Shown in pieces: positions 1-64,000 of a DNA stretch of 64,000 nucleotides. Below the pieces are notes generated by a model that worked only from the letters and a program-made list of their open reading frames with translations, made no database searches and was not told the origin of the DNA. Source of the stretch: Actinomadura sp. DC4 (GTDB taxonomy: Bacteria; Actinomycetota; Actinomycetes; Streptosporangiales; Streptosporangiaceae). Both the position numbers and the translations under genes were made by a program. Within the stretch, counting starts at the first letter, position 1. Every line of letters begins with the position of its first letter. The DNA lies in NCBI RefSeq assembly GCF_030406325.1, contig NZ_JAUEQY010000006.1:1-64000 (forward strand), written 5' to 3'.

Positions 1-123
1 ACCAGACCATTGACCAGGGCCTCCACTGGTCGATCATCCGCCGCGAACATCAAGCCAGAGCCCGCCGAAGCCACTTCCGCCGACGCCTACGCCTCCAGGT
101 CATCCAGATCTAGGGATGTAGTA

Positions 124-387
124 CTAGGCCGAGCCGAGGAGATCCTCGAGGGCGTCGATCTCGACGGTGACGGCGAGGCGTAGCCACGACTCCAACTGCT
201 CGAGATCAGGGCACTCACTGATCCGGACCTGCGCCTCCTCCGACACCTCGATCCCATGCACCGACAACACGATCAACAGCACCCTCGCTGTCCCCTTGGC
301 CATTCCCGCGGCCATCCCCGCGGCCATCCCCATTTCGTAATGGCGGCGGGCGAAGTCGCTCTTGTACTTACCGGCTCCGGCGCTCAT
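124..387 (-). pseudogene. C-terminal remnant of an Rpn-like protein (tandem partial duplicate)
   Basis: This 87-residue frame matches only the last third of the 295-residue protein encoded immediately upstream on the same strand. Both have the KYKS/EYKS..ARR.Y segment, then a tetrapeptide repeat, a 'HGIEVSEEAQVRISECPDLEQLESWLRLA' type tail (compare IEVPEAALVQIRECTDLEQLDAWVRLA), and similar ends. Here the repeat is GMAA-type instead of GEAR-type. An in-frame TAG lies three codons before the ATG, so nothing N-terminal is encoded. I infer a partial tandem duplication that left the nuclease-like N-domain behind. It could still be expressed as a small protein, but no ribosome binding site is obvious. 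Confidence 0.5.
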
Positions 388-425
388 GAAGGCGGCCTAG
401 AGTCGGCGCACGCACCCGGTGTGCC

Positions 426-1313
426 TCATCGGCCGAACAGCTCCTCGACCGAGGCGCCCGTGGCGGCGAGCCGCACCCAGGCGTCCAGTTGCTCAAGATC
501 GGTGCACTCACGGATCTGAACCAGCGCCGCCTCCGGCACCTCGATTTCACGAGCCGACAGCGCGGCCAGCAACGCGCGCGCCTCGCCCCTGGCCTCGCCC
601 CTGGCCTCGCCCCTGGCCTCGCCCTCGACGATGCCTTCGCCGTAGTAGCGGCGGGCGTAGTTGCTCTTGTATTCGCGCGCCCGGGTCTCCAACATCGCCT
701 CCAGAAGCTCGCTGGCCGTCTCTGGGAGCACGGCGAGCACCTCATCAATATAACCTTGCGCCCGGTCAGGCTCTATTTTCTCCATGCCCTCGAGCATCGC
801 GGCGAGAACCTTGGCGCCGTTGGGTCCGGCTCCGTGGACCACGGCCGACATGACGGCGAGTTCGGGTACCGCCATGTCCGGGGTGGTCAGCTCGGGCACC
901 TCTTTCGGGCCCAGCACCAGCGGTGTGAGGACGAGCCCCGGATGGCCCAGCTCGATCGGCCGGCGTGCCCACTCGGCGACGCCGTTCTCCAGGCAGATCA
1001 CCAGGAGCAGGGCCGGGCGGCCCAAACGCGCGCGGGCGGTGGCGACGTAGGCGGGCCAGCTGTAGTGCTTGCGCCGGTCCGAACGTAACTGCACCTCGAC
1101 GATCACGGCCAGCTCGCGGTCTCCCCCGCCGACGGTGATCACGGCGTCCGCGTGGTACGACGCGGGTGTGTGTTCGCTCAGGTCGCCGGACTCGAGCCGG
1201 GCCTCGGTGCAGGCCGGCATGAGTCCCGACCGGACGCATTCCACCAGGTCCGCCGCCAGCGCCGGGCGCCTGCGGAGGAACTCGATCCACATCTCATGCT
1301 CACGGGTCGGCAC
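426..1313 (-). CDS. Rpn/PD-(D/E)XK-like nuclease-family protein with tetrapeptide-repeat linker
   Basis: A 295-residue protein of unknown function of a type common in actinomycetes. The N-terminal half has a PD-(D/E)XK-like pattern: an Asp in 'HADAVITV', then 'AVIVEVQL' with an acidic-x-Gln core, then Arg/Lys residues. This is the arrangement seen in Rpn-type recombination-promoting nucleases and transposase-derived proteins. Residues around 220-245 are four consecutive GEAR units, encoded by a 12-bp DNA repeat, and are followed by a conserved helical tail. The GTG at 1313 has no clear Shine-Dalgarno sequence; an in-frame ATG lies eight codons in. The nuclease assignment comes from motif shape only. 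A truncated paralogue follows directly downstream. Confidence 0.6.
   Translation of the reverse strand: MPTREHEMWIEFLRRRPALAADLVECVRSGLMPACTEARLESGDLSEHTPASYHADAVITVGGGDRELAVIVEVQLRSDRRKHYSWPAYVATARARLGRPALLLVICLENGVAEWARRPIELGHPGLVLTPLVLGPKEVPELTTPDMAVPELAVMSAVVHGAGPNGAKVLAAMLEGMEKIEPDRAQGYIDEVLAVLPETASELLEAMLETRAREYKSNYARRYYGEGIVEGEARGEARGEARGEARALLAALSAREIEVPEAALVQIRECTDLEQLDAWVRLAATGASVEELFGR
581..625. repeat. 12-bp tandem repeat (3.75 copies) encoding GEAR units
   Basis: The unit CCTCGCCCCTGG is repeated without error at 581-592, 593-604 and 605-616, with a partial copy to 625. On the minus strand it encodes the Gly-Glu-Ala-Arg linker of the Rpn-like protein. A whole-codon unit can expand or contract without a frameshift. 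Confidence 0.9.
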
Positions 1314-1360
1314 GCAGGTAATACTAACGGTAGCCGACCGTATACGGGGAGTAAAACGCG

Positions 1361-1392
1361 CGAGACCCCCGCCGGAGATGGCGGGGGTCTCG
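1361..1392 (-). terminator. Intrinsic terminator of the phosphofructokinase gene
   Basis: A perfect 13-bp inverted repeat (1361-1373 and 1380-1392, six-base loop) lies 14 bp past the phosphofructokinase stop. On the minus strand it is followed by CGCGTTTTAC. Confidence 0.8.
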
Positions 1393-1406
1393 GACGACAG
1401 AGGTGC

Positions 1407-2432
1407 TCAGCCGAAGAAGACCTCGGACTCGGTGTAACGCTCGGCCGGGACGGTCTTGAGCTCGTCCGTGGCCGCGCTCAGGTCCACCCGCTTGATGTCG
1501 GTGCCGTTCAGGCCGACCATCTTGCCGAAGTCGCCGTCGTGCACGGCGTCGATGGCGTGCAGGCCGAAACGCGTGGCCAGGACACGGTCGAACGCCGTCG
1601 GGGTGCCGCCGCGCTGGATGTGGCCGAGGACCGTCGTACGGGCCTCCTTGCCGGTGCGCTTCTCGATCTCGGCGGCCAGGCGCTCGCCGATGCCGCCCAG
1701 GCGCACGTGGCCGAACGCGTCGAGCTCCTGGTTCTGGGTGTCCATCTGGCCGTCGGCCGGGTGGGCGCCCTCGGCGACCACGATGATCGGCGCGTAGCGC
1801 GTCTTGAAGCGGCTCTCGACGTAGCCGCAGACCTTCTCGATGTCGAAGGGGCGCTCGGGGATCAGGATGACGTTGGCGCCGGAGGCCATGCCCGCGTGCA
1901 GCGCGATCCAGCCCGCGTGGCGGCCCATGACCTCGCAGATCAGCGCGCGGTGGTGCGACTCGGCCGTCGTGTGCAGCCGGTCGATCGCCTCCATCGCGAT
2001 GTTGACCGCGGTGTCGAAGCCGAACGTGTAGTCGGTGGCGTTGAGGTCGTTGTCGATCGTCTTCGGCACGCCGACGACCTTGACCCCGCGGTCGTGCAGC
2101 TGCCGCGCCACCCCGAGGGTGTCCTCGCCGCCGATGGCGATGAGCGCGTCGACGCCCAGCCCGGCGAGGTTGTCCTTGATCCGCTCGACGCCGCCCTCGA
2201 TCTTGACCGGGTTCGTACGCGACGAGCCGAGGATGGTGCCGCCGCGCGGCAGGATGCCACGTACGGCCTGCACGTCCAGCGGAAGGGTGTCCCCCTCGAG
2301 GGGACCACGCCACCCGTCGCGGAAGCCGACGAACTCGTATCCGTAGACCTGTACGCCCTTGCGGACCACTGCGCGGATGACGGCGTTCAGGCCGGGGCAG
2401 TCACCGCCGCCGGTCAGCACTCCGACACGCAT
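1407..2432 (-). CDS. 6-phosphofructokinase, probably diphosphate-dependent
   Basis: Phosphorylates fructose 6-phosphate in glycolysis. The 341-residue chain has the PFK signatures GGGDCPGLNAVIR at the N-terminus, PKTIDNDL around residues 123-130, MGRHAGW, and the C-terminal GHIQRGG. Counting from the chosen start, residue 104 is Asp (GGEDTLG) and residue 124 is Lys (VPKTIDND). In this family Asp104/Lys124 marks PPi-dependent enzymes, whereas Gly104 marks ATP-dependent ones, so PPi is the likely phosphoryl donor (family knowledge plus inference). I chose ATG 2432, preceded by GAGGAG, over the GTG/ATG upstream at 2453. It is a single gene with its own terminator. Confidence 0.9.
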   Translation of the reverse strand: MRVGVLTGGGDCPGLNAVIRAVVRKGVQVYGYEFVGFRDGWRGPLEGDTLPLDVQAVRGILPRGGTILGSSRTNPVKIEGGVERIKDNLAGLGVDALIAIGGEDTLGVARQLHDRGVKVVGVPKTIDNDLNATDYTFGFDTAVNIAMEAIDRLHTTAESHHRALICEVMGRHAGWIALHAGMASGANVILIPERPFDIEKVCGYVESRFKTRYAPIIVVAEGAHPADGQMDTQNQELDAFGHVRLGGIGERLAAEIEKRTGKEARTTVLGHIQRGGTPTAFDRVLATRFGLHAIDAVHDGDFGKMVGLNGTDIKRVDLSAATDELKTVPAERYTESEVFFG

Positions 2433-2908
2433 GCCAACTCCTCTTCGAACCATGGGACTGACCCGACCAAGAGTAATGGCCAGGAGACTGTGGATGCGGC
2501 ATCACGCATGAGACCGCGATTGGTCTAGACCATATCGGATAAAAGTGGTCCCCATCAGCCCACTACGAAGAGATCCCCCTTACCGTCCGGTATCCGTACA
2601 CCCCGGGCCAGACGGGTTCGGCGGACGGCCGCCTCACGGCCTCCGTACCGTAACCGCCGGTTCGCATGGGACGCCGGCACCGGCCTGGTGGAGAATAGGG
2701 GCAGGACCCCCCTTGACGGCCGGTAAAACACCCTCCCACCCCGTCTCAGGTGTACGCCCGGAGACCGAACTGAGAGATGATGGTCATCTTCCCAACCCGG
2801 GACCCGCATCGCCCACCATCCGCAGCCGCAACCTTTTGGCCAATCAGAGTTGTTCCGGCCGTAGGCTCATCAGAGGCGTCGGTCGACGGGAGTTCGAGGG
2901 GAGGCGCC
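2433..2908. other. Intergenic region, divergent promoters likely
   Basis: About 475 bp between phosphofructokinase and the next plus-strand genes. No convincing coding frame is present. It should hold the promoter of the phosphofructokinase gene at its left end and that of the membrane-protein gene at its right end. I could not assign unambiguous -35/-10 boxes. Confidence 0.5.
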
Positions 2909-2995
2909 ATGGCGTTCACGCCGGGCGTCCGGTCGGAGGATACGGGCGCGTCGTGCGGCGGCTCCGGCCTCACGCAGAGGGGATCCGGCCGATGA
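2909..2995 (+). CDS. Possible 28-residue leader peptide coupled to the next gene
   Basis: The ATG at 2909 is preceded by a strong Shine-Dalgarno sequence (GGGGAGG, six-base spacing) and reads 28 codons. Its TGA overlaps the ATG of the following membrane-protein gene in an ATGA arrangement, typical of translational coupling. The peptide is hydrophilic and Gly/Ser-rich, with no recognisable domain. It could be a small protein, a leader, or an accidental frame. Confidence 0.35.
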   Translation: MAFTPGVRSEDTGASCGGSGLTQRGSGR

Positions 2996-3711
2996 GCCGG
3001 CGCGGCAACGGACTCACGGCGGACGCCTACGTGCCACTCGCCGACCTGACACCGCAGCTCGCCGACGCGATGCTGGCCGCGCTGCGGGAGGCGGGCATCG
3101 CCGCGTACGCGGTGCCGGCGCCGGGCGAGACCGGGGGCTACCTGGACGTACGCCTGCCGGAGGAGCCGACGGACCGGTTGTACGCCGACGCGAGCGCCAA
3201 GTCTGCGGCCGAGGAGATCCTGGAGACCCGGCTGCCCGAGCTGCGGGCCGACTACGCGGCCTCGCGCGATGAGGACCAGATCTTCGCCGAGATCGTCGCG
3301 TCCTTCGACCGCCCCTCGGCCACCGGCGAGACGCCGTGGCCGGCCGAGGAGAACATCGACGAGACCCCCGACGAAACCACCGAGGAACCCGCCGAGGAGC
3401 CGCCGGGCGAGTCGACCGGGGAGCTCACGCTGACGGCCCGCGTCGTCAAGCCCGCCACCGACGACGATGACGACGACCACTTCATCCCTCCTCCCCCGCC
3501 GCCGCTGCCCAAGCCCGACGCGATGACACGCTTCGCCTGGATCGCCCTGCTCGGCGGCCCGGTCTACCTGGTGGCCTCGGTATTCCTGAGCTGGGAGGTG
3601 CCGAGCTGGGCGGCGTTCGCCGCGGTCGCGGCCTTCATCGGCGGCTTCGTGGCCCTGGTGCTGCGCATGGGCGACGAACCCCCGGAGGACGACGACGGCG
3701 CCGTCGTCTGA
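2992..3711 (+). CDS. Conserved membrane protein with acidic middle region
   Basis: A 239-residue protein I do not recognise by name. The N-terminal ~90 residues form a soluble alpha/beta-like segment (AYVPLADLTPQLADAMLAAL...). The middle is low-complexity and acidic (repeated E-E-P/T, then a run of six Asp), followed by a poly-Pro stretch. The C-terminus has two adjacent hydrophobic helices at about residues 175-225 and an acidic tail. I infer a bitopic hairpin membrane protein. The start at 2992 has AGAGGGG about nine bases upstream and overlaps the stop of a possible leader ORF. The longer in-frame extension back to 2545 is unlikely. Confidence 0.6.
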   Translation: MSRRGNGLTADAYVPLADLTPQLADAMLAALREAGIAAYAVPAPGETGGYLDVRLPEEPTDRLYADASAKSAAEEILETRLPELRADYAASRDEDQIFAEIVASFDRPSATGETPWPAEENIDETPDETTEEPAEEPPGESTGELTLTARVVKPATDDDDDDHFIPPPPPPLPKPDAMTRFAWIALLGGPVYLVASVFLSWEVPSWAAFAAVAAFIGGFVALVLRMGDEPPEDDDGAVV

Positions 3712-4103
3712 AGGCCCGGGGCCAGGGCGGAAGAAATCCGTCACGCCCGGGTTCGGTCCCTCGGGCCGGGATGCGGCCCGCCGGCCCGGCCGCCCTCCGC
3801 CGGCCCGGCCGGCTACCACGGGCACGCCGCGCCGGCCGACCCCGAAAGCCTGGGCGAGGTTCGCGTAACCGGCCGCCACCCCCTCCTGCAAGCACAGGAA
3901 GAGGCCCGTACGGCCGGCTCGGGGCGTCCACATCGCCGCCCGCAGGGCACGAGCCGACGGTCGAGGAGGCCGCCCGGTCCAGCGGCCATGACGGCCGTGG
4001 CGGCGCTCGCCTTGCTGCGCGAGTCCTCGAACCCCACCATCATGCTGACGGTCCAGACCGCCGGCCGGGCATCAAGGTCGACGCACGCCCACGACAAGGC
4101 CCC
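3712..4103. other. Intergenic, no gene seen
   Basis: About 390 bp between convergent genes. It contains GC-rich palindromic stretches (for example around 3776-3800), but no frame with plausible start, composition and family resemblance. A 94-codon minus-strand frame at 3813-4097 is judged accidental. Confidence 0.5.
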
Positions 4104-4805
4104 TCAGCGGACGCGCAGCTCGGCCAGTAGCGGGCGGTGGTCGGTGGCGAGTGGATAGTCCGCCAGAAGCTCCGGCTCGTCGGGTACGCCGCAGCGTACG
4201 ATCTCGATCCCGGAGTCGGCGAAGACGCCGTCGATGCGGGTGAGGGGCACGGTGGCGCTGTAGGTCGCCCCCTGCCCGGACGGCGCGGTCGCGAAGCCGT
4301 CGCTGAAGCGCTTCGCCAGGAAGTCCCACGTCGCCCCGCCGGGCTCCTCGTTGATGTCGCCCGCCAGCACGACCGGCGCCTGGAAGTGCTCCCGCGCCTC
4401 GTCCAGCTCGGCCGCGATCTCCTCCGCGTGCCGCAGGCGCGGGCGGTCGGCCAGGTCCAGGTGGACGCTGGCCGCCACCAGCCGAGCGCCGCCGACCTCC
4501 AGCAGGCCCAGCACCAGCCCGCGGCGGTGCAGGCCCGGCACCGGCGACAGCAGCCGGTGCCGCCGGTGCAGGAGGGCCGTACGGGGCCCGGCGTACAGCT
4601 CCAGGCCCGCGGGCCTGGAGCGTACCGCCAGGCCCAGTGACGTCTTGCGGGCCAGCCACCGCCGCTTGCGCAGCCAGAACGCGAAGCGCGGCGCCTCCTG
4701 CACGCAGGCGACGTCCGGCTCCAGGCGGCGGATCACCCGGGCCAGCGCGGCGCGGTCGTCGCGCATCGACCGGATGTTGTAGCTCAGCAGCCGGATCGTC
4801 GCCAA
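4104..4805 (-). CDS. Endonuclease/exonuclease/phosphatase (EEP) family hydrolase
   Basis: A 233-residue metal-dependent phosphohydrolase of the EEP fold. Motifs in order are LLSYNIRSM (Asn), CVQEAPR (metal-binding Glu), SVHLDL, AGDINEEPGG (Asp/Asn), and the C-terminal ATDHRPL with the catalytic Asp-His pair. The substrate cannot be told from sequence. I place the start at TTG 4805, which gives 'ATIRLLSYN' at the N-terminus and lies eight bases after the glucokinase stop, suggesting coupling. Upstream in-frame ATG/GTG codons would run deep into glucokinase. It is the last gene of the glucokinase run. Confidence 0.8.
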   Translation of the reverse strand: MATIRLLSYNIRSMRDDRAALARVIRRLEPDVACVQEAPRFAFWLRKRRWLARKTSLGLAVRSRPAGLELYAGPRTALLHRRHRLLSPVPGLHRRGLVLGLLEVGGARLVAASVHLDLADRPRLRHAEEIAAELDEAREHFQAPVVLAGDINEEPGGATWDFLAKRFSDGFATAPSGQGATYSATVPLTRIDGVFADSGIEIVRCGVPDEPELLADYPLATDHRPLLAELRVR

Positions 4806-4813
4806 GGGCGGGC

Positions 4814-5761
4814 TCAGCGCAGACGCGCCAGGTCCGCGGCGCCGACGATGCCGGCGTCCGGGCCCAGCTCGGCCATCCGGATGTCGGCGAAGACGCGGTG
4901 GCCCCGGCCGGTCAGGGCGTTCTCGAAGGCGGCGCGGGCCGGGTGAAGCAGGAGGTCTCCCGCCTCCGACAGGCCGCCGCCGATGATGAACGCACCCGGG
5001 TCCAGGATCGCGGCGAGGTCGGCCATGCCCTGCCCGACCCAGACGGCCACGCTGCGGAAGCACTCCAGCGCCGCCGTGTCGCCGCCGCGCGCCGCCTCGG
5101 TGATCTCCGGGCCGCTGATGCCCTCCGGCGAACCGTCGCCGAGTTCGAGCAGCCGCCCGGCCAGTGCCGGGGACACCCGTGCCAGCTCGCGGGCCTCGGC
5201 CACGAGGGCGTTGCCCGAGGCGTACTGCTCCCAGCAGCCGCGATTGCCGCAGCCGCAGCGCCGCCCGTCGGGCACGACACGGAAGTGGCCGAACTCCCCG
5301 CCGATGCCGAACCGGCCGCGGTAGAGCTCGCCGTCCATGATCAGGCCGCCGCCGATGCCGGTGCCGAGGGTGATGAGCGTGATGTGGTCCTCACCGCGCC
5401 CGGCACCGAACTTGGCCTCGCCCCAGGCGGTGGCGTTGGCGTCGTTCTCGACGATGACCGGCAGCCCGACCTGACTCTCGACCTTCTTCTTGATCGGCTC
5501 GTCGCGCCAGGCGAGGTTGGGCGCGAACAGCACCGTGGACCGGCTCTCGTCCACGAAGCCCGCCGCGCCGAGGCCGACCGCCTCGACCTCGTCGAACTTT
5601 CCCTTGAGGATGTCGACGACCTCGGCGATGACCGCCGCGGTCTCGTGCGGGCTGGTCGAGGGCGTCGGGCGACGCAGCTTCTCGATGATCCGGCCGCGGT
5701 CGTCGACCACTCCGGCGGCGACCTTGGTGCCGCCGACATCCACTCCAATGGTGAGCGTCAT
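4814..5761 (-). CDS. glkA: ROK-family glucokinase
   Basis: Phosphorylates glucose with ATP and in actinomycetes also takes part in carbon-catabolite repression. The 315 residues begin with the phosphate-binding loop GVDVGGTK. ENDANATAWGE follows around residue 105, then GTGIGGG, EFGH, and the ROK zinc motif CGCGNRGCWEQYASG around residues 168-182. Length and motifs match streptomycete glucokinase. It lies between a DUF5304-type gene upstream and an EEP hydrolase downstream, both very close, so the three probably form one transcript. Confidence 0.93.
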   Translation of the reverse strand: MTLTIGVDVGGTKVAAGVVDDRGRIIEKLRRPTPSTSPHETAAVIAEVVDILKGKFDEVEAVGLGAAGFVDESRSTVLFAPNLAWRDEPIKKKVESQVGLPVIVENDANATAWGEAKFGAGRGEDHITLITLGTGIGGGLIMDGELYRGRFGIGGEFGHFRVVPDGRRCGCGNRGCWEQYASGNALVAEARELARVSPALAGRLLELGDGSPEGISGPEITEAARGGDTAALECFRSVAVWVGQGMADLAAILDPGAFIIGGGLSEAGDLLLHPARAAFENALTGRGHRVFADIRMAELGPDAGIVGAADLARLR

Positions 5762-5774
5762 CGACGCGGGCCCC

Positions 5775-6125
5775 CTAGTCGCTGTGCGGCCGGCCGCCGT
5801 CGGCCGGTTCCTCGCCCGGCTCCTGGCGCGGCGGACGCGTCCGCTCGAACCCCGCCACCGCCTCGCGTACCGCCGCGTAGAGCGACTCGCCGGCCGACAT
5901 CACGTGGCTGACGACGTCGGGACCCGACGTACGCGAGGCCGCGATCGCCCGGCAGACCGGGCAGTACCGGCACTCCGGTGCGCCGGTCGCGATGTGCTCG
6001 CCCCAGGCGTCACTCGTCGCCTCGCTCCACACGTCTCCGGAGGCCGCGCCGCCGCTCATCTTCTTACGCAGCGTCTCGGCGAGGCGTACGGCCTCAAACA
6101 GCACCGATGCTGGCTGTTCACTCAT
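5775..6125 (-). CDS. DUF5304-type conserved actinobacterial protein
   Basis: A 116-residue soluble protein next to glucokinase, as in streptomycetes. A CRYCPVCRAI segment around residues 52-61 carries two CxxC-like cysteine pairs that could bind a metal. The N-terminal part is helical and the C-terminal 25 residues are charged and probably disordered. Function is unknown. The stop is 13 bases before the glucokinase start, consistent with co-transcription. Confidence 0.75.
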   Translation of the reverse strand: MSEQPASVLFEAVRLAETLRKKMSGGAASGDVWSEATSDAWGEHIATGAPECRYCPVCRAIAASRTSGPDVVSHVMSAGESLYAAVREAVAGFERTRPPRQEPGEEPADGGRPHSD

Positions 6126-6214
6126 GGAGTCATCATCTACCTAATCGTTCGACGTGAGACGGTACCGCCTCGGAGGCGTCCGTGGCGCGCAGAAGCGGGG
6201 TCAACTGTCACGGT

Positions 6215-6649
6215 CTATGCCTCGACGCGCCGTTTGAGCCCTTTGAGAGCCGTCTCGATTATCCGCTTCTCCGCCTTCCGCCGGACCATGCCGATCATCG
6301 GGATCCGCACGTCGACCGCGAGCTCGTAGGTCACCTCGGTGCTCCCATCGGCCGGGGCGAGGCGGTATGCCCCGGTCATGCCGGTCAGCATCGTGCCCGC
6401 CTCGGCGAGGTTCCAGTGCACCGCGTCGTCGCCGGCCCAGTCGTAGGCCAGGACGTAGGTGTCCCTGATCGGCCCGGCCTCCAACGTGATCCGCACCTGG
6501 TCGGCCCGCCCGTCCTCGGCCGTCGAGACGACCTCGGCGGCGGTGATGCCCTCGGCCCATCCAGGGTATGCGGGAAAGTCGGCGATGACCGCCATCACCT
6601 CAGGCGCGGAGGCGTTGATCGTGATGCTCGAACTCGTCCGATCCGCCAT
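6215..6649 (-). CDS. SRPBCC (START/Bet v1-like) ligand-binding protein
   Basis: A 144-residue protein with the polyketide-cyclase/SRPBCC pattern: an N-terminal SSITINASAPEVMAVIADFPAYPGW and a C-terminal amphipathic helix KRIIETALKGLKRRVEA. The fold makes a hydrophobic cavity; the ligand is unknown. The ATG at 6649 with AAAGGACG upstream is preferred over the longer frame from 6673. It lies between a metallophosphoesterase gene upstream and the DUF5304 gene downstream, all on the minus strand, so it is probably part of the same run. Confidence 0.8.
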   Translation of the reverse strand: MADRTSSSITINASAPEVMAVIADFPAYPGWAEGITAAEVVSTAEDGRADQVRITLEAGPIRDTYVLAYDWAGDDAVHWNLAEAGTMLTGMTGAYRLAPADGSTEVTYELAVDVRIPMIGMVRRKAEKRIIETALKGLKRRVEA

Positions 6650-6694
6650 CAGCACGTCCTTTCGTCGGCACATTTTCTTCCGGGAGCGTAGTCG

Positions 6695-7462
6695 TTACCA
6701 CTCCAGGACGTAGGGAGCGCCGCGAGCGCGGAAATGCCCGACGTTGACGCACTCGGTGCGGCCGATGCGCATCCGGCGGGCGAGCGGCTGGTGGACGTGG
6801 CCGAAAAGCACGTAGCGCGGCTGGGTCTCGTGGATCGCCGCCAGCACCGCCTCGCTGCCGCGCTCGAAGCGCCGCGCGACGGTGTCGTACAGGAGTTCGG
6901 GTACGGCCGGCGGGATGTGGCAGCACAGGACGTCGACGGCACCGACGGCCGCGACCTTCGCGGCGTAGGTCTCGTCGTCCACCTCGTAGGGCGTGCGGTA
7001 GCGCGTGCGCAGCCCGCCGCCGACGAAGCCGAACCGCAGGCCGCCGATCTCGGCCGTCTCCCCGTCGAGCACCCGGTGGCCCTCGCGGAGGTTCTCCGCG
7101 TACATGTGCGGGATGTCGACGTTGCCGTAGGTGAGGTAGGCCGGTTCCGGCATCGCCGCGAACAGCGCCTTGTACTGCCGCCGGACCGCCGCCTCGATGT
7201 GCGCGCGCGGCTCGCCGTCGAGGGAGGCCCACAGCCCCTGGGAGAACTCCCGCGCCTCCTCGAAGCGCTTCTGGGTGCGCAGCGAGATGAACGTGTCGGC
7301 GTTCCGCTCGCCGAACAGGTCGGCGAAGATGCCCTGCCCGTGGTCCTCGTAGTCGATGAAGAGAACCAGGTCGCCGAGGCACACCAGCGCGTCGGCTCCG
7401 TCGCCGGCACCGGCGAGCGCGTCCACTCGCCCGTGAACGTCACTCACCACATGAACCCGCAT
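6695..7462 (-). CDS. Calcineurin-like metallophosphoesterase
   Basis: A 255-residue phosphoesterase with the full dimetal motif series: SDVHG near the N-terminus, CLGDLVLF, TYGNVD (the GN-x-D/E motif), CCHIPP and the C-terminal GHVHQP. Substrate is unknown; related proteins act on phosphodiesters or phosphoproteins. Either TTG 7468 or ATG 7462 could start it. I chose the ATG, which puts the beta-strand of the first motif right at the N-terminus. Confidence 0.8.
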   Translation of the reverse strand: MRVHVVSDVHGRVDALAGAGDGADALVCLGDLVLFIDYEDHGQGIFADLFGERNADTFISLRTQKRFEEAREFSQGLWASLDGEPRAHIEAAVRRQYKALFAAMPEPAYLTYGNVDIPHMYAENLREGHRVLDGETAEIGGLRFGFVGGGLRTRYRTPYEVDDETYAAKVAAVGAVDVLCCHIPPAVPELLYDTVARRFERGSEAVLAAIHETQPRYVLFGHVHQPLARRMRIGRTECVNVGHFRARGAPYVLEW

Positions 7463-7491
7463 GGGCAAACCCTATTCCGGACCCGCGGCGT

Positions 7492-8181
7492 TCAGACGCA
7501 CGGCGACGCGTCGACCAGCGTCCGCCAGTCCCGTACGAGGGCGGCGTCCACCGTGTTGACCCCGGAGACGCCCGCACGGCGGACGGCGGCGCCGACGTGG
7601 AAGGCGTCCACTCCGGCCGCGACGAGCACGGCCACGTGCTTGCGCCGCAGGCCGCCGCCGGCGAGCACGAGCGACGCGTGCGAGGCGGTTCGCCGCAGCA
7701 GCACCGCCATGCCGGCCTCCACGCCGCGCGGCGACCCGGCGGACAGGACCGCGTCCAGGCCGGGCAGGTCCGCGATGGCCGCCCACGCGGAGTCGAGGCA
7801 CGCGGCGTTGTCGACGGCGCGGTGGAACGTCCACGGCAGCGGCGCGACGGCGTCGGCGAGCTTCATCGTGGCCGCGACGTCGACGGTGCCGGTCGCGCTC
7901 AGGAAGCCGAAGACGAAACCGTCCGCGCCGCACTCGGCGTGCTCGCCCGCCGCGCGCCGCAGCCGGTCCAGCTCCGGGCCGGTCGTACGGAAGCCGGTCT
8001 TGGCCCGCAGCATGACGCGCATGGGCAGTGACGTGGCACGGCGGACCACGGCGACGGTGCACGGATCGGGCGACAGCCCACCGGCCCGTACGTCCGCCAC
8101 GACCTCGATCCGGTCGGCGCCGCCCGCCTCGGCGGCCTCCGCGTCGGCCTCGGTCTGCGTTATGACCTCGAGCAGCGACAT
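7492..8181 (-). CDS. cutC: CutC-family protein
   Basis: A 229-residue TIM-barrel protein of the CutC family: LLEVITQTEADAEAAEAGGADRIEV at the N-terminus, RVMLRAKTGF, DGFVFGFL, and WTFHRAVD in the middle. The family was named for copper homeostasis in E. coli, but its biochemical role remains unsettled. The ATG at 8181 has GGGGAGGAAG directly upstream. A 43-codon N-terminal extension in the same frame is not supported. Confidence 0.85.
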   Translation of the reverse strand: MSLLEVITQTEADAEAAEAGGADRIEVVADVRAGGLSPDPCTVAVVRRATSLPMRVMLRAKTGFRTTGPELDRLRRAAGEHAECGADGFVFGFLSATGTVDVAATMKLADAVAPLPWTFHRAVDNAACLDSAWAAIADLPGLDAVLSAGSPRGVEAGMAVLLRRTASHASLVLAGGGLRRKHVAVLVAAGVDAFHVGAAVRRAGVSGVNTVDAALVRDWRTLVDASPCV

Positions 8182-8382
8182 CTTCCTCCCCGGTTCACAG
8201 CGGACGAGCGCACATTCTCGCGGCGCCTGGGACCCACGCGGACCGGATTGACCTGGTCTTTGTCCGGGCAGGCCATGCTGGGGACGCCATGCCGACCGCC
8301 CTTCCAGCATGACGCGGCCGTGGTGAACGAGTGCGTCAACCGGTGATAAGAAGAAATGCGAGACGCGTCACCCGCCGAAGGC

Positions 8383-8394
8383 TACCGATCGGTA
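8383..8394. promoter_or_regulatory. Perfect 12-bp palindrome upstream of acyl-CoA ligase
   Basis: TACCGATCGGTA reads the same on both strands and sits about 55 bp before the GTG of the fatty-acyl-CoA ligase gene. Palindromes of this form are typical TetR-family operators on lipid-metabolism genes. That role is an inference. Confidence 0.4.
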
Positions 8395-8450
8395 AGTAGA
8401 AGCGGTAGCGTCCGTGCAGCCCTGACGCCGTGCCCGAAAGAGGAGAATTC

Positions 8451-10211
8451 GTGCGTGAGTTCAGCGTTCCCGCGCAGGTGGCGATCGCCGATTCGGCGAA
8501 TCTGACCGAGACGCTGTTCTCCCGGGCCGCCGAGGAGCCGGACCGGACCGTGTTCCGCCGCAAGGAGGGCGCGGGCTGGCGCGACGTGAGCGCGCGCGAG
8601 TTCGGAGACGAGGTCTCCCGCGTCGCCGGCGGGCTCGTCACGGCCGGCGTCGAGCCGGGCGACCGGGTCGCGATCATGTCGCGCACCCGCTACGAGTGGA
8701 CGGTCGCCGACTACGCGATCTGGACCGCCGGCGCGGTGACCGTGCCGATCTATGAGACCTCCTCGGCGTCGCAGATCGAGTGGATCATCGGCGACTCCGG
8801 CGCCAAGGCGATCTTCATCGAGAGCGACGAGCACGAGAAGGCGGTGGCCTCCGTACGAGGCGAGCTGCCCGGCCTCGCGCACGTCTGGCGGATGGACGAC
8901 CTGCCCTCCGAGACTCCCGGGGAGACGGATCTGGAGGAGCGCCGTGCGTCGCGTACCTCATCCGACCTCGCGACGGTCATCTACACCTCGGGCACCACGG
9001 GCCGCCCGAAGGGTTGTGAGATCACCCACGCCAACCTGCTCGCCACCGCGCGCAACACGATCGAGGGCGCCCTCGCGGAGGTCTTCGACCTCGCCGACGG
9101 CTCCACTCTGCTGTTCCTCCCGCTCGCGCACGTGTTCGCGCGGCTCATCGAGGTCGGCTGCGTCGAGGCGGGGGTCACGCTCGGCCACACGCCGGACCTG
9201 ACCGACCTCGTCGGCGACCTGGAGTCGTTCCGCCCGACGTTCCTGCTGGCGGTCCCCCGCGTCTTCGAGAAGGTCTACAACGGGGCCGAGCAGAAGGCCG
9301 CCGCCGACGGCAAGGGCCGCATCTTCCACATCGCCGCCGACACCGCGATCGCCTACAGCCGGGCCGCGTCCCCCGGCCTCGGGCTGCGGCTCAAGCACGC
9401 GGTCTTCGACCGGCTCGTCTACACCAAGCTGCGCGCCGCGGTCGGTGGCCGGGTGACCCACGCCGTGTCCGGCGGCGCCGCGCTCGGCGAGCGCCTCGGC
9501 CACTTCTTCAACGGCGTCGGCATCACGATCCTGGAGGGGTACGGCCTGACGGAGACGACCGCGCCCATCGCGGTCAACCGGCCCGCCGACAACCGCATCG
9601 GCAGCGTCGGAAAGCCGATCCCCGGCACCTCGGTGCGCATCGCCGACGACGGTGAGGTGCTGGCCAAGGGCCCCAACGTCTTCACGGGCTACTGGCACAA
9701 CGAGGAGGCCACCAAGGAGGCCCTCGACGACGGCTGGTTCCACACCGGTGACATCGGCGAGCTCGACGACGACGGCTACCTCAGGATCACCGGCCGCAAG
9801 AAGGAGCTCATCGTCACCGCCGGCGGCAAGAACGTCGCCCCCGGGCCACTGGAGGACCGCCTGCGCGCCCACCCGCTCATCAGCCAGTGCCTGGTCGTCG
9901 GCGACGGCCGTAAGTTCGTCGGCTGCCTGATCACCCTCGACCCCGAGGCCGTCGGGCCGTGGAAGGAACAGCACGGCAAGGACTCCATGTCCATGACCGA
10001 GCTGGTCGAGGACCCCGACCTGGTCAAGGAGATCGACGCCGCGGTGGCCGAGACCAACGCGTCCGTGTCACGGGCCGAGGCGATCAAGAAGTACCGCATC
10101 CTCGAGGCCGACTTCACCGAGGAGACCGGCCATCTGACCCCGACCCTGAAGGTCAAGCGGAACCTCGTGGTGAAGGACTTCGAGACCGAGATCGAGGCGC
10201 TCTACTCCTGA
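8451..10211 (+). CDS. Long-chain fatty-acid-CoA ligase (FadD15-like)
   Basis: Activates fatty acids to acyl-CoA through an acyl-adenylate. The 586 residues show the AMP-binding P-loop VIYTSGTTGRPKG around 178-190, EGYGLTETTAP around 365, and the hinge/motor region DGWFHTGDIGELDDDGYL...GRKKELIVTAGGKNVAP. The GTG at 8451 follows AAAGAGGAG by five bases; a GTG at 8430 lacks a site. The last ten bases overlap the convergent mannosyltransferase gene. A perfect palindrome upstream may be an operator. Confidence 0.92.
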   Translation: MREFSVPAQVAIADSANLTETLFSRAAEEPDRTVFRRKEGAGWRDVSAREFGDEVSRVAGGLVTAGVEPGDRVAIMSRTRYEWTVADYAIWTAGAVTVPIYETSSASQIEWIIGDSGAKAIFIESDEHEKAVASVRGELPGLAHVWRMDDLPSETPGETDLEERRASRTSSDLATVIYTSGTTGRPKGCEITHANLLATARNTIEGALAEVFDLADGSTLLFLPLAHVFARLIEVGCVEAGVTLGHTPDLTDLVGDLESFRPTFLLAVPRVFEKVYNGAEQKAAADGKGRIFHIAADTAIAYSRAASPGLGLRLKHAVFDRLVYTKLRAAVGGRVTHAVSGGAALGERLGHFFNGVGITILEGYGLTETTAPIAVNRPADNRIGSVGKPIPGTSVRIADDGEVLAKGPNVFTGYWHNEEATKEALDDGWFHTGDIGELDDDGYLRITGRKKELIVTAGGKNVAPGPLEDRLRAHPLISQCLVVGDGRKFVGCLITLDPEAVGPWKEQHGKDSMSMTELVEDPDLVKEIDAAVAETNASVSRAEAIKKYRILEADFTEETGHLTPTLKVKRNLVVKDFETEIEALYS

Positions 10212-11356
10212 CCCCGCTCCTGGCGCTCCTGGCCTTCCAGGAGGGCGGCGAAGCGCCGTGCCTGAACCGTCCAGCGCCACTCGCGCTCGATCCACGAGCG
10301 GCCCTTGTCGCCCATCGCGGCCGCGCCCGCCGGGTTGGCCAGCAGGTCGGCCACCGACTCCGCGACGGCCGCGACCGAGCGGCCGTCGACGACGAGCCCG
10401 GTCTCGCCCGCCAGCACGGCGTCCGGCGCGCCGCCCGAGTCGCCCGCGACGACCGGCAGCCCGGTCGCGGAGGCCTCCAGGTAGACGATGCCGAGGCCCT
10501 CGACGTCCAGGCCGCGCCGCCGCGTACGGCAGGGCATCGCGAAGACGTTCCCGGCGTCGTAGTGCGCCGGGAGCTCTTCCCAGGGCACGGTGCCGGTGAT
10601 CCGCACGGACCCGGTCACGCCCAGCTCGTCGCGCAGGCGTTCGAGCGCCGGACGGTACGGGCCGCCGCCGACGAGCAGCAGCGCGGCGTCCGGCACCCGC
10701 CGCAGCACCCGCGGCCAGGCGTGGATCAGCGCGTCCTGGCCCTTGCGCGGCACCAGGCGTGAGACGCACACGGCGACCGGCCGGTCCGCCAGGCCGTACC
10801 GCGCGCGGATCTCCTCACCGCCCGCCCCGGGCCGGAACACCGTCTCGTCGACGCCGGGGGCGAGCCGCCGCATCCCGGCCGCGGCCCGCGGCGACAGCGC
10901 CCCGGCGATCCGGCCGCGTGTGTAGTCGCCGAGGTAGGTGAGCACGTCCACGCCGTCCCCGATGCGGCGCAGCAGCCGGCGGGCGCCCGGCAGCGCGGCC
11001 CAGCCCGCCTCGTGCCCGTGGGTGAGGCCGACGATCCGGCCGGCGCCCTCGCGGCGCAGGGCGGGCGCGAGCAGGCCGAGCGGCGCCGCCGCGCCGAACA
11101 CCACCGAATCACACCCCTCGGCCCGTACGAGGCCGGCGGCGCGGCGCAGCACCGCCGGCACGGGCACCATCAGCCGGGTCGGATGCCGTACGACGGGAAA
11201 GGGCTGGGCGGCGTCGAAGGCGTCGGCGCCCGGCCACGAGGGCGCGTAGACCAGGACGGAACCGGGCGGGCGCCGTATCGCGAGGTTGTGGACGAACGCC
11301 TGAATTCCGCCCGGCCGCGGGGGAAAGTCGTTGGTGACAACGAGCGTCTTTGTCAT
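10202..11356 (-). CDS. pimB: GDP-mannose-dependent glycosyltransferase, PimB'-like
   Basis: A GT4-family (GT-B fold) enzyme of 384 residues, close in pattern to the mannosyltransferase that adds the second mannose to phosphatidylinositol mannoside at the inner membrane face. Seen are VVTNDFPPRPGGIQAFVHNLA at the N-terminus, VSRLVPRKGQD (donor-site Arg/Lys) around 215, and the E-x7-E motif EGLGIVYLEASATGLPVV around 290. The gene stands alone and faces the acyl-CoA ligase. The exact acceptor is inferred. Confidence 0.8.
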   Translation of the reverse strand: MTKTLVVTNDFPPRPGGIQAFVHNLAIRRPPGSVLVYAPSWPGADAFDAAQPFPVVRHPTRLMVPVPAVLRRAAGLVRAEGCDSVVFGAAAPLGLLAPALRREGAGRIVGLTHGHEAGWAALPGARRLLRRIGDGVDVLTYLGDYTRGRIAGALSPRAAAGMRRLAPGVDETVFRPGAGGEEIRARYGLADRPVAVCVSRLVPRKGQDALIHAWPRVLRRVPDAALLLVGGGPYRPALERLRDELGVTGSVRITGTVPWEELPAHYDAGNVFAMPCRTRRRGLDVEGLGIVYLEASATGLPVVAGDSGGAPDAVLAGETGLVVDGRSVAAVAESVADLLANPAGAAAMGDKGRSWIEREWRWTVQARRFAALLEGQERQERGQE

Positions 11357-11539
11357 GGCTCCGTCAGAATCGATTTGATGATCACATTTCGGTTCCAGGC
11401 CAGTGACCGGAACGAAACAGGGCGTTAATCTTTACAGGTGTCACATGTGGCCGCCCTAACCCCGCCCGGCCTGCTGAGATCAACGCGGACCTGACGAGGC
11501 ACGGCGGTGGGAGTACTCCACGGATTAGGAGAAGCCACC

Positions 11540-12193
11540 TTGACCGAAACCCCCCAACCCCCCGCGCCGGCGATCTCGGCGATAGCAGACCCCGCCCCCC
11601 TCGGCCTCGCCGCCTTCGCCCTCACCACGTTCCTGCTCTCGGCCAAGAACGCCGACTGGACCAACGGTACCGACGCCTGGCTCGGCTACGCGTTCTTCTA
11701 CGGCGGCCTCTGCCAGCTGCTCGCCGGCATGTGGGAGTTCCGTAACCGCAACACCTTCGGGGCGACCGCCTTCTCGACCTACGGCGGGTTCTGGATCGGC
11801 CTCGCCTGGTACGTCACGCACGTCGCGCCGACGGCCGGCGCGGCCGCCAAGGCCGCGGGCGGCGGCGACCCGGAGCTGCTCATCCAGAACGACCTCGGGT
11901 GGATCCTCCTCGCGTTCGCCATCTTCAACACCTACATGCTGCTGATGGCCTCGCAGGTCAACACCGCGGTCTTCGGGGTCTTCCTCACGCTGGAGGTCAC
12001 CGAGATCGTCCTGTTCATCGGCAACTTCAACCACAGCGCCGGCACGGTCAAGCTCGGTGGGTGGATCGGCGTGCTGACCGCCGTCGTGGCCTGGTACACC
12101 TCGGCTGCCGGCGTCGCCAACAACACGCCCGGCCGGATCTCCCTGCCGGTCGGCTCGCCGTTCGGCGCCAAGACCGCCCAGCCGGTCGCCTAG
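11540..12193 (+). CDS. GPR1/FUN34/YaaH (SatP) acetate transporter family protein
   Basis: A 217-residue inner-membrane protein with six hydrophobic helices. It has the family hallmark DPAPLGLAAFALTTF near the N-terminus and GATAFSTYGGFWIGLAWY in the middle. Relatives carry acetate or succinate across the membrane. A TTG start at 11540 is favoured because AGGAG lies eight bases upstream; the GTG at 11507 would add 11 residues. It has its own promoter region, opposite the mannosyltransferase gene. Confidence 0.85.
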   Translation: MTETPQPPAPAISAIADPAPLGLAAFALTTFLLSAKNADWTNGTDAWLGYAFFYGGLCQLLAGMWEFRNRNTFGATAFSTYGGFWIGLAWYVTHVAPTAGAAAKAAGGGDPELLIQNDLGWILLAFAIFNTYMLLMASQVNTAVFGVFLTLEVTEIVLFIGNFNHSAGTVKLGGWIGVLTAVVAWYTSAAGVANNTPGRISLPVGSPFGAKTAQPVA

Positions 12194-12203
12194 CGACCAC
12201 CGT

Positions 12204-12243
12204 CCCCGCCGTGGCCGCGCCGCATCGCGTGGTCACGGCGGGG
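12204..12243. terminator. Bidirectional hairpin between convergent genes
   Basis: CCCCGCCGTG (12204-12213) and CACGGCGGGG (12234-12243) form a 10-bp stem just past the transporter stop. It overlaps the end of the convergent M48 peptidase gene. No clear T-run is present. Confidence 0.5.
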
Positions 12244-13567
12244 TGCCGCCCGCGAGCGGCGGGGGCACCGTGAGGTGATGGAGCCGGGCCCAGTCGCGGC
12301 CCATGGCGATCCGCTCCGGGCCGGTCGGGTGGGAGTTCCACAGCGCGTACTCCAGGGCGTCCGGCGACAGCTCGTCCAGGTTGCTGGCGCTGAGCGAGCG
12401 CTGCATCCGCACGTACGTCTCCGGGTCCCGGGTCAGGTCCAGCGCGTGCATGTCGGCCCGCGCCTCGATGCGGCGGCTGACGAGGTTCTCCACCGGCGCC
12501 GCCGCCTGCGTCAGCACGGTCACCGCGGCGAGCAGCAGCGCGACCGACCGCGGGTCGGCCGCCGACTCCGCCCCGGCACGCCGCAGCAGCCGGGGCGAGC
12601 TCATGACCAGGTAGAGCACACAGACCCCGGCCGCCGCCCCGAGCGCGCCGACGAGAGTGCCGTGCAGGACGTCGCCGCGCTTGGCGTGACCGAGCTCGTG
12701 CGCCACGACCAGCTCGACCTCGGGCCGCGGTTCGGTGTCGAGCAGGGTGTCGTAGACGACGATCCGCCGGGTCGAGCCGAAACCTGAGACGTACGCGTTG
12801 AGCGCCGTGGTCCGCTTGGAGGCGTCGGCCACGAGCACGTCGTCGACCGGCACTCCGTCTCTTCGCGCCATCGCGAGCAGGTCGGTGCGCAGCGGCCCGG
12901 CCGGCATCGAGTGGAACGAGTTGAACAGCGGCTCGACCAGCACCGGATAGCCGAACGACGCCGCCCCGACGAGGACGAACCCGCCCACTGCGGCCCCCGC
13001 CCACCAGCGCCGGGGGAACCTGCGGACGAGCAGGTGCAGGCCGAGCAGCACGACGATCCAGATGACGAGGGTGACGCCGAGGGAGGTCGCCTGGTCGGTG
13101 AGCCAGGCGCCCCAGTGCTGGGTCGACAGCCCGTACTTTCGCAGCACGGTCTCGGACCACATGTCGAACGGCAGGCCGACGAGCCGCGTGAGCACCGCGA
13201 GCACGACCGCCGTGCCCACCAGGCGCAGCGGCGCACGGCGCAGCGGCCGGGTGAGCACGCCCAGCAGCCGCGAGCCCAGCGGCGTCAGGCCGAGCAGGAG
13301 CACCGCCACGAGTCCCGCGACCAGCCCGCCGTACGCCGGGGGGTTCAGGTCGGTGTTGAACGCGTGGCTGCGCGCGATCTGCGCGGGCGTGAAGTCGGCC
13401 CGCGGGTCGGGCGCGGTCCGCGCGCCCGGCAGCGGATGCCAGGGCGTCGTCAGCGCGATCACGACCACCAGCAGCGCGCAGAGCAGCACCGCCGCGATGA
13501 CCGCGGGCCGCCGTGACGGCGTCGCGGCGGCCGACCGCTCGCTCTCGTCCACCTCCGTGGCGCTCAC
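12233..13567 (-). CDS. M48-family membrane metallopeptidase (Ste24/CAAX-protease-like)
   Basis: A 444-residue integral-membrane zinc protease. Several transmembrane helices fill the first ~300 residues. The zinc motif VAHELGHAKRGD is followed by further helices and then EARADMHALDL, which supplies the third metal ligand. Ste24-type enzymes cleave within or next to the membrane; the substrate here is unknown. The GTG at 13567 overlaps the upstream gene's stop (GTGA) and has AGGAG five bases before it, so the two genes are translationally coupled. The longer frame from 13597 is less likely. Confidence 0.88.
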   Translation of the reverse strand: MSATEVDESERSAAATPSRRPAVIAAVLLCALLVVVIALTTPWHPLPGARTAPDPRADFTPAQIARSHAFNTDLNPPAYGGLVAGLVAVLLLGLTPLGSRLLGVLTRPLRRAPLRLVGTAVVLAVLTRLVGLPFDMWSETVLRKYGLSTQHWGAWLTDQATSLGVTLVIWIVVLLGLHLLVRRFPRRWWAGAAVGGFVLVGAASFGYPVLVEPLFNSFHSMPAGPLRTDLLAMARRDGVPVDDVLVADASKRTTALNAYVSGFGSTRRIVVYDTLLDTEPRPEVELVVAHELGHAKRGDVLHGTLVGALGAAAGVCVLYLVMSSPRLLRRAGAESAADPRSVALLLAAVTVLTQAAAPVENLVSRRIEARADMHALDLTRDPETYVRMQRSLSASNLDELSPDALEYALWNSHPTGPERIAMGRDWARLHHLTVPPPLAGGTPP

Positions 13568-14901
13568 GCGAGCTCCTTGCGGACGTACGCGCGCCACTGC
13601 TCGTCGAAGCCGCTCGCACCGACGCCCAGGACCGTACGCAGCGCGCGGTCCTCGACGCGCGGGTCGCCCGCCTCACCGGGTTCGGCCTCGGCCGTACGGT
13701 AGAGCCGTACCAAAGTGTCCTCCCCGTAGCGTTCGGCGATCATCCGGCAGGCCAGCCAGGCCTCCTCGTACGCCGCGGACAGCCGGTCCCCCGAGCCCGC
13801 GAAGTCGGCGCGCCCCGGCGGGGCCGACGGCATGTCGCCGCCGGCGATGAGATCCGCCAGCTCCCGGCCCGCCGCCTTCGTCGCGACGCCGGCGTCCTTG
13901 TAGCCCACGTAGTCGGCCAGGCCCTCGATCAGCCACATCGGCGTACGGGCGTCGCGGGCCCCGCCCATCGCGACGTGGACCAGTTCGTGGGTGAGGACGA
14001 CGTGCCGGCCGATCGCGTTGAGGCGGCCGAACGCGGTCGGCGTGATCACGACGCGGTCCTCCCCCGTCGCCCGGCCGCCGGCGTCGCCGGTGATGGTGGC
14101 GAGCGCCGCGATGTCACCGAGGTTGCGCATGTCCCCGGCCATCGCCTCGGCCTTCTGCTCGGTGGCGGGGACGAGCGCGACGACGTGCCGGGACCACCGG
14201 TCGCCGACCACGCCGGACACGATGCCCGCGCCGTCGTCGAGGCGGCCGGCGATGTCGTGGAGCTCGGCCGTACGGGCATGGGCGTTCTGGCCCGCGCCGT
14301 CTTCGGCGAGCACGAGGCTGCGCCGCCCGCGTACGACCGTGAGGTCGCCGCCGCTCCAGATCTGCGGGTCGTCGCGCAGGCCGTGCGCCGCGCCGTCGCC
14401 GGAGATCACCCATCCGGCGCCGCGGCGCCGGTCGAAGGTGAGGTACTCGGTGTAGACGAGGTCGCGGCGGTCGAAGCCGCGGATCCGGTACGCGAGACGC
14501 AGCCGGGCCGTCCAGCCGTCGTCCGCGGCCACCGCGGGACGCGTGTCGGCCAGGGACTCCTTCCAGTTCGTGAGGGGCACCTTGGCCAGGTTGTCGAAGA
14601 GCACCGACTGCCCGGCACGGAACGCCTGGCCCGACGGGTCGACGGTGGCGAGGAAGGCCGCGCGGTCGCGGGCCAGGACCGCTCGGGAGCGCCGCTGGAG
14701 CAGGGAGTTCACGGTCGCCGCGCTCGGCGCGGGCAGGGCTCCGGCGACCGGCTCCGAGCGGGCCGCCGGCCGGCCCGGGTCCGCGCGTGAGGTGAGGTAA
14801 CCGGCCGCGGTGACCAGGTCGGCCACGATCGCCAGGCCGACCAGCCCCGCCAGGACGACCGGCGTGGTCGCGCGCGGGGTCGCCTTCTCCGTGGCCGGCA
14901 T
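13564..14901 (-). CDS. Membrane-anchored putative gluzincin-type peptidase
   Basis: A 445-residue protein with one N-terminal transmembrane anchor (around residues 15-35). A ~250-residue extracytoplasmic region resembles a cystatin/SnoaL-like repeat. A C-terminal domain has the zinc-peptidase motif LTHELVHVAMGG, then MWLIEGLADYVGY, matching the HExxH...E pattern of peptidase-MA-like domains. Start ATG 14901 puts the anchor near the N-terminus. It is coupled by a GTGA overlap to the downstream M48 protease, suggesting a joint role in envelope protein processing (inference). Confidence 0.7.
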   Translation of the reverse strand: MPATEKATPRATTPVVLAGLVGLAIVADLVTAAGYLTSRADPGRPAARSEPVAGALPAPSAATVNSLLQRRSRAVLARDRAAFLATVDPSGQAFRAGQSVLFDNLAKVPLTNWKESLADTRPAVAADDGWTARLRLAYRIRGFDRRDLVYTEYLTFDRRRGAGWVISGDGAAHGLRDDPQIWSGGDLTVVRGRRSLVLAEDGAGQNAHARTAELHDIAGRLDDGAGIVSGVVGDRWSRHVVALVPATEQKAEAMAGDMRNLGDIAALATITGDAGGRATGEDRVVITPTAFGRLNAIGRHVVLTHELVHVAMGGARDARTPMWLIEGLADYVGYKDAGVATKAAGRELADLIAGGDMPSAPPGRADFAGSGDRLSAAYEEAWLACRMIAERYGEDTLVRLYRTAEAEPGEAGDPRVEDRALRTVLGVGASGFDEQWRAYVRKELA

Positions 14902-15066
14902 GCGCGCGATCCTAGCCGCCGGTGCCGAGTGACCCCGAATCCTTCCGGCATCCGCCGGCCGTCGCGGGCCTTTCGCCGCGCCGATCATCGCCATTCGGGC
15001 CGAAATATCGAGCCGATTATCGTCGTTCTCAGTAAAGGATTTTATCCGCCCCGGAAAAGGGCGGAC

Positions 15067-15105
15067 GGCCCGGGACGATCCCCGGTAAGGGGACGGCCCC
15101 GGGCC
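15067..15105 (-). terminator. Terminator downstream of the first NlpC/P60 gene
   Basis: GGCCCGGG (15067-15074) and CCCGGGCC (15098-15105) enclose an inner TCCCC/GGGGA stem. The minus strand then reads into CGCCCTTTTCC. It lies about 26 bp past the hydrolase stop. Confidence 0.6.
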
Positions 15106-15130
15106 TCAGATCGTGCCTCGGTCAGGCGGA

Positions 15131-15682
15131 TCAGTACGGGCGAGCGCCGCCGTTGAAATGGTGCCGGTAGTAGCTGTTGAGCAGGACCTGTTTGATGCGG
15201 GTGCCGGTGTGGGCGGCGTGGATCATGTAGACCTTGCTGCCCTTGACCTTCGAGACGATGCCGGTGTGGCCGTCGCCGTAGAAGTACACCAGGTCACCGA
15301 CGGCGAGGTTCGTGAACCTCACATGCCGTTTGACGTGCCTGTGCTGGGCGTCCGCGGTGCGCGGAAGCCGTACTCCGGCCTTTCGGTAGACGTACTGGAC
15401 CAGACCTGAGCAGTCGAAACTGCTGGGACCGTGCCCGCCGTAGCGATACGGCTTGCCGATCTGCTTTCGGGCGACGGCGACCGCCGTCAACCCGACCTTG
15501 TGTCGCTGGCTCCAAGACTTGTGCTTCGCCACCGTGGCCGTCATCGGTGTGACCGTGGCGGCGTCCGCCGCCGGTATCGTCACGACCGTCACTGCCACGG
15601 GCGCGAGGATCGCGCCTGCCACCAGCATTCCGCCGGCGAGGCGCCTACGCGCGAATGAAGCGGTCGAGGGGTTGCGAGACAG
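15131..15682 (-). CDS. Secreted NlpC/P60 peptidoglycan hydrolase
   Basis: A small D,L-endopeptidase with an N-terminal signal peptide (Arg cluster, hydrophobic stretch, ADAA) and an NlpC/P60 domain. The catalytic Cys is in FDCSGLVQYVY, His in DGHTGIVS and the third polar residue in the IHAAHTG region. An ATG at 15628 gives 165 residues but removes the basic n-region and has no Shine-Dalgarno sequence. A CTG at 15682 is in frame, lies six bases after AAGGAG, and restores a complete signal peptide, so I chose it. A c-di-AMP riboswitch precedes the gene. Confidence 0.8.
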   Translation of the reverse strand: MSRNPSTASFARRRLAGGMLVAGAILAPVAVTVVTIPAADAATVTPMTATVAKHKSWSQRHKVGLTAVAVARKQIGKPYRYGGHGPSSFDCSGLVQYVYRKAGVRLPRTADAQHRHVKRHVRFTNLAVGDLVYFYGDGHTGIVSKVKGSKVYMIHAAHTGTRIKQVLLNSYYRHHFNGGARPY

Positions 15683-15701
15683 GGTTCTCTCCTTCCGTGG
15701 A

Positions 15702-15825
15702 CGCCTACCGGGTTAGCTGACGGGTTCGGGCTGGAAGTCGCGCCCTACGGCACGCCTGAGAAACAGGCGTCTCGATTCACCCCTGGAAGGCCGCGCTCAT
15801 GGCGCGGTTGGGTCCCCGGCTCCGC
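15702..15825 (-). ncRNA. c-di-AMP riboswitch (ydaO/yuaA class)
   Basis: Read on the minus strand, the region has the class hallmarks in order: GGGGA, a variable stem, GGGTGAATC, a central CCGTAGGGCG, and the 3' block GTCAGCTAACCCGGTAGGC. It ends about 20 bases before the start of the secreted NlpC/P60 gene. In actinomycetes this class typically turns off cell-wall hydrolase expression when c-di-AMP is high. Confidence 0.92.
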
Positions 15826-16061
15826 GTGCCCGCGGATTCGGCGTTCGCGGCCACCCTGACGCGCCTGTTGTCAGGCGGTCCCCGTGGCTGGCCGCTTACC
15901 GATGCATTTCGGAAAGGCCGAAATAGAAATCCATCCCCGTAACGTGTTCCACAACACACGAATGACAGAATCCACCCCGACCGTGCGATACATGGCGTGT
16001 ACCGCACATTTCTCGCACGCTAGCAAGACATCTACGAATGGGCAAACTTTGTCATAAAAAA

Positions 16062-16100
16062 GTAGCGGTGCAATCACTTAACGTGTGATTGCACCGCTAC
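16062..16100 (-). terminator. Strong intrinsic terminator of the NlpC/P60 pair
   Basis: A perfect 16-bp stem (16062-16077 with 16085-16100) has a seven-base loop and, on the minus strand, a TTTTTT tract directly after it. It sits 22 bp past the stop of the coiled-coil hydrolase gene. Confidence 0.93.
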
Positions 16101-16122
16101 GAATGTTGGTTCTAGGCCTCTT

Positions 16123-17124
16123 TTAGAGAAGTCGGCCGCCGCCCTCGAAGACGGACGTGTACCATGCCTCGCTCAGGCTGGACACCTTGACGACATCGCC
16201 CGTGTGCGGCGCCTGAATGAACTTCCCATTTCCGACATAGAGGCCGACGTGCCCCAAGTCGTGGAAGAAAACAAGGTCGCCGGGCTGAAGCTGGGCCCGT
16301 GAGATGTGCCGGCTGGCGCTGTACTGGTTCGGCACATAGTGGCTCATGTTGATGCCGACCTGCTTGTAGGCCATCATCGTCAGCCCCGAGCAGTCGAAGG
16401 ACGACGGGCCCGCGCCACCGAAGACGTACGGCTTGCCGAGCTGGGCGCAGGCGTACCGGAGTACCGCCTCGGCCTTGCCGGTGGCCAGGATCGAGCAGTT
16501 CGCCTTGGAGCTGCCCGGGTCGATGTTGCTGCCGAGCCGGTCGATCAGCCGCAGCTGCTTCGTGATGGCGGAGTTGGCCGAGGCGCGCTTCTTGTCGACC
16601 TGTTCCTTCTGCTGCTTGAGCTGCTCGGCCGCCTGCTCGGCCAGCGCCTTCTGCCGCTCCAGCCGCTGCGCGGACGCCAGGAACTGGGTGAGCTCGGCGG
16701 CGCGGTTGTTGGAGACCTTGGTGAAGGCCGTCATCTGGTCGAGCACGGCTTCGGGGTCCTTGGCCGAGACCAGGTCCGGGACCGAGCCGGCCTCACCGCC
16801 GGACTTGTAGGCCGCGGCGGCGAGCTGAGCCACTCTGATGTGCAGCTGCTCGAAGGTGGACCGCTCGGTCGTGACACTGGAGTTCAGGGCCTTGAGGCGG
16901 CTCTGAGCGGCCTTCCAGTCCTCTTTGGCCTTGTTGTACTGGTTCGCCAGCTGGTCGACCTGGTCGTTGAGCGTGGCGAGCTGCTTCTTCGCGGCGCTCA
17001 GGGAGGGGGTGGGCTTGGCTTCCGCGGGAGTCGCGGGCATGAAGAGCCCGGCGACGACGGCCGCTCCGGCGGTGCCGACGAACCAACGACTGGCTTTGGA
17101 CATGGTTGTACGCTTCATCTCCAC
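16123..17124 (-). CDS. RipA-like secreted NlpC/P60 endopeptidase with coiled coil
   Basis: A 333-residue secreted cell-wall hydrolase. A signal peptide ending near AEA is followed by a long coiled coil (about residues 40-200, rich in Ala/Gln/Lys heptads) and a C-terminal NlpC/P60 domain. That domain has FDCSGLTMMAY (catalytic Cys), LGHVGLYVG (His) and APHTGD. Coiled coils in this family hold the catalytic domain inactive or tether it to FtsEX-like partners (known of relatives, not shown here). The GTG at 17124 has AGGGGG seven bases upstream, and the gene begins 10 bp after the stop of its upstream paralogue. Confidence 0.9.
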   Translation of the reverse strand: MEMKRTTMSKASRWFVGTAGAAVVAGLFMPATPAEAKPTPSLSAAKKQLATLNDQVDQLANQYNKAKEDWKAAQSRLKALNSSVTTERSTFEQLHIRVAQLAAAAYKSGGEAGSVPDLVSAKDPEAVLDQMTAFTKVSNNRAAELTQFLASAQRLERQKALAEQAAEQLKQQKEQVDKKRASANSAITKQLRLIDRLGSNIDPGSSKANCSILATGKAEAVLRYACAQLGKPYVFGGAGPSSFDCSGLTMMAYKQVGINMSHYVPNQYSASRHISRAQLQPGDLVFFHDLGHVGLYVGNGKFIQAPHTGDVVKVSSLSEAWYTSVFEGGGRLL

Positions 17125-17134
17125 TCGTGACCCC

Positions 17135-18160
17135 CTACGGCCGGCCTGCGCCGTAGTAGTTCGAGGTGTAGTAACCGCTCAGGCTCGTGATCTTGACGAC
17201 GTCGCCCGTGTGCGGCGAGTGGATGAACTTACCGCCGCCGACGTAGATGCCGACGTGGCCGAGTCCATCGAAGAAGACCAGGTCACCCGGCTCCAGGTCG
17301 GCCTTCGCGACCCGGCGGGTGGCGTTGAACTGGTCGGGCACGACGCGCGGCAGGCTGACGCCCGCCTGGCGCCAGGCCATCATCACGAAACCGGAGCAGT
17401 CGTAGCGGGGGCCGGTGCCGCCGTACTCGTACGGCGTGCCGAGCTTGCTGTACGCCCAGTTGAGGACGGTGCGCGCGTTGCCGGAGGCCGGACCGGTGTA
17501 GGTGCCGCCGATCGATCCGCCGCCGCTGCTGCTGGTGCCGCCGCCGAGCCGGTTGACCAGCGACTGCTGCTGAGCGGCCTGCTTCTTGAGCTTGTCGCGC
17601 TGCGAACGCTCGGACTTGAGCTTGGAGTTCAGGTCGGCGGCGGCCTGCTTGGCCTGCGCCTGCTGCCGCTGCAGGAGCTGCGCGGCGTTGAGGAACTGAG
17701 TCACCTCGGACGACCGGTTGCGGGCCACCTGGGTGAAGATCGAGATCTGGTCGAGCACGTCCTGAGGGTTACTCGACGAAACGAGGTTCGGAATGTCCCC
17801 GGACTGGCCGCTCTTGTACGCGGACGCGGCGAGCTGTGCCACGCGGACACGCAGCTGCTCGTACGTCGTCTTGTCGTCGGCGACCGACTTGTTCAGCGCC
17901 GCGAGCTTCTTCTGAGCGGCCTGTCGCTCTTCTCTGACCTTGTTGTACAGGTTGTCCTGGTGGTCGACCTGTGAGTTCAGCTTTTTGAGCTTGGCCTGGC
18001 TCTCCTTCAGCGTGGCCTTCGGCTTCGCCTCAGCGGACCCGACGGGCAAGACCAGCGCCGCCGAAGCCGCTACGCACAGGGTCGCCAAGGCACGAAGCCC
18101 GACCCTGCCTCTCGGCAGCCAGCCACCGGCGCGACTGCCGGCACTGCGCTCTGTTGCCAC
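17135..18160 (-). CDS. RipA-like secreted NlpC/P60 endopeptidase with coiled coil
   Basis: Paralogue of the next gene downstream: signal peptide (AALVLPVGSAEA), an ~170-residue coiled coil, a Gly/Ser-rich hinge (TSSSGGGSIGG), then NlpC/P60 with YDCSGFVMMAW, LGHVGIYVG and SPHTGD. It is the first gene after a c-di-AMP riboswitch. GTG 18160 is chosen, with GAGAGGGG upstream at slightly long spacing; TTG 18184 is the alternative and would begin right at the riboswitch edge. The pair ends at a strong terminator. Confidence 0.9.
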   Translation of the reverse strand: MATERSAGSRAGGWLPRGRVGLRALATLCVAASAALVLPVGSAEAKPKATLKESQAKLKKLNSQVDHQDNLYNKVREERQAAQKKLAALNKSVADDKTTYEQLRVRVAQLAASAYKSGQSGDIPNLVSSSNPQDVLDQISIFTQVARNRSSEVTQFLNAAQLLQRQQAQAKQAAADLNSKLKSERSQRDKLKKQAAQQQSLVNRLGGGTSSSGGGSIGGTYTGPASGNARTVLNWAYSKLGTPYEYGGTGPRYDCSGFVMMAWRQAGVSLPRVVPDQFNATRRVAKADLEPGDLVFFDGLGHVGIYVGGGKFIHSPHTGDVVKITSLSGYYTSNYYGAGRP

Positions 18161-18188
18161 GATTGCGGCACGCCCCTCTCCCAAGGAC

Positions 18189-18285
18189 CGCCTACCGGGT
18201 TAGCTGACGGATTCGGGCGTGGAAGTCGCCCTACGAAACGCCGCAGCGCTCCGATTCACCCCTGGAACCTGGTTCCCCGGCTCAC
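18189..18285 (-). ncRNA. c-di-AMP riboswitch (ydaO/yuaA class), second copy
   Basis: On the minus strand, GCCGGGGAACC leads into GGGGTGAATCGGAG, then GTAGGGCGACTT and CCGTCAGCTAACCCGGTAGGC. These are the same conserved blocks as in the copy near 15.7 kb, with a shorter internal stem. It directly precedes the coiled-coil NlpC/P60 pair. Confidence 0.92.
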
Positions 18286-18489
18286 ACGACAGAACGGAGA
18301 CCACCGCGAACGGAGGTCTCTCCTTTGTGCCGTGACGACTCGGCGGGAGCCCGTCGCCGTCGCCTGGGGGGCGACGAACGAGCGACTGACTCAGGGCGCG
18401 AGACTAGTCAAGTATCACCCTGGTAACAACCGCTTCCCGAGGAATGCTCGCAATTCGCATCACGGACGCCACAGAATGCGCACGCGCGA

Positions 18490-18681
18490 CTACGAGGCGC
18501 GCTCATCGGAGATCGTCAACCGCAGCGGCGGCAACATGCCGCCCTCGGCGAGAACGTCCAGCGCACGACGCTCGCTGTCGCCGATCTCCATCGGCGCGAC
18601 CGCGTCGCCGAGCATGACGGAGACTACGCAGTCCGCGCAGCCGACGTTGCGTACCTCACACTTTTCGCAGTCGATGAGCAT
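18490..18681 (-). CDS. Small conserved cysteine-rich protein
   Basis: A 63-residue protein beginning MLIDCEKCEVRNVGCADCVVSVML, with two CxxC pairs likely to bind zinc or another metal. It ends in LPPLRLTISDER. Such short proteins are widespread in actinomycetes next to NlpC/P60 genes, but their function is unknown. The ATG at 18681 has AAGGAGG upstream; the longer frame to 18735 is not supported. Confidence 0.7.
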   Translation of the reverse strand: MLIDCEKCEVRNVGCADCVVSVMLGDAVAPMEIGDSERRALDVLAEGGMLPPLRLTISDERAS

Positions 18682-18741
18682 GATGCCTCCTTGTGTCGAC
18701 GTCATGACACAGACGCTAGGAGGGGGCACCGACAAAAACGC

Positions 18742-20109
18742 TCAGGTGCGGCTCAGCCGCCTGAGCAGGAGCGCGGCGGGTGCCGGGCGCGCGTCGGCGC
18801 GGCGGGCCGAGTCGCACACCTCCTGGTCGGAGGAGATGACCACGACCGCGCGCCCGGTCGGCTCCGCGCGTACGAGCTGGCCGATGAGGTCGTCGGCGGT
18901 CTGGCCGGGCACGCTGAACAGCACGCGTACGCCGCGCGGGGCCTGTACCGCGACCGGCGCGTCCAGCTCCGCGCCGTCGAAGACCACGGTCACCTCGGCC
19001 TTGGTCTGGGCGTGCAGGACGCCGACGCCGGAGATGAGGCGCGACCTCTGGTCGGACAGCGGGAGGTCGCCGTAGCCCGTCTTGGTGACGTTGTAGCCGT
19101 CGATGATGAGGTGCACCTGCGGCAGCATGAGGAGCTGGTCGAGCAGGGCCGGGTCGCTGTCGGCCAGGGCGCGCCCCGGGAGCGTGCGGTGCCCCGGGCG
19201 CGCCGGCGTGACGGCGCCGACGTTGTCGGCCGGCCGCGTGATGCCGGTCGGCAGCCCGACCTCCTCCCGCAGCCCCTTGGCGGCGTCGGTGAGCGCGTCG
19301 AGCAGGACCCGCAGCCGCGTGTCGTCGAGGTTGCGTCCCTCGCGCGCGGCCCGGCGGGTGTTCTCCGCGGTCGCCTCCGCCTGGGAGAGCCGGGCGCGCA
19401 GCCGCCGCATCTCCGCCTCGGCCGCGGCGAGCGCCGCCGTGGCGGCGGTCCGCTCCTCCCCCGCCTGGCGGTCGAGCTCCTCCGCGCGGGAGTGCTCGCG
19501 CTTGGCGCGGGTGCGGCTCTCGTGCAGCTTCTTGCGGAGCTCGGCGTTCTCCGCGCGGGAGGCGCGCAGCTCGGTGCGGAGCTTGTCGATCTCCTCCGAG
19601 CGCGTGGCCTTCGCCGCGGCGATCTGCTCGTGCAGCTCGGCGACCTTGCGGATCGTCTCGGCCTCGTCGGCGGCGAGCGCGGACCGCTCCAGGTCGCGGC
19701 GGGCGGTCTCGACACGCTCGGGCCAGCCGGGCGGGCGGATGAGATAGGCCAGGGCCGCGACGTTCACCGGGTCGGCCGCGGCCGGGACCGTTCCGGACTC
19801 GAGCGCGGCGGCGAGCTCGGGCTGGCTCTCGCGCACTGACTCCGCGACGCGCTCGCGGAACTCATCGTCCTTCTCGAGCTGGGCGGCGATCGGCATCGCC
19901 GCGAGCCGGGCCCGGCGGCGTGGCTCGAAGCGGGCGACGCGGCGGAGCGGCGCGGGGACCTCGTCCGCTCGCAGCGTGCCGACCACGTCGGCGGCCGTCT
20001 CGACCACGCGCTGCCGCACCGCCTCTGGCAGCGGTTGATCGAGCTGCTCGCCCGGGCCGGTGTCGATGATCTTTCTCCTCACGCATGATCCGGTCACGGG
20101 CTCCGACAT
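18742..20109 (-). CDS. NYN-domain (PIN-like) putative RNase with coiled coil
   Basis: About 455 residues. A helical N-terminal region is followed by a long coiled coil (roughly residues 150-290). A C-terminal NYN domain contains LIIDGYNVTKTGYGDLPL (metal-binding Asp), VTVVFDGAELD and VVVISSDQEVCDSA. NYN domains are Mg2+-dependent RNases related to PIN toxins; the target is unknown. The start is uncertain: ATG 20109 has a weak GGGGG site, and an internal GTG at 20082 is also possible. It is transcribed divergently from the DEDD exonuclease gene. Confidence 0.8.
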   Translation of the reverse strand: MSEPVTGSCVRRKIIDTGPGEQLDQPLPEAVRQRVVETAADVVGTLRADEVPAPLRRVARFEPRRRARLAAMPIAAQLEKDDEFRERVAESVRESQPELAAALESGTVPAAADPVNVAALAYLIRPPGWPERVETARRDLERSALAADEAETIRKVAELHEQIAAAKATRSEEIDKLRTELRASRAENAELRKKLHESRTRAKREHSRAEELDRQAGEERTAATAALAAAEAEMRRLRARLSQAEATAENTRRAAREGRNLDDTRLRVLLDALTDAAKGLREEVGLPTGITRPADNVGAVTPARPGHRTLPGRALADSDPALLDQLLMLPQVHLIIDGYNVTKTGYGDLPLSDQRSRLISGVGVLHAQTKAEVTVVFDGAELDAPVAVQAPRGVRVLFSVPGQTADDLIGQLVRAEPTGRAVVVISSDQEVCDSARRADARPAPAALLLRRLSRT

Positions 20110-20260
20110 GCCCCCGGTCGCCCGTACCGCCGTCGTTGCCCAGCGTAGACGGCACAGCACCCGGGAGCAGGTGATCTCTCCACGAATACCCCTCGTCGCG
20201 GCGGGTGATGAGCCGCACTTCCCGCGGGCATTGTCAGTGGCCGCCCGTACGGTGCCTGCC

Positions 20261-22009
20261 ATGGCCTCCGACGGCCCTGCGGTGCAGGGCACCCTCGACG
20301 ATCTCGGCACGCCTCTCGTCGGGGTCACGTTCGTGGTCGTCGACCTCGAGACCACCGGCGGTTCGGCCCACGACTCGGCCATCACCGAGATCGGCGCCGT
20401 CAAGGTCCGCGGCGGCGAGGTGCTGGGCGAGTTCGCCACGCTCGTGGACCCGGGCACGCCGATCCCCCCGTTCATCACGGTGCTGACCGGCATCACCCAG
20501 CAGATGGTCGTCGCCGCGCCCCGCATCGGCCACGTGCTGCCCTCGTTCCTGGAGTTCGCCCGCGACGCGGTGCTGGTGGCCCACAACGCGCCGTTCGACA
20601 TGGGCTTCCTCAAGGCCGCGTGCGCGGCGCAGGAGCGGCCCTGGCCCGCGCCGCCCGTCATCGACACGGCAGACCTGGCGCGCCGCCTGCTGACCCGCGA
20701 CGAGGTGCCCAACTGCAAGCTGTCCACGCTCGCCCGCTTCTTCCGTACGGCCACCGAGCCGTGCCACCGCGCGCTGTCGGACGCGCGGGCCACCGTCGAC
20801 GTGCTGCACGGGCTGCTGGAGCGTGCCGGCGCGTTCGGCGTGGAGTCGCTGGAGGAGCTCCGGAGCTTCTCGCGCGCCCCGACGCCCGAGCAGAAGCGCA
20901 AGCGCCACCTGGCCGACGCGGTGCCGGCCGCGCCCGGCGTCTACATCTTCGAGGACTCCCGCGGCGAGCCGCTCTACGTCGGCAAGAGCGGCCGGCTGCG
21001 CACGCGCGTCAAGTCCTACTTCACCGCCTCGGAGACGCGGCGCGGCGTCCGCGAGATGATCGGCATCGCCGAGCGGGTGCGCACGATCGTGTGCGCGAGC
21101 GCGCTGGAGGCGGAGGTACGCGAGCTGCGCCTCATCGCCGCGCACAAGCCGCGCTACAACCGCCGCTCCCGCCATCCCGAGCGCGCCGTGTGGCTCAAGC
21201 TGACGCCCGATCCGTTCCCGCGCCTGTCCATCGTCCGCGAGGTGCGCGACGACGGCGGCTCCTACCTCGGCCCGTTCGGCAGCACCCGCGTCGCCGAGGA
21301 GGCGCGCGCGGCCGTGCACGACGCGGTGCCGCTGCGCCAGTGCACCCAGCGCCTGACGCTCCGCGTGATCTCCTCCGGCCGCGCGAGCACCTGCGCGCTC
21401 GCCGAGCTCGGGCGCTGCGGCGCGCCCTGCGAGGGACGGCAGAGCCCCGAGGCCTACTCCGAGCACGCGGAGCGCGCCCGCGCGATCCTGACCGGCGACG
21501 TACGTCCGGTGGTGGCCGCGGCGCGGGCCCGCATCGAGCGGCTCTCCGAGCAGCTGCGCTACGAGGAGGCGGCGGCCCACCGCGACCGCCTGGCCGCCTT
21601 CGTCCGCGGCGCGGCGCGCTGCCAGCGGCTGACCAGCCTCGCGGGCATCGCCCAGCTCGTCGCGGCCCGGCCCGCGTTCGACGGCGGCTGGGAGTTGCAC
21701 GTCGTACGGCACGGCCGGCTCGCCGCCGCGGGCTCCGTCCCCCCGCACGCCCATCCCGTCCCCTATGTGGAGGCGCTCGTCGCGACCGCCGAGACCGTAC
21801 GCCCCGGGCTCGGCTCCGTCCCACGGGCCTCCGCCGAGGAGATGGAGTGCGTGCTGCGCTGGCTCGACACCCCCGGCGTACGCCTGGTCGAGGTGGACGG
21901 CACGTGGAGCTGCCCGGCCCACGGCGCGGAGAGCGTACGGCAGTGGATCGAGGACGCGTACCGCGACGACTCCCGTATGGTTGAGCGCGCCGGTCGGCCG
22001 ATGCGTTAG
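20261..22009 (+). CDS. DEDD exonuclease fused to GIY-YIG (UvrC-like) endonuclease
   Basis: A 582-residue two-part nuclease. The N-terminal ~180 residues form a DnaQ-like DEDDh 3'-5' exonuclease: VVVDLETTGG (Asp/Glu), AHNAPFDMGFL (Asp) and HRALSDARAT (His/Asp). Next comes a GIY-YIG domain with GVYIFEDSRGEPLYVGKS and RVKSYF, then a UvrC-like Cys-rich/UVR-like part (CGAPCEG, LRYEEAAAHRDRL). This fusion is conserved in actinobacteria and is presumed to act in DNA repair. ATG 20261 gives a sensible N-terminus, though its Shine-Dalgarno is poor. Confidence 0.88.
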   Translation: MASDGPAVQGTLDDLGTPLVGVTFVVVDLETTGGSAHDSAITEIGAVKVRGGEVLGEFATLVDPGTPIPPFITVLTGITQQMVVAAPRIGHVLPSFLEFARDAVLVAHNAPFDMGFLKAACAAQERPWPAPPVIDTADLARRLLTRDEVPNCKLSTLARFFRTATEPCHRALSDARATVDVLHGLLERAGAFGVESLEELRSFSRAPTPEQKRKRHLADAVPAAPGVYIFEDSRGEPLYVGKSGRLRTRVKSYFTASETRRGVREMIGIAERVRTIVCASALEAEVRELRLIAAHKPRYNRRSRHPERAVWLKLTPDPFPRLSIVREVRDDGGSYLGPFGSTRVAEEARAAVHDAVPLRQCTQRLTLRVISSGRASTCALAELGRCGAPCEGRQSPEAYSEHAERARAILTGDVRPVVAAARARIERLSEQLRYEEAAAHRDRLAAFVRGAARCQRLTSLAGIAQLVAARPAFDGGWELHVVRHGRLAAAGSVPPHAHPVPYVEALVATAETVRPGLGSVPRASAEEMECVLRWLDTPGVRLVEVDGTWSCPAHGAESVRQWIEDAYRDDSRMVERAGRPMR

Positions 22010-22017
22010 GAGCAGGA

Positions 22018-22764
22018 GTGGCGCTGCCGCTGTACGACAACCAGCCGACAAGGCGCGCGCCGCTGGTCACCTACCTCCTCATCGCGGCCAACGTGGTCGT
22101 CTTCATGTTCTCGCCACTCGCCTCCATCGGTCACCGGGGCGAGACCGACACCCAGCGCAAGTGCGAGCAGGCGACGTACCTCCTCAAGTACGGCGCGGTG
22201 CCCAAGGAGATGATCGACAACCGTCAGGAGCCGGTGCCGGCGGAGATCACCGAGGTCTGCCACCCCGCGCCGATCCACAAACGGCCGTGGCTGTCCGCGC
22301 TGACCTCGATGTTCCTGCACGGCGGCGTGACGCACATCCTGGGCAACATGGTCTACCTCTTCATCTTCGGGGCGGCCACCGAGGACCGGCTCGGCAGGTT
22401 CCGGTTCCTGGTCTTCTACCTGCTGGTCGGCATGATCGCGGCGTACGGCTTCGCGCTCACCTACCCCGACTCCCTCACCCCGCTGGTCGGCGCCTCGGGC
22501 GCCATCGCGGGCGTGCTCGGCTCGCACCTGGTCCTCTATCCGCGGTCGCGCACGATCGCGCTGATCCTGTCGGTGTTCCCGTTCCGGCTGCCGTCGTGGG
22601 CGCTGCTGGCGCAGTTCTTCGTGTTCCAGTGGTTCAGCCTGGGCGACCAGAGCCAGACGGCGTACGTCGCGCACATCTACGGCTTCATCGCGGGCATGAT
22701 CTGCGGCCTGCTCGTTAAACGCGGCGGCTTCGCACGTAAGTCGGCGGCCCTGAGCTGGCAGTGA
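22018..22764 (+). CDS. Rhomboid-family intramembrane serine protease
   Basis: A 248-residue multi-pass membrane protease. The catalytic Ser is in VGASGAIAG and the His in YVAHIYGF. An HGGVTHILGNM segment lies in the helix 2 region, and there are six or more hydrophobic helices. A ~40-residue loop after helix 1 contains two cysteines. GTG 22018 follows AGGAGCAG and starts nine bases after the exonuclease stop, so the two are likely co-transcribed. Confidence 0.9.
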   Translation: MALPLYDNQPTRRAPLVTYLLIAANVVVFMFSPLASIGHRGETDTQRKCEQATYLLKYGAVPKEMIDNRQEPVPAEITEVCHPAPIHKRPWLSALTSMFLHGGVTHILGNMVYLFIFGAATEDRLGRFRFLVFYLLVGMIAAYGFALTYPDSLTPLVGASGAIAGVLGSHLVLYPRSRTIALILSVFPFRLPSWALLAQFFVFQWFSLGDQSQTAYVAHIYGFIAGMICGLLVKRGGFARKSAALSWQ

Positions 22765-22818
22765 CCTGCGCTGGACTAGGCTTTCCGGCGCCGCGTCCAC
22801 CATCGCCAGGAGGTCCTC

Positions 22819-23106
22819 GTGATCACCGCCATCGTGCTCATCAAGGCCGACGTCTCGCGCATTCCCGAGGTCGCCGAGGTCATCGCCGGGCTCGACGGCG
22901 TCAGCGAGGTCTACTCGGTGACGGGCGAGTTCGACCTGGTCGCCCTCGTACGGGTGCGCCAGTACGAGCAGATCGCCGACGTCATCCCGGGCAGCCTCAA
23001 CAAGGTCGACGGCGTGACGCACACCGAGACCCACATCGCCTTCCGCACGTACTCCCAGCACGACCTGGAGGCGGCGTTCTCCCTGGGCCTGCCGGGTTCG
23101 GACTGA
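22819..23106 (+). CDS. Stand-alone Lrp/AsnC ligand-binding (RAM) domain protein
   Basis: A 95-residue protein consisting only of the AsnC-type effector-binding fold (ITAIVLIKADVSRIPEVAEVIAGLDGVSEVYSVTG..DLVALVRV). The DNA-binding helix-turn-helix of full Lrp regulators is absent. Such proteins oligomerise and bind amino acids. AGGAGG lies just before the GTG. Its stop codon abuts the stop of the convergent folD gene with no base between. Confidence 0.85.
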   Translation: MITAIVLIKADVSRIPEVAEVIAGLDGVSEVYSVTGEFDLVALVRVRQYEQIADVIPGSLNKVDGVTHTETHIAFRTYSQHDLEAAFSLGLPGSD

Positions 23107-23964
23107 TCACTCCGTGCCCAGCCCCCGGGCCGCCGCCTCGGCCGTCTGGGCGAGCAGGACGGCCACGGTCATCGGCCCGACCCCGCCGGGGACGGGCGTG
23201 ATGAGGCCCGCACGGGTCCGCGCGGACGCCTCGACGTCCCCGACGTTGCCGGGGTTGTAACCGGCGTCGACCACGACCGCCCCGGGCTTGACGTCCTCGG
23301 TACGGATGAACTCCGGCCGTCCTACCGCGGCGACCAGGATGTCCGCTTCGCGGACGATGTCCGTCAGGCCGCGCGTACGGGAGTGGCAGTACGTCACGGT
23401 GGCGTCCCGGGCGAGCAGCAGCATCCCGACGGGAAGCCCGAGAATCGGACTGCGCCCGACCACGACGGCGTGCCGCCCGGCGGCGTCGACGCCGTACTCC
23501 TCCAGCAGCCGCATGATCCCGCCGGGCGTGCACGAGACGAACCCGGGCAGCCCGAGACTCATCGCGGCGAACGAGGCGGCCGTGACGCCGTCGACGTCCT
23601 TGCCGGGCGCGATCGCCTCGAACGCGGCCCGCTCGTCGATGTGCGGCCCGACCGGGTGCTGCAGGAGGATGCCGTGCACCCCGGGGTCGTCCGAGAGCGC
23701 GGCGACGGCGCCGACCAGCTCCGTGGTCGTCGTGGCGGCGGGCAGCGCGACGTGGCGGGAGCGGATCCCGGCCTTCTCGCAACGGGCCCGCTTCATGCGG
23801 ACGTAGGTGACGGAGGCGGGGTCGTCGCCGACCAGAACGGTGGCAAGGCAGGGCGGCGTACCGGTCTCGCGGGTGAGCGCGGCGACCTTGTCCGTGGTGC
23901 GCTCGACGAGGTCACGGGCGAGCCGGGCACCGTCCATCAGACGCGCGGTGTGGGGCTGGGACAT
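23107..23964 (-). CDS. folD: Bifunctional methylenetetrahydrofolate dehydrogenase/cyclohydrolase
   Basis: Interconverts methylene-, methenyl- and formyl-tetrahydrofolate in one-carbon metabolism. The 285 residues contain the catalytic YVRMKRARCEKAGI (Tyr and Lys), ILLQHPV, GKDVDG, the nucleotide-binding VVVGRSPILGLPVGMLL, and the family end-motif PGGVGPMTVAVLL. ATG 23964 has AGGAG seven bases before it. It is monocistronic and convergent with the AsnC-type gene. Confidence 0.95.
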   Translation of the reverse strand: MSQPHTARLMDGARLARDLVERTTDKVAALTRETGTPPCLATVLVGDDPASVTYVRMKRARCEKAGIRSRHVALPAATTTTELVGAVAALSDDPGVHGILLQHPVGPHIDERAAFEAIAPGKDVDGVTAASFAAMSLGLPGFVSCTPGGIMRLLEEYGVDAAGRHAVVVGRSPILGLPVGMLLLARDATVTYCHSRTRGLTDIVREADILVAAVGRPEFIRTEDVKPGAVVVDAGYNPGNVGDVEASARTRAGLITPVPGGVGPMTVAVLLAQTAEAAARGLGTE

Positions 23965-25132
23965 GGGCTGCTCCTGAGCGGTCGGGGTGAGGAGGCCCAG
24001 GCGCGCGGCACGGATGACGGACCGCTCCCCGGTGGTACTCCACCTCAGCGCCAGTCACGGCCCGGGTCCACATTAACGCCCGCTTCGCGCCCACGCCGCG
24101 ACGAAGTGCGGGGACCTGCCCATGGGCGGACGGGCCCGGTCAGTGGGAGCGGCTCGGACGGCGGTGGCGCCTCGGGGTGCGAGGGCGACTCGGTGGGTGA
24201 GGGCATCTCGGGGGCTGGGGCGACTAGGAGGGTGAGGGCACCTCGGAGGGCGGGGGCGGCGTGAAGGATGGAGGCACCCCGGAGGTCGGGGCAGGTCAGA
24301 TGGGTGGGGCCAGCACGGAGGACAGAGGCGGCCCGAAGGGGCGGGGCCGCCACGGAAGGGTGAGGCCGACGCGGGAGGGCGGGGGCTAGTAAGGAGGGCC
24401 GGGGCCAGCGCGGGAGGGCGAGGGCGTGTACCGAGACAGGCAGGCGGGCGGTGTGGGTGATCGAGGACTCGTGCAAGCGATCGCGCGATGAACACCATCT
24501 GGGGCGAGATCGTCGGGTGTCGTGGGTCTCGAGCGGGGCCTGCGGCCAGCCCGGCTTTCGCCGCCGCTCGGCGGATTCCGAGGGCGTGGGCATCGCGGCC
24601 CTCAAGGGTTCCGCCGGCAGCCTGAGGGACACCACTCGCTCGACGGGCGCTGACCAGGATCGATGCGGTGCTGCAGTCCTCAACGGATCCCCTAGCCGGG
24701 GCTTAGCGCCACCGCCTGGTGGCGGGCCCGGGAAGCGGCCACACGGGGCGGCTACCTCGCGACCCATAGGCCGCCCGGCCGGACGGCGGGAACCCTCGAC
24801 CCTTAGCCAGGCGCGCAAAGACGACCTTGGCGGCGTACGACGCCTGGCCGGCCCGGGGGCACCGCCTGGTCAGCGGGTACTGAGCAGAAAAACGGAACCA
24901 CCGCAGGCCTCGGAGAGGCCCGCAGCCGATGCTAGGGCCGCGATCCCGCCTCCACTGCACGAACGGGAACGTCTGCCTACCGCGACTCGAACGCGTCCGC
25001 AGGACCGTGCCTGATCAGCGGGCTCACCAGGACGCGAAAAATAGATGAGTGGCGCGGGATCGGTGGCCAGCCGGTACGCCTCAGGCACGGCCCCCGCACC
25101 ACCGCCTCGGCGCGTACCCGCGGTGGAAACGC
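23965..25132. other. 1.2-kb region without a convincing gene
   Basis: Between folD and the qcrB terminator no frame shows family resemblance. The longest frames (24045-24818 minus, 24451-25014 plus) are low-complexity or lack start signals. It holds a G-rich degenerate tandem repeat (24170-24430) and several GC hairpins, for example around 24704-24724. It may be decayed coding sequence. Confidence 0.5.
24170..24430. repeat. Degenerate G-rich tandem repeat, ~18-bp period
   Basis: The plus strand is dominated by G with variations on a unit of about 17-18 bases resembling GGGGC..C.CGGAGGGTG, some 14 copies. In one minus-strand frame the period is six residues (APALRG, AAPPLR, AASVLR, GASILH, AAPALR). 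It is imperfect throughout, so old or fast-diverging. Frequent GGGG runs could form G-quadruplexes. Confidence 0.6.
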
Positions 25133-25167
25133 GACGGCCCGCCTCCTTCAAGTGGAGGCGGGCCGTC
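25133..25167 (-). terminator. Intrinsic terminator of the ctaE-qcrCAB operon
   Basis: A perfect 14-bp stem (25133-25146 with 25154-25167) with a seven-base loop, 12 bp beyond the qcrB stop. The minus strand continues GCGTTTCC. Confidence 0.85.
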
Positions 25168-25179
25168 GGTTCGCCGGGT

Positions 25180-26844
25180 TCAGCCCCGGCTCAGTTCCTT
25201 GTGGTCGCCGCCCTCGATCTCCGGGTGGTCCCCGTGACCGTCGGCGTGGCCGTTGCCATGACCATCGCCGTGGCCGTTGCCCATCGGGATGTCGTCGGAC
25301 GTGAAAGCGCTGTTGAGCGCCTTCCGCGCCCTGCCCAAGGGGCCACGGGCACTCGGCGACGGGATGCCGTTCTCGTCCTCCTCAGCGGCCTCCAGCGCCG
25401 GGAGTTCCGGCTTGGCGCGCAGGACCGCCTCGGTGTCTTCCTTCACCGGCTCGTGGACCTCCACGAACTCGCCGGTCGGCAGCATCTTGATGATGCCCGA
25501 CTCCACGCCGTGGTCCAGCTCGGCCGCGTCGCTGCGCTGCAGGCCGATGCAGATCCGCTTCGTGACGATGTAGGCGATGATCGGGCCGATGATGACGGCG
25601 AAGCGGAAGAACCACGTCGTCGCGTACAGCGACACGTCGAAGCGGTCCGCGAGGATGTCGTTTCCGCCGGCCAGCCACAGCAGGCCGTAGAACGCGACCG
25701 CGGTCATGCCGACCGCCGTGCGGAACGGGGCATTGCGCGGGCGGTCGGCGAAGTGGTGGACACGCCGGTCGCCGGTGGCCCACTGTTCGAGGAACGGCCA
25801 CAGCGCGGCGCCCGTCATGATCAGGCCCAGTGGTACGAGGGCCGGGATCAGGACGTTCCAGCCGATCGTGTGGCCCCACAGGTTGGTCTCCCAGTTGGGC
25901 ATGATCCGCAGTGCGCCCTCGAGGAAGCCCATGTAGAAGTCGGGCTGGGAACCGGCCGTGATGGAGTCCGGGGTGTACGGGCCGAACAGCCAGATCGGGT
26001 TGATCTGCGCGAACGTCGCCAGCCCCGCGATGACCGCGAAGGTGAACAGGAAGAACGCGTTGGTCTTGAGAAGGAAGACCGGGTAGAAGGCCTTGCCCGT
26101 GACCGTGCTCTCCGACTTACCCTTGCCCGGGAACTGCGTGTGACCCTGGAACCACATGATCATCAGGTGCGCCGCGACCAGACCCAGCAACAGGCCTGGG
26201 ATCAGGAGCACGTGGACCGTGTAGAGCCGTGGAATGAAGTCATGGCCTGGGAACGAGCCGCCGAACGCGAAGTAATACAAATACGTGCCGACGAGCGGGA
26301 TCGACTGGAGAACGCCCTGGGTGATGCGCAGGCCCGTACCGGAGAGCAGGTCGTCCGGCAGCGAGTAGCCGAACAGGCCCTCCAGGATCGCGAGCGTGAA
26401 CATCGTGACGCCGATGAGCCAGTTGATCTCACGCGGCTTGCGGTAGGCGCCGGTGAAGAAGATCCGGAGCATGTGCACCATGATCGACGCCAGGAACAGC
26501 ACCGCCGCCCAGTGGTGGATCTGCCGCATGAGCAGACCGCCGCGGACGTCGAAGGTGATGCGCAGCGTCGAGTCGTACGCCTCGCTCACGCTGACGCCGT
26601 TGAGCTTGGTGTAACTGCCGTGGTAGACGACCTCGGACATGCTCGGCTTGAACCAGAGCGTCAGGAACACACCGCTCAACAGCAGGATGACGAAGGAGTA
26701 GAGCGCGATCTCTCCCAGCATGAACGACCAGTGGTCGGGAAAGACCTTCTTCATCTTGCCGCGCAGGAAGTTCGCGGTGGCGAAACGATCGTCGGCGTAG
26801 CCGACCGCGCCGTCGACGGCCTTGGGGGGTGTCGTGGTGCTCAT
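25180..26844 (-). CDS. qcrB: Menaquinol-cytochrome c reductase cytochrome b subunit
   Basis: Membrane cytochrome b of the actinobacterial bcc complex; it oxidises menaquinol and passes electrons to the Rieske protein. The 554 residues have about eight transmembrane helices. Heme-ligand His pairs lie in HHWAAVLFLASIMVHMLR and HVLLIPGLLLGLVAAHLM, and an extended C-terminal domain is typical of actinobacteria. The last ~30 residues form a His/Gly/Asp-rich tail (HGDGHGNGHADGHGDH). It is the last gene of the operon and is followed by a terminator. Confidence 0.95.
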   Translation of the reverse strand: MSTTTPPKAVDGAVGYADDRFATANFLRGKMKKVFPDHWSFMLGEIALYSFVILLLSGVFLTLWFKPSMSEVVYHGSYTKLNGVSVSEAYDSTLRITFDVRGGLLMRQIHHWAAVLFLASIMVHMLRIFFTGAYRKPREINWLIGVTMFTLAILEGLFGYSLPDDLLSGTGLRITQGVLQSIPLVGTYLYYFAFGGSFPGHDFIPRLYTVHVLLIPGLLLGLVAAHLMIMWFQGHTQFPGKGKSESTVTGKAFYPVFLLKTNAFFLFTFAVIAGLATFAQINPIWLFGPYTPDSITAGSQPDFYMGFLEGALRIMPNWETNLWGHTIGWNVLIPALVPLGLIMTGAALWPFLEQWATGDRRVHHFADRPRNAPFRTAVGMTAVAFYGLLWLAGGNDILADRFDVSLYATTWFFRFAVIIGPIIAYIVTKRICIGLQRSDAAELDHGVESGIIKMLPTGEFVEVHEPVKEDTEAVLRAKPELPALEAAEEDENGIPSPSARGPLGRARKALNSAFTSDDIPMGNGHGDGHGNGHADGHGDHPEIEGGDHKELSRG

Positions 26845-26911
26845 CTGTCGCTCACCGCTCCTCGCTCGCCGAGCGGATCACCGATCGGCGAGCCCATGTA
26901 GTACGTGCGGT

Positions 26912-27973
26912 TCATGCTTTGGGCCTCCCGCGTTCCCAGAAGCTCGGGCCCACCGGCTCCGTGAAGTCGCTCTTGGCGACCAGGTAGCCCTCAGAGTCTA
27001 CGCCGATCGGCAGCTGGGGCAGAGGCCGGGCCGCCGGGCCGAAGATGACCTTCGCGCTGTCCAGCGCGTCGAAGGTGGACTGGTGGCACGGGCACAGGAT
27101 GTGGTGGGTGGTCTGCTCGTACAGGGCGGCCGGGCAGCCCACGTGCGTGCAGATCTTGGAGTAGGCGACGATGCCGCCGACGTTCCAGTTCTCCCGGCCC
27201 TTCTTGATCTTCAGCCGGTCCACCGGGAGGTTGAGCAGCAGGACGGCGCCGGTGGCGATCTCGTCCAGGTTGTCCTCGGCGCCCTCGGGGACGACGGTGA
27301 TGATGCCGCCTGGGGAGTTGAAGTCGGCCGCCTTGAGCGGGAGCCCGGTGCCGTCGACCACCAGCCGCGTGCCGTTCTTCCACGCCGTGTGACGCAGCTT
27401 CTTCTCCGGCAGCGGGCCGAGGTCGCGCAGCAGGACGAGTGGCAGCAGGCCAAGGGGCGCCGCGGCCAGCAGGAGAGTACGGCGGAGCAGCCGGCGGTGG
27501 CCGAGGCCGGTCTCCTGGGAGCCCTCCAGGAGGTACTGGTTGAAGGTCTCCCGGTCCTCGGCCCTGGAGGAGATCGCGTGCCGTTCCTGGACGATCTCCT
27601 TGGTGGTCACCAGGCTGCGGACCCAGATGGTCAGGCCCACGGCCAGGCCGAGGAAGACCAGCGTCAGCGCGATGCCCAGGGTGTAGTTGGACCGCGTCGC
27701 CCGCTGGATGTTGCCGACGTGGCCGGGCCACACGGCGTAGAAGACGATGAAGGCGATGCCCGCGACGAACGTGAGCATGAAGAAGGCGGCCGCGACGCGC
27801 TCGGCGCTGCGTGCCTTGTTCTCGTCCAGCACGTAACCGCTGCTCCCCTCCCCCGGCTCGTCGCGGGGCAGGAGCTCCTGGGTGCCGACCGGCGGCGGAG
27901 TGCCGATCACACGCTTCGGGACGCGGCCTTCCTCTTCCGGAGTCGCGTCGCTGGTGTCGTTGTTGTCAGTCAT
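26912..27973 (-). CDS. qcrA: Menaquinol-cytochrome c reductase Rieske iron-sulfur subunit
   Basis: Carries the [2Fe-2S] cluster of the bcc complex. The 353-residue chain has a hydrophilic N-terminus and three transmembrane helices, as in actinobacterial Rieske proteins. The C-terminal Rieske domain has CTHVGCPA and CPCHQSTF, supplying two Cys and two His. The ATG at 27973 overlaps the qcrC stop by eight bases, so translation is coupled; a GTG at 28081 would lie deep inside qcrC. qcrB begins 67 bp downstream. Confidence 0.95.
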   Translation of the reverse strand: MTDNNDTSDATPEEEGRVPKRVIGTPPPVGTQELLPRDEPGEGSSGYVLDENKARSAERVAAAFFMLTFVAGIAFIVFYAVWPGHVGNIQRATRSNYTLGIALTLVFLGLAVGLTIWVRSLVTTKEIVQERHAISSRAEDRETFNQYLLEGSQETGLGHRRLLRRTLLLAAAPLGLLPLVLLRDLGPLPEKKLRHTAWKNGTRLVVDGTGLPLKAADFNSPGGIITVVPEGAEDNLDEIATGAVLLLNLPVDRLKIKKGRENWNVGGIVAYSKICTHVGCPAALYEQTTHHILCPCHQSTFDALDSAKVIFGPAARPLPQLPIGVDSEGYLVAKSDFTEPVGPSFWERGRPKA

Positions 27974-28781
27974 TCTGCGTCTTCTTCTTGGGCTTCCGGG
28001 CAGTGAGCCACATCGCTGCGACGACCATGAATCCGATCCCGACCAGCCAGCCGACGAGGCCCTCGGCCACCGGGCCGACACGGCCGAGGCCGCTGCCGCC
28101 GGGGTTGGGCTCGTCGCGGGTCTGCGTGACGTACGCGATGATCGCGCGCTTCTGCGCCGGCGTGACGGTCGTGTCGTTGAAGACCGGCATCGCCTGGGGA
28201 CCGGTGATCATGGCCTCGTAGATCTGTGTGGGCGTGGCCTTGTCGAGCGACGGGGCGTACTTGCCGCCCGTGAGCGCGCCGCCGGACCCGGCGAAGTTGT
28301 GACACTGGGCGCAGTTGGCGCGGAACAGCTTGCCGCCGAGGGCGGAGTCGCCGTCCTTGGGGTCGACCTGATCCGCGGAGGGGACCGCGGGACCGCCGCC
28401 GAGGGAGGCGACGTACGCCGCCAGCAGGCGGACCTGCTCCTCGTTGAACACCGGCTTCTTGCGCGGGATCTGCGCGCCCGGGTTCATGGCGGGCATCCGG
28501 CCGGTGCCGACCTGGAAGTCGACCGAGGCGGCGCCGACGCCGATCAGGCTTGGCGCGGTGCGCGTACCCTCGGCGTTCGCGCCGTGGCAACTGGAGCAGG
28601 CTTGATTGAACAGCTCCTTGCCCTTGGCGACGTCCTGCGCCGACGCCTTGGTGTCAGACGCCTGGGCGCGGTCGGCGCTCGACGAGACACCGGCGTACGC
28701 AACACCGATGATCGCGAGCGCGGCCAGCACGACGGCGTAGCCCGCCCACGGGCGCCGGCGCCATGCGGTGAACCATTTCAC
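27966..28781 (-). CDS. qcrC: Menaquinol-cytochrome c reductase diheme cytochrome c subunit
   Basis: A 271-residue diheme cytochrome c that replaces a soluble cytochrome c in actinobacteria and links the bcc complex to the aa3 oxidase. It has an N-terminal anchor (residues ~12-32), two heme-binding motifs CSSCH and CAQCH, each followed by a folded c-type domain with distal Met regions (GRMPAMN, QAMPVF), and a C-terminal transmembrane helix. It lies between ctaE (21 bp upstream) and qcrA (overlapping). Confidence 0.95.
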   Translation of the reverse strand: MKWFTAWRRRPWAGYAVVLAALAIIGVAYAGVSSSADRAQASDTKASAQDVAKGKELFNQACSSCHGANAEGTRTAPSLIGVGAASVDFQVGTGRMPAMNPGAQIPRKKPVFNEEQVRLLAAYVASLGGGPAVPSADQVDPKDGDSALGGKLFRANCAQCHNFAGSGGALTGGKYAPSLDKATPTQIYEAMITGPQAMPVFNDTTVTPAQKRAIIAYVTQTRDEPNPGGSGLGRVGPVAEGLVGWLVGIGFMVVAAMWLTARKPKKKTQND

Positions 28782-28802
28782 GGAAGAATTCCCCGTTCTG
28801 GA

Positions 28803-29459
28803 TCAGTGGAACTGCTCGATGAGGTAGATCGTGGCGAACAGCCCGACCCAGACCGCATCGACGAAATGCCAGTAATAGGACACGACGATCGCGCTCGTCG
28901 CCTGTTCGTGGGTCCAGCGTTTCGCTGCGAACGTGCGTCCGAGCATGAACAGGAACGCGATCAGGCCACCGGTTACGTGCAGGCCGTGGAAGCCGGTGGT
29001 CAGGTAGAACACCGAGCCGTACGCGCTGGAGGAGATCGTCGTGCCCTCACCGACCAGCGTGCGGTACTCGTTGAGCTGTCCGGCGACGAACACCGCGCCC
29101 ATGAGGAAGGACAAGAAGTACCACTCGCGCAGGCCCCACTTGCGAAGATTGAAGATCTTCCCCAGCCGCCGGACCTGACCTCGCTCCGCCGCGAACACAC
29201 CAAGCTGGCAGGTCACACTCGACATCAGCAGGATGAAGGTGTTCACCGAGGCGTACGGGATGTCCAGGTGGGCCTGCGGCCAGCTTCCGCCGTCGCCCTT
29301 GGTCACCGACCGGATGGTGAAGTACATCGCGAACAGGGCCGCGAAGAACATGAGCTCGGAAGACAGCCACACGATCGTGCCCACGCTCACAAGGTTGGGC
29401 CGGTTGACGCGGGACCGGGGTGCGCTGTCTGTCGCGGATACTGTTGCCACGGGCAGCAT
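28803..29459 (-). CDS. ctaE: Cytochrome c oxidase subunit III
   Basis: A 218-residue membrane subunit of the aa3 oxidase: [28 protein letters not shown] and [20 protein letters not shown] are classic subunit III segments, with about five helices. ATG 29459 follows AGGTG at acceptable spacing. The frame continues upstream to 29624, but that extension is hydrophilic and Arg-rich, unlike the family. It is the first gene of the ctaE-qcrC-qcrA-qcrB operon. Confidence 0.93.
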
Positions 29460-29771
29460 TATTACGGCACCTGCCGACCATGTGACGCAGGACCCCCCAT
29501 CAGGCGTGCTCCGATCCTCTCCGAGCGGCCGTTTCCAGGGGGTTTTCCGGATCGATGCCGGTGAACGTGCCATTACGGAGCCGCTCCGGTCGTTGCGGCG
29601 GCGTCCCGCCCGGTAACATCGCACCGTGCGCGGGGCCTCATCGCCCGACCTGTGTCGATGATCACGCCGCTCGCCGGCGCCGGCATCGCGCGGCGCGACA
29701 GAGTCCTTCCAGGAAGGGGGAGGCGCAACCGCTTCCCGGCCTCACCGCCGGGGCCTCCGCGCCAGAGTCAG
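29460..29771. other. Divergent promoter region
   Basis: About 310 bp between ctaE and the receiver-like gene, which point away from each other. It presumably carries both promoters. No third gene is supported. Confidence 0.5.
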
Positions 29772-30179
29772 ATGAAGATCCTCGTTTACAGCCACGACGC
29801 GAACACCCGCGCCCAGGTGCGGCTCGCGATCGGCCGCCGGCCCGCTCCCGGGCTCCCCCAGGTCGAGTTCGTGGAGATCGCCACCGAGCCGGCCGTGTTC
29901 GCCCGCCTCGACGAGGGCGACGTCGACGTGGCCGTCCTCGACGGAGAGGCGCAGCCCGCCGGCGGCATGGGCATCTGCCGCCAGGCCAAGGACGAGATCT
30001 ACCACTGCCCCCCGATCATGGTCCTGATCGCCCGCCGCGACGACGGCTGGCTCGCCACCTGGTCGCGCGCGGACGCCGTCGCCAGCCAGCCGATCGACGC
30101 CATCGCCCTCGCGGAGGGCGTGGCCGGGCTGATGCGCAAGCGCGCCGCCGACACCGGCACCGAACTCTCCGTCCAGTAA
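29772..30179 (+). CDS. Atypical response-regulator receiver-like protein
   Basis: A 135-residue protein with a receiver-like fold pattern ([20 protein letters not shown] ... [18 protein letters not shown]). The Asp at the phosphoacceptor position is present (VLD). The usual N-terminal acidic pair is altered to SHD, the Thr/Ser switch position reads LIARR, and the conserved Lys of the K-P motif is Gln (ASQPID). I infer a receiver that may not be phosphorylated. No output domain is present. ATG 29772 lacks a clear Shine-Dalgarno; trpD starts 32 bp downstream. Confidence 0.7.
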
Positions 30180-30211
30180 CGCCCGGCCTCACCCACACCA
30201 GGAGCCTCCGG

Positions 30212-31261
30212 ATGGACCCGCGTACGACGTGGCCCTCCCTGCTGGACGCGCTGCTCAACGGGCAGTCGCTGTCGGCGGAGGAGACCACCTGGGTGATGCA
30301 CGAGATCATGTCGGGGCAGGCCACCGACGTTCAGATCGCCGGTTTCGCCGTGGCCCTGCGCGCCAAGGGCGAGTCCGTCGCCGAGGTCGCGGGCCTGGCG
30401 ACGGGCATGTTGGCCCACTCCACGCCGGTCTCGGTGCCCGGCCCCGCCGTCGACCTCGTCGGCACCGGCGGCGACCAGGCCCACACGGTCAACATCTCCA
30501 CCATGGGCGCGATCGTCGCCGCGGCCGCGGGCGCGCGGATGGTCAAGCACGGCAACCGCGCCGCGTCCTCCTCCTGTGGCTCCGCCGACCTGCTCGAGGA
30601 GCTCGGCGTCGCGATCAACCTCTCCCCCCAGGCCACGGCCGAGGTCGCGGGTGAGATCGGCATCACGTTCTGTTTCGCGCCGCGCTTCCACCCGGCGCTG
30701 AAGTACGCCGCCCGTACGCGGAGCGAGCTGGGCACCCCGACGGTGTTCAACTTCCTGGGTCCGCTGACCAACCCGGCCCGCCCGACGGCGCAGGCGGTCG
30801 GGGTCTTCCACCTGCGGATGGCGGGGGTGACGGCGGGCGTGTTCGCCGAGCGCGGCTGCTCGTCCCTGGTGTTCCGCGGCGACGACGGTCTGGACGAGCT
30901 GACCACGACCTCGACGTCGGTCATCTGGGTGGTCCGCGACGGCACCGCCACCGAGACGACCTTCGACCCGGCGGACCTCGGCATCCCCCGCGCCACGCCC
31001 GACGCCCTGCGCGGCGCGGACGCCCCGCACAACGCCCGCGTGGCCCGTGCGGTCCTGGCCGGCGAGGAGGGCCCCGTACGCGACATCGTGGCCCTCAACG
31101 CCGCCGCGGCGCTGGTGGCCGCGGAGGGGGCCCCGCCCGCGGAGGCCCTGACGGAGTCGCTGCGCGCCGCGTACGCCCGCGCTCTGGAGGCGATCGACTC
31201 CGGCCGTGCCGCGGCCCTGCTCGACCGCTGGTCCGACCTGTCCCGGCGTCTCACCGGCTGA
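30212..31261 (+). CDS. trpD: Anthranilate phosphoribosyltransferase
   Basis: Second step of tryptophan synthesis: transfers phosphoribosyl from PRPP to anthranilate. The 349 residues contain [21 protein letters not shown] (PRPP-binding GTGGD), [22 protein letters not shown] and [13 protein letters not shown]. The ATG at 30212 has AGGAG nine bases upstream. The frame is open far upstream, but that part is Arg/Pro-rich shadow. It is an isolated trp gene here, near respiratory genes, as in several actinomycetes. Confidence 0.95.
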
Positions 31262-31267
31262 CCGGCC

Positions 31268-32461
31268 CTACCAGGACGCGGACTCCTCCGCCGGGCTCGG
31301 CGGAGCGGCCAGTCCCTGACCATGCGACACGCCCGTGGAGCTCTCCGAGAGCCACTCCGGCCAGGTGAGCTGCCAGAAACCCCATCCGTTGCCCGGCGAC
31401 AGGCGGCGGTGCGTGCCGGTCACCTCGACGACGTCGCCCGGCTGCGTACGGCGGTAGAACCAGCGGGCGTCGCGCGGGCCCAGGTTGATGCAGCCGTGGC
31501 TCACGTTGCGGCTCCCCTGGTCCCCGACCGACCACGGGGCGCTGTGCTCGTACTCCCCGCTGTCGGAGATGCGCACCGCGAAGTACACGTCGTGCCGGTA
31601 GTGGTCCGGGCAGCCCGGCGGGCAGCCGACCGACGCGGAGTCCATGACCACGTGATGGGCCTTCTCCATCGTCAGGTGGACCCCGCTCGTCGTCGTGTAC
31701 GCGAACCGCCCGCCCTTGCCCATACTGATCGGCATCCGGCGGGCACGCCGCCCGTTGATGCGGACCACCTGGTGGTGGCTGCGGGCGCTGGCCACGGTGA
31801 CGTGCGAGTCGCCGATCCCGAAGCCCAGCTCGACGTCCTGCGCGCCGTACGCGGCCCTCGTCAGCCGCAGGCCGCTCAGATGCGCGACCAGCCGGACCCG
31901 GGTGTGGGCCGGCCAGTACGTCCTGGGGCGGTAGACCACGTCGGTGTCGGAGAACCAGTGCCAGGCGCCGGTGACCGGGACGGACGTGCGCACCTCCAGC
32001 GCCCGCTCGGCCTCGGCACGGTTCTGCACCGGCGCGGCGAAGCGGACCATGATCGGCATGCCCACGCCGACCGTGGCGCCCTCGCCCGGGGCCAGGACCG
32101 CCGCGGCGACGGTACGGGCGACCCTCCGCGTACGGAACTCGCTCCGCGCCGTGCTCACCCGGCCGTCCACGCCGGTCACGGTGGCGGTCAGCCGGTACGC
32201 GCGACCCGGGGCCAGCGTCCACTTCGGCCACCAGACGGTGCCGTCGGGGCTCGTACGGCCCTCCAGTGACCGCTCCCCGTCCGTGAAGACGACCGTACGG
32301 AGCCGGCCGTCCCGTACGCGCACCGCCACGGGCGTGTCCGGGCGTACGGCGTGGCCGCCGGACTCCGGAGAGATCGTCACGATGGCCTCCGGGCGCGGGG
32401 CGGTGTGCGCGCAGCCACTGGCCGCGAGGACGCACGCGGCGACGGCCGTCGCTCGCCTCAT
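31268..32461 (-). CDS. L,D-transpeptidase lipoprotein with Ig-like domains
   Basis: A 397-residue cell-wall crosslinking enzyme (3-3 crosslinks, or attachment to peptidoglycan). A lipobox VLAASGC lies at the N-terminus, then two Ig-like domains (about residues 35-235), and a YkuD catalytic domain with HHVVMDSAS and SRNVSHGCINLGPRD, holding the catalytic Cys. This is the architecture of mycobacterial LdtMt2-type enzymes. ATG 32461 is preferred over the in-frame GTG four codons upstream; GGGGGTGGG precedes it. It is convergent with trpD. Confidence 0.9.
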   Translation of the reverse strand: MRRATAVAACVLAASGCAHTAPRPEAIVTISPESGGHAVRPDTPVAVRVRDGRLRTVVFTDGERSLEGRTSPDGTVWWPKWTLAPGRAYRLTATVTGVDGRVSTARSEFRTRRVARTVAAAVLAPGEGATVGVGMPIMVRFAAPVQNRAEAERALEVRTSVPVTGAWHWFSDTDVVYRPRTYWPAHTRVRLVAHLSGLRLTRAAYGAQDVELGFGIGDSHVTVASARSHHQVVRINGRRARRMPISMGKGGRFAYTTTSGVHLTMEKAHHVVMDSASVGCPPGCPDHYRHDVYFAVRISDSGEYEHSAPWSVGDQGSRNVSHGCINLGPRDARWFYRRTQPGDVVEVTGTHRRLSPGNGWGFWQLTWPEWLSESSTGVSHGQGLAAPPSPAEESASW

Positions 32462-32503
32462 ACCCACCCCCAAGCCGGTAAGCCCGTGGCCGAGTATGGG
32501 CGA

Positions 32504-32535
32504 AGGCCGGTACCGCCTCGGGGCGGCACCGGCCT
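32504..32535 (-). terminator. Hairpin downstream of ctaF
   Basis: AGGCCGGTACCGCC (32504-32517) pairs with GGCGGCACCGGCCT (32522-32535) with one mismatch. It is 22 bp past the ctaF stop; no T-run follows. Confidence 0.6.
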
Positions 32536-32557
32536 CTCTACCGTTTCTTGGGGGTTC

Positions 32558-32953
32558 TCAGTGAGAGAAGTGACCCCGGTAGTACTCGAAGACGAAACCG
32601 ATGGCGGCGAGGATGACCGCGAACATGCCGATGATCAGCATCCACCAGCCGATGACGGCGCCGAGGGCGGCCGTCGCGGCGGCGGCCGCCGCGAACAGCG
32701 GCCACCAGCTGTGCGGGCTGAAGAACCCGAGCTCACCGGCGCCGTCGGCGATCTCTCCCTGCTTGTCGTCCTCCGGGCGGGGACCCACCCGGCGGCCGGT
32801 GAACAGGAGGTAGAAGCCGACCAGGCCGGCCAGGCCCACGGTGAGCGCCAGCGCCGTCGTACCGGTCGGGTCGTGCGACCACAGCCAGTAGATGACGTCC
32901 ATGATGGCGAAGAACAGCGCGCTGAAGACGAACAGATAGCCTTCGACCTTCAT
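32558..32953 (-). CDS. ctaF: Cytochrome c oxidase subunit IV (actinobacterial)
   Basis: A 131-residue small oxidase subunit with four hydrophobic helices. The start is MKVEGYLFVFSALFFAIMDVIYWLW, and the middle has the conserved GELGFFSPHSWWPLFAA. The ATG at 32953 lies four bases after the ctaD stop, and GGAGG in the ctaD end serves as its ribosome binding site. It completes the ctaC-ctaD-ctaF operon. Confidence 0.93.
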   Translation of the reverse strand: MKVEGYLFVFSALFFAIMDVIYWLWSHDPTGTTALALTVGLAGLVGFYLLFTGRRVGPRPEDDKQGEIADGAGELGFFSPHSWWPLFAAAAAATAALGAVIGWWMLIIGMFAVILAAIGFVFEYYRGHFSH

Positions 32954-32957
32954 CGGG

Positions 32958-34637
32958 TCAGTCCTCCGTCCCGGCGCCGGCCGCCACGGCGGGTTTCGCC
33001 TCGGTGTGCGGGTAGTGCAGGTCGAACGCGGGACGCTCGGAGCGGATCCGCGGGATGGCGGTGAAGTTGTGCCGCGGCGGCGGGCAGGACGTCGCCCACT
33101 CCAGCGAGTTGCCGTAGCCCCAGGGGTCATCGACGTTGACCCGCTCGCCGTTCTTGGCCGTGATGTAGACGTTCCACAGGAACGGCAGCATCGAGATGGC
33201 CAGGATCAGCGCGCCGATGCTGGAGACCAGGTTGAGGCCGGCGAACTCCTTGGCGTAGTCGGAGACGCGCCGCTGCATGCCCTCGGCGCCCAGCCAGTGC
33301 TGGACCAGGAAGGTCGTGTGGAAGCCGATGAACAGCAGCCAGAAGTGGACCTTGCCCCAGAACTCGTTCAGCATCTTCCCCGTCATCTTCGGCCACCAGA
33401 AGTAGAAGCCGCCGAACATCGCGAACACCACGGTGCCGAACAGCACGTAGTGGAAGTGCGCGACGACGAAGTAGGAGTCGTTGAGCTGGAAGTCCAGGGG
33501 CGGCGAGGCCAGGATGATGCCGGTCAGGCCGCCGAACAGGAACGTCACGAGGAACCCGAGCGCCCACAGCATCGGTGTCTCGAAGGTCAGATGTCCTCGC
33601 CAGATCGTCCCGACCCAGTTGAAGAACTTCACCCCCGTGGGCACCGCGATCAGGAACGTCATGAAGGAGAAGAACGGAAGGAGGACCTGGCCGGTCGGGA
33701 ACATGTGGTGCGCCCACACGGTCACGGACAGGCCGGCGATGGCGATGGTCGCGCCCACCAGGCTGACGTAGCCGAAGACCGGCTTGCGGCTGAACACCGG
33801 GAGGATCTCGGTGATGATCCCGAAGAAGGGCAAGGCGACGATGTACACCTCTGGATGGCCGAAGAACCAGAAGAGGTGCTGCCACAGCATCGCGCCGCCG
33901 TTGGCGGCGTCGAACACGTGCGCGCCGAGCTTACGGTCGGCCTCCAGGGCCAGCAGCGCGGCGGCCAGCACCGGGAAGGCCATCAGCACGAGGACCGACG
34001 TCAGCAGGATGTTCCAGGTGAAGATCGGCATCCGGAACATCGTCATGCCCGGCGCCCGCATGCAGAAGATCGTGGTGACGAAGTTGACGCCACCGAGGAT
34101 CGTGCCGAGCCCGGACAGCACCAGGCCCATGATCCATAGATCTCCGCCGATCTCCGGCGATCTGATCGCGTTCGACAGCGGCGAGTAGGCGTACCAGCCG
34201 AAGCTTGCGGCGCCGCCCGGGGTCAGGAACCCGCTGATCGTGATGATGCCGCCGAACAGGAACAGGTAGAAGCTGAACATGTTCATGCGGGGGAACGCCA
34301 CGTCAGGCGAGCCGATCTGCAGCGGCATGATGACGTTGCCGAACCCGACGAACAGCGGCGTCGCGAACAGCAACAGCATGATCGTGCCGTGCATGGTGAA
34401 CAGCTGGTTGAACTGCTCCCGGCTGACGACCTGCTCGCCCGGCTGGGCGAGCTCCGCCCGCATGATGAGGGCCAGGATGCCGCCGATGCCGAAGAACACG
34501 AACGACGTGATCAGGTACATGTACCCGATCACCTTGTGATCCGTGGACGACATCCAGGACGCGATGATCCGGCCCTTGGACGTACGCGGGCGGGCGCTGG
34601 GCGCCGCCGGCGTCGGATGAGAGATGGTCGTGGTCAC
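32958..34637 (-). CDS. ctaD: Cytochrome c oxidase subunit I
   Basis: Catalytic subunit of the aa3 oxidase, reducing O2 at the heme a3/CuB centre. The 559 residues have about 12 helices: [12 protein letters not shown] (heme a His), [13 protein letters not shown] (CuB His and cross-linked Tyr), [10 protein letters not shown] (two CuB His), and [13 protein letters not shown] (heme a and a3 His). Its ATG overlaps the ctaC stop by four bases (ATGA). Confidence 0.97.
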
Positions 34638-35467
34638 TGAGCGCTCCCGCTCGGCTTATGGCTGGAGATGAACTGGTCGAACTCCGCCTGCGGGACGATC
34701 TTCACCTGGAAGAGCATCCGGCCGTGGTCGACGCCGCAGAGCTCGGCGCAGCGTCCTTCGTACGTGCCCGTCTTCGTCGGGGTGATCTCGAAGTCCTCAC
34801 CGGACTTGACCCCCGGGAGGATGTCGCGCTTGAAGATGAACGACGGGACCCAGAACGAGTGGATGACGTCCTTGGACATCAGGTGGAACCGCACCCGCTT
34901 GCCGACCGGGATCTCGAACATCGGCTTGTTCTTCGCGTCCGGGGACACGGGCTGGCCGACGATCGGGGTCGTTTTGTACTGCGGGTAGTCGAACTGCCAG
35001 CTCCACTGGAACGCCGTGACGTTCACGATCGTGACGTCGCCGGGCTTCGGGTTCTTGGTCAGCTTGTCGAGATAGGTCTCGTCGCGCGCGGTGAAGTAGA
35101 ACAGCACCGCGATGATGATGAACGGCACGACGGTGTAGAGCATCTCGATGGGCAGGTTGTAGCGAACCTGCGGCGGCAGCTGATCGGACCGCTTGCGGTG
35201 GAAGAGCACCGCCCAGATGATCAAACCCCAGACGAGCGCACCCACGGCCAGCGCGGCGACCCACGACCCCTGCCACAGGGTCAGGACGCGCTTGCCCTGC
35301 TCGGTGACCGGCGTCGGCAGGCCGAGGCGCACATTCTCTGCGGAGCACGCCGTCGCGGCGATCGCCAGCATCGAGAGCGCCGAAGCGCCCGTCAACAAGC
35401 GTCGGCGCGCACCGGGCGCACCTGCGCGCACTGGCGTACGCCGCTCTCTACGGCGGGTCGGACTCAC
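34634..35467 (-). CDS. ctaC: Cytochrome c oxidase subunit II
   Basis: Accepts electrons at the CuA site. The 277 residues begin with a Lys/Arg-rich n-region and a lipobox-like LAIAATAC. Two transmembrane helices follow, then a cupredoxin domain with [22 protein letters not shown] and the CuA ligands in [15 protein letters not shown] 35467 with GGAAGG six bases upstream is preferred over the ATG at 35521. It is the first gene of ctaC-D-F. Confidence 0.95.
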
Positions 35468-35588
35468 GGATTGCCTTCCCACGATGAAGCCCGAGTCTCG
35501 GGCGATCAGGTCGATGTTCACACGTGTGTGGGAAAGATTAGCGGAGGGTCCCGGACACCCCGGTGGTACCCCCGTTACTGTCGTAGGC

Positions 35589-36722
35589 GTGGTCTACTTC
35601 GACGCCGCCTCCACCGAGCCTCTGCACCCGGCGGCACGTGATGCGCTGGTCGGCGCGCTGGAGGGCGGCTGGGCCGATCCCCAGCGGCTCTACGGCTCCG
35701 CCCGCCGTACCCGCATGCTGCTCGAGCGGGCCCGTACGCAGGTCGCGGCCGTGCTCGGCGCGCGGCCGGACGAGACGTCCTTCACCTCTTCCGGCACCCA
35801 GGCGGTGCACCTGGGGCTGCTCGGCACCCTGCACGCGCGGCGGCGGGCCGGCCGGCACCTGGTGGTGAGCGCGGTCGAGCACTCCAGCGTGCTGCACACC
35901 GCCGGGCAGCACGAGCGCGACGGCGGCAAGGTCACCACAGTGGGCGTCGACCGCTCCGGCCGGGTCGACCCGGAGGAGTTCGCGGCGGCGCTGCGGCCCG
36001 ACACCGCCCTGGCCTGCCTGCAGTCGGCCAACCACGAGGTCGGCACGCTCCAGCCCGTGGCCGAGGTCGCCGAGGCGTGCCGGGCGGCCCGCGTGCCGCT
36101 GTTCGTGGACGCGGCCCAGTCCGCGGGCCGGGTGGCGATCCCCGGCGGCTGGTCGGTGCTGGCGGCCTCGGCGCACAAGTGGGGCGGCCCGCCCGGCGTC
36201 GGCGTTCTGGTCGTCCGCAAGAACACCCGCTGGCGCTCGCCGCTGCCCGAGGACGAGCGGGAGAGCCGCCGCGTCCCCGGCTTCGAGAACGTCCCCGGCG
36301 CGGTGGCCGCGGCGGCGGGGCTGGAGGCGTACCGCAAGGAGATGGATCTCGACGGCCCGCGCCTGTCGGCCCTGGTCGAGCTGATCCGCGAACGCGTCCC
36401 CCGGCTGGTCGGAGACGTGGAGGTGATCGGCGACCCGGTCGAACGTCTCCCCCACCTCGTCACCTTCTCGTGTCTCTACGTCGAGGGCGAGGCCCTGCTG
36501 ACCGAGCTGGATCGCCTGGGATTCGAGGTCTCGTCCGGAAGCTCCTGTACGGCCGATACGCTCCGTCCCAGCCATGTTCTGGAGGCGATGGGAGTGATTA
36601 CTCATGGAAATGTCCGGGTATCGCTCTCCCGCGGGGCGCGAGCGGCCGATGTCGACCGCTTCCTCGCGGTCCTTCCGGGGGCGGTCGAGCGTCTCCGTCA
36701 GACCAGTGGAGTGACCGGGTGA
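35589..36722 (+). CDS. Class V aminotransferase / cysteine desulfurase (NifS-like)
   Basis: A PLP enzyme of 377 residues that would release sulfur from cysteine. It begins VVYFDAASTEPLHP, has EHSSVLHTA, SANHEVGTLQP, the PLP lysine in AASAHKWGGPPGVGVLV, and a C-terminal SSGSSCTAD with the candidate persulfide Cys. GTG 35589 gives the expected family N-terminus; the upstream open frame overlaps the ctaC region. A TusA-type sulfur carrier gene follows 31 bp downstream, supporting a sulfur-relay role. Confidence 0.87.
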   Translation: MVYFDAASTEPLHPAARDALVGALEGGWADPQRLYGSARRTRMLLERARTQVAAVLGARPDETSFTSSGTQAVHLGLLGTLHARRRAGRHLVVSAVEHSSVLHTAGQHERDGGKVTTVGVDRSGRVDPEEFAAALRPDTALACLQSANHEVGTLQPVAEVAEACRAARVPLFVDAAQSAGRVAIPGGWSVLAASAHKWGGPPGVGVLVVRKNTRWRSPLPEDERESRRVPGFENVPGAVAAAAGLEAYRKEMDLDGPRLSALVELIRERVPRLVGDVEVIGDPVERLPHLVTFSCLYVEGEALLTELDRLGFEVSSGSSCTADTLRPSHVLEAMGVITHGNVRVSLSRGARAADVDRFLAVLPGAVERLRQTSGVTG

Positions 36723-36753
36723 GCGGGCAGAGTTCAAGCGAGGAGTTCGGCAT

Positions 36754-37050
36754 ATGGGCCTGAAGCGCCGCCGCGCCGTGCGGGAGGCCCCGCCGGAGCC
36801 GCAGCCGGTGAGGACCGGCCCCCGAGCGCTGGTCACCATCGACGCGCTGGGCCGTAAGTGCCCGATTCCGATCATCATGCTGGCCGAACGCATCGGCGAG
36901 GTGCCGGTCGGCGAGATCATCGCGGTCAAGGCCGACGACGTCGCGGCCCGTACGGACGTGCCCGCCTGGTGCCGGATGAAGTCGCAGGACTTCGTCTGGG
37001 AGGAGACCCTCCCGCGCGGCTGGGCCTTCCACGTGCGCCGCACCTACTGA
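36754..37050 (+). CDS. TusA-family sulfur carrier protein
   Basis: A 98-residue protein with the TusA core VTIDALGRKCPIPIIMLAERIGEVPVGE, where the Cys in CPIP accepts sulfur. The rest follows the family fold (IIAVKADDVAARTDVPAWCRM). A charged ~25-residue N-terminal extension precedes it. GAGGAG lies upstream of the ATG. It is paired with the desulfurase-like gene, which is its probable sulfur donor. Confidence 0.9.
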   Translation: MGLKRRRAVREAPPEPQPVRTGPRALVTIDALGRKCPIPIIMLAERIGEVPVGEIIAVKADDVAARTDVPAWCRMKSQDFVWEETLPRGWAFHVRRTY

Positions 37051-37098
37051 GACGGCGGCCCCGGAGAACGATCTCCCCGGGGCTCGCGTGGCGGCCGG

Positions 37099-38070
37099 TC
37101 AGGCCAGGACGTGCCGGGCGACCTCGTCGGCGGCCTCCTGGCCGTACGCTCCGGCGAAGCGCTCCACGAACTGGTGCTTGTGCAGGGTGTACTCCTGCGG
37201 CCCGGCGACCTCGAGCACGTGCGCGGCGAGCAGGTTGCCCGTCTGCGCCGCCCGCTCGATGGACAGCCCCCACGAGATCGCGGACAGGAACCCGGCGCGG
37301 AAGGCGTCGCCCACTCCGGTCGGCTCGACCTTGCGGACCTCCGGGGCGGCGTCGACGTGCAGGCTCGGCTCGCCCAGGCGGTCGATGCGGACACCCTTGG
37401 GGCCGAGAGTGGTCACGCGTACGCCGACGCGCTCGAGGATCTCCTCATCGGACCAGCCGGTCTTCTGCTCGCACAGCGACTTCTCGTACTCGTTGGTGAA
37501 CAGGTACGCGGCGCCGTCGACGAGTTCGCGCACGTCGTTCATGCGGGCGAGCTGCTGGGAGGGGTCGGCGGCGAACGGGATGCCGCGCGTACGGCACTCC
37601 TCGGTGTGGCGGAGCATGCCGTCGGGGTCGTCGGCGCCGATCAGCACCAGGTCCAGGCCGCCGACGCGGTCGACGATGGGCTGCAGCTCGATCTCGCGGG
37701 CCTCGCTCATCGCGCCCGCGTAGAAGGAGGCGATCTGGTTGTGGTCATCGTCGGTGGTGCACAGGAAGCGCGCCGTGTGATGGAGCTGGGAGACGTACAC
37801 GGACGCGGTGTCGACGCCGTGCCGGTCGAGCCAGGACCGGTAGTCGGCGAAGTCGTCGCCGACCGCCCCGACCAGGATCGGGGTGTGCCCGAGGACGGCC
37901 ATGCCGAAGCAGATGTTGGCGGCGACGCCTCCGCGCCGGATGTCGAGGGCGTCCACCAGGAACGACAGGGACACGGTGTGCAGCTGTTCGGGGATGAGCT
38001 GGTCGGCGAACCTGCCTGGGAACGTCATCAGGTGGTCGGTTGCGATGGAGCCGGCAACAGCGATGCGCAC
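37099..38070 (-). CDS. PfkB-family sugar/adenosine kinase (AdoK-like)
   Basis: A 323-residue ribokinase-fold enzyme: IAVAGSIATDHLM and RRGGVAANICFGMAVLG at the N-terminus, and the PfkB signature EPTGVGDAFRAGFL with the catalytic Asp near residue 270. Position beside ctaC and an ErpA-like gene parallels the adenosine kinase (adoK) locus of mycobacteria, so adenosine is the likely substrate (inference from context). GTG 38070 has GAGGAG eight bases upstream; the longer frame to 38217 runs into a terminator hairpin. Confidence 0.8.
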   Translation of the reverse strand: MRIAVAGSIATDHLMTFPGRFADQLIPEQLHTVSLSFLVDALDIRRGGVAANICFGMAVLGHTPILVGAVGDDFADYRSWLDRHGVDTASVYVSQLHHTARFLCTTDDDHNQIASFYAGAMSEAREIELQPIVDRVGGLDLVLIGADDPDGMLRHTEECRTRGIPFAADPSQQLARMNDVRELVDGAAYLFTNEYEKSLCEQKTGWSDEEILERVGVRVTTLGPKGVRIDRLGEPSLHVDAAPEVRKVEPTGVGDAFRAGFLSAISWGLSIERAAQTGNLLAAHVLEVAGPQEYTLHKHQFVERFAGAYGQEAADEVARHVLA

Positions 38071-38181
38071 GACGTCGATCTCCTCGGTCGTTTCGGTGGC
38101 CTCGTCTTTGCCGCGAGACCATCTCGAACCAGTGGGGCAAAAACCCGGCAAGACTACTGCCTCACCGGGGCCGGACAGGCA

Positions 38182-38218
38182 GATGCCCGTGCCCGGTTGA
38201 CCCCGGGACACGGGCATC
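38182..38218 (-). terminator. Terminator downstream of the ErpA-like gene
   Basis: GATGCCCGTGCCCGG (38182-38196) pairs with the arm ending CACGGGCATC at 38218, with one bulged base. It sits about 26 bp past the stop. No T-run follows. Confidence 0.65.
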
Positions 38219-38243
38219 CATCATCGATCTTGTGGCTTAAGGC

Positions 38244-38597
38244 TCAGTGAAATGAGTCACCGCAGGCGCAGGAGCCGCCGGCGTTCGGGTTGTCGATCGT
38301 GAAGCCCTGCTTCTCGATCGAGTCGACGAAGTCGATCGTCGCGCCCGACAGGTACGGAACGCTCATCCGGTCGATACGGACACTGAGCCCGCCGAAGTCC
38401 TGGATCGCGTCGCCGTCGACCTCGCGGTCGTCGAAGTAGAGCTGGTAGATGAGGCCCGAGCAACCGCCGGGCTGGACCTGCACACGCAGCGCGAGGCCTT
38501 CTTCGCCCTGCTGATCGAGCAGGCTCTTGGCCTTCTCCGCCGCAGCGTCGGTGAGGACGACGCCCTTCTGGGTGGAGGTGTCGGCTGAAACCGTCAT
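38244..38597 (-). CDS. HesB/ErpA-type iron-sulfur cluster carrier
   Basis: A 117-residue A-type carrier that delivers Fe-S clusters to target proteins. The three cysteines expected are present: one in QPGGCSGLIYQLYFDD and two in the C-terminal GGSCACGDSF. ATG 38597 has CGGGAG upstream; the extended frame to 38687 is not supported. It is divergent from nadA, whose product is itself a [4Fe-4S] enzyme. Confidence 0.92.
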   Translation of the reverse strand: MTVSADTSTQKGVVLTDAAAEKAKSLLDQQGEEGLALRVQVQPGGCSGLIYQLYFDDREVDGDAIQDFGGLSVRIDRMSVPYLSGATIDFVDSIEKQGFTIDNPNAGGSCACGDSFH

Positions 38598-38777
38598 GTG
38601 CTGACTCCCGGATGGCTCGGCCGTCCCATGACGACCGTCGCTGTTGGCTTTTCCCTCCTGCACAACGTACCCGCTGCCCCTGGCCATTCCCTACTTCGTG
38701 CGTGTGTTCCTGGCCGCATACCGCCGCATACTGCTGAAGACCCCCACACTTCGTACTCGTCGCACCAGGTCGTACAG

Positions 38778-38796
38778 TATCGTCAAAGCGACGATA
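38778..38796. promoter_or_regulatory. Inverted repeat in the nadA promoter region
   Basis: TATCGTC (38778-38784) and GACGATA (38790-38796) form a 7-5-7 inverted repeat about 25 bp before the nadA start. It is a candidate operator; the regulator is unknown. Confidence 0.35.
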
Positions 38797-38820
38797 AGCC
38801 TCTCTGGAGGGGGTACCCCA

Positions 38821-39963
38821 GTGACCACCAGCAGCCTGCTGATCCTCGGGCGCGGCTCGGATCCGGCCAGTGAACGAGGCGTCTCCTGCCCCGGCGAGCT
38901 TCCGCCCGCCTCCGACCCCACGCTGGTGGAGCGCGCCCGCGTGGCCAAGGCCGCGCTCGGCGACCGGCTTTTCGTGCTCGGCCACCACTACCAGCGCGAC
39001 GAGGTCATCCAGTTCGCCGACGTGACCGGCGACTCGTTCAAGCTCGCCCAGGAGGCCGCGGCCCGCCCGGACGCCCCCTACATCGTGTTCTGCGGCGTGC
39101 ACTTCATGGCCGAGTCGGCCGACATCCTCACCACCCCGGACCAGCGGGTCGTGCTGCCGGACCTGGCGGCGGGCTGCTCGATGGCCGACATGGCGACCTA
39201 CGACCAGGTCGAGGAGTGCTGGGAGGTCCTGGAGGACGCCGGCATCGCCGACGACGTGGTGCCGGTCACGTACATGAACTCCTCGGCCGACATCAAGGCG
39301 TTCGTGGGCCGGCACGGCGGCACGGTGTGCACCTCCTCCAACGCCCGGCGGGCGCTCGAATGGGCCTACTCCAAGGGCTCGAAGGTGCTGTTCCTGCCCG
39401 ACCAGCACCTCGGGCGCAACACCGCCGTCCTGGAGATGGGCCTGTCGCTGGACGACTGCGTCGTCTACGGTCCGAACCGCCCCGGCGGCGGCCTGAGCAC
39501 CGCCGAGCTGCGCGACGCCTCGATGATCCTGTGGCGCGGGCACTGCTCGGTGCACGGGCGGTTCAGCCTGGACTCGGTCGAGGACGTACGCGCCCGGATC
39601 CCGGGCGTCAACGTGCTGGTCCACCCCGAGTGCCGCCACGAGGTCGTACGGGCCGCCGACGAGGTGGGCTCGACGGAGTACATCATCCGCGCGATCGAGC
39701 AGGCGCCGTCCGGCTCGGCCTGGGCGGTCGGCACCGAGCTGAACCTCGTGAAGCGCCTCGCCGCGCGCCACCCCGACAAGACGATCGCGTTCCTGGACAA
39801 GACCGTCTGCTTCTGCTCGACCATGAACCGCATCGACCTGCCGCACCTGGTGTGGTCGCTGGAGTCCCTGGCGGGCGGCGAGGTGGTCAACCAGATCACG
39901 GTGGACGAGGAGACCGCGCGCTACGCCCGCGCCGCCCTCGACCAGATGCTCGCGCTGCCGTAA
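38821..39963 (+). CDS. nadA: Quinolinate synthase
   Basis: Condenses iminoaspartate with dihydroxyacetone phosphate in de novo NAD synthesis, using a [4Fe-4S] cluster. The 380 residues show LGHHYQRDEVIQFADVTGDSF, the three expected cluster cysteines in FCGVHFMAESADIL, RGHCSVHGRF and KTVCFCSTMNRI, plus HPECRHEV. GTG 38821 with GGAGGGG upstream is chosen; the frame extends upstream to 38644 without support. nadB and nadC do not follow, unlike many actinomycetes. Confidence 0.95.
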   Translation: MTTSSLLILGRGSDPASERGVSCPGELPPASDPTLVERARVAKAALGDRLFVLGHHYQRDEVIQFADVTGDSFKLAQEAAARPDAPYIVFCGVHFMAESADILTTPDQRVVLPDLAAGCSMADMATYDQVEECWEVLEDAGIADDVVPVTYMNSSADIKAFVGRHGGTVCTSSNARRALEWAYSKGSKVLFLPDQHLGRNTAVLEMGLSLDDCVVYGPNRPGGGLSTAELRDASMILWRGHCSVHGRFSLDSVEDVRARIPGVNVLVHPECRHEVVRAADEVGSTEYIIRAIEQAPSGSAWAVGTELNLVKRLAARHPDKTIAFLDKTVCFCSTMNRIDLPHLVWSLESLAGGEVVNQITVDEETARYARAALDQMLALP

Positions 39964-40055
39964 TACCCGCGCGGCATCACAGCCGCGGGAGCAGGTCTTG
40001 GACCGCGGGCCGGCGCCGCGACCAGAGTGGGAGCCCTACCGAGAGAGGGGCTCTC

Positions 40056-40916
40056 ATGAAGGTCTTCATCACCGGAGGCTCGGGCTACATCGGCCGGGCC
40101 GTCGTCGAGACGCTGGTCCGGCGGGACGTGGCGGTCACGGCGCTGGCCCGCGGCGAGGCCTCGGCACGCACGCTCGCCGGACTCGGCGCGGAGCCGGTCC
40201 GCGGTTCGCTGACCGACCTGGGCGTGCTGCGCGAGGCGGCCCGCACGTCGGACGGCGTGATCCACCTCGGCCAGCACAACGGCGAGGACACCGCCGGGGT
40301 GGACCGCGCCGCCGCCGAGGCGCTGCAGGACGGCGCGGGGCCCCGCCCGTACGTGCACACGGGCGGCGTCTGGGTCTACGGCGACACCGACGGCGTCGCC
40401 GACGAGGACGCCCCGCTGAGGCCGCCGCGCGTGACGGCGTGGCGCCTGGAGAACGAGAAGCGCGTCCTCGCCCGGGTGGCCACCGGCGAACGCCCGATCG
40501 TGGTGATGCCGGGCGTCGTCTACGGCCGCTCGGGCGGGCTGGTCGAGTCGTTCTACGCCGCCCCCGGCCGGGCCTCGGGCGCCGTGCCGTGTGTGGGCGA
40601 CGGGTCCAACCACTGGGCGATGGTGCACGTCGAGGACGTCGCGGAGCTGTACGCGCTCGCGCTCGCCGCGCCCGCCGGGTCCGTCTACGCCGGCGTCAGC
40701 GACCGGAACCCGGCCGCCGGGCAGGTCGCCGCCGCGGTCGGGCGTGCCGTGGGCGCCCCCGTCGAGCGGCTCACCCTCCAGGAGGCCGAGGAGCGGATGG
40801 GGCCGATCGCCGAGGCGTTCGCCCTCGACCAGCGCCTCACCGGGGCCCGCGCCCGCGCGGAGCTGGGCTGGCGGCCCGCGCACCTGGACCCGCTGGAGGA
40901 ACTCGCCCGCCCGTGA
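40056..40916 (+). CDS. NAD-dependent epimerase/dehydratase (extended SDR)
   Basis: A 286-residue Rossmann protein: the N-terminal MKVFITGGSGYIGRAVVE is the extended-SDR GxxGxxG motif, and GVVYGRSGG and MVHVEDVAELY are typical downstream elements. The usual active-site YxxxK is not clear; the region after HTGGVWVYGDT shows ENEKRV. Substrate is unknown. ATG 40056 has GAGAGGGG upstream. It starts 93 bp after nadA. Confidence 0.82.
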   Translation: MKVFITGGSGYIGRAVVETLVRRDVAVTALARGEASARTLAGLGAEPVRGSLTDLGVLREAARTSDGVIHLGQHNGEDTAGVDRAAAEALQDGAGPRPYVHTGGVWVYGDTDGVADEDAPLRPPRVTAWRLENEKRVLARVATGERPIVVMPGVVYGRSGGLVESFYAAPGRASGAVPCVGDGSNHWAMVHVEDVAELYALALAAPAGSVYAGVSDRNPAAGQVAAAVGRAVGAPVERLTLQEAEERMGPIAEAFALDQRLTGARARAELGWRPAHLDPLEELARP

Positions 40917-40947
40917 CCTCTGGATAGGCTGGGGCCGGGAGATTCAC

Positions 40948-41793
40948 GTGGATCTGGACCTGCGCAAGGTTCGCTACTTCGTCGCGGTGGCCGAAGAACT
41001 CCACTTCGGGCGGGCCGCCGAGCGGCTGCACATCGCCCAGCCTGTGCTGTCCCGGCAGATCCGGGCGCTGGAGGACGAGCTGAAGACGCGGCTCTTCTCA
41101 CGCGACCGGCGTGCCACCGCCCTGACCCCGGCCGGCGAGCAGCTCCTGGCCGACGCCCGGCCGCTGCTCGCGGCGGCCGAGGCCACGCGCCGCCGGCTGG
41201 CCCGCGCGGCCCGCGGCACCGAGACGTTCACGATCGGCTTCATGCCCGGACTGATCGTCACCGGCGCCGTACGCGAGCTGTCCCGCCGCCATCCCCGCCT
41301 CGGCGTCGAGGTGGTGCGGACCGGCTGGGACGACCAGATCGAGGTGATCCACGACGGCCGGGTGGACGTGGGCTACGTACGGCTGCCGGTCGACCGGCGC
41401 GGCCTGGAGGTACGGGACCTGTTCACCGAGCCCCGGGTGGCCGTGCTGCCCGCCGGCCATCCTCTGGCGGACAGGGACGCCCTGCGCGTCTCCGACCTCG
41501 CCGGCGAGCGCCTGCTGCAGGACCCGGCCGCCGTGCCGGAGTGGCCGGTCTCCGGCGTCGAGCCGCCGCCGTCGATCCGCACCGTCGAGGAGAAGCTGGA
41601 GCACGTCGCGGCCGGGCACGGGGTGGTGGTGCTCCCGCTGTCGACCGCGACGTTCTACTCTCGCCCCGGCATCGCGCGCGCCGAGGTCTCCGGCCTCGGC
41701 CCGAGCGCGGTCTGCCTCGCCTGGGACGCCGCGCGCCCGAGCCGGCTGATCGAGGAGTTCGCCGCCATCGCCGCGGAGCACGGCACCGTCTGA
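40948..41793 (+). CDS. LysR-family transcriptional regulator
   Basis: A 281-residue regulator. The N-terminal winged helix-turn-helix (LRKVRYFVAVAEELHFGRAAERLHIAQPVLSRQIRALE) is followed by a linker helix and a substrate-binding domain starting near residue 92. GTG 40948 has GGGAG upstream. It lies 31 bp after the SDR gene, so may regulate or be transcribed with it. Its stop is ten bases from the end of the convergent GGPP synthase gene, the last gene of the terpenoid-polyketide operon; control of that operon is possible but not shown. Confidence 0.9.
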   Translation: MDLDLRKVRYFVAVAEELHFGRAAERLHIAQPVLSRQIRALEDELKTRLFSRDRRATALTPAGEQLLADARPLLAAAEATRRRLARAARGTETFTIGFMPGLIVTGAVRELSRRHPRLGVEVVRTGWDDQIEVIHDGRVDVGYVRLPVDRRGLEVRDLFTEPRVAVLPAGHPLADRDALRVSDLAGERLLQDPAAVPEWPVSGVEPPPSIRTVEEKLEHVAAGHGVVVLPLSTATFYSRPGIARAEVSGLGPSAVCLAWDAARPSRLIEEFAAIAAEHGTV

Positions 41794-41803
41794 CCCGTTC
41801 CGC

Positions 41804-42877
41804 TCAGCTGTTCCGGTAGGCGACCTGGTGCGCCATCGCGCCGAGCTCCCGCTGCCAGCGCTCGTCGAGCGGGGCCGCGTCGATCGCCGCGCGGCCCTTC
41901 TCGACGAGCCGGTCGATGTGCGCCTCCACGTCCATGCGGACGCCCGTCTCGTCGAGGAGCCTGCGCACCTCCGCCGGGTCGCGCTCCGCTCCGAGCACGA
42001 ACTCGCGCGTCCGCCGGTCCCGGTCCATGGCGAGCCCCATCAGCAGCGTCATCTTGTGCTGCTCGATGTCCAGGCCGACGGGCTTGCCGGTGGCGTCGGA
42101 GTCCCCGAAGGCGTCCATGAGGTCGTCGCGGAGCTGGAACGCCTCGCCGAGCGCGTCCCCGTACGCCTCGAACGCCCCTTCCAGCTCCGGCCGGCCGGCG
42201 AGGGTCGCGCCGATGAGCAGCGGGCGGTGGATGGTGTACCGGCCGGACTTGACGACGGCGATCCAGCGGGACAGCGCCACGTCGGCGGAGAACTCCGCGG
42301 CGACCACCACGTCCATGAACTGGCCGATGATCAGCTCCGACCGCAGCTCCGCCCACGCCGCGCCGAGCGACGGCGAGGCCTCCGACATCATCTGGTCCGC
42401 GTAGATCAGCGCCAGGTCGCCGGCGAGGATCGCCACGCTCTCCCCGTACCGTCGTGGCTCGCCCTCCCACCCGTTCCTGGCGTGCTCGGCGGAGTGCCGG
42501 GCGTGCACGGTCGGCAGGCCGCGCCGCCGCGGCGACGCGTCGATCACGTCGTCGTGGATGAGCGCGCAGGTGTGCAGCATCTCCAGCGCCGAGGCGGCCG
42601 CGACGATGTCCTCGGACGCCGGGTCACCGCCCGCGGCGAGGTAGCCGGCGACGCAGAACGCCGGGCGGATGCGCTTGCCACCCGAGTCGATCAGCGCGGT
42701 GAGCGCGTCGATCGGGGCGGCCGCCCGCGCGTCCACCCTGGTCCTCAGCTCGCGTTCGGCGGCGAGGAAGTCGTGGAGGCGGGTCTCGACGCGCCCGAGC
42801 AGCCGCCCGCACAGCCGTGCGGGTGAGGCGGGGTCCGTCGAACCGTCGTGCGGCGCGGTGGTGATCTCAGTGGCCAC
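41804..42877 (-). CDS. Geranylgeranyl diphosphate synthase (polyprenyl synthetase)
   Basis: Makes the linear prenyl diphosphate for the operon's terpene synthase. The 357 residues carry both aspartate-rich motifs: DDVID at 109-113, within CALIHDDVIDASPRRRG, and DDLMD at 251-255, within FQLRDDLMDAFGD. It also has GGKRIRP at 66-72. Length and the residues before the first motif fit a GGPP (C20) synthase; a C15 or C25 product is not excluded. GTG 42877 has AAGGAG upstream. It is the last gene of the operon, 39 bp after the PKS gene. Confidence 0.9.
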   Translation of the reverse strand: MATEITTAPHDGSTDPASPARLCGRLLGRVETRLHDFLAAERELRTRVDARAAAPIDALTALIDSGGKRIRPAFCVAGYLAAGGDPASEDIVAAASALEMLHTCALIHDDVIDASPRRRGLPTVHARHSAEHARNGWEGEPRRYGESVAILAGDLALIYADQMMSEASPSLGAAWAELRSELIIGQFMDVVVAAEFSADVALSRWIAVVKSGRYTIHRPLLIGATLAGRPELEGAFEAYGDALGEAFQLRDDLMDAFGDSDATGKPVGLDIEQHKMTLLMGLAMDRDRRTREFVLGAERDPAEVRRLLDETGVRMDVEAHIDRLVEKGRAAIDAAPLDERWQRELGAMAHQVAYRNS

Positions 42878-42916
42878 GCTGTCTCCTTGTCGAGGGCTTC
42901 GGGGTTCGGCGTCGGT

Positions 42917-45900
42917 TCACGCGGATCGGGCCTCGGCGTCGGTGACGAGGGCGTGCAACTCCTCCGTGGTGATCGGGCCGAGCAGGGTCCGCATCGGGAC
43001 GGTGTGGCCGAAGGCGGACTTGATCTTGGTACGCAGCTCCACGGCGAGCAGCGAGTCCAGGCCGATGGCGCGCAGCCGGTCCGCGCCGCGGACGACCGCC
43101 ACGTCGGAGATCTTGAGGGTGTCCATGATGAGCGACTCCAGCGAGGTGGCCTGCCCGGCCGGCTCCGCGCGCGCCGTCTCGGCCGGGGGCGGGGAGACGT
43201 CGCCGACCGGGCGCAGCTCGTGGAGCAGGGCGTCGCGCCGCAGCACGTCGTACCGGCCGCCGAGCTCCGCCCAGTCGGCCGGGTAGCAGACCGGGAGGTC
43301 CCCGCGCGGCGCCGCCATGACGTTCCAGAGGAAAGCGTGGCCGTCGTCCGCGCCGATCTCCTGGACCCCGGCCGGCGTGAACGAGCGGGTCGGGTCGAGG
43401 TCGCGCAGCATGCCGGCCCCGGCCCAGAAGCCCCACCGCACGCCCCGCACGCGTACCCGGCCGCCCGCCGCGGCGAGGATGCCCTCCAGCGCGGCGTTGG
43501 CCGCGCCGTAGTGGGCGAACTGTGGTGAGGCCAGCACCGCCGAGGCCGAGGAGTAGGCGACGAGCATGTGCGCGCCGGCCCGTTCGGCGGCCTCGACCAG
43601 GTTCCGGGTGCCGTCGACCTTCGGTCCGAGCACCCGGGTCCAGTCGGCGCGCTCCAGCTCGGTGAGCGGACCGGCCGACAGCCGCCCGGCGAGGTGGAAG
43701 ACGTACACCTCGTCGGCCTTGACCCGGCTCAGCCGCTCGTAGAGCGTGTCGGCCGCCCGCGCCGCGCCGATGTCGCACCGCAGATGGCCGAACGGTCCCC
43801 CGGGGTCCTCGCGCGTCCCGACCAGGATGATCTCCTCGAATCCGCGGGCCGCCAGGTCGGCGGCGAGGGCGGAGCCGAGCCCGCCGTACCCGCCTGCGAT
43901 CAGCGCCGCCCGCCGCCGCGCGGTCCGTTCGGCGGGCCGGTCGTCCTCCCGCCGTACGGTGCCGGGAGCGGTGCGGGCCAGCGTCGTCTCGATCTCGGCC
44001 GGAGCGGACCGGTGGCCGAGCGACCGCGGCCAGGTGCTCGCCGGCGCCAGCTCGGGCAGGGTGAGCGCGGCCCCCTCCCCACCGATCAGCAGGTCGACGT
44101 CGGGCAGCTTGGACGCCGCGCCGAGCGCGACGCCGACGCGGCGCGGTGCTCCCGGGTACGCCGTGGTCGTCAGGGCGGCGATCGCGGCCCGCAGCAGCGC
44201 GGCGCGGTCGGAGTCGCCCGGCAGGAGGAGGTCGTCTCCCGCGCTCAACCGGGCCACCTCCACGATCCGCCGTGCGGTGTGCGCCGCCCACAGCACGTCC
44301 GGCATCCGCTGTGCCTGCGAATACCGCCCGGGCAGGGGCCGGACGCCGATGCCGCGCGGCCCCCGGTCCGGGTCGGACCAGACGAGTTCGAGGTCGCAGG
44401 CTCGCGCCGGGTCCAGCCGTACCTCGGCGGACCACTGGTCGAGGTGGCGTTCGCGGGGATGGGAGTACGGCGGGCGGGACCTCGGCGGCCGATCGGTCAG
44501 CCGCGCCGCCTGCAGCGCGCCGGCGCCGTCGCGGCGCACCCGGTGCTCGCCGCGTACGGAGAGCTCGCGGATCGACGGGAGCTCCCCGAGCGGCTCACCG
44601 GCGGCGACGGACACGACCGCCACGGCGAGGGAGGGGATCTCCGCCGGGAGCGCTCCGGCCAGGGAGAACAGGAACGCTGTGCCGGCCGCGGCGAACTCCC
44701 CGGCCGGCGGGTGCTCGACGTCGGCCACGACGATGCCGAGCGGGACCCCGGCCTCGGCGGCCGTACGGGCCAGCCGGGTGAGCACCAGTCCGAGTCCGGC
44801 GAGGTCGTCGGTCATCGTGCCCGCCGGGCGGTCCGGGAAGGTACGGGCGTCGACGAGCAGTTCGCGGCCGGCGCCGATCCCGGCCACCATCTCGGCGAGG
44901 TCGAGGTCGCCGAGGCCGAGTGGCGAGCCGAACAGGTCGAAGACGCGCTGCTCGCCCCCCGTGGCGGCGCCGGTGAGCGGCACCCAGCTCCGCCACAGCG
45001 CCGGGATCGCCGGCCGGTTCTCCAGCGGGCGGATGCGCACGCCCTCGCACCGGACGGCGAGACGGTCCTCGGCGTCGAGCACGGCGATGTCGAAGCCGGC
45101 CCCGGTGGCGGCCGGCGCGACGATCGACCGGACGCGCCCCCGCAGCCGGTGCCGGTGGAAGGTCATCCGGTCCACCCCCTCGAAGTAGAAGGGGCACCGG
45201 GGTTCGGCGCCGTGGACCATGCCGTAGTGCACCGCCGCCAGGCCGTGCAGCGCCGCGTCGAACAGGGCGGCGTCGATCTCACCGCCGATCGGGAGCGGCT
45301 CGCCGAGCTCGGCGGTGACGTACGCGTGGGAGGTCGACGCCCAGAGCTCGGTGATGGAGCGGAACGGCCCGTCCCAGAGGTTCCCGGCCGCGGCGAAGTC
45401 GCGGTAGAAACCCTCGACCGGCAGCGGGGACAGGTTCAGCGGCAGGTCGATGACCGCCTCCGGGGAGCCGGCCGGCGCGGCCGTCGCGGCCGTCGCGGTG
45501 CAGCACAGGACCGGGGCCGCCGCGGGGTCGGTGGTGAAGTGCACCTCCACGTGCGGCCCGGTACGCGTGACGGTGAGCGCGAGGTGATCGGTGTCGTCGT
45601 CGATGACGATCGCCTCGACGAACCGCACCGAGTCCAGCCGCAGCGCCTCACCGTCCCGCTGCAGGGCGCGCACGACGTGGCTGAGGGTCAGCGTGCCCGG
45701 GACCACGATCTCGCCGTTCACCTGGTGACCGGCCAGCACGCCCAGCTCCCGCCCGCTCAGCCGGAAGGTCACCGGCTCGGCCTCGGCCGCGGGCCTTGGC
45801 GACGCCGGCGCGCGCCCGGCGGGGCGGAGCGGCGGGACCGTACGCGGCGTGAGCCTCGGCGCCAGGGCGGTGGCGAGCTCGGAGGTCCACGGCGGCAGGC

Positions 45901-48328
45901 GGTCCGGGCGCAGCGGGACGTTCGCCGCGTGCAGCGCGCCGATCACGGCGCGGAGGAAGTCGTCGCCGTCGAGCGCGTCGGTGGCCAGGACCGTCCCGCT
46001 GAACTGGGCGCGCAGGTGGCCGGCCAGCACCGCCCGCGGCCCGATGTCGAGGATGACGCCGTGGCCGTCGCCCGCGAGGCGCGCCGCCACCGGCGGCAGC
46101 TCGACCGGGACGCGCAGGTTGGCCAGCCAGTGCCCCGGGGCCATGGCCGTCTGCGGCACGGCGGCGGCCGTGGTGGTGGAGGAGTAGAACGGCACGTCGG
46201 CGGTCCGGTCCCGGCCGATGGCCGTCGCGACGGGGGTGAAGGCCGGGATCGCCGGCTCCACGAACCGGCTGTGCGAGCCGAAGGTCACCTCCAGCGCGCG
46301 GGCCTCGTGCCCCTGGGCGACCGCCAGCTCGGTGACGGCGTCCACCGCGCCGGCGGGACAGGCCAGCACCACACAGCCCGGGCTGTTCACCACGGCGACG
46401 TCCGCCGACGGCGGGATCCAGGCGCGATCGCGGGCCACGTCCTCCCCGGTGATCACGATCATCCGGGTGTCGCCCGAGTGCGCCCGTACCGCCTCCGTGC
46501 GGGCCACCAGCAGGTCCGCGGCGGTGTCGGCGTCGAGGGCGCCCGCGACGCACGCGGCGGCGATGTCGCCGAAGCTGTGCCCGAGGACCGCGTCCGGGCG
46601 CACCCCGTAGTCCGTCAGGGTGAACGCGATGGCGAGCTGGGAGGCCCAGGTGGCGTACGGCTGCAGCGCGGCGGGGACGGCGTCGCCGCCGTCGAGCAGG
46701 TGCCGTTCGCCCTCGGGGAGCCGGTCGCGCACCGCGGCGTAGCCGGTGTCCAGGTGGGCGCGCAGGATCGGGTCGGCGACGGCGGCGGGGTCCAGCCAGT
46801 GCGCGCCGAAACCGCCGAAGGCGAAGACCAGCTTCGGCGTCTCGCGCCAGAGCCCGGCGATGAGGCCCGCGCCGGACGTGGTGACGGCCCCCTCGTCCGG
46901 GGTGCCCGCCCGCCGCCGTCCGGTGGAGTGGTTGAGCCGGTACGCCAGCGCCGCGTCGACGCGGTCCCGGTCGCCGGCCTCGCCGCCGGCGGGCGGCGCC
47001 ACTCCGGCCGAGGTGAGCCGCGGCAGCGACGGGCGCGGCCGGGGCACGTCGTCCGCCGGCCGCGGTGGCGCGGCGAGGACGGCGTGCGCGTTGGTCCCGG
47101 TGATGCCGAACGAGCTGACGCCGATCACCGCGTCGTCCGGCAGCGGCAGCACGCCGTCGACGTGCGCGAACAGGCCGCGTCCGGCGTCGGCCAGCTCGGC
47201 CCGCAGCTCGCCGTGCGCGAGCATCGGCGGCACCGCGGAGTTGCTCAGGCTGAGGGCGGCGACGACGAGGCCGGCCAGACCGGAGGTCGCCTCGCAGTGC
47301 CCGATCCGGGTCTTCACCGACCCGACCGGCAGCGGCCGCGCACGGCCGGCGAAGACCGTGGCGAGAGCGTCGAGCTCGACCTGGTCGCCGACCGTGGTGC
47401 CCGTGCCGTGCGCCTCGACGTAGCCGACCTCGGCCGGCGCGCGTCCCGCCAGCGCCAGCGCCCGGCGGACGACCTCGACCTGGCCGTCGGCCGACGGGGT
47501 GACCAGCGAGCCGCTGCGGCCGGCGTCATTGCCGGTGGCGACGGCCTCGATCACGGCGTAGACGCGGTCGCGTTCGGCCAGGGCGTCTTCCAGCGGCCGC
47601 AGCACCACCGCGACGAAACCGTCGCTGCGCACGAACCCGTCCGCCCGGGTGGTGCCGAACTTGCAGCGCCCGTCCGCGGCCAGCATGCCCGACCGGTGGA
47701 ACGACAGCGTCTCGTACGGGTCGAGGACCAGGTTGGTGGCGGCGGCGATGGCGACGGAGCAGTTGCCGGTGAGGATGTTGTCGATGGCCGTTCCGACGGC
47801 CGCCAGCCCCGACGAGCACGCGGTGTCGATGGTGATCGAGGGCCCGGACAGCCCGAACACGTGCGAGAGCCGGCCGGACAGGCCGCTGCCGGTGTTGCCG
47901 ACGTTGCTCATGGCGTCCAGGCCCGCGTCGTGGCGGGCGCTGAGCCAGTAGTCGCGGGTGATGCACCCGGTCACGACGCCGGTCGTGCGCCGCTGCAGGT
48001 AGTCGAGGGTGAGTCCGGCGTCGCCGATGGCCTCGAACGCCGTCTCCAGCAGGACGCGCTGCTGCGGGTCCATCACCTCGGCCTCGCGAGCCGAGATGCC
48101 GAACGCCGGATGGTCGAACTCCTCCCACCCGTCGACGAACCCGCCGGTGCGGCACACCTCGGCGAAACCAGGGTCGGTGACGTCGTGCTGGGCGAGGAAG
48201 CGCGCCCGGCTCTCCGGCGCGGACCCGATCTCGGTCTCCCGGCGGCCGAGCATGCGCCACACTCCGGCGGGTCCGCGCCCGCCCGGCAGCCGTGCGCCGA
48301 TCCCGACGACGGCGATCGGTCGATCCAT
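42917..48328 (-). CDS. Single-module type I polyketide synthase (KS-AT-DH-KR-ACP)
   Basis: 1803 residues. KS (1-420): DTACSSG with Cys171, His307 (VEAHGTGT) and His344. AT (500-800): GHSFG with Ser585 and His686 in FGSHS, but the normal GQGxQ entry is FGGFGAH, and the specificity motif is neither the malonyl HAFH nor the methylmalonyl YASH form. DH (855-1100): His868 in HQVNGEIVVPG and Asp1024. Residues ~1150-1450 look like a KR structural half plus a degenerate enoylreductase-like part. KR (1470-1650): GGYGGLG, Lys1570, Ser1593, Tyr1607, Asn1611. ACP: Ser1759 in GLDSL. No thioesterase or docking domain. With only one module I infer iterative use giving a reduced or unsaturated acyl chain, released by the nearby acyltransferase. 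Confidence 0.92.
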   Translation of the reverse strand: MDRPIAVVGIGARLPGGRGPAGVWRMLGRRETEIGSAPESRARFLAQHDVTDPGFAEVCRTGGFVDGWEEFDHPAFGISAREAEVMDPQQRVLLETAFEAIGDAGLTLDYLQRRTTGVVTGCITRDYWLSARHDAGLDAMSNVGNTGSGLSGRLSHVFGLSGPSITIDTACSSGLAAVGTAIDNILTGNCSVAIAAATNLVLDPYETLSFHRSGMLAADGRCKFGTTRADGFVRSDGFVAVVLRPLEDALAERDRVYAVIEAVATGNDAGRSGSLVTPSADGQVEVVRRALALAGRAPAEVGYVEAHGTGTTVGDQVELDALATVFAGRARPLPVGSVKTRIGHCEATSGLAGLVVAALSLSNSAVPPMLAHGELRAELADAGRGLFAHVDGVLPLPDDAVIGVSSFGITGTNAHAVLAAPPRPADDVPRPRPSLPRLTSAGVAPPAGGEAGDRDRVDAALAYRLNHSTGRRRAGTPDEGAVTTSGAGLIAGLWRETPKLVFAFGGFGAHWLDPAAVADPILRAHLDTGYAAVRDRLPEGERHLLDGGDAVPAALQPYATWASQLAIAFTLTDYGVRPDAVLGHSFGDIAAACVAGALDADTAADLLVARTEAVRAHSGDTRMIVITGEDVARDRAWIPPSADVAVVNSPGCVVLACPAGAVDAVTELAVAQGHEARALEVTFGSHSRFVEPAIPAFTPVATAIGRDRTADVPFYSSTTTAAAVPQTAMAPGHWLANLRVPVELPPVAARLAGDGHGVILDIGPRAVLAGHLRAQFSGTVLATDALDGDDFLRAVIGALHAANVPLRPDRLPPWTSELATALAPRLTPRTVPPLRPAGRAPASPRPAAEAEPVTFRLSGRELGVLAGHQVNGEIVVPGTLTLSHVVRALQRDGEALRLDSVRFVEAIVIDDDTDHLALTVTRTGPHVEVHFTTDPAAAPVLCCTATAATAAPAGSPEAVIDLPLNLSPLPVEGFYRDFAAAGNLWDGPFRSITELWASTSHAYVTAELGEPLPIGGEIDAALFDAALHGLAAVHYGMVHGAEPRCPFYFEGVDRMTFHRHRLRGRVRSIVAPAATGAGFDIAVLDAEDRLAVRCEGVRIRPLENRPAIPALWRSWVPLTGAATGGEQRVFDLFGSPLGLGDLDLAEMVAGIGAGRELLVDARTFPDRPAGTMTDDLAGLGLVLTRLARTAAEAGVPLGIVVADVEHPPAGEFAAAGTAFLFSLAGALPAEIPSLAVAVVSVAAGEPLGELPSIRELSVRGEHRVRRDGAGALQAARLTDRPPRSRPPYSHPRERHLDQWSAEVRLDPARACDLELVWSDPDRGPRGIGVRPLPGRYSQAQRMPDVLWAAHTARRIVEVARLSAGDDLLLPGDSDRAALLRAAIAALTTTAYPGAPRRVGVALGAASKLPDVDLLIGGEGAALTLPELAPASTWPRSLGHRSAPAEIETTLARTAPGTVRREDDRPAERTARRRAALIAGGYGGLGSALAADLAARGFEEIILVGTREDPGGPFGHLRCDIGAARAADTLYERLSRVKADEVYVFHLAGRLSAGPLTELERADWTRVLGPKVDGTRNLVEAAERAGAHMLVAYSSASAVLASPQFAHYGAANAALEGILAAAGGRVRVRGVRWGFWAGAGMLRDLDPTRSFTPAGVQEIGADDGHAFLWNVMAAPRGDLPVCYPADWAELGGRYDVLRRDALLHELRPVGDVSPPPAETARAEPAGQATSLESLIMDTLKISDVAVVRGADRLRAIGLDSLLAVELRTKIKSAFGHTVPMRTLLGPITTEELHALVTDAEARSA

Positions 48329-48335
48329 CAGCCAC

Positions 48336-48563
48336 TCACTCTCGTTCGTCCACGGAGGATTTCGCGGGCACGGCGCCGTCCACCTCGGACAGCGCCCGCC
48401 CCGGGCAGCAGCTGACGGCGTGGCGGAGCAACGCCGGGTCGGCCGTACGGGCGGCGCCGTCGTCGATCACGACGAGCCCGCTCTCGTCCTGGCCGAAGAT
48501 CTCCTCGGCGATGAGCACGCACATGCCCGCGCCGCAGCAGCGGGACCGGTCGGCACGGATCAC
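48336..48563 (-). CDS. P450-associated [3Fe-4S]-type ferredoxin
   Basis: A 75-residue ferredoxin, the likely electron donor for the operon's cytochromes P450. Cys9/Cys10, Cys15 and Cys52/Cys53 fit the C-x5-C...C-P pattern (CCGAGMC ... CCPGRAL) of single-cluster [3Fe-4S] ferredoxins, which lack the fourth ligand. It is tightly placed between a P450 (three bases upstream) and the PKS gene. No ferredoxin reductase gene is in the window. Confidence 0.9.
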   Translation of the reverse strand: MIRADRSRCCGAGMCVLIAEEIFGQDESGLVVIDDGAARTADPALLRHAVSCCPGRALSEVDGAVPAKSSVDERE

Positions 48564-48566
48564 GCG

Positions 48567-49772
48567 CTATCCCCCGGCGGACCGGCGCACGAGCAGCCGG
48601 GTCAGGCCGTGGACGATCGTGTCCGACTTCATCTCGTACGAGTCGAGGCTGAAGGTGGCGTACCGCTGCAGGAAGACCCGCAGCGCCACGGTGATCTCGA
48701 CGCGGGCGAGTTGCTGGGCCACGCACTGGTGGACGCCGAAGCCGAAGGCGAGATGCCCGCGGTCGCCGCGGCCGACGTCGAGCCGGTACGGGTCCGGGAA
48801 GCGCCTGGCGTCGAAGTTGCCGGCGGGCAGGGAGATGGTGATGGTCTCCCCCGGCTGGATCACGACGCCGGCCAGCTCGACCTTCTCCAGGGCGGCGCGC
48901 GAGATGCCGTACTGGATGATGGAGAAGAACCGCAGGAACTCCTCCATGGCGTCGGCGATCGCGTCGTCGGAGCCGGCGATCGCCCTGGCCGTCTCCGGGT
49001 TCTGCAGCAGGTGCAGATAGCTCAGCGCGATCATGTTCGTGGTGGTCTCGTGACCGGCGGTGTAGAGCTGGAAGGCCACGCTCGTCATCTCGGCGTTACC
49101 GAGCCGCCCGTCGTCGACCATGTTGGTGACGAAACCGGGAGCGTGGTCCCGCTGGCGCCGCGACACGACCGCGCCCAGCTCGTCGAAGATGGTGCCGAAC
49201 ATCTGCCGTACCTCATCGGCGGTGGACTCCAGCGACAGCATCCGCTCCAGGCAGTGGGTGAGCGTGTGGCTCACCTCCTCCTCGACCCCGAGGAGTTCGG
49301 TGATCACCAGGGCCGGCAGCGGTGAGGCGACGTCCGCGACCAGGTCGGCCGTCTCGCCGGCGCAGGCGTCGAACAGCGTCTCCGCCCGCTCGGTGACCCT
49401 GGCCTGCAGTTTGCGCATCTCGCCGAGGCGCAGCGCGGCGGCGACGATGCGCCGGTAGTGGGTGTGCTCGGGCGGGTCCATGCCGACGAACATGCCCGGC
49501 CGTTCCTCCGGCGGCTGGCCGTCGCCGATGGCCTCGTGGATCGCCGAGTGCCGCAGGTCGGGCCGGGAGCTGAACTCCGGCCTCATCAGGACCGTACGGC
49601 ACAGCTCGAAGTCGGTGACGAGCCAGCCGACGTGCCCGTCGGCGTACCTCAGCCGGTGGATGGGCCCGGCTCCGGCCATGTCCATGAGCCCGTCCGGAAG
49701 CTCGAACACCGAGGCCCGTCCGCGCGGGATGGTGGGCCCGGACTCGGCCGGGCTGGTCGATAGTTCGGTCAC
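48567..49772 (-). CDS. Cytochrome P450 (first next to ferredoxin)
   Basis: A 401-residue soluble class I P450. The I-helix is YTAGHETTTN (oxygen-activating Thr), the K-helix is EEFLRF (intact ExxR), and the heme loop is FGFGVHQCVAQQLARVE with the thiolate Cys. GTG 49772 overlaps the stop of the acyltransferase gene (GTGA) and has GGAGAG upstream. The much longer open frame to 50936 is a shadow of the acyltransferase. Probably hydroxylates the terpene or acyl part of the product. Confidence 0.93.
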   Translation of the reverse strand: MTELSTSPAESGPTIPRGRASVFELPDGLMDMAGAGPIHRLRYADGHVGWLVTDFELCRTVLMRPEFSSRPDLRHSAIHEAIGDGQPPEERPGMFVGMDPPEHTHYRRIVAAALRLGEMRKLQARVTERAETLFDACAGETADLVADVASPLPALVITELLGVEEEVSHTLTHCLERMLSLESTADEVRQMFGTIFDELGAVVSRRQRDHAPGFVTNMVDDGRLGNAEMTSVAFQLYTAGHETTTNMIALSYLHLLQNPETARAIAGSDDAIADAMEEFLRFFSIIQYGISRAALEKVELAGVVIQPGETITISLPAGNFDARRFPDPYRLDVGRGDRGHLAFGFGVHQCVAQQLARVEITVALRVFLQRYATFSLDSYEMKSDTIVHGLTRLLVRRSAGG

Positions 49773-50926
49773 TGCCGCTCTCCGATCTGGGTGAGGGTGT
49801 GCGCCACCGCGTCGATGACGGCACGCACGTCGCCCGGTGCGAGGTCGGCCGGATCCGCGATGAGCGTGATGTCGACGGCGCCCGTCGCCGGGCTCTCGTT
49901 CACCGCGATCATCGGCAACGCCGGGATCGAGGACTGCGGCGCGATGAGAAGCCTCCCCGCGGTGGCGAGCCGCGGGAAACGGCGCGTCGCGCCGCGTGCG
50001 TTCGAGACGACGAGGTGCGCGGGAAGGTTGTTCTCGGGCAGGTACCGCCGGCCGTCGAGGAACGGGGCGGTGGGGGCCACGGCCTCGATCTGGTCCATCA
50101 GCTCGGCGTCGTACTCCCGTGCCGCGGCGAGCACCGCGTCGACGGTGCGCGCCGGGCGCGGCATCCGCATCAGCGCGCCGTGGCTGCAGTTGCCGATGGC
50201 CCGCAGGGGGAACTCCCCCGCTCGCAGGGGATCGGCGAACACCCGGCAGTCCACCGGCACGCCCACACGGCGGCCTTCGCCGTCGCCCGTGAACGGCGCC
50301 GCGGCCACGGCGATCACCGCGGTCAGCGACACGGACTCGGCGGCGCACACGTCGTCGATCGCGCGCACCCGCGGCGCCTCCAGGTGCAGAGTCGCCGGAC
50401 GCGCGGGCTTCAGCGGCGGCGCCGGGGCCTCGCCGAAGAACAGGCGCGTCTCCCGTAAGGCGCCGGCGGGCTGCGGGACGCCGAACACCCTCTCGGCCGC
50501 GATCGGCCAGTCCCGCGCCGTCTCCGGCGGTATCGACCCGGCGCCGGGTCCGGCGCCGAGCTCTCCGAGCAGGTGGTCGAGGATCGAGAGGATGCCCGTC
50601 ACGTCGCACAGTGCGTGGTGCAGGCGGCCCGAGATCTCGGTGACGCCCGGCCGCGCGGTGCCGACGGTGAACGCCGACAACGCCGTGTCCACGCGCACGT
50701 CCCCCGCGTCCGTCTCGACCGCGGGCGCGGTCCCGGTCTCCTCGAACGCGAAACCGTCCGCCGTACGGGCGATGCGGCCGCCCAGCCGGGGAAAGGAGGA
50801 GTACATCCGCCGAAGGCCGCCGGCCGCCGCGGCCGGTGTCACGGAGGCGGGCACCTCGGCCGCGAACCCGGTCTGCCAGTCGAGGAACGCGTGGTAGGCC
50901 TCGCTCGGCTCCAGCAGGCGCGTCAC
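49769..50926 (-). CDS. PapA/condensation-superfamily acyltransferase
   Basis: A 385-residue protein of the chloramphenicol-acetyltransferase/condensation superfamily, resembling the polyketide-associated (PapA/WES) acyltransferases. The active-site motif is at residues 103-111, HHALCDVTG: the two His and the Asp of HHxxxDG are present, but Gly comes two residues late. Relatives move acyl chains from a carrier protein to an alcohol. Beside a thioesterase-less PKS and a terpene pathway, it is the best candidate for ester formation and PKS release (inference). Its GTG overlaps the upstream P450 stop (GTGA), and its own stop overlaps the next P450. Confidence 0.75.
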   Translation of the reverse strand: MTRLLEPSEAYHAFLDWQTGFAAEVPASVTPAAAAGGLRRMYSSFPRLGGRIARTADGFAFEETGTAPAVETDAGDVRVDTALSAFTVGTARPGVTEISGRLHHALCDVTGILSILDHLLGELGAGPGAGSIPPETARDWPIAAERVFGVPQPAGALRETRLFFGEAPAPPLKPARPATLHLEAPRVRAIDDVCAAESVSLTAVIAVAAAPFTGDGEGRRVGVPVDCRVFADPLRAGEFPLRAIGNCSHGALMRMPRPARTVDAVLAAAREYDAELMDQIEAVAPTAPFLDGRRYLPENNLPAHLVVSNARGATRRFPRLATAGRLLIAPQSSIPALPMIAVNESPATGAVDITLIADPADLAPGDVRAVIDAVAHTLTQIGERQ

Positions 50927-52362
50927 GACGGCTCACCCGCCGTCTCGGGCAGCCGCCGTACGGTGGCGCCGACGGCTCCCGGGATGATCGTGGCCAGCGG
51001 GCGTCCCTCCGGGTGCTGCGCCGTGGCCGACTCCAGGTGCACCGCCGCCAGCATCTCCGCGACGACGATCCACATCATCTGCCAGGCGTACTGTTCGCCC
51101 ACGCAGTGCCGGGGCCCGAGGCCGAACGGCGTGTAGGACCCCTTGGCGGCCGGGCAGGCGCCGGCGCCGAAGGTCTCGGGCTCGAAGGCGGGGCCGGCCG
51201 GGAAGTGGGTCCGGTCCCGGTGCATGGCCCACGGGCTGTACATGACCTCGGTTCCCGCGGGCAGCGTGACCCCGCGCAGCTCGGTGTCGCGGGCGGTGCG
51301 CCGGGAGATGACGAGGATCGGCTGGCGGCAGCGCATGAGCTCCGAGAGCACCTTCTTGAGCAGCGGCGCCTCCGTCAGGTCCGGCTCGTACTCCACTCCA
51401 CGCCGCCGCGCGCCGGAGAGTTCGTCGCGCAGGGCGTTCTGCAGGGCCGGGTCGGCGGCCAGCTCGACCGTCAGCCAGGACAGCGCCGTGGCCGCGGTCT
51501 CGGCCCCGGCCATGGTCACCGCGACGATCTGGTCGGCCATCTCGTCGGCGGTCAGCGGCTCGCCGTCGGCGCCGCGCACCGTCCGCATGACCGAGATGAG
51601 GTCCAGCCGGTCCGGTTCCGCCGCGCCGAGTGAGTTCATGGCCGCGGTGATGGCCGCGCGCAGCCGGTCCATCGCGGTGTCGTGCAGGCGGTTCCGCCTG
51701 GTGGGGATGCGCAGGTACCAGCTGGGAACCACGGTGCGGAACATGATCGCTTCGAGGGTGAGCCCGAGCCACTCGTGGATCCGGTCGAACTCCCCGCGGT
51801 CGATGTCGGTGCCGAACATCGTCGCGGCCAGGAGCTTGAACGTCATCCGGTGCAGCGCCGCGTCGATGTCCAGGGTGCGGTCCCACTGCGCCAGCTCGTC
51901 GCGGACGACCGTCGTCATGAGGCCGCGCAGCCCGACGACGTGGTCGCGCTTGAAGAACCGGTCCAGGTAGTCGCGCTGCCTGCGGTGCTCGGCCCCGTTC
52001 GCGAGGACGACGCCGTTGCCCGCGAGCCGGCGCACCCGGTCGTAGAACAGGCCCTTCTCGAAGTCGCCGCGCCGGTCGACCAGCATGTCGTTGATCAGCA
52101 GCGGATCGGCCAGGAAGACGAAGTCCTTGCCCAGCGCGGTGAACACCTGGACGTCCGCCGCGCGGTTGAGCGCGGTCACCTTGGCCAGCGGATCCCTGGC
52201 GAGCCGTAACAGCTCCCGGATCAGCCCGAGGCGCCGGTGGACGCGGACGGAGTACCCGGCCGCGCGCTCACGCCAGTCCTTCGGCGACGAGGTCGGCGTA
52301 GCACTTGTCGGTGAAGAGGGTGCCGCCCTCCTGGAGCTGGACGACTTGGGGATACCGGCCAT
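50923..52362 (-). CDS. Cytochrome P450 (downstream of terpene synthase)
   Basis: A 479-residue P450: I-helix MAGAETAATALSW, K-helix ELMRCRQP (intact ExxR), and heme loop FGLGPRHCVGEQYAW, the canonical FGxGxRxCxG. The only in-frame ATG is at 52362, with GGAGAAAGG ten bases upstream. That start makes the gene overlap the end of the terpene synthase gene by 95 bp; no alternative ATG/GTG/TTG lies between it and the conserved part. Codon 52 is a TTA (52207-52209), rare in this GC range. Confidence 0.92.
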   Translation of the reverse strand: MAGIPKSSSSRRAAPSSPTSATPTSSPKDWRERAAGYSVRVHRRLGLIRELLRLARDPLAKVTALNRAADVQVFTALGKDFVFLADPLLINDMLVDRRGDFEKGLFYDRVRRLAGNGVVLANGAEHRRQRDYLDRFFKRDHVVGLRGLMTTVVRDELAQWDRTLDIDAALHRMTFKLLAATMFGTDIDRGEFDRIHEWLGLTLEAIMFRTVVPSWYLRIPTRRNRLHDTAMDRLRAAITAAMNSLGAAEPDRLDLISVMRTVRGADGEPLTADEMADQIVAVTMAGAETAATALSWLTVELAADPALQNALRDELSGARRRGVEYEPDLTEAPLLKKVLSELMRCRQPILVISRRTARDTELRGVTLPAGTEVMYSPWAMHRDRTHFPAGPAFEPETFGAGACPAAKGSYTPFGLGPRHCVGEQYAWQMMWIVVAEMLAAVHLESATAQHPEGRPLATIIPGAVGATVRRLPETAGEPS

Positions 52363-53362
52363 CCCACTGATGCCTTTCTCCGTTGTAGCGCGTGGTTCGG
52401 TAGGACCAGTCGACGTTGCCGCACATCATGTGCCACAGCAGCCCGCCGTAGACGCTCACCGCGTGGTCGCCGCCGAGCGCCGAGACCGTCTCGCGCAGGG
52501 CCCGGCGGAAGGCGATCTCGTTGCGCTGCACTTCGAGCCCGACGCGGTCGAAGGCCTCCTGGACCGACAGGTCCTCGCTGAGGATGAGCGTGGCGACGGC
52601 GTTCACGGTGTCGTCGGCGTCCGCCTCCGCGCGGAAGGAGAACAGGTCGTTCGCGAGCGCGATGTGGTCGAGCGCGTGGCCGACCAGGCGTTCGCGGTAC
52701 GCCGAGCCGTCCACCGCCTCGGCGGCGAAGGGGGGTACGAGCGCCTCGCCCAGGGCGAAGTACATGCCCATGCCGACGCTGTTGCGCCGCATCCGCAGGT
52801 AGGTGTCGAAGTCGTAGACGGCGTCGGAGTTGCGGTAGTAGACCTCCTCGACGCAGCCGACGAAGAACCGCAGGACCTCGTCGTGGAAACTGCGCCACAC
52901 CTCGTCCGAGAGGTACGTCCGCAGCGTGGACAGGCACTCGCGCAGCGGCTCGAACCAGATGGCCAGGTCCTCACTCGCCGAGGCGCCGACGGTGCCGCCC
53001 TCGAACAGCGCGTCGATGGCCGCCTTCATCTCCGCCGCGTACGCCGGATCGCTGCCGAGCCGGTCCTTGTCGACCAGGGCGTTGTCGAGGATGGAGAGGT
53101 ACTCGGTGTACCTCGCCGCGGTGACCAGGAACTCGTACGGCGCGGTGGGCAGGACCAGGATGGTCCACAGCGACGCGCGCTCGGCGAGCAGCGTGGTCAG
53201 CGCCGGCGGGGACAGCAGGTCGGCGAGCCCTTGACGGCACCACTTCTGGCTGTCCGACACCACCTGGCCGGCGTCGGAGCGTTCCAGCGCGGGCGCGCAG
53301 TGCTGGAAGCTCGGCAGCAGCACGTGGGTGCCGGCGAGAGTACGGGTGAAAGTCTCGGCCAT
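52268..53362 (-). CDS. Class I terpene synthase
   Basis: A 364-residue all-helical cyclase. The metal-binding NSE triad is intact as N238DLFSFRAE246 (Asn238, Ser242, Glu246). A pyrophosphate-sensor Arg lies in YLRMRRNS about 46 residues earlier, and a C-terminal Arg325-Tyr326 pair is present. The first Asp-rich motif is unusual: D93NALVD98 instead of DDxx(D/E). The neighbouring GGPP synthase suggests a diterpene product; cyclisation pattern cannot be predicted by eye. It starts 37 bp after a P450 gene and overlaps the next P450. Confidence 0.87.
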   Translation of the reverse strand: MAETFTRTLAGTHVLLPSFQHCAPALERSDAGQVVSDSQKWCRQGLADLLSPPALTTLLAERASLWTILVLPTAPYEFLVTAARYTEYLSILDNALVDKDRLGSDPAYAAEMKAAIDALFEGGTVGASASEDLAIWFEPLRECLSTLRTYLSDEVWRSFHDEVLRFFVGCVEEVYYRNSDAVYDFDTYLRMRRNSVGMGMYFALGEALVPPFAAEAVDGSAYRERLVGHALDHIALANDLFSFRAEADADDTVNAVATLILSEDLSVQEAFDRVGLEVQRNEIAFRRALRETVSALGGDHAVSVYGGLLWHMMCGNVDWSYRTTRYNGERHQWDGRYPQVVQLQEGGTLFTDKCYADLVAEGLA

Positions 53363-53399
53363 GGTTATGCGCTCTCGTCCGCAGGTACGGGGAACGGGT

Positions 53400-54746
53400 T
53401 CATCGCGGCACCACGGCTCTCAGCCGGATCGGCAGCGCGCCCGGCACCAGCGCGCCCATCGCGGCGGGCGGCACCTGCTGGCCCGGCTGCAGCGCCATCT
53501 GGTAGCGCTGGAGGATGTTGAGGACGGCGATGGAGATCTCGATCCACGCGAAGTGCTCGCCGATGCAGTTGCGGACGCCGGCACCGAAGGGCAGGAACGC
53601 CGTGCGCGGGTACTTCTTGGGATCGTCGAGCCAGCGGCGCGGTTTGAACTCGTCGGGGTCCTCGTACACGCTCTCGTCCCGCTGGATCGCGTACACGGAG
53701 TAGAAGACCTGGGTGCCCGGCGGCAGTTCGTGACCGCCGAGGCTCGTGGTCCCCAGGGTGCGCCGGCCCAGCGCCCACACCGGCGGGTACAGCCGCAACG
53801 ACTCCTTGATCACCGCTTGCAGCAGCGGCAGCCCGAAGATGGCCTGCACGGACCCGTTCGCGTCCATGTCGAACCCGGTGACCTCGGCGCGCAGCTCCTC
53901 CTGGATCTCGGGGTGGCGGGCCAGCAGGTAGCAGCACCAGGCCATGGCGCTGGGCGTGGTCTCGGACCCGGCGGTGAGGAAGGTCAGGAACTCGTTCAGG
54001 ATCTGCGCCCGGTCGTTGTCCTTGCGGGTGACCTCGTCGTCGGTGTCGGTCAGCACGTTCATGAGGTCGGCCCGCGCGCCGCTCGCGCGGTCCGCGCGGA
54101 GCCGGTCGTCGACCAGCCGGTCGCCGAGCGCGCGCAGGTCGGCGATGGCCGAGTGGAACGCGCGGTTCTCCGAGGTCGGGATGATGTCGAACAGGCGCGG
54201 CGGCAGGGCTCCGCGCTTCTCGATCCCCGAGATGACGATCGGCATCTTCTCGCGGACGAGCTCGACGTCCGCGTCGCTCATCTCCGTCGAGAAGAGAGTG
54301 TCGATGACGACCCGCGTGGCCAGCCGGTAGAACTCGGGATAGAGCTCCACGACGTCGCGGCCCGCCCACGACTCGACCATGGCCGTGCTGTAGGTGTGCA
54401 TGGCGTCGATGTAGTCGTTGACCGACGGCTTGTTGAACATCGGCTGCATCAGGCGGCGCTGCCGGAAATGCAGATCGCCCTCCGCGAGGAGCACGCCGTT
54501 TCCGAGCATCGCGCGCGCTCGTTCGTACTGGATGCCCTTGTCGTACTTCTTGGCGTCGGGCACCAGGATTTGGTAGAGCAGTTCGTGATTGGAGATCAGG
54601 CAGGCGTCCTTCCACCCGATCTTTATGCGCGACAGCGGCGCGGTCCGTGCCGCGCTGCTGAAGAACTTCAGCGGGTCCTGCCAGATGTTGAGGATGTGTC
54701 CGATGAGCGGCTTGGCGTGCGGTACCAACGGCGGTTTGGCGACCAT
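53400..54746 (-). CDS. Cytochrome P450 (upstream of terpene synthase)
   Basis: A 448-residue P450 of the longer CYP4/CYP102-like style: PHAKPLIGHILNIWQDPLKFF at the N-terminus, I-helix FLTAGSETTPSAM, K-helix KESLRLYPPVWALGRR (intact ExxR), and heme loop FLPFGAGVRNCIGEHFAW. ATG 54746 has GGGGAA eight bases upstream; the open frame to 55472 is a shadow. It lies 14 bp after the P450 gene above it. Confidence 0.93.
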   Translation of the reverse strand: MVAKPPLVPHAKPLIGHILNIWQDPLKFFSSAARTAPLSRIKIGWKDACLISNHELLYQILVPDAKKYDKGIQYERARAMLGNGVLLAEGDLHFRQRRLMQPMFNKPSVNDYIDAMHTYSTAMVESWAGRDVVELYPEFYRLATRVVIDTLFSTEMSDADVELVREKMPIVISGIEKRGALPPRLFDIIPTSENRAFHSAIADLRALGDRLVDDRLRADRASGARADLMNVLTDTDDEVTRKDNDRAQILNEFLTFLTAGSETTPSAMAWCCYLLARHPEIQEELRAEVTGFDMDANGSVQAIFGLPLLQAVIKESLRLYPPVWALGRRTLGTTSLGGHELPPGTQVFYSVYAIQRDESVYEDPDEFKPRRWLDDPKKYPRTAFLPFGAGVRNCIGEHFAWIEISIAVLNILQRYQMALQPGQQVPPAAMGALVPGALPIRLRAVVPR

Positions 54747-54760
54747 GACTGGAATTCCCC

Positions 54761-55957
54761 TCACCAGCGGATGGGCAGCGAGCTGAAAGCGCGGAACACA
54801 TATCCGCCGGGCAGCCGCTCGGGTGGCGCCGCCTCGTCGAAACGCGGCGCGGACGGGACCGCCTCCAGCAGCGCGGCCAGCGCCAGGCGCGCCTCCACAC
54901 GGCCGAGATGGGACCCAACGCAGCGGTGGATGCCGTGCCCGAAGCCGATGTGCTTGTGGCCGCCCGCCATCGGGTCCGCCGTCGTGCCGTTCGGCCCGGC
55001 GAGAAGCGGATAGGCCCCGATCGCCAGGTGCAGCCGCGCGCCGGCCGGGACGGTGACGCCGCGGATCACGGTCTCCTCCTCGACCGAGCGGGGCGTGCTC
55101 TGCACGGAAGGGTCGGCGGCGAGCGTCTCCTCGACGAAGTCGGGAATGGCGCCGGGATCGCCGGCGAGCCGGTCCCAGCGGCCGGTCTCGATGAGCCGGG
55201 CCACCGCGTTGCCGATGAGGCCGGAGGTGGTCTCGTGCCCGGCGGCGATCATGACCCGGATCGCGACGATGATGTCGTCCACCTCGTGCACGGCGCCCGG
55301 TGTGCCGATGGCGTCGGCCATCTCCAGGATGAGGCTGGGCCGCCGCTCCGCACGGATCTTCGCGATCAGGTCCCGCACGTAGTCGTCGTAGGCGCGGACG
55401 GAGCCGGCCGCCTGTGTCTGCTGCTCCGGCGGCAGCGGGGCCACCTGCAGCGCGAGCCATAGATCGTTCCACTGCTTGACCTGAGCCCGGTCGTCCTCGG
55501 GGATGCCGATCATGTCGGAGATGATTTTGATCGGCAGCGGGTAGGCGAGCTCCCCCATGACGTCGAAGGCGTTCCGGCCGGTCAGGTCACCGCACAGGCC
55601 GGTGGCGACGTCGCGGATCTTGGGCGCCAGCCGGTCGACCGCGGCCGGGGTGAACGGCCGGATGAAGGTCTTGCGGAACGCCGAATGCGCGGGAGGCGGC
55701 TCGTTGAACAGTGCCGTCCGGTAGAAGAGGGTGTCGTCGAGGATCGCCCGCGCCTCGTCGCAGACCGGAACATGGCCTTCCAGATTATGGACGCTCGTGT
55801 ACTTGTCGTGATCCTCGAGTATCTCGAAGATCAGGGCGGGGTCGGTGACGACGTACTCCGCGGGGCCGACCGGGGTGAGGGGCGCCTCGGCGTTCAAGGC
55901 CCGGTAAGTGGAGTACGGGTCGGTCATGAAGTCGTGGACGGTACCGGTTAACGACAC
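54761..55957 (-). CDS. Cytochrome P450 lacking the ExxR arginine (first gene of operon)
   Basis: A 398-residue P450 with a normal I-helix (IAAGHETTSGL) and heme loop (FGHGIHRCVGSHLGRVE). The K-helix reads DFVEETLAADPSVQ where relatives have EELLRYDPPVQ, so the ExxR Arg is Ala. The DNA at this point (GAG-GAG-ACG-CTC-GCC) is unambiguous. A few streptomycete families (CYP156/CYP157) are known to depart from ExxR. GTG 55957 has GGAGAGG upstream; its third codon is TTA (55949-55951). Confidence 0.92.
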   Translation of the reverse strand: MSLTGTVHDFMTDPYSTYRALNAEAPLTPVGPAEYVVTDPALIFEILEDHDKYTSVHNLEGHVPVCDEARAILDDTLFYRTALFNEPPPAHSAFRKTFIRPFTPAAVDRLAPKIRDVATGLCGDLTGRNAFDVMGELAYPLPIKIISDMIGIPEDDRAQVKQWNDLWLALQVAPLPPEQQTQAAGSVRAYDDYVRDLIAKIRAERRPSLILEMADAIGTPGAVHEVDDIIVAIRVMIAAGHETTSGLIGNAVARLIETGRWDRLAGDPGAIPDFVEETLAADPSVQSTPRSVEEETVIRGVTVPAGARLHLAIGAYPLLAGPNGTTADPMAGGHKHIGFGHGIHRCVGSHLGRVEARLALAALLEAVPSAPRFDEAAPPERLPGGYVFRAFSSLPIRW

Positions 55958-56211
55958 ATGCCTCTCCAATATCACGCAGCATGAAAAAACAACGGCGATG
56001 ACGACGATGGAAGCGCCCGTTGCAGGGGGCTGCATTCATACGCCTAATGGCGCTACGCAAAGCAGCGTGAGCGATATTCGGCTGGTTGCTTTGTACTCAG
56101 GTGAAGTTACCAACCGGCCGACTGTGCATCAAGAGTTCTTTTTGCATCGTCGGCGAAGGCGCGTAGCAGCTTATTGCCAATGGCATTTCACGGCGGCCGT
56201 CCGTGTGCGGT
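55958..56211 (-). promoter_or_regulatory. Leader/promoter region of the terpenoid-polyketide operon
   Basis: 254 bp before the first P450 gene, visibly richer in A and T than its surroundings (for example 55981-55990 and 56130-56143). It must hold the operon promoter unless transcription comes through from the hydrolase gene. I could not settle on -35/-10 boxes. Confidence 0.45.
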
Positions 56212-56937
56212 TCAGGCGAGCTTCAGCAGGAGGCCGGCGAGCTCGGCCGGCATGGTGATCATGCAGTCGTGGCCGGTCGGCAGCTCCCACACCTGCGCCG
56301 GGGTGCCGTTGGGCTGGATCGCGGGGACGGGCCGCCGGGTGAAGCCGTCCGGCTTGCCGACGGTGCAGTGGATGTGCGTGCGCGGGATCGCGTCCGCGGC
56401 CGGGTCGTCCAGGCGGACCGGCTGCTGGAGGCAGCGCACCGGCTGGTCCGACAGCATCGTGCGCAACCAGGCGACGTCCTCCGGGTCGGTGACCCCGAAC
56501 AGGCCCATGGGCGGCGGCATCTCGGGGAGCGGCGGAACGCGCCAGCCGCTGTCGGACTTCAGGGTGAGGTCGATCAGGGCCCGGGTCACCGGCATGACGT
56601 CGGCCGCGGTCTCACCGTCTTCCGGGACCATCGCGTCGAGGTAGACCAGGTGCGCGATCCGGTCCGGGACCCGGTCGGCCACGGACGCGATGACCAGCCC
56701 GGCGTAGCTGTGTCCCACCAGCACCACCTCGGTGAGGTCCTCCTCGGTGATCAGCCCGACGATGTCCTCGACGTGCGTGTCCAGCCCCACGTCGGGGCCG
56801 AGCAGGTGCGCCCTGTCGCCGTAGCCGGTCAGCGACGGCGTGAGCACCCGATGCCCGGCCGAGGTCAGCGACGGGACCATCCGCTCCCAGCACCGCCCGC
56901 TGTGCCAGGCACCGTGGACCAGTAGATATGTGGACAT
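56212..56937 (-). CDS. Alpha/beta-fold hydrolase
   Basis: A 241-residue hydrolase of the esterase/haloperoxidase-like group. The oxyanion segment LVHGAWHSGRCW is at the N-terminus, the nucleophile elbow GHSYAG is around residue 96, and the catalytic His is in PTGHDCMI near the end. Substrate is unknown. It is transcribed away from the TetR gene, sharing a 108-bp control region with two matching operators, so its expression is probably repressed by that TetR. A link to the terpenoid operon 254 bp downstream is possible only by position. Confidence 0.88.
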   Translation of the reverse strand: MSTYLLVHGAWHSGRCWERMVPSLTSAGHRVLTPSLTGYGDRAHLLGPDVGLDTHVEDIVGLITEEDLTEVVLVGHSYAGLVIASVADRVPDRIAHLVYLDAMVPEDGETAADVMPVTRALIDLTLKSDSGWRVPPLPEMPPPMGLFGVTDPEDVAWLRTMLSDQPVRCLQQPVRLDDPAADAIPRTHIHCTVGKPDGFTRRPVPAIQPNGTPAQVWELPTGHDCMITMPAELAGLLLKLA

Positions 56938-56972
56938 GACTCTCCCCCACTCGATCTGGCATGATAGAGAAA

Positions 56973-57019
56973 CGGGACAGCGTCCCGGTTGCTCGATCGA
57001 CGATATGGGACGTTGTCCC
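56973..57019. promoter_or_regulatory. Two TetR operator palindromes
   Basis: CGGGAC-AGC-GTCCCG (56973-56987) and GGGAC-GTT-GTCCC (57007-57019) are near-identical palindromes with three-base spacers, centres 33 bp apart (about three helical turns). They lie between the divergent hydrolase and TetR genes. Confidence 0.8.
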
Positions 57020-57045
57020 GTTTAGCAACGGCCGGTGGGAAGGAC

Positions 57046-57609
57046 ATGGTGGACGAGCGCGCGGTACGGCCCAAGCGGGCGGACGCCCGGCGCAACGAGG
57101 AGGCCCTGCTCAACGCGGCCGCCGCGGTCTTCGTCGCGTCCGGCGTCGAAGCGCCCATCCGTGACATCGCGGCCGAGGCCGGCGTCGGGACGGCCACGAT
57201 CTACCGTCACTTCCCGACGCGAGCGGACCTCATCATCGCCGTCTACCGGCACCAGGTCGAGGCCCTCGCGCTGGCCGGCCCGGACCTGCTGGAGACCAGC
57301 GCGAGCCCGCATGCCGCGCTGGCGCAGTGGATCGACCTGTTCGTCGACTTCCTGGTCACCAAGCTCGGGCTCGCCGCCGTACTCCAGTCCGACGACCCCT
57401 GCTTCGACCCCCTGCACTCCTACTTTCTCGAACGGCTCGAGCCCGTCTGCGCCGAGCTGCTCGACGCCGCCGGGATCCGCTCCGGCCCGGACGCCTATGA
57501 GCTCATGCGGGGCGTCGGCGGCCTGTGCGCGGGCGCCGGCGGCAACCACCACTACGACGCGCGCCGGCTGGCCCGGCTCCTCATCGCGGGGCTAGGCGGG
57601 CCGCACTGA
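57046..57609 (+). CDS. TetR-family transcriptional repressor
   Basis: A 187-residue regulator. The N-terminal helix-turn-helix is ADARRNEEALLNAAAAVF ... VGTATIYRHFPTRADLI, and the C-terminal ~130 residues form a ligand-binding helical domain of the SbtR/TetR_C type. ATG 57046 is preceded by GGGAAGG; the frame from 56989 crosses the operators and is unlikely. It probably represses itself and the divergent hydrolase gene. Confidence 0.92.
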   Translation: MVDERAVRPKRADARRNEEALLNAAAAVFVASGVEAPIRDIAAEAGVGTATIYRHFPTRADLIIAVYRHQVEALALAGPDLLETSASPHAALAQWIDLFVDFLVTKLGLAAVLQSDDPCFDPLHSYFLERLEPVCAELLDAAGIRSGPDAYELMRGVGGLCAGAGGNHHYDARRLARLLIAGLGGPH

Positions 57610-57614
57610 CAGGG

Positions 57615-58187
57615 CTACAGGCCCGGTGCGCCCCAGACGGGGAACCAGCGGCTGAGGTCGCTCTCCACGGGCAGGTCGGCGCCGACCGCGCCGCGTACCT
57701 GGAGTTCGAGGGCGTTGTCCCGCTTTTCCCCCGACGTCGGGGCGAAGGGGTAGAACGTGCCTCGCTTGTAGAGGTAGACGAGGCCGATGCGACGGCCGTC
57801 GGGGCCGGCGAAGGCGACCACCGAGCACAGGAGCTGCGGGCCGAACCCGCCGGACTCCAGCGAGGCGTTCACCGCGTGGATGTCGGTGACGAGACCCTCG
57901 AGGTCGGTGGGCTCGTGCCGGGTGACCAGCCAGGTGTAGCCGTAGGAGTCGGTGCTCAGCTCGATCTTGGGCCCGTCGCCGCCGGAGTCGAGCAGCTCGC
58001 GTACGTCGCTCTCGATCTGGGCGAACGCGGCGCCCTCGGCGGCACGGAAGCAGACCGCGCCCACGCCCGTGGGCTTGAGCGCGGCGGCGGCCTCCAGCGT
58101 GATCGCCGCCGTGGGCAGCGCGAACAGCCGGTCGAGGTCGGGCTTCTTCGGTTTGGAGCGCCCGAGCAGGGCGTCGAGGAAACCCAC
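57615..58187 (-). CDS. pspAB: PspA-associated protein PspAB
   Basis: A 190-residue cytoplasmic protein beginning MGFLDALLGRSKPKKPDLDRLFALPTAAITLE, the PspAB signature. It is found in actinobacteria beside htpX and pspA. Its molecular role is not established; it is presumed to belong to the envelope-stress response. It starts one base after the htpX stop and is the last gene of pspA-pspAA-htpX-pspAB. Confidence 0.88.
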   Translation of the reverse strand: MGFLDALLGRSKPKKPDLDRLFALPTAAITLEAAAALKPTGVGAVCFRAAEGAAFAQIESDVRELLDSGGDGPKIELSTDSYGYTWLVTRHEPTDLEGLVTDIHAVNASLESGGFGPQLLCSVVAFAGPDGRRIGLVYLYKRGTFYPFAPTSGEKRDNALELQVRGAVGADLPVESDLSRWFPVWGAPGL

Positions 58188-58188
58188 C

Positions 58189-59115
58189 TCAGACGCCCTG
58201 GCCGAGCTGGGCGGAGATCGACGCGAGCTGCTCCAGCCGCTTTTCCAGCGGCGGGTGGGTCGAGAAGAGCGAGGAGATGCTGAACCCCTTGGAGAACGCG
58301 GGCGCGAAGTAGAAGGCGTTGAACGGCTCGGCCGCCCGCAGGTCCTTGGTCGGGATGCGGGCCATGTCGCCGGTCACCTTGGTCAGCGCGCTGGCCAGGG
58401 CGGACGGCCGCCCGGTCAGCACCGCCGCCGCCCGGTCGGCGGACAGCTCGCGGTAGCGCGAGAGCGCGCGGGTCAGCAGGAAGCTGACCGCGTAGACGGC
58501 CGCGCTGACCGCGATGACGATCAGGAGCACGGTCGCCGTGCTCTGGTCGTTGTTGTTGCGGTTGCGGTCGCTGAAGCCGCCCCACAGGCCCCACTCCAGG
58601 CCGAACCGCGTGAGCAGGCCGGCCAGGATGCCCAGGAACGACGCGATCGTCATCACCGCGACGTCGCGGTGGGCGACGTGCGCGAGTTCGTGGGCGAGCA
58701 CGCCCTCCAGCTCGGTGGTGTCGAGCCGGCGGAGCAGCCCCGTGGTGACACAGACGACCGCGTTGTCCTGGTTGCGTCCGGTGGCGAAGGCGTTCGGCAC
58801 GTCCGTGTCGGCCACCGCCACCCTCGGCTTCGGCATGTCGGTCATCGCGCAGATGCGGTCGATGACCCCGTGGAGCTCCGGCGCCTCCTGCTCGGAGACG
58901 ACTTTCCCGTGCATCGCGAACAGCGCGAGCTTGTCGGAGAAGAAGTACTGCACGAGCAGGAAGATCACGGCTATGACGAGGACGAGCACCCACAACTTGG
59001 GCACGAAGACGATGAAGAAACCGACGAAGGCGACGTAGAGCAGCCCCAGCAGGAACATCGTCACCAGCATGCGCGCCGTGAGTCCTCGATCCGGTGCGAA
59101 ACGAGAACGCGCCAT
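58189..59115 (-). CDS. htpX: HtpX zinc metalloprotease
   Basis: A 308-residue M48B membrane protease that degrades misfolded membrane proteins. Two N-terminal transmembrane helices (about residues 15-60) precede the zinc motif VLAHELAHVAHRDV, two further helices follow, and the third ligand lies in RELSADRAAAVLTG. The C-terminal FSTHPPLEKRLEQL is a family hallmark. ATG 59115 has GGAGGAA upstream; the longer frame from 59166 is not needed. Confidence 0.94.
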   Translation of the reverse strand: MARSRFAPDRGLTARMLVTMFLLGLLYVAFVGFFIVFVPKLWVLVLVIAVIFLLVQYFFSDKLALFAMHGKVVSEQEAPELHGVIDRICAMTDMPKPRVAVADTDVPNAFATGRNQDNAVVCVTTGLLRRLDTTELEGVLAHELAHVAHRDVAVMTIASFLGILAGLLTRFGLEWGLWGGFSDRNRNNNDQSTATVLLIVIAVSAAVYAVSFLLTRALSRYRELSADRAAAVLTGRPSALASALTKVTGDMARIPTKDLRAAEPFNAFYFAPAFSKGFSISSLFSTHPPLEKRLEQLASISAQLGQGV

Positions 59116-59183
59116 CGTGTTTCCTCCAACCCCCGCCTGCATGTATCCGTTAGAACGCCGGAGCACCTCGTAAGGTGCCAGGG

Positions 59184-59462
59184 TCAGTCGGGAATGAGTC
59201 CCGCGTCCCCGAGCATCGCGCGTACTTCGTCCATCGTGGCGTCGGCCGGCGGAAGGATCAGCTCGGACGGGGCGAGGTCCTCGGCGGGCAGCGTCTTGCC
59301 CACCGTGCGGACCTGCTCCAGCAGCGCGTGGAGCGCGCTGCGGAACTTTTCCTCGTCGCCGGAGTCGATCGCCGACTCCAGCTCGGCGTCCAGGATGTTG
59401 AGGGCGGCGAGGTCGCCCTCCTGGACGTCCAGCTGCCCCTCACCCATGACTCGGACGATCAC
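59184..59462 (-). CDS. pspAA: PspA-associated protein PspAA
   Basis: A 92-residue acidic protein (MIVRVMGEGQLDVQEGDLAALNILDAELESAI...) that accompanies PspA in actinobacteria and is thought to bind it. The GTG start overlaps the pspA stop (GTGA), showing tight coupling. A 68-bp gap separates it from htpX. Confidence 0.9.
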   Translation of the reverse strand: MIVRVMGEGQLDVQEGDLAALNILDAELESAIDSGDEEKFRSALHALLEQVRTVGKTLPAEDLAPSELILPPADATMDEVRAMLGDAGLIPD

Positions 59463-60268
59463 TGGCCCTCCCCCGGCTGCTGGGGACGGGGCGCCTGGTA
59501 CGGCTGGGCCTGCTGCGGCTGGCCCTGCGCCTGGCCGGGCGCGGCGTCGAGCTGCTTGGGCGCCGGGGCCATGCCCAGCTCCGCCTTCATCTGCTCCAGC
59601 TCCAGGTCGACCCCGGGGCCCGTCGAGCCCACGCGGTCCAGCTCGGCCTGGATGTCGTCACGGGGCCCGGAGTAGTCCTCCAGGGCGCCCGAGGCGAGGA
59701 GCTCGTCGATGGCGCCGGCGCGCGCCTTCATGTTCTCGGTCTTCTCCTCGGCGCGCTGGATCGCCAGACCCACGTCGCCCATCTCCTCGGAGATGCCGGA
59801 GAACGCCTCGTTGATCTTGGTCTGCGCCTCGGCCGCGGTGTAGGTCGCCTTGATGGTCTCCTTGCGCGTACGGAAGGAGTCCACCTTGGCCTGCAGCCGC
59901 TGCGAGGCCAGCGTGAGCTTCTCCTCCTCGCCCTGAAGCTGCTGGTACTGCGCCCGGAGGTCGTTGAGCTGGCCGTCGAGGCCGCCCCGCCGGGACAGCG
60001 CCTCGCGCGCCAGGTCCTCGCGGCCGACCTGGAGCGCCTTCTTGCCCTGGTCGGTCAGCTTGTTCTGCTGCTGCTCCAGCTGGTTGATCTGCAGCTCCAG
60101 CCGCTTGCGGGAGGTGGCCACGTCGGCCACGCCGCGGCGGACCTTCTGAAGCATCTCAAGCTGGCGCTGATACGAATAGTCAAGGGTCTCGCGAGGATCT
60201 TCCATTTTGTCCAACGCCTTGTTGGCCTTGGACTTGAAGATCATCGACATACGTTTCATCACGCTCAT
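59459..60268 (-). CDS. pspA: Phage shock protein A / IM30 / Vipp1 family protein
   Basis: A 269-residue membrane-remodelling scaffold of the ESCRT-III/PspA fold that protects the cytoplasmic membrane under stress. It has an amphipathic N-terminal helix (KRMSMIFKSKANKALDKMEDPRETLDYSY), a long coiled-coil hairpin to about residue 180, and a Pro/Gln-rich disordered tail. ATG 60268 has AAGGGACC upstream at long spacing; ATG 60259 or 60250 could also serve. First gene of the four-gene stress operon. Confidence 0.93.
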   Translation of the reverse strand: MSVMKRMSMIFKSKANKALDKMEDPRETLDYSYQRQLEMLQKVRRGVADVATSRKRLELQINQLEQQQNKLTDQGKKALQVGREDLAREALSRRGGLDGQLNDLRAQYQQLQGEEEKLTLASQRLQAKVDSFRTRKETIKATYTAAEAQTKINEAFSGISEEMGDVGLAIQRAEEKTENMKARAGAIDELLASGALEDYSGPRDDIQAELDRVGSTGPGVDLELEQMKAELGMAPAPKQLDAAPGQAQGQPQQAQPYQAPRPQQPGEGQ

Positions 60269-60392
60269 CGCGCGTGGCCGGTCCCTTCGTGCTGGTGCCT
60301 CTGCAAACGCTGCTGGGGTTAGCCACCACCCTACGCGTTAACGCTCAAGACAGTCATTATGTTCGCGTCCTGACGCCGGTAGGCTGATCTGC

Positions 60393-60980
60393 GTGTTCCG
60401 ACGCCGTACCGATACCGCAACCGAAGAGCCGCCGCAGCCCGTCGAGCCTCCCAAGGCCGAGGGCAAGGGCCGGCCCACGCCCAAACGCCGCGAGGCCGAA
60501 AAACGCAACCGGCAGCCGATAACGGCGCCGCGCACGCGTAAGGAGGCCTATCGCCAGGCGCGCGAGCGACAGGCCACCGACCGCAAAAAGTCGCGTGAGG
60601 GCGTCGCGCGTGGCGACCAGCGCCACATGCTCAAACGCGACAAAGGACCGGTGCGTCAGCTCGCCCGCGACTTCGTCGACTCCCGGCGGACGTTCGGCGA
60701 GTTCTTCATGTACCTCACCATCCTCATCGTCGTGGCCTCGATGGTCGCGCCACTCGCCGTACGCGTCTACCTGCAGACATTCGGCCTGCCGGTGATGCTG
60801 GTCGTGATCATCGGCGAGTCGGTGTGGATCGCGAACCGGGTCAAGAAGATGTCCCACGAGCGGTTCCCGGACGAGAGCACGCAGGGCGTCGGCATCTACG
60901 CCGCCACCCGCTCGATGCAGATCCGGCGGCTCCGCATGCCCCAGGCGCGGCTGAAGCCGGGCCAGAAGGCCGAGGTCTGA
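60393..60980 (+). CDS. DUF3043 membrane protein
   Basis: A 195-residue actinobacterial membrane protein. A Lys/Arg-rich cytoplasmic N-terminus (about 100 residues) is followed by two transmembrane helices around 105-150 and the conserved RVKKMSHERFPDE. Function is unknown. GTG 60393 is the only sensible start. It is divergent from pspA. Confidence 0.85.
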   Translation: MFRRRTDTATEEPPQPVEPPKAEGKGRPTPKRREAEKRNRQPITAPRTRKEAYRQARERQATDRKKSREGVARGDQRHMLKRDKGPVRQLARDFVDSRRTFGEFFMYLTILIVVASMVAPLAVRVYLQTFGLPVMLVVIIGESVWIANRVKKMSHERFPDESTQGVGIYAATRSMQIRRLRMPQARLKPGQKAEV

Positions 60981-61001
60981 CCCGGGCTTAGGCTCGGGCG
61001 C

Positions 61002-62003
61002 ATGGAGTTTCGTCATCTCGGCCGCAGCGGCCTCAAGATCAGTGAGCTCGCCTACGGCAACTGGATCACCCATGGTTCGCAGGTCGAGGAGGAGGCCGCC
61101 GCGGCATGCGTGCGGGCTGCCCTCGACGAGGGAATCACGACGTTCGACACCGCCGACGTCTACGCCCGTACCCGCGCGGAGGAGGTTCTCGGCCGCGCGC
61201 TCAAGGGCGAGCGCCGCGAGTCGCTGGAGATCTTCACCAAGGTCTACTGGCCGACCGGCAGCGGCAAGAACGACAGCGGGCTGTCCCGCAAGCACATCTT
61301 CGAGTCGATCCACGGCTCGCTGCGCCGGCTGCAGACCGACTACGTCGACCTGTACCAGGCGCACCGGTTCGACCACGAGACGCCGCTCGAAGAGACCATG
61401 AAGGCGTTCGACGACCTCGTGCGCCAGGGCAAGGTCCTCTACGTCGGCGTGTCGGAGTGGCGCGCCGAGGAGATCGCCCGCGCGCTGAAGATCGCCGATG
61501 AGATGGGCCTCGACCGGATCATCTCCAACCAGCCGCAGTACAGCATGCTGTGGCGGGTCATCGAGTCCGAGGTCGTGCCGCTGTCGGAGCAGGAGGGCAT
61601 CGGGCAGATCGTCTTCTCCCCGATCGCCCAGGGCGTGCTGACCGGCAAGTACAAGCCGGGCCAGGCCCCGCCGCCCGGTTCGCGCGCGACCGACGAGAAG
61701 AGCGGCGCCGGCTTCATCGAGCGCTACCTCACCGAGGAGATCCTCACCCGCGTCCAGGAGCTGAACCCGATCGCCGAGGACGCGGGCCTGTCGATGGCCC
61801 AGCTCGCGGTGGCCTGGGTCCTGCAGAACCCCAACGTCTCCGCCGCGATCATCGGCGCGACCCGCCCCGAGCAGGTGCGCGACAACGTGCGCGCGGCCGG
61901 GGTCACGCTCGACGCCGAGATCATGAAGCGCATCGACGACGCCCTCGCGCCGGTGGTCCAGCGCGACCCGGCCCGTACGGCCAGCCCGCGGCACCGCCCC
62001 TGA
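61002..62003 (+). CDS. Aldo/keto reductase (Kv-beta-like)
   Basis: A 333-residue NADPH-dependent oxidoreductase with the AKR tetrad: Asp and Tyr in TFDTADVYARTRAEEVLG, Lys in IFTKVYWP, and His in YQAHRFDHETP. The layout is close to the potassium-channel beta-subunit/YghZ group. Physiological substrate unknown. ATG 61002 starts 21 bp after the DUF3043 gene, so they may share a transcript. Confidence 0.9.
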   Translation: MEFRHLGRSGLKISELAYGNWITHGSQVEEEAAAACVRAALDEGITTFDTADVYARTRAEEVLGRALKGERRESLEIFTKVYWPTGSGKNDSGLSRKHIFESIHGSLRRLQTDYVDLYQAHRFDHETPLEETMKAFDDLVRQGKVLYVGVSEWRAEEIARALKIADEMGLDRIISNQPQYSMLWRVIESEVVPLSEQEGIGQIVFSPIAQGVLTGKYKPGQAPPPGSRATDEKSGAGFIERYLTEEILTRVQELNPIAEDAGLSMAQLAVAWVLQNPNVSAAIIGATRPEQVRDNVRAAGVTLDAEIMKRIDDALAPVVQRDPARTASPRHRP

Positions 62004-62010
62004 GCCCGAG

Positions 62011-62040
62011 CGCCGGCGTGGCCCGCGGGCCACGCCGGCG
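62011..62040. terminator. Bidirectional hairpin between convergent genes
   Basis: A perfect 30-bp palindrome lies between the aldo/keto reductase stop and the end of the convergent small gene. No T-run follows on either strand. Confidence 0.65.
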
Positions 62041-62045
62041 GCCGG

Positions 62046-62258
62046 TCAGCCCTCCGGCGGGTGCAGACTCATCGGGCCGTACACCACGCGTCCGTCCTCG
62101 ATCAGGTGGACCTGGTCGACCCCGGCCTCGACGAGACCGCGCCAGTTCTCCCCCACCCACGACTCGGCGTCGGCCTGTGTGGTCCACGTCTCGTCGCCGA
62201 GGTCGGGCGCGTCGATCTCCGTCCCATCGGCCTTCTCGTACCGCCAGCTCCAGGGCAT
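62046..62258 (-). CDS. Small conserved actinobacterial protein
   Basis: A 70-residue soluble protein (MPWSWRYEKADGTEIDAPDLGDETWTTQADAESWVGENW...). The pattern recurs as a short conserved protein in actinomycetes, but no function is known to me. It starts 16 bp after the DsbA-like gene ends, so probably in one transcript with it. Confidence 0.7.
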   Translation of the reverse strand: MPWSWRYEKADGTEIDAPDLGDETWTTQADAESWVGENWRGLVEAGVDQVHLIEDGRVVYGPMSLHPPEG

Positions 62259-62274
62259 TGGTCTCCTCTGTCCG

Positions 62275-63165
62275 TCATCCGGCCGCGATGATCCCGTTGC
62301 GCAGCCCTTCGGCGGTCAGCGTCTCATTCGTCGGGAGCGCCGTGCCGTTCACCTTCACCGTCGGCGTGCCGAGGATGCCGCCCGCGATCGCCAGGCCGCT
62401 CGTCTGCCGCACCTGCGCGGCGTACCGCTGGCTCCGTACGCAGGACGCGAACCCGGACGCGCCGACACCCGCCGCGCCGCCGTAGGAGACCAGGTCGGCG
62501 GCGCTGAAGCCGGCGGACCCCTCGGGCGGCTGGTGCAGGAAGAGCTGGTCCTGGAAGGACAGCCACTCCGCTCCGTCGGTGACGCAGTGCGCCGCCGCCG
62601 ACGCCCGCGTGGAGTTCCCCGCGAGCGGCTCCTGGCTGAAGATCACGATCGGATGGTAGACGACCTTGGCCTTGCCCTCGCCGGCGAGGTTCTTGAGCGT
62701 GGAGTCGTTGACCCGGTGGAACTCCTTGCACACCGGGCACTGGAAGTCCTCGTAGACGTCCACGAGCGGGGTGGTGACGCCACTCTTCGCCATCGCGACG
62801 GTGCCGTCGGGCGCCACGGTGGCCGTGACGCCGGCCGGCAGCGCCACGGCCTTGCCCCGCTTGCCGTCCTGGGAGACGAGGACGGCGGTGACCACGATGC
62901 AGATCACGAGCACGAGGAGGCCGGCGGACAGGCCGACGATGAGCCCGCGGCGGCCGCCTGCGGGCGGCGGTGGCGGGCCGTAGTAGGGCTGGCCGTACGG
63001 AGGAGCGTCGTACGGGGGCCGGCCGTACGGCTGCGGGCCGTACCGGGGAGGGGGTGGTCCGTACGGTGGCGGCTGCCAGTTCCCGTAGGGCGGCGGCGCT
63101 CCGGGGGGCAGGTCGTCCGGTGGTTCGGGGCCCTGCTGCGGCGGGCCGCTCGGGGGTTGGCTCAC
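62275..63165 (-). CDS. Membrane-anchored DsbA/thioredoxin-like protein
   Basis: A 296-residue protein. The N-terminal ~95 residues are Pro/Gly/Tyr-rich (PPYG repeats) and cytoplasmic, then one transmembrane helix (about 100-122), then an extracytoplasmic DsbA-like domain with the redox motif YEDFQCPVCKEFH and a cis-Pro loop GTPTVKVNG. Two further cysteines (AHCVTDG, ASCVRS) are typical of actinobacterial DsbA-like proteins. GTG 63165 has GGGAG upstream; the open frame to 63537 overlaps the riboswitch region and is rejected. Confidence 0.88.
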   Translation of the reverse strand: MSQPPSGPPQQGPEPPDDLPPGAPPPYGNWQPPPYGPPPPRYGPQPYGRPPYDAPPYGQPYYGPPPPPAGGRRGLIVGLSAGLLVLVICIVVTAVLVSQDGKRGKAVALPAGVTATVAPDGTVAMAKSGVTTPLVDVYEDFQCPVCKEFHRVNDSTLKNLAGEGKAKVVYHPIVIFSQEPLAGNSTRASAAAHCVTDGAEWLSFQDQLFLHQPPEGSAGFSAADLVSYGGAAGVGASGFASCVRSQRYAAQVRQTSGLAIAGGILGTPTVKVNGTALPTNETLTAEGLRNGIIAAG

Positions 63166-63224
63166 GGTCTCCCAGATTACCGGTGCGGGCCGTTTTGACG
63201 AGGTCTCGGCGTCCGTGGTCAACT

Positions 63225-63353
63225 CATCGGCAGCAGCACACGCGCCGACGTGGGGAAAGCCGGTCCGAATCCGGCGCTGACCCGCAACCGTGGACCGTAC
63301 GGGCACGACGCCCGAACGGTGAGCCGGACGCCCGCCCAGGCGCGAGCGGCTCC
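63225..63353 (+). ncRNA. Cobalamin (B12) riboswitch
   Basis: Contains GGGGAAAGCCGGTCCGAATCCGGC, CTGACCCGCAACCGTG and the 3' GGTGAGCCGGACGCCCGCC (B12-box-like), in the order and spacing of cobalamin riboswitches. It lies about 90 bp before the secreted-protein gene at the right edge. Split here only in description: no run above is longer than the conserved blocks. Confidence 0.9.
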
Positions 63354-63362
63354 GATTTTTCC
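63321..63362 (+). terminator. Terminator hairpin overlapping the riboswitch 3' end
   Basis: GAGCCG (63321-63326, inside the B12-box region) pairs with CGGCTC (63347-63352), followed by GATTTTT. Because one arm is part of the aptamer, B12 binding could decide between folds and so control termination. Confidence 0.55.
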
Positions 63363-63445
63363 GTCGTGGTCTGCGGGTGGAGTCCGGGCGCGTGCGGCTC
63401 ATGGTGCGCCCGTCCCGCCGGGACCACACCCTCAGAAAGGCGCCC

Positions 63446-64000
63446 ATGCTGAAGGTTCGATCCGGCGTCGCCGCCGTGGCGGCGCTCGTCTTCGGGCTCG
63501 TTCTCGCGCTCTCCGCCCCCGTGTCCGCCGACACCACCGCGTTCTGGGGTTACTGGCAGGCGGACGGCTCGCACTGGGCGTTCGCCAAGACCGGCCCGGC
63601 CACCGCGCACCCCAAGGACGGCGCCGTCGAGGGCTGGCGGTTCGCCAAGGCGAGCGGGAACACCGGCACGCCGCCGCACGCCAGGCCCGACTTCACCGCG
63701 GTCTGCGGGTCCGCCCCCGCGCCGGCCGGCAGCAAGCGGGTCGCGGTCGTCCTCGACTACGGCGAGCCGGCCGAGGCGCCGTCGGGCGCCACGCCGCCCG
63801 CCGCCAAGACCGCCTGCGCGATCGTGGCCAAGGACGCCACCGGCTCCGACGTCCTCGCCAAGGTCGCCCGGCCGCAGGCGGACAAGTCCGGCCTGATCTG
63901 CGCCATCGACGCCTTCGGCCCGTGCGCCAAGGCCGCGCCCGCCCCTTCCTCCTCTGCGGCGCCCGCCAAGCACAAGAGGAGCGCCGGGTCGACCGCGCTC
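63446..64000 (+). CDS. Secreted protein, cobalt-uptake operon associated (3' end outside window)
   Basis: An open frame of 185 codons runs off the right edge without a stop. The N-terminus is a signal peptide (MLKVRSGVAAVAALVFGLVLALSAPVSA), and the mature part begins DTTAFWGYWQADGSHWAFAKTGP. In streptomycetes, secreted proteins of this type sit first in B12-riboswitch-controlled operons encoding an ECF cobalt transporter; the rest would lie beyond the window (inference). Four cysteines may form disulfides, and the tail becomes Ala/Pro/Ser-rich. AGAAAGG lies six bases before the ATG. Confidence 0.8.
   Translation, partial: MLKVRSGVAAVAALVFGLVLALSAPVSADTTAFWGYWQADGSHWAFAKTGPATAHPKDGAVEGWRFAKASGNTGTPPHARPDFTAVCGSAPAPAGSKRVAVVLDYGEPAEAPSGATPPAAKTACAIVAKDATGSDVLAKVARPQADKSGLICAIDAFGPCAKAAPAPSSSAAPAKHKRSAGSTAL

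Follow-up and report, generated by a model that had tools for sequence, protein, structure and literature searches.

A nine-gene actinobacterial locus that may esterify an oxidised diterpene with a polyketide chain

Background

Mycocerosic acid synthase (MAS) and PapA5 carry out dimycocerosate ester assembly in Mycobacterium. In fungi, fumagillin carries a polyketide-type chain on a terpenoid alcohol, and the fumagillin and Harzianum A pathways use polyketide synthases (PKSs) different from the one described here. Harzianum A is a 4-octatrienedioyl trichothecene according to the retrieved sections of PMC9592644. Among bacterial systems, the ari cyclase AriT of Amycolatopsis arida forms benditerpe-2,6,15-triene, which has a cis-eunicellane skeleton, and in the excerpted text of the same source no new product was seen when netA was introduced (PMC10055836). 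Atypical type I cyclases of the VenA/Bnd4 subclass are described as sharing the signature D(S/T/N)XX(X)D/E, a Glu or Gln approximately 30 residues upstream, an NSE motif and an RY pair, and Bnd4 carries DNAMVD at 94-99 with Glu62 and Arg322 (PMC10325987, in part). Type II diterpene synthases led to the discovery of the tiancilactones, according to a reference title in PMC10301674.

Here we describe a locus in the window, the first 64,000 nucleotides of contig NZ_JAUEQY010000006.1 of Actinomadura sp. DC4, which probably makes a diterpene alcohol oxidised by P450s; direct transfer of a PKS chain, itself probably methyl-branched and unsaturated, is predicted to turn this alcohol into an ester. 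No published bacterial cluster of this make-up was recognised in literature searches of open-licence PMC papers.

Organisation of the gene cluster

Nine minus-strand open reading frames occupy positions 55957-41804, and every gene listed in the initial annotation was recovered there by Pfam, motifs and fold. In transcription order these are P450a, P450b, terpene synthase, P450c, acyltransferase, P450d, ferredoxin, PKS and polyprenyl synthase, separated by 14, 37, -95, -4, -4, 3, 7 and 39 bp. No gap exceeds 39 bp, in agreement with the tight, single-strand, operon-like row described initially. The genes and their neighbours are as follows.

40591..41793, plus strand: LysR-type regulator, convergent neighbour outside the operon (Pfam HTH_1 and LysR_substrate; start uncertain)
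41804..42877, minus strand: polyprenyl diphosphate synthase P0004, last operon gene, putatively supplying GGPP (Pfam polyprenyl_synt, 164 bits)
42917..48328, minus strand: stand-alone type I PKS P0001, KS-AT-DH-KR-ACP (Pfam KS, AT, PS-DH, KR and PP-binding)
48336..48563, minus strand: small ferredoxin of 75 aa, putative P450 partner (Pfam Fer4_15, 33 bits, above cut-off; also Fer4_13)
48567..49772, minus strand: P450d (Pfam p450, 78 bits; 83% identical in the Nocardia locus L004)
49769..50926, minus strand: PapA5-like acyltransferase P0002, 385 aa, with a putative chain-offloading role (HHxxxD at 103-108 and predicted fold)
50923..52362, minus strand: P450c (Pfam p450, 172 bits)
52268..53362, minus strand: type I terpene synthase P0003, putative diterpene cyclase (Pfam Terpene_syn_C_2, 86 bits)
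53400..54746, minus strand: P450b, pentalenene-oxygenase-like (Pfam p450, 255 bits; 85% identical in L004)
54761..55957, minus strand: P450a, first operon gene (Pfam p450, 46 bits; heme motif FGHGIHRC and AGHETT; start uncertain)
56212..56937, minus strand: alpha/beta hydrolase upstream of the operon, probably outside the pathway (Pfam)
56989..57609, plus strand: TetR regulator, divergent from the hydrolase and probably local (Pfam)

Pfam matches were obtained for eight of the nine operon genes, the acyltransferase alone being identified by motif and predicted fold, and third-position GC was 0.90-0.97 in six of the frames (P450b, P450d and the ferredoxin stand outside that count). The nine genes in this 14-kb row are likely to form a single transcription unit, and chance arrangement is excluded because the gene order is kept in a second genus. 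A scan for promoters and terminators gave nothing exceeding shuffled expectation. No transporter or regulator gene was found inside the nine-gene operon, as initially stated; the LysR gene, which ends 10 bp from the end of the operon in convergent orientation, and the TetR gene, 1.0 kb upstream, only flank it. TetR was rejected as the cluster regulator, since exact GGGACNNNGTCCC palindromes within the window are confined to 56974 and 57007, next to the TetR gene in its intergenic region, and since the hydrolase-TetR pair occurs in a cluster-free congener (G006).

P450a has VEETLAADP at the ExxR motif, with no Arg there, and its Nocardia orthologue has the same atypical K-helix; the open frame of P450a extends to an ATG at 56035. 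P450b scored 289 bits against the NCBIfam pentalenene oxygenase model, under the cut-off of 800. The frames of P450c and the terpene synthase share 95 nt, and the same overlap is found in both Nocardia loci described below.

Occurrence in other genomes

A scan for close relatives of the cyclase, with one genome per species and 84,980 species, returned two loci beyond the window's genome, both from Nocardia. Nocardia sp. SYP-A9097 (L004) has eight of the nine genes in the same order at 64-85% identity (P450a 80%, P450b 85%, cyclase 81%, P450c 83%, acyltransferase 64%, P450d 83%, ferredoxin 76%, PKS 67-73%), and a partial contig of N. farcinica (L005) shows this arrangement between P450b and the beginning of the PKS. 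The prenyl synthase of L004 is non-orthologous (31% identical) and lies between P450b and the cyclase, and an IspH (LytB) gene follows the PKS and is overlapped by its frame; through this IspH gene and the local prenyl synthase, the PKS end of the cluster is linked to isoprenoid supply. DDE transposase genes are present on both flanks of L004, and an upstream frame weakly resembles an integrase, its 20 bits falling short of the 27 that Pfam requires.

The cyclase was absent at E 1e-20 from all seven congeners. In three of the seven (G006, G007 and G011) nadA adjoins PspAB and the cluster is missing; because the flanks are adjacent there, the block from 41.8 to 57.6 kb, including the hydrolase and TetR genes, is extra DNA relative to these three congeners, and may represent either a gain here or a loss in them. 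The remaining four have a 1.5-kb PspAB flank with neither nadA nor cluster genes and are uninformative. The flank of G006 also has a LysR gene, approximately 55% identical.

At greater distance, a PKS family of 17 members with 47-82% identity to P0001 was delimited among the best 120 of 4022 matches, the other 103 having 29-42% identity over part of the PKS and a length of at least 2010 aa. Linkage of PKS, acyltransferase and cyclase, including that at the loci of Amycolatopsis, Planomonospora, Nonomuraea, Lentzea, Micromonospora and Mycobacteroides, was deduced from equal-sized contigs in the match lists. On this basis, and among the matches listed, 11 of the 17 PKSs (the window's included) share a contig with a family acyltransferase and 9 of 17 with both acyltransferase and cyclase, while a PKS accompanies 11 of 22 acyltransferases and 7 of 15 cyclases of the window's own clade. 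By the same deduced linkage, the PKS and acyltransferase of A. taiwanensis and of one 30.3-kb contig lie beside an AriE-like cyclase that is 40-41% identical. The six PKSs with no acyltransferase among the matches listed comprise three on contigs of 13-23 kb and the three most divergent (47-48%), two of which are named M. chelonae and M. abscessus. Among the matches listed, Micromonospora sp. R77, on a 7.07-Mb contig, and Lentzea alba each have a cyclase of the window's clade with no PKS partner, and another such cyclase, on a 181-kb contig, has an acyltransferase and no PKS; because 8 of the 15 window-clade cyclases have no PKS among the matches listed, the cyclase can perhaps do without a PKS of this family.

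Over nine loci, pairwise identities correlated for PKS and acyltransferase (r 0.71, p 0.0002), for acyltransferase and cyclase (r 0.63, p 0.0006) and for PKS and cyclase (r 0.33, p 0.09); since acyltransferase and cyclase identities correlate too, the coupling of PKS and acyltransferase is not uniquely strong. In 394 class-level and 396 phylum-level genomes, the acyltransferase profile picked out no genome but the window's, and in the genus Nocardia it detected 2 of 150, both already found by the cyclase scan. A search with the M. chelonae cyclase in the family of the L004 genome returned 1 of 401 genomes, that genome itself, and a search with the window cyclase in 345 genomes of its order gave 2, its own and another with a 26% identical protein. 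A plasmid origin was rejected: 72,556 plasmid records gave no acyltransferase match and one cyclase match at 29%, and the M. chelonae PKS as a plasmid query returned nothing at E 1e-100.

The acyltransferase

The acyltransferase matched no Pfam family at E up to 0.01, no NCBIfam model and no relevant PDB sequence. It carries HHALCD, of which H103, H104 and D108 are invariant in 22 of 22 aligned rows, and its predicted fold is condensation/CAT-like, with two subdomains, and matches PapA5, which is Foldseek rank 1-2 at an identity of only about 15-18%. PapA5 stands above TRI3 in both structural rankings, with AzeD level with PapA5, and the Foldseek and VIA lists leave room for other folds; the source names of some relatives read 'Acyltransferase PapA5'. 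The HHxxxD motif and this predicted fold bear out the PapA/condensation-like enzyme proposed initially. Because of the missing Pfam, NCBIfam and PDB sequence matches, we suggest that the enzyme works like PapA5, not that it is PapA5.

As the PKS has no thioesterase, the acyltransferase is the candidate for chain release. It could instead add a small CoA-derived acyl group, as in TRI3-like acetylation, the PKS product being separate or attached differently. This is the strongest of the alternatives and is nevertheless unlikely, given that Pfam shows a PKS with no release domain, that PapA5 outranks TRI3 structurally, and that PKS and acyltransferase go together in the 11 of 17 cases of deduced linkage among the matches listed, also when the cyclase differs.

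The polyketide synthase

By Pfam, the PKS consists of KS, AT, DH, KR and ACP domains and has no loading module, enoyl-reductase (ER) domain of the zinc-ADH type or thioesterase, the last as noted initially. The catalytic residues KS C171, AT S585, DH H868/D1024, KR Y1607 and ACP S1759 are invariant in all 17 family rows listed. A domain hidden between DH and KR was considered and rejected, as a PDB sequence search gave nine matches, all of them KR/SDR over the KR part. No characterised member of the 17-member family was seen among the sequences compared.

In AT domains, a YASHS-like motif marks methylmalonyl and HAFHS malonyl specificity, and the ATs of DEBS are of the methylmalonyl type. All 17 family PKSs have GHSFGD...FGSHS in the AT domain, and FGSHS occurs in 0 of the 103 others among the best 120 of 4022 matches. 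The FGSHS of P0001 aligns with the YASH stretch of the DEBS ATs, to which the whole domain aligns best. By the rule for YASHS-like motifs, the extender is more likely to be methylmalonyl than malonyl, and the 'reduced or polyunsaturated' chain of the initial annotation can be sharpened to a methyl-branched, unsaturated acyl group, as this motif suggests. GHSFGD differs from the GHSQGE that accompanies YASHS in relatives, and in 16 of the 17 family PKSs the KR part yielded no LDD string, which by the motif rule is unusual beside a DH; both features are unusual and call for caution.

An aromatic iterative enzyme of the 6-methylsalicylate type, which would make the side chain a benzoate-like ester, has a KS-AT-DH-KR-ACP layout of about 1800 aa in bacteria that matches the one found here, and the absence of an ER domain in Pfam fits it as well. 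We consider this quite improbable: no aromatic-type enzyme of 1750-1850 aa is present among the 103 non-family sequences in the best 120 of 4022 matches, the motif is FGSHS and not of the HAFHS type, and aromatic iterative PKSs use malonyl units.

The terpene cyclase and the prenyl synthase

The cyclase P0003 contains DNALVD at 93-98, E61, the NSE residues N238/D239/S242/E246 and R325-Y326. These are invariant in 21 of 21 aligned rows, except for Leu96, which varies with Met, so that the atypical type I signature of VenA and Bnd4 is present in all 21. The nearest PDB chain by sequence is 9lpb (241 bits; 38-42% identity), followed by VenA (94 bits). With the AlphaFold model (pLDDT 86.5), Foldseek rank 1 is again 9lpb, named AriE, which we infer to be the same gene as AriT. 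In the PDB sequence search and in Foldseek, AriE and VenA rank above every sesquiterpene synthase among the matches listed. The key residues of 9lpb were placed by hand at 94, 95, 62 and 322, after subtraction of a 12-residue offset relative to P0025, and coincide with the Bnd4 numbering.

In the cyclase tree, which lacks Bnd4's own sequence and in which 12 of 32 inner branches are well supported, P0003, at 39.7% identity to 9lpb, does not fall inside the AriE-like clade of 19 rows; it belongs to a clade of 15, with 100/100 support for the split. Because the cyclase sits in its own clade, we make no claim of a eunicellane skeleton. Among the sequences compared, none of the 15 clade members was seen to be a characterised enzyme. 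The active-site signature supports the diterpene cyclase class assigned initially, and the substrate would be C20.

Small residues before the first DDxxD of a prenyl synthase permit products of C20 or longer, and the prenyl synthase of the locus has two DDxxD motifs, the first preceded by such residues (CALIHDDVID). Its score stays below the cut-off for each of the 16 NCBIfam models listed; the best, that of the Mycobacterium FPP/GPP synthase, gave 234 bits where 600 are required. The 'GGPP synthase' of the initial annotation is thus a polyprenyl synthase by Pfam family, but with all 16 cut-offs missed its GGPP specificity stays putative. That the terpene part is a sesquiterpene is very unlikely: the closest NCBIfam model, though far below its cut-off, is an FPP/GPP synthase and VenA is described as taking FPP as an alternative substrate, against which stand the fit of the cyclase residues to the VenA/Bnd4 subclass, the ranking of AriE and VenA above all sesquiterpene synthases among the matches listed, and the small residues before the first DDxxD, which by the general rule allow C20 or longer.

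Proposed pathway

In the diterpene ester pathway that we favour, the prenyl synthase would supply GGPP, which the terpene synthase would ionise and cyclise by means of DNALVD, Glu61, Arg325-Tyr326 and the NSE residues, and the P450s, fed by the small ferredoxin, would add one or more hydroxyls. The PKS would condense methylmalonyl (more likely) or malonyl units, with ketoreduction and dehydration, and may do so in one cycle or more; because no ER was found, it could not reduce the double bond. A single cycle would lead to an acyl group of the tiglyl or crotonyl type, two cycles to a dienoyl group. The HHxxxD acyltransferase would then move the chain from the carrier protein to a terpene hydroxyl, as its fold, motif and linkage suggest. 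Against this pathway weigh the P450a that lacks the ExxR Arg, the GHSFGD of the AT domain, the missing KR LDD in 16 of 17 family members, the 8 of 15 window-clade cyclases with no PKS among the matches listed, the three most divergent PKSs with no acyltransferase among them, and the correlation of acyltransferase with cyclase identities.

There is about an even chance that PKS and acyltransferase form an 'acylation cassette' that travels between actinobacteria and is coupled to one diterpene cyclase or another. The stand-alone PKS module would then serve only to build the methyl-branched, unsaturated acyl group, which the PapA5-like enzyme would pass directly from the ACP to a P450-made hydroxyl of a cyclised diterpene. 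On that reading, ACP-to-terpenoid esterification of this kind would be a first among bacterial terpene pathways.

If the favoured pathway is correct, the transferase would be a new handle for putting chosen acyl groups on terpenoids. As a single 14-kb gene row encodes the oxidising enzymes together with the transferase and the PKS that would serve as donor, direct ACP-to-terpene transfer can be tested in a laboratory Streptomyces.

Comparison with known systems

The actinobacterial phenalinolactones, tiancilactones and brasilicardin are likewise diterpenoids with acyl or aryl groups, but the side groups named are chloroanthranilate and 3-hydroxybenzoate, and the retrieved portion of PMC10301674 describes no dedicated reducing type I PKS donor. 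The eut cluster for euthailols, a bacterial eunicellane system, includes a truncated domain of the HMBPP reductase IspH and in this resembles L004, which has an IspH gene; it differs in that its cyclase gives the AlbS trans-eunicellane product, and the words 'acyl' and 'ester' are absent from the main text as retrieved (PMC11574762). In the net cluster, the acyltransferase gene netA stands beside cyclase and oxidase genes in a bacterial terpene cluster, as in our locus (excerpted text of PMC10055836).

Bnd4 of the bnd cluster and AriT/AriE of the A. arida ari cluster, both eunicellane systems, belong to the same atypical-motif cyclase subclass, whereas the window cyclase lies in a separate clade and no PKS is mentioned for ari in the consulted part of PMC10055836. 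VenA of the ven cluster shares an Asp-rich motif of the DSFVSD type with a compensating Gln/Glu upstream (PMC10325987, in part). It is only 21-27% identical to the window cyclase in structural alignments, and its product is the tetracyclic venezuelaene.

Harzianum A and fumagillin are also terpenoid alcohols esterified with a polyketide-type chain, but are fungal and have sesquiterpene cores. The terpenoid and polyketide ester logic proposed initially is supported by gene content, active sites, predicted fold and conservation, whereas the fumagillin analogy drawn with it is loose and MAS/PapA5 is closer by fold. As in the Mycobacterium system, a stand-alone type I PKS with no thioesterase and a condensation-fold HHxxxD acyltransferase are encoded in one operon, and the PKS, a single module with complete active sites, resembles an iterative enzyme of the MAS kind. 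It differs in having no ER domain, which in MAS gives saturated chains, and its similarity to MAS does not exceed that to modular PKSs; in place of phthiocerol, a cyclised terpenoid would be the acceptor. Although membership tests place the proteins in neither family, the best reading is a pathway that would work like the MAS/PapA5 polyketide-ester device applied to a diterpene. If this is true, mycobacterial-style PKS/PapA ester assembly is joined here to diterpene cyclisation and P450 oxidation, logics that are normally separate.

P450a and the cyclase/P450c overlap

P450a retains the heme cysteine and AGHETT, and lacks the arginine of ExxR (VEETLA), a motif that to our knowledge is near-universal in P450s. 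The same ExxR change is present in the Nocardia orthologue, so the loss of this arginine from P450a is not random decay.

Window 54761-55957 (minus strand): P450a
L004 (locus of Nocardia sp. SYP-A9097) 4498-5787: ORF, P450a orthologue

Exactly 95 nt are common to the cyclase and P450c ORFs, with mechanical ORF starts, in all three loci (the window, L004 and L005, a partial N. farcinica contig), and the first standard start in the P450c frame of the window is an ATG within the cyclase gene.

Window 52268-52362: cyclase/P450c overlap
L004 9243-9337: cyclase/P450c overlap
L005 3374-3468: cyclase/P450c overlap

Neighbouring sequences

Two GGGACNNNGTCCC palindromes lie at window 56970-57023, in the intergenic region between the TetR and hydrolase genes, and are probably TetR operators; a search of the window for this palindrome showed it to be absent ahead of the operon. 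The Nocardia cluster has DDE transposase genes on either side and an integrase-like ORF (a weak match, below the cut-off), suggesting that it is a mobile island.

L004:1849-3447, L004:3679-4149 and L011:14056-15078: flanking transposase/integrase-like ORFs

The 3′ end of the Nocardia PKS gene is overlapped by an IspH (LytB) gene (L011:15989-16984, Nocardia sp. SYP-A9097); two IspH copies are located elsewhere in the window's genome (contigs C56 and C10).

Related loci

The PKS family includes Mycobacteroides chelonae and M. abscessus proteins (P0054 and P0055; 47% identity), for which an acyltransferase partner was not found among the matches listed, and the M. chelonae cyclase homologue (P0019) shares 61% identity. 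Genome G029, of the same family, carries at L006 a cyclase homologue with 26% identity that adjoins P450-like sequence 35% identical to P450b, and this locus is a predicted, more distant terpene cluster. Within the window's own genome, a 755-aa open frame (G000:C30:23181-24788) has two terpene-synthase matches, a layout that we take to be that of geosmin synthase, its candidate identity.
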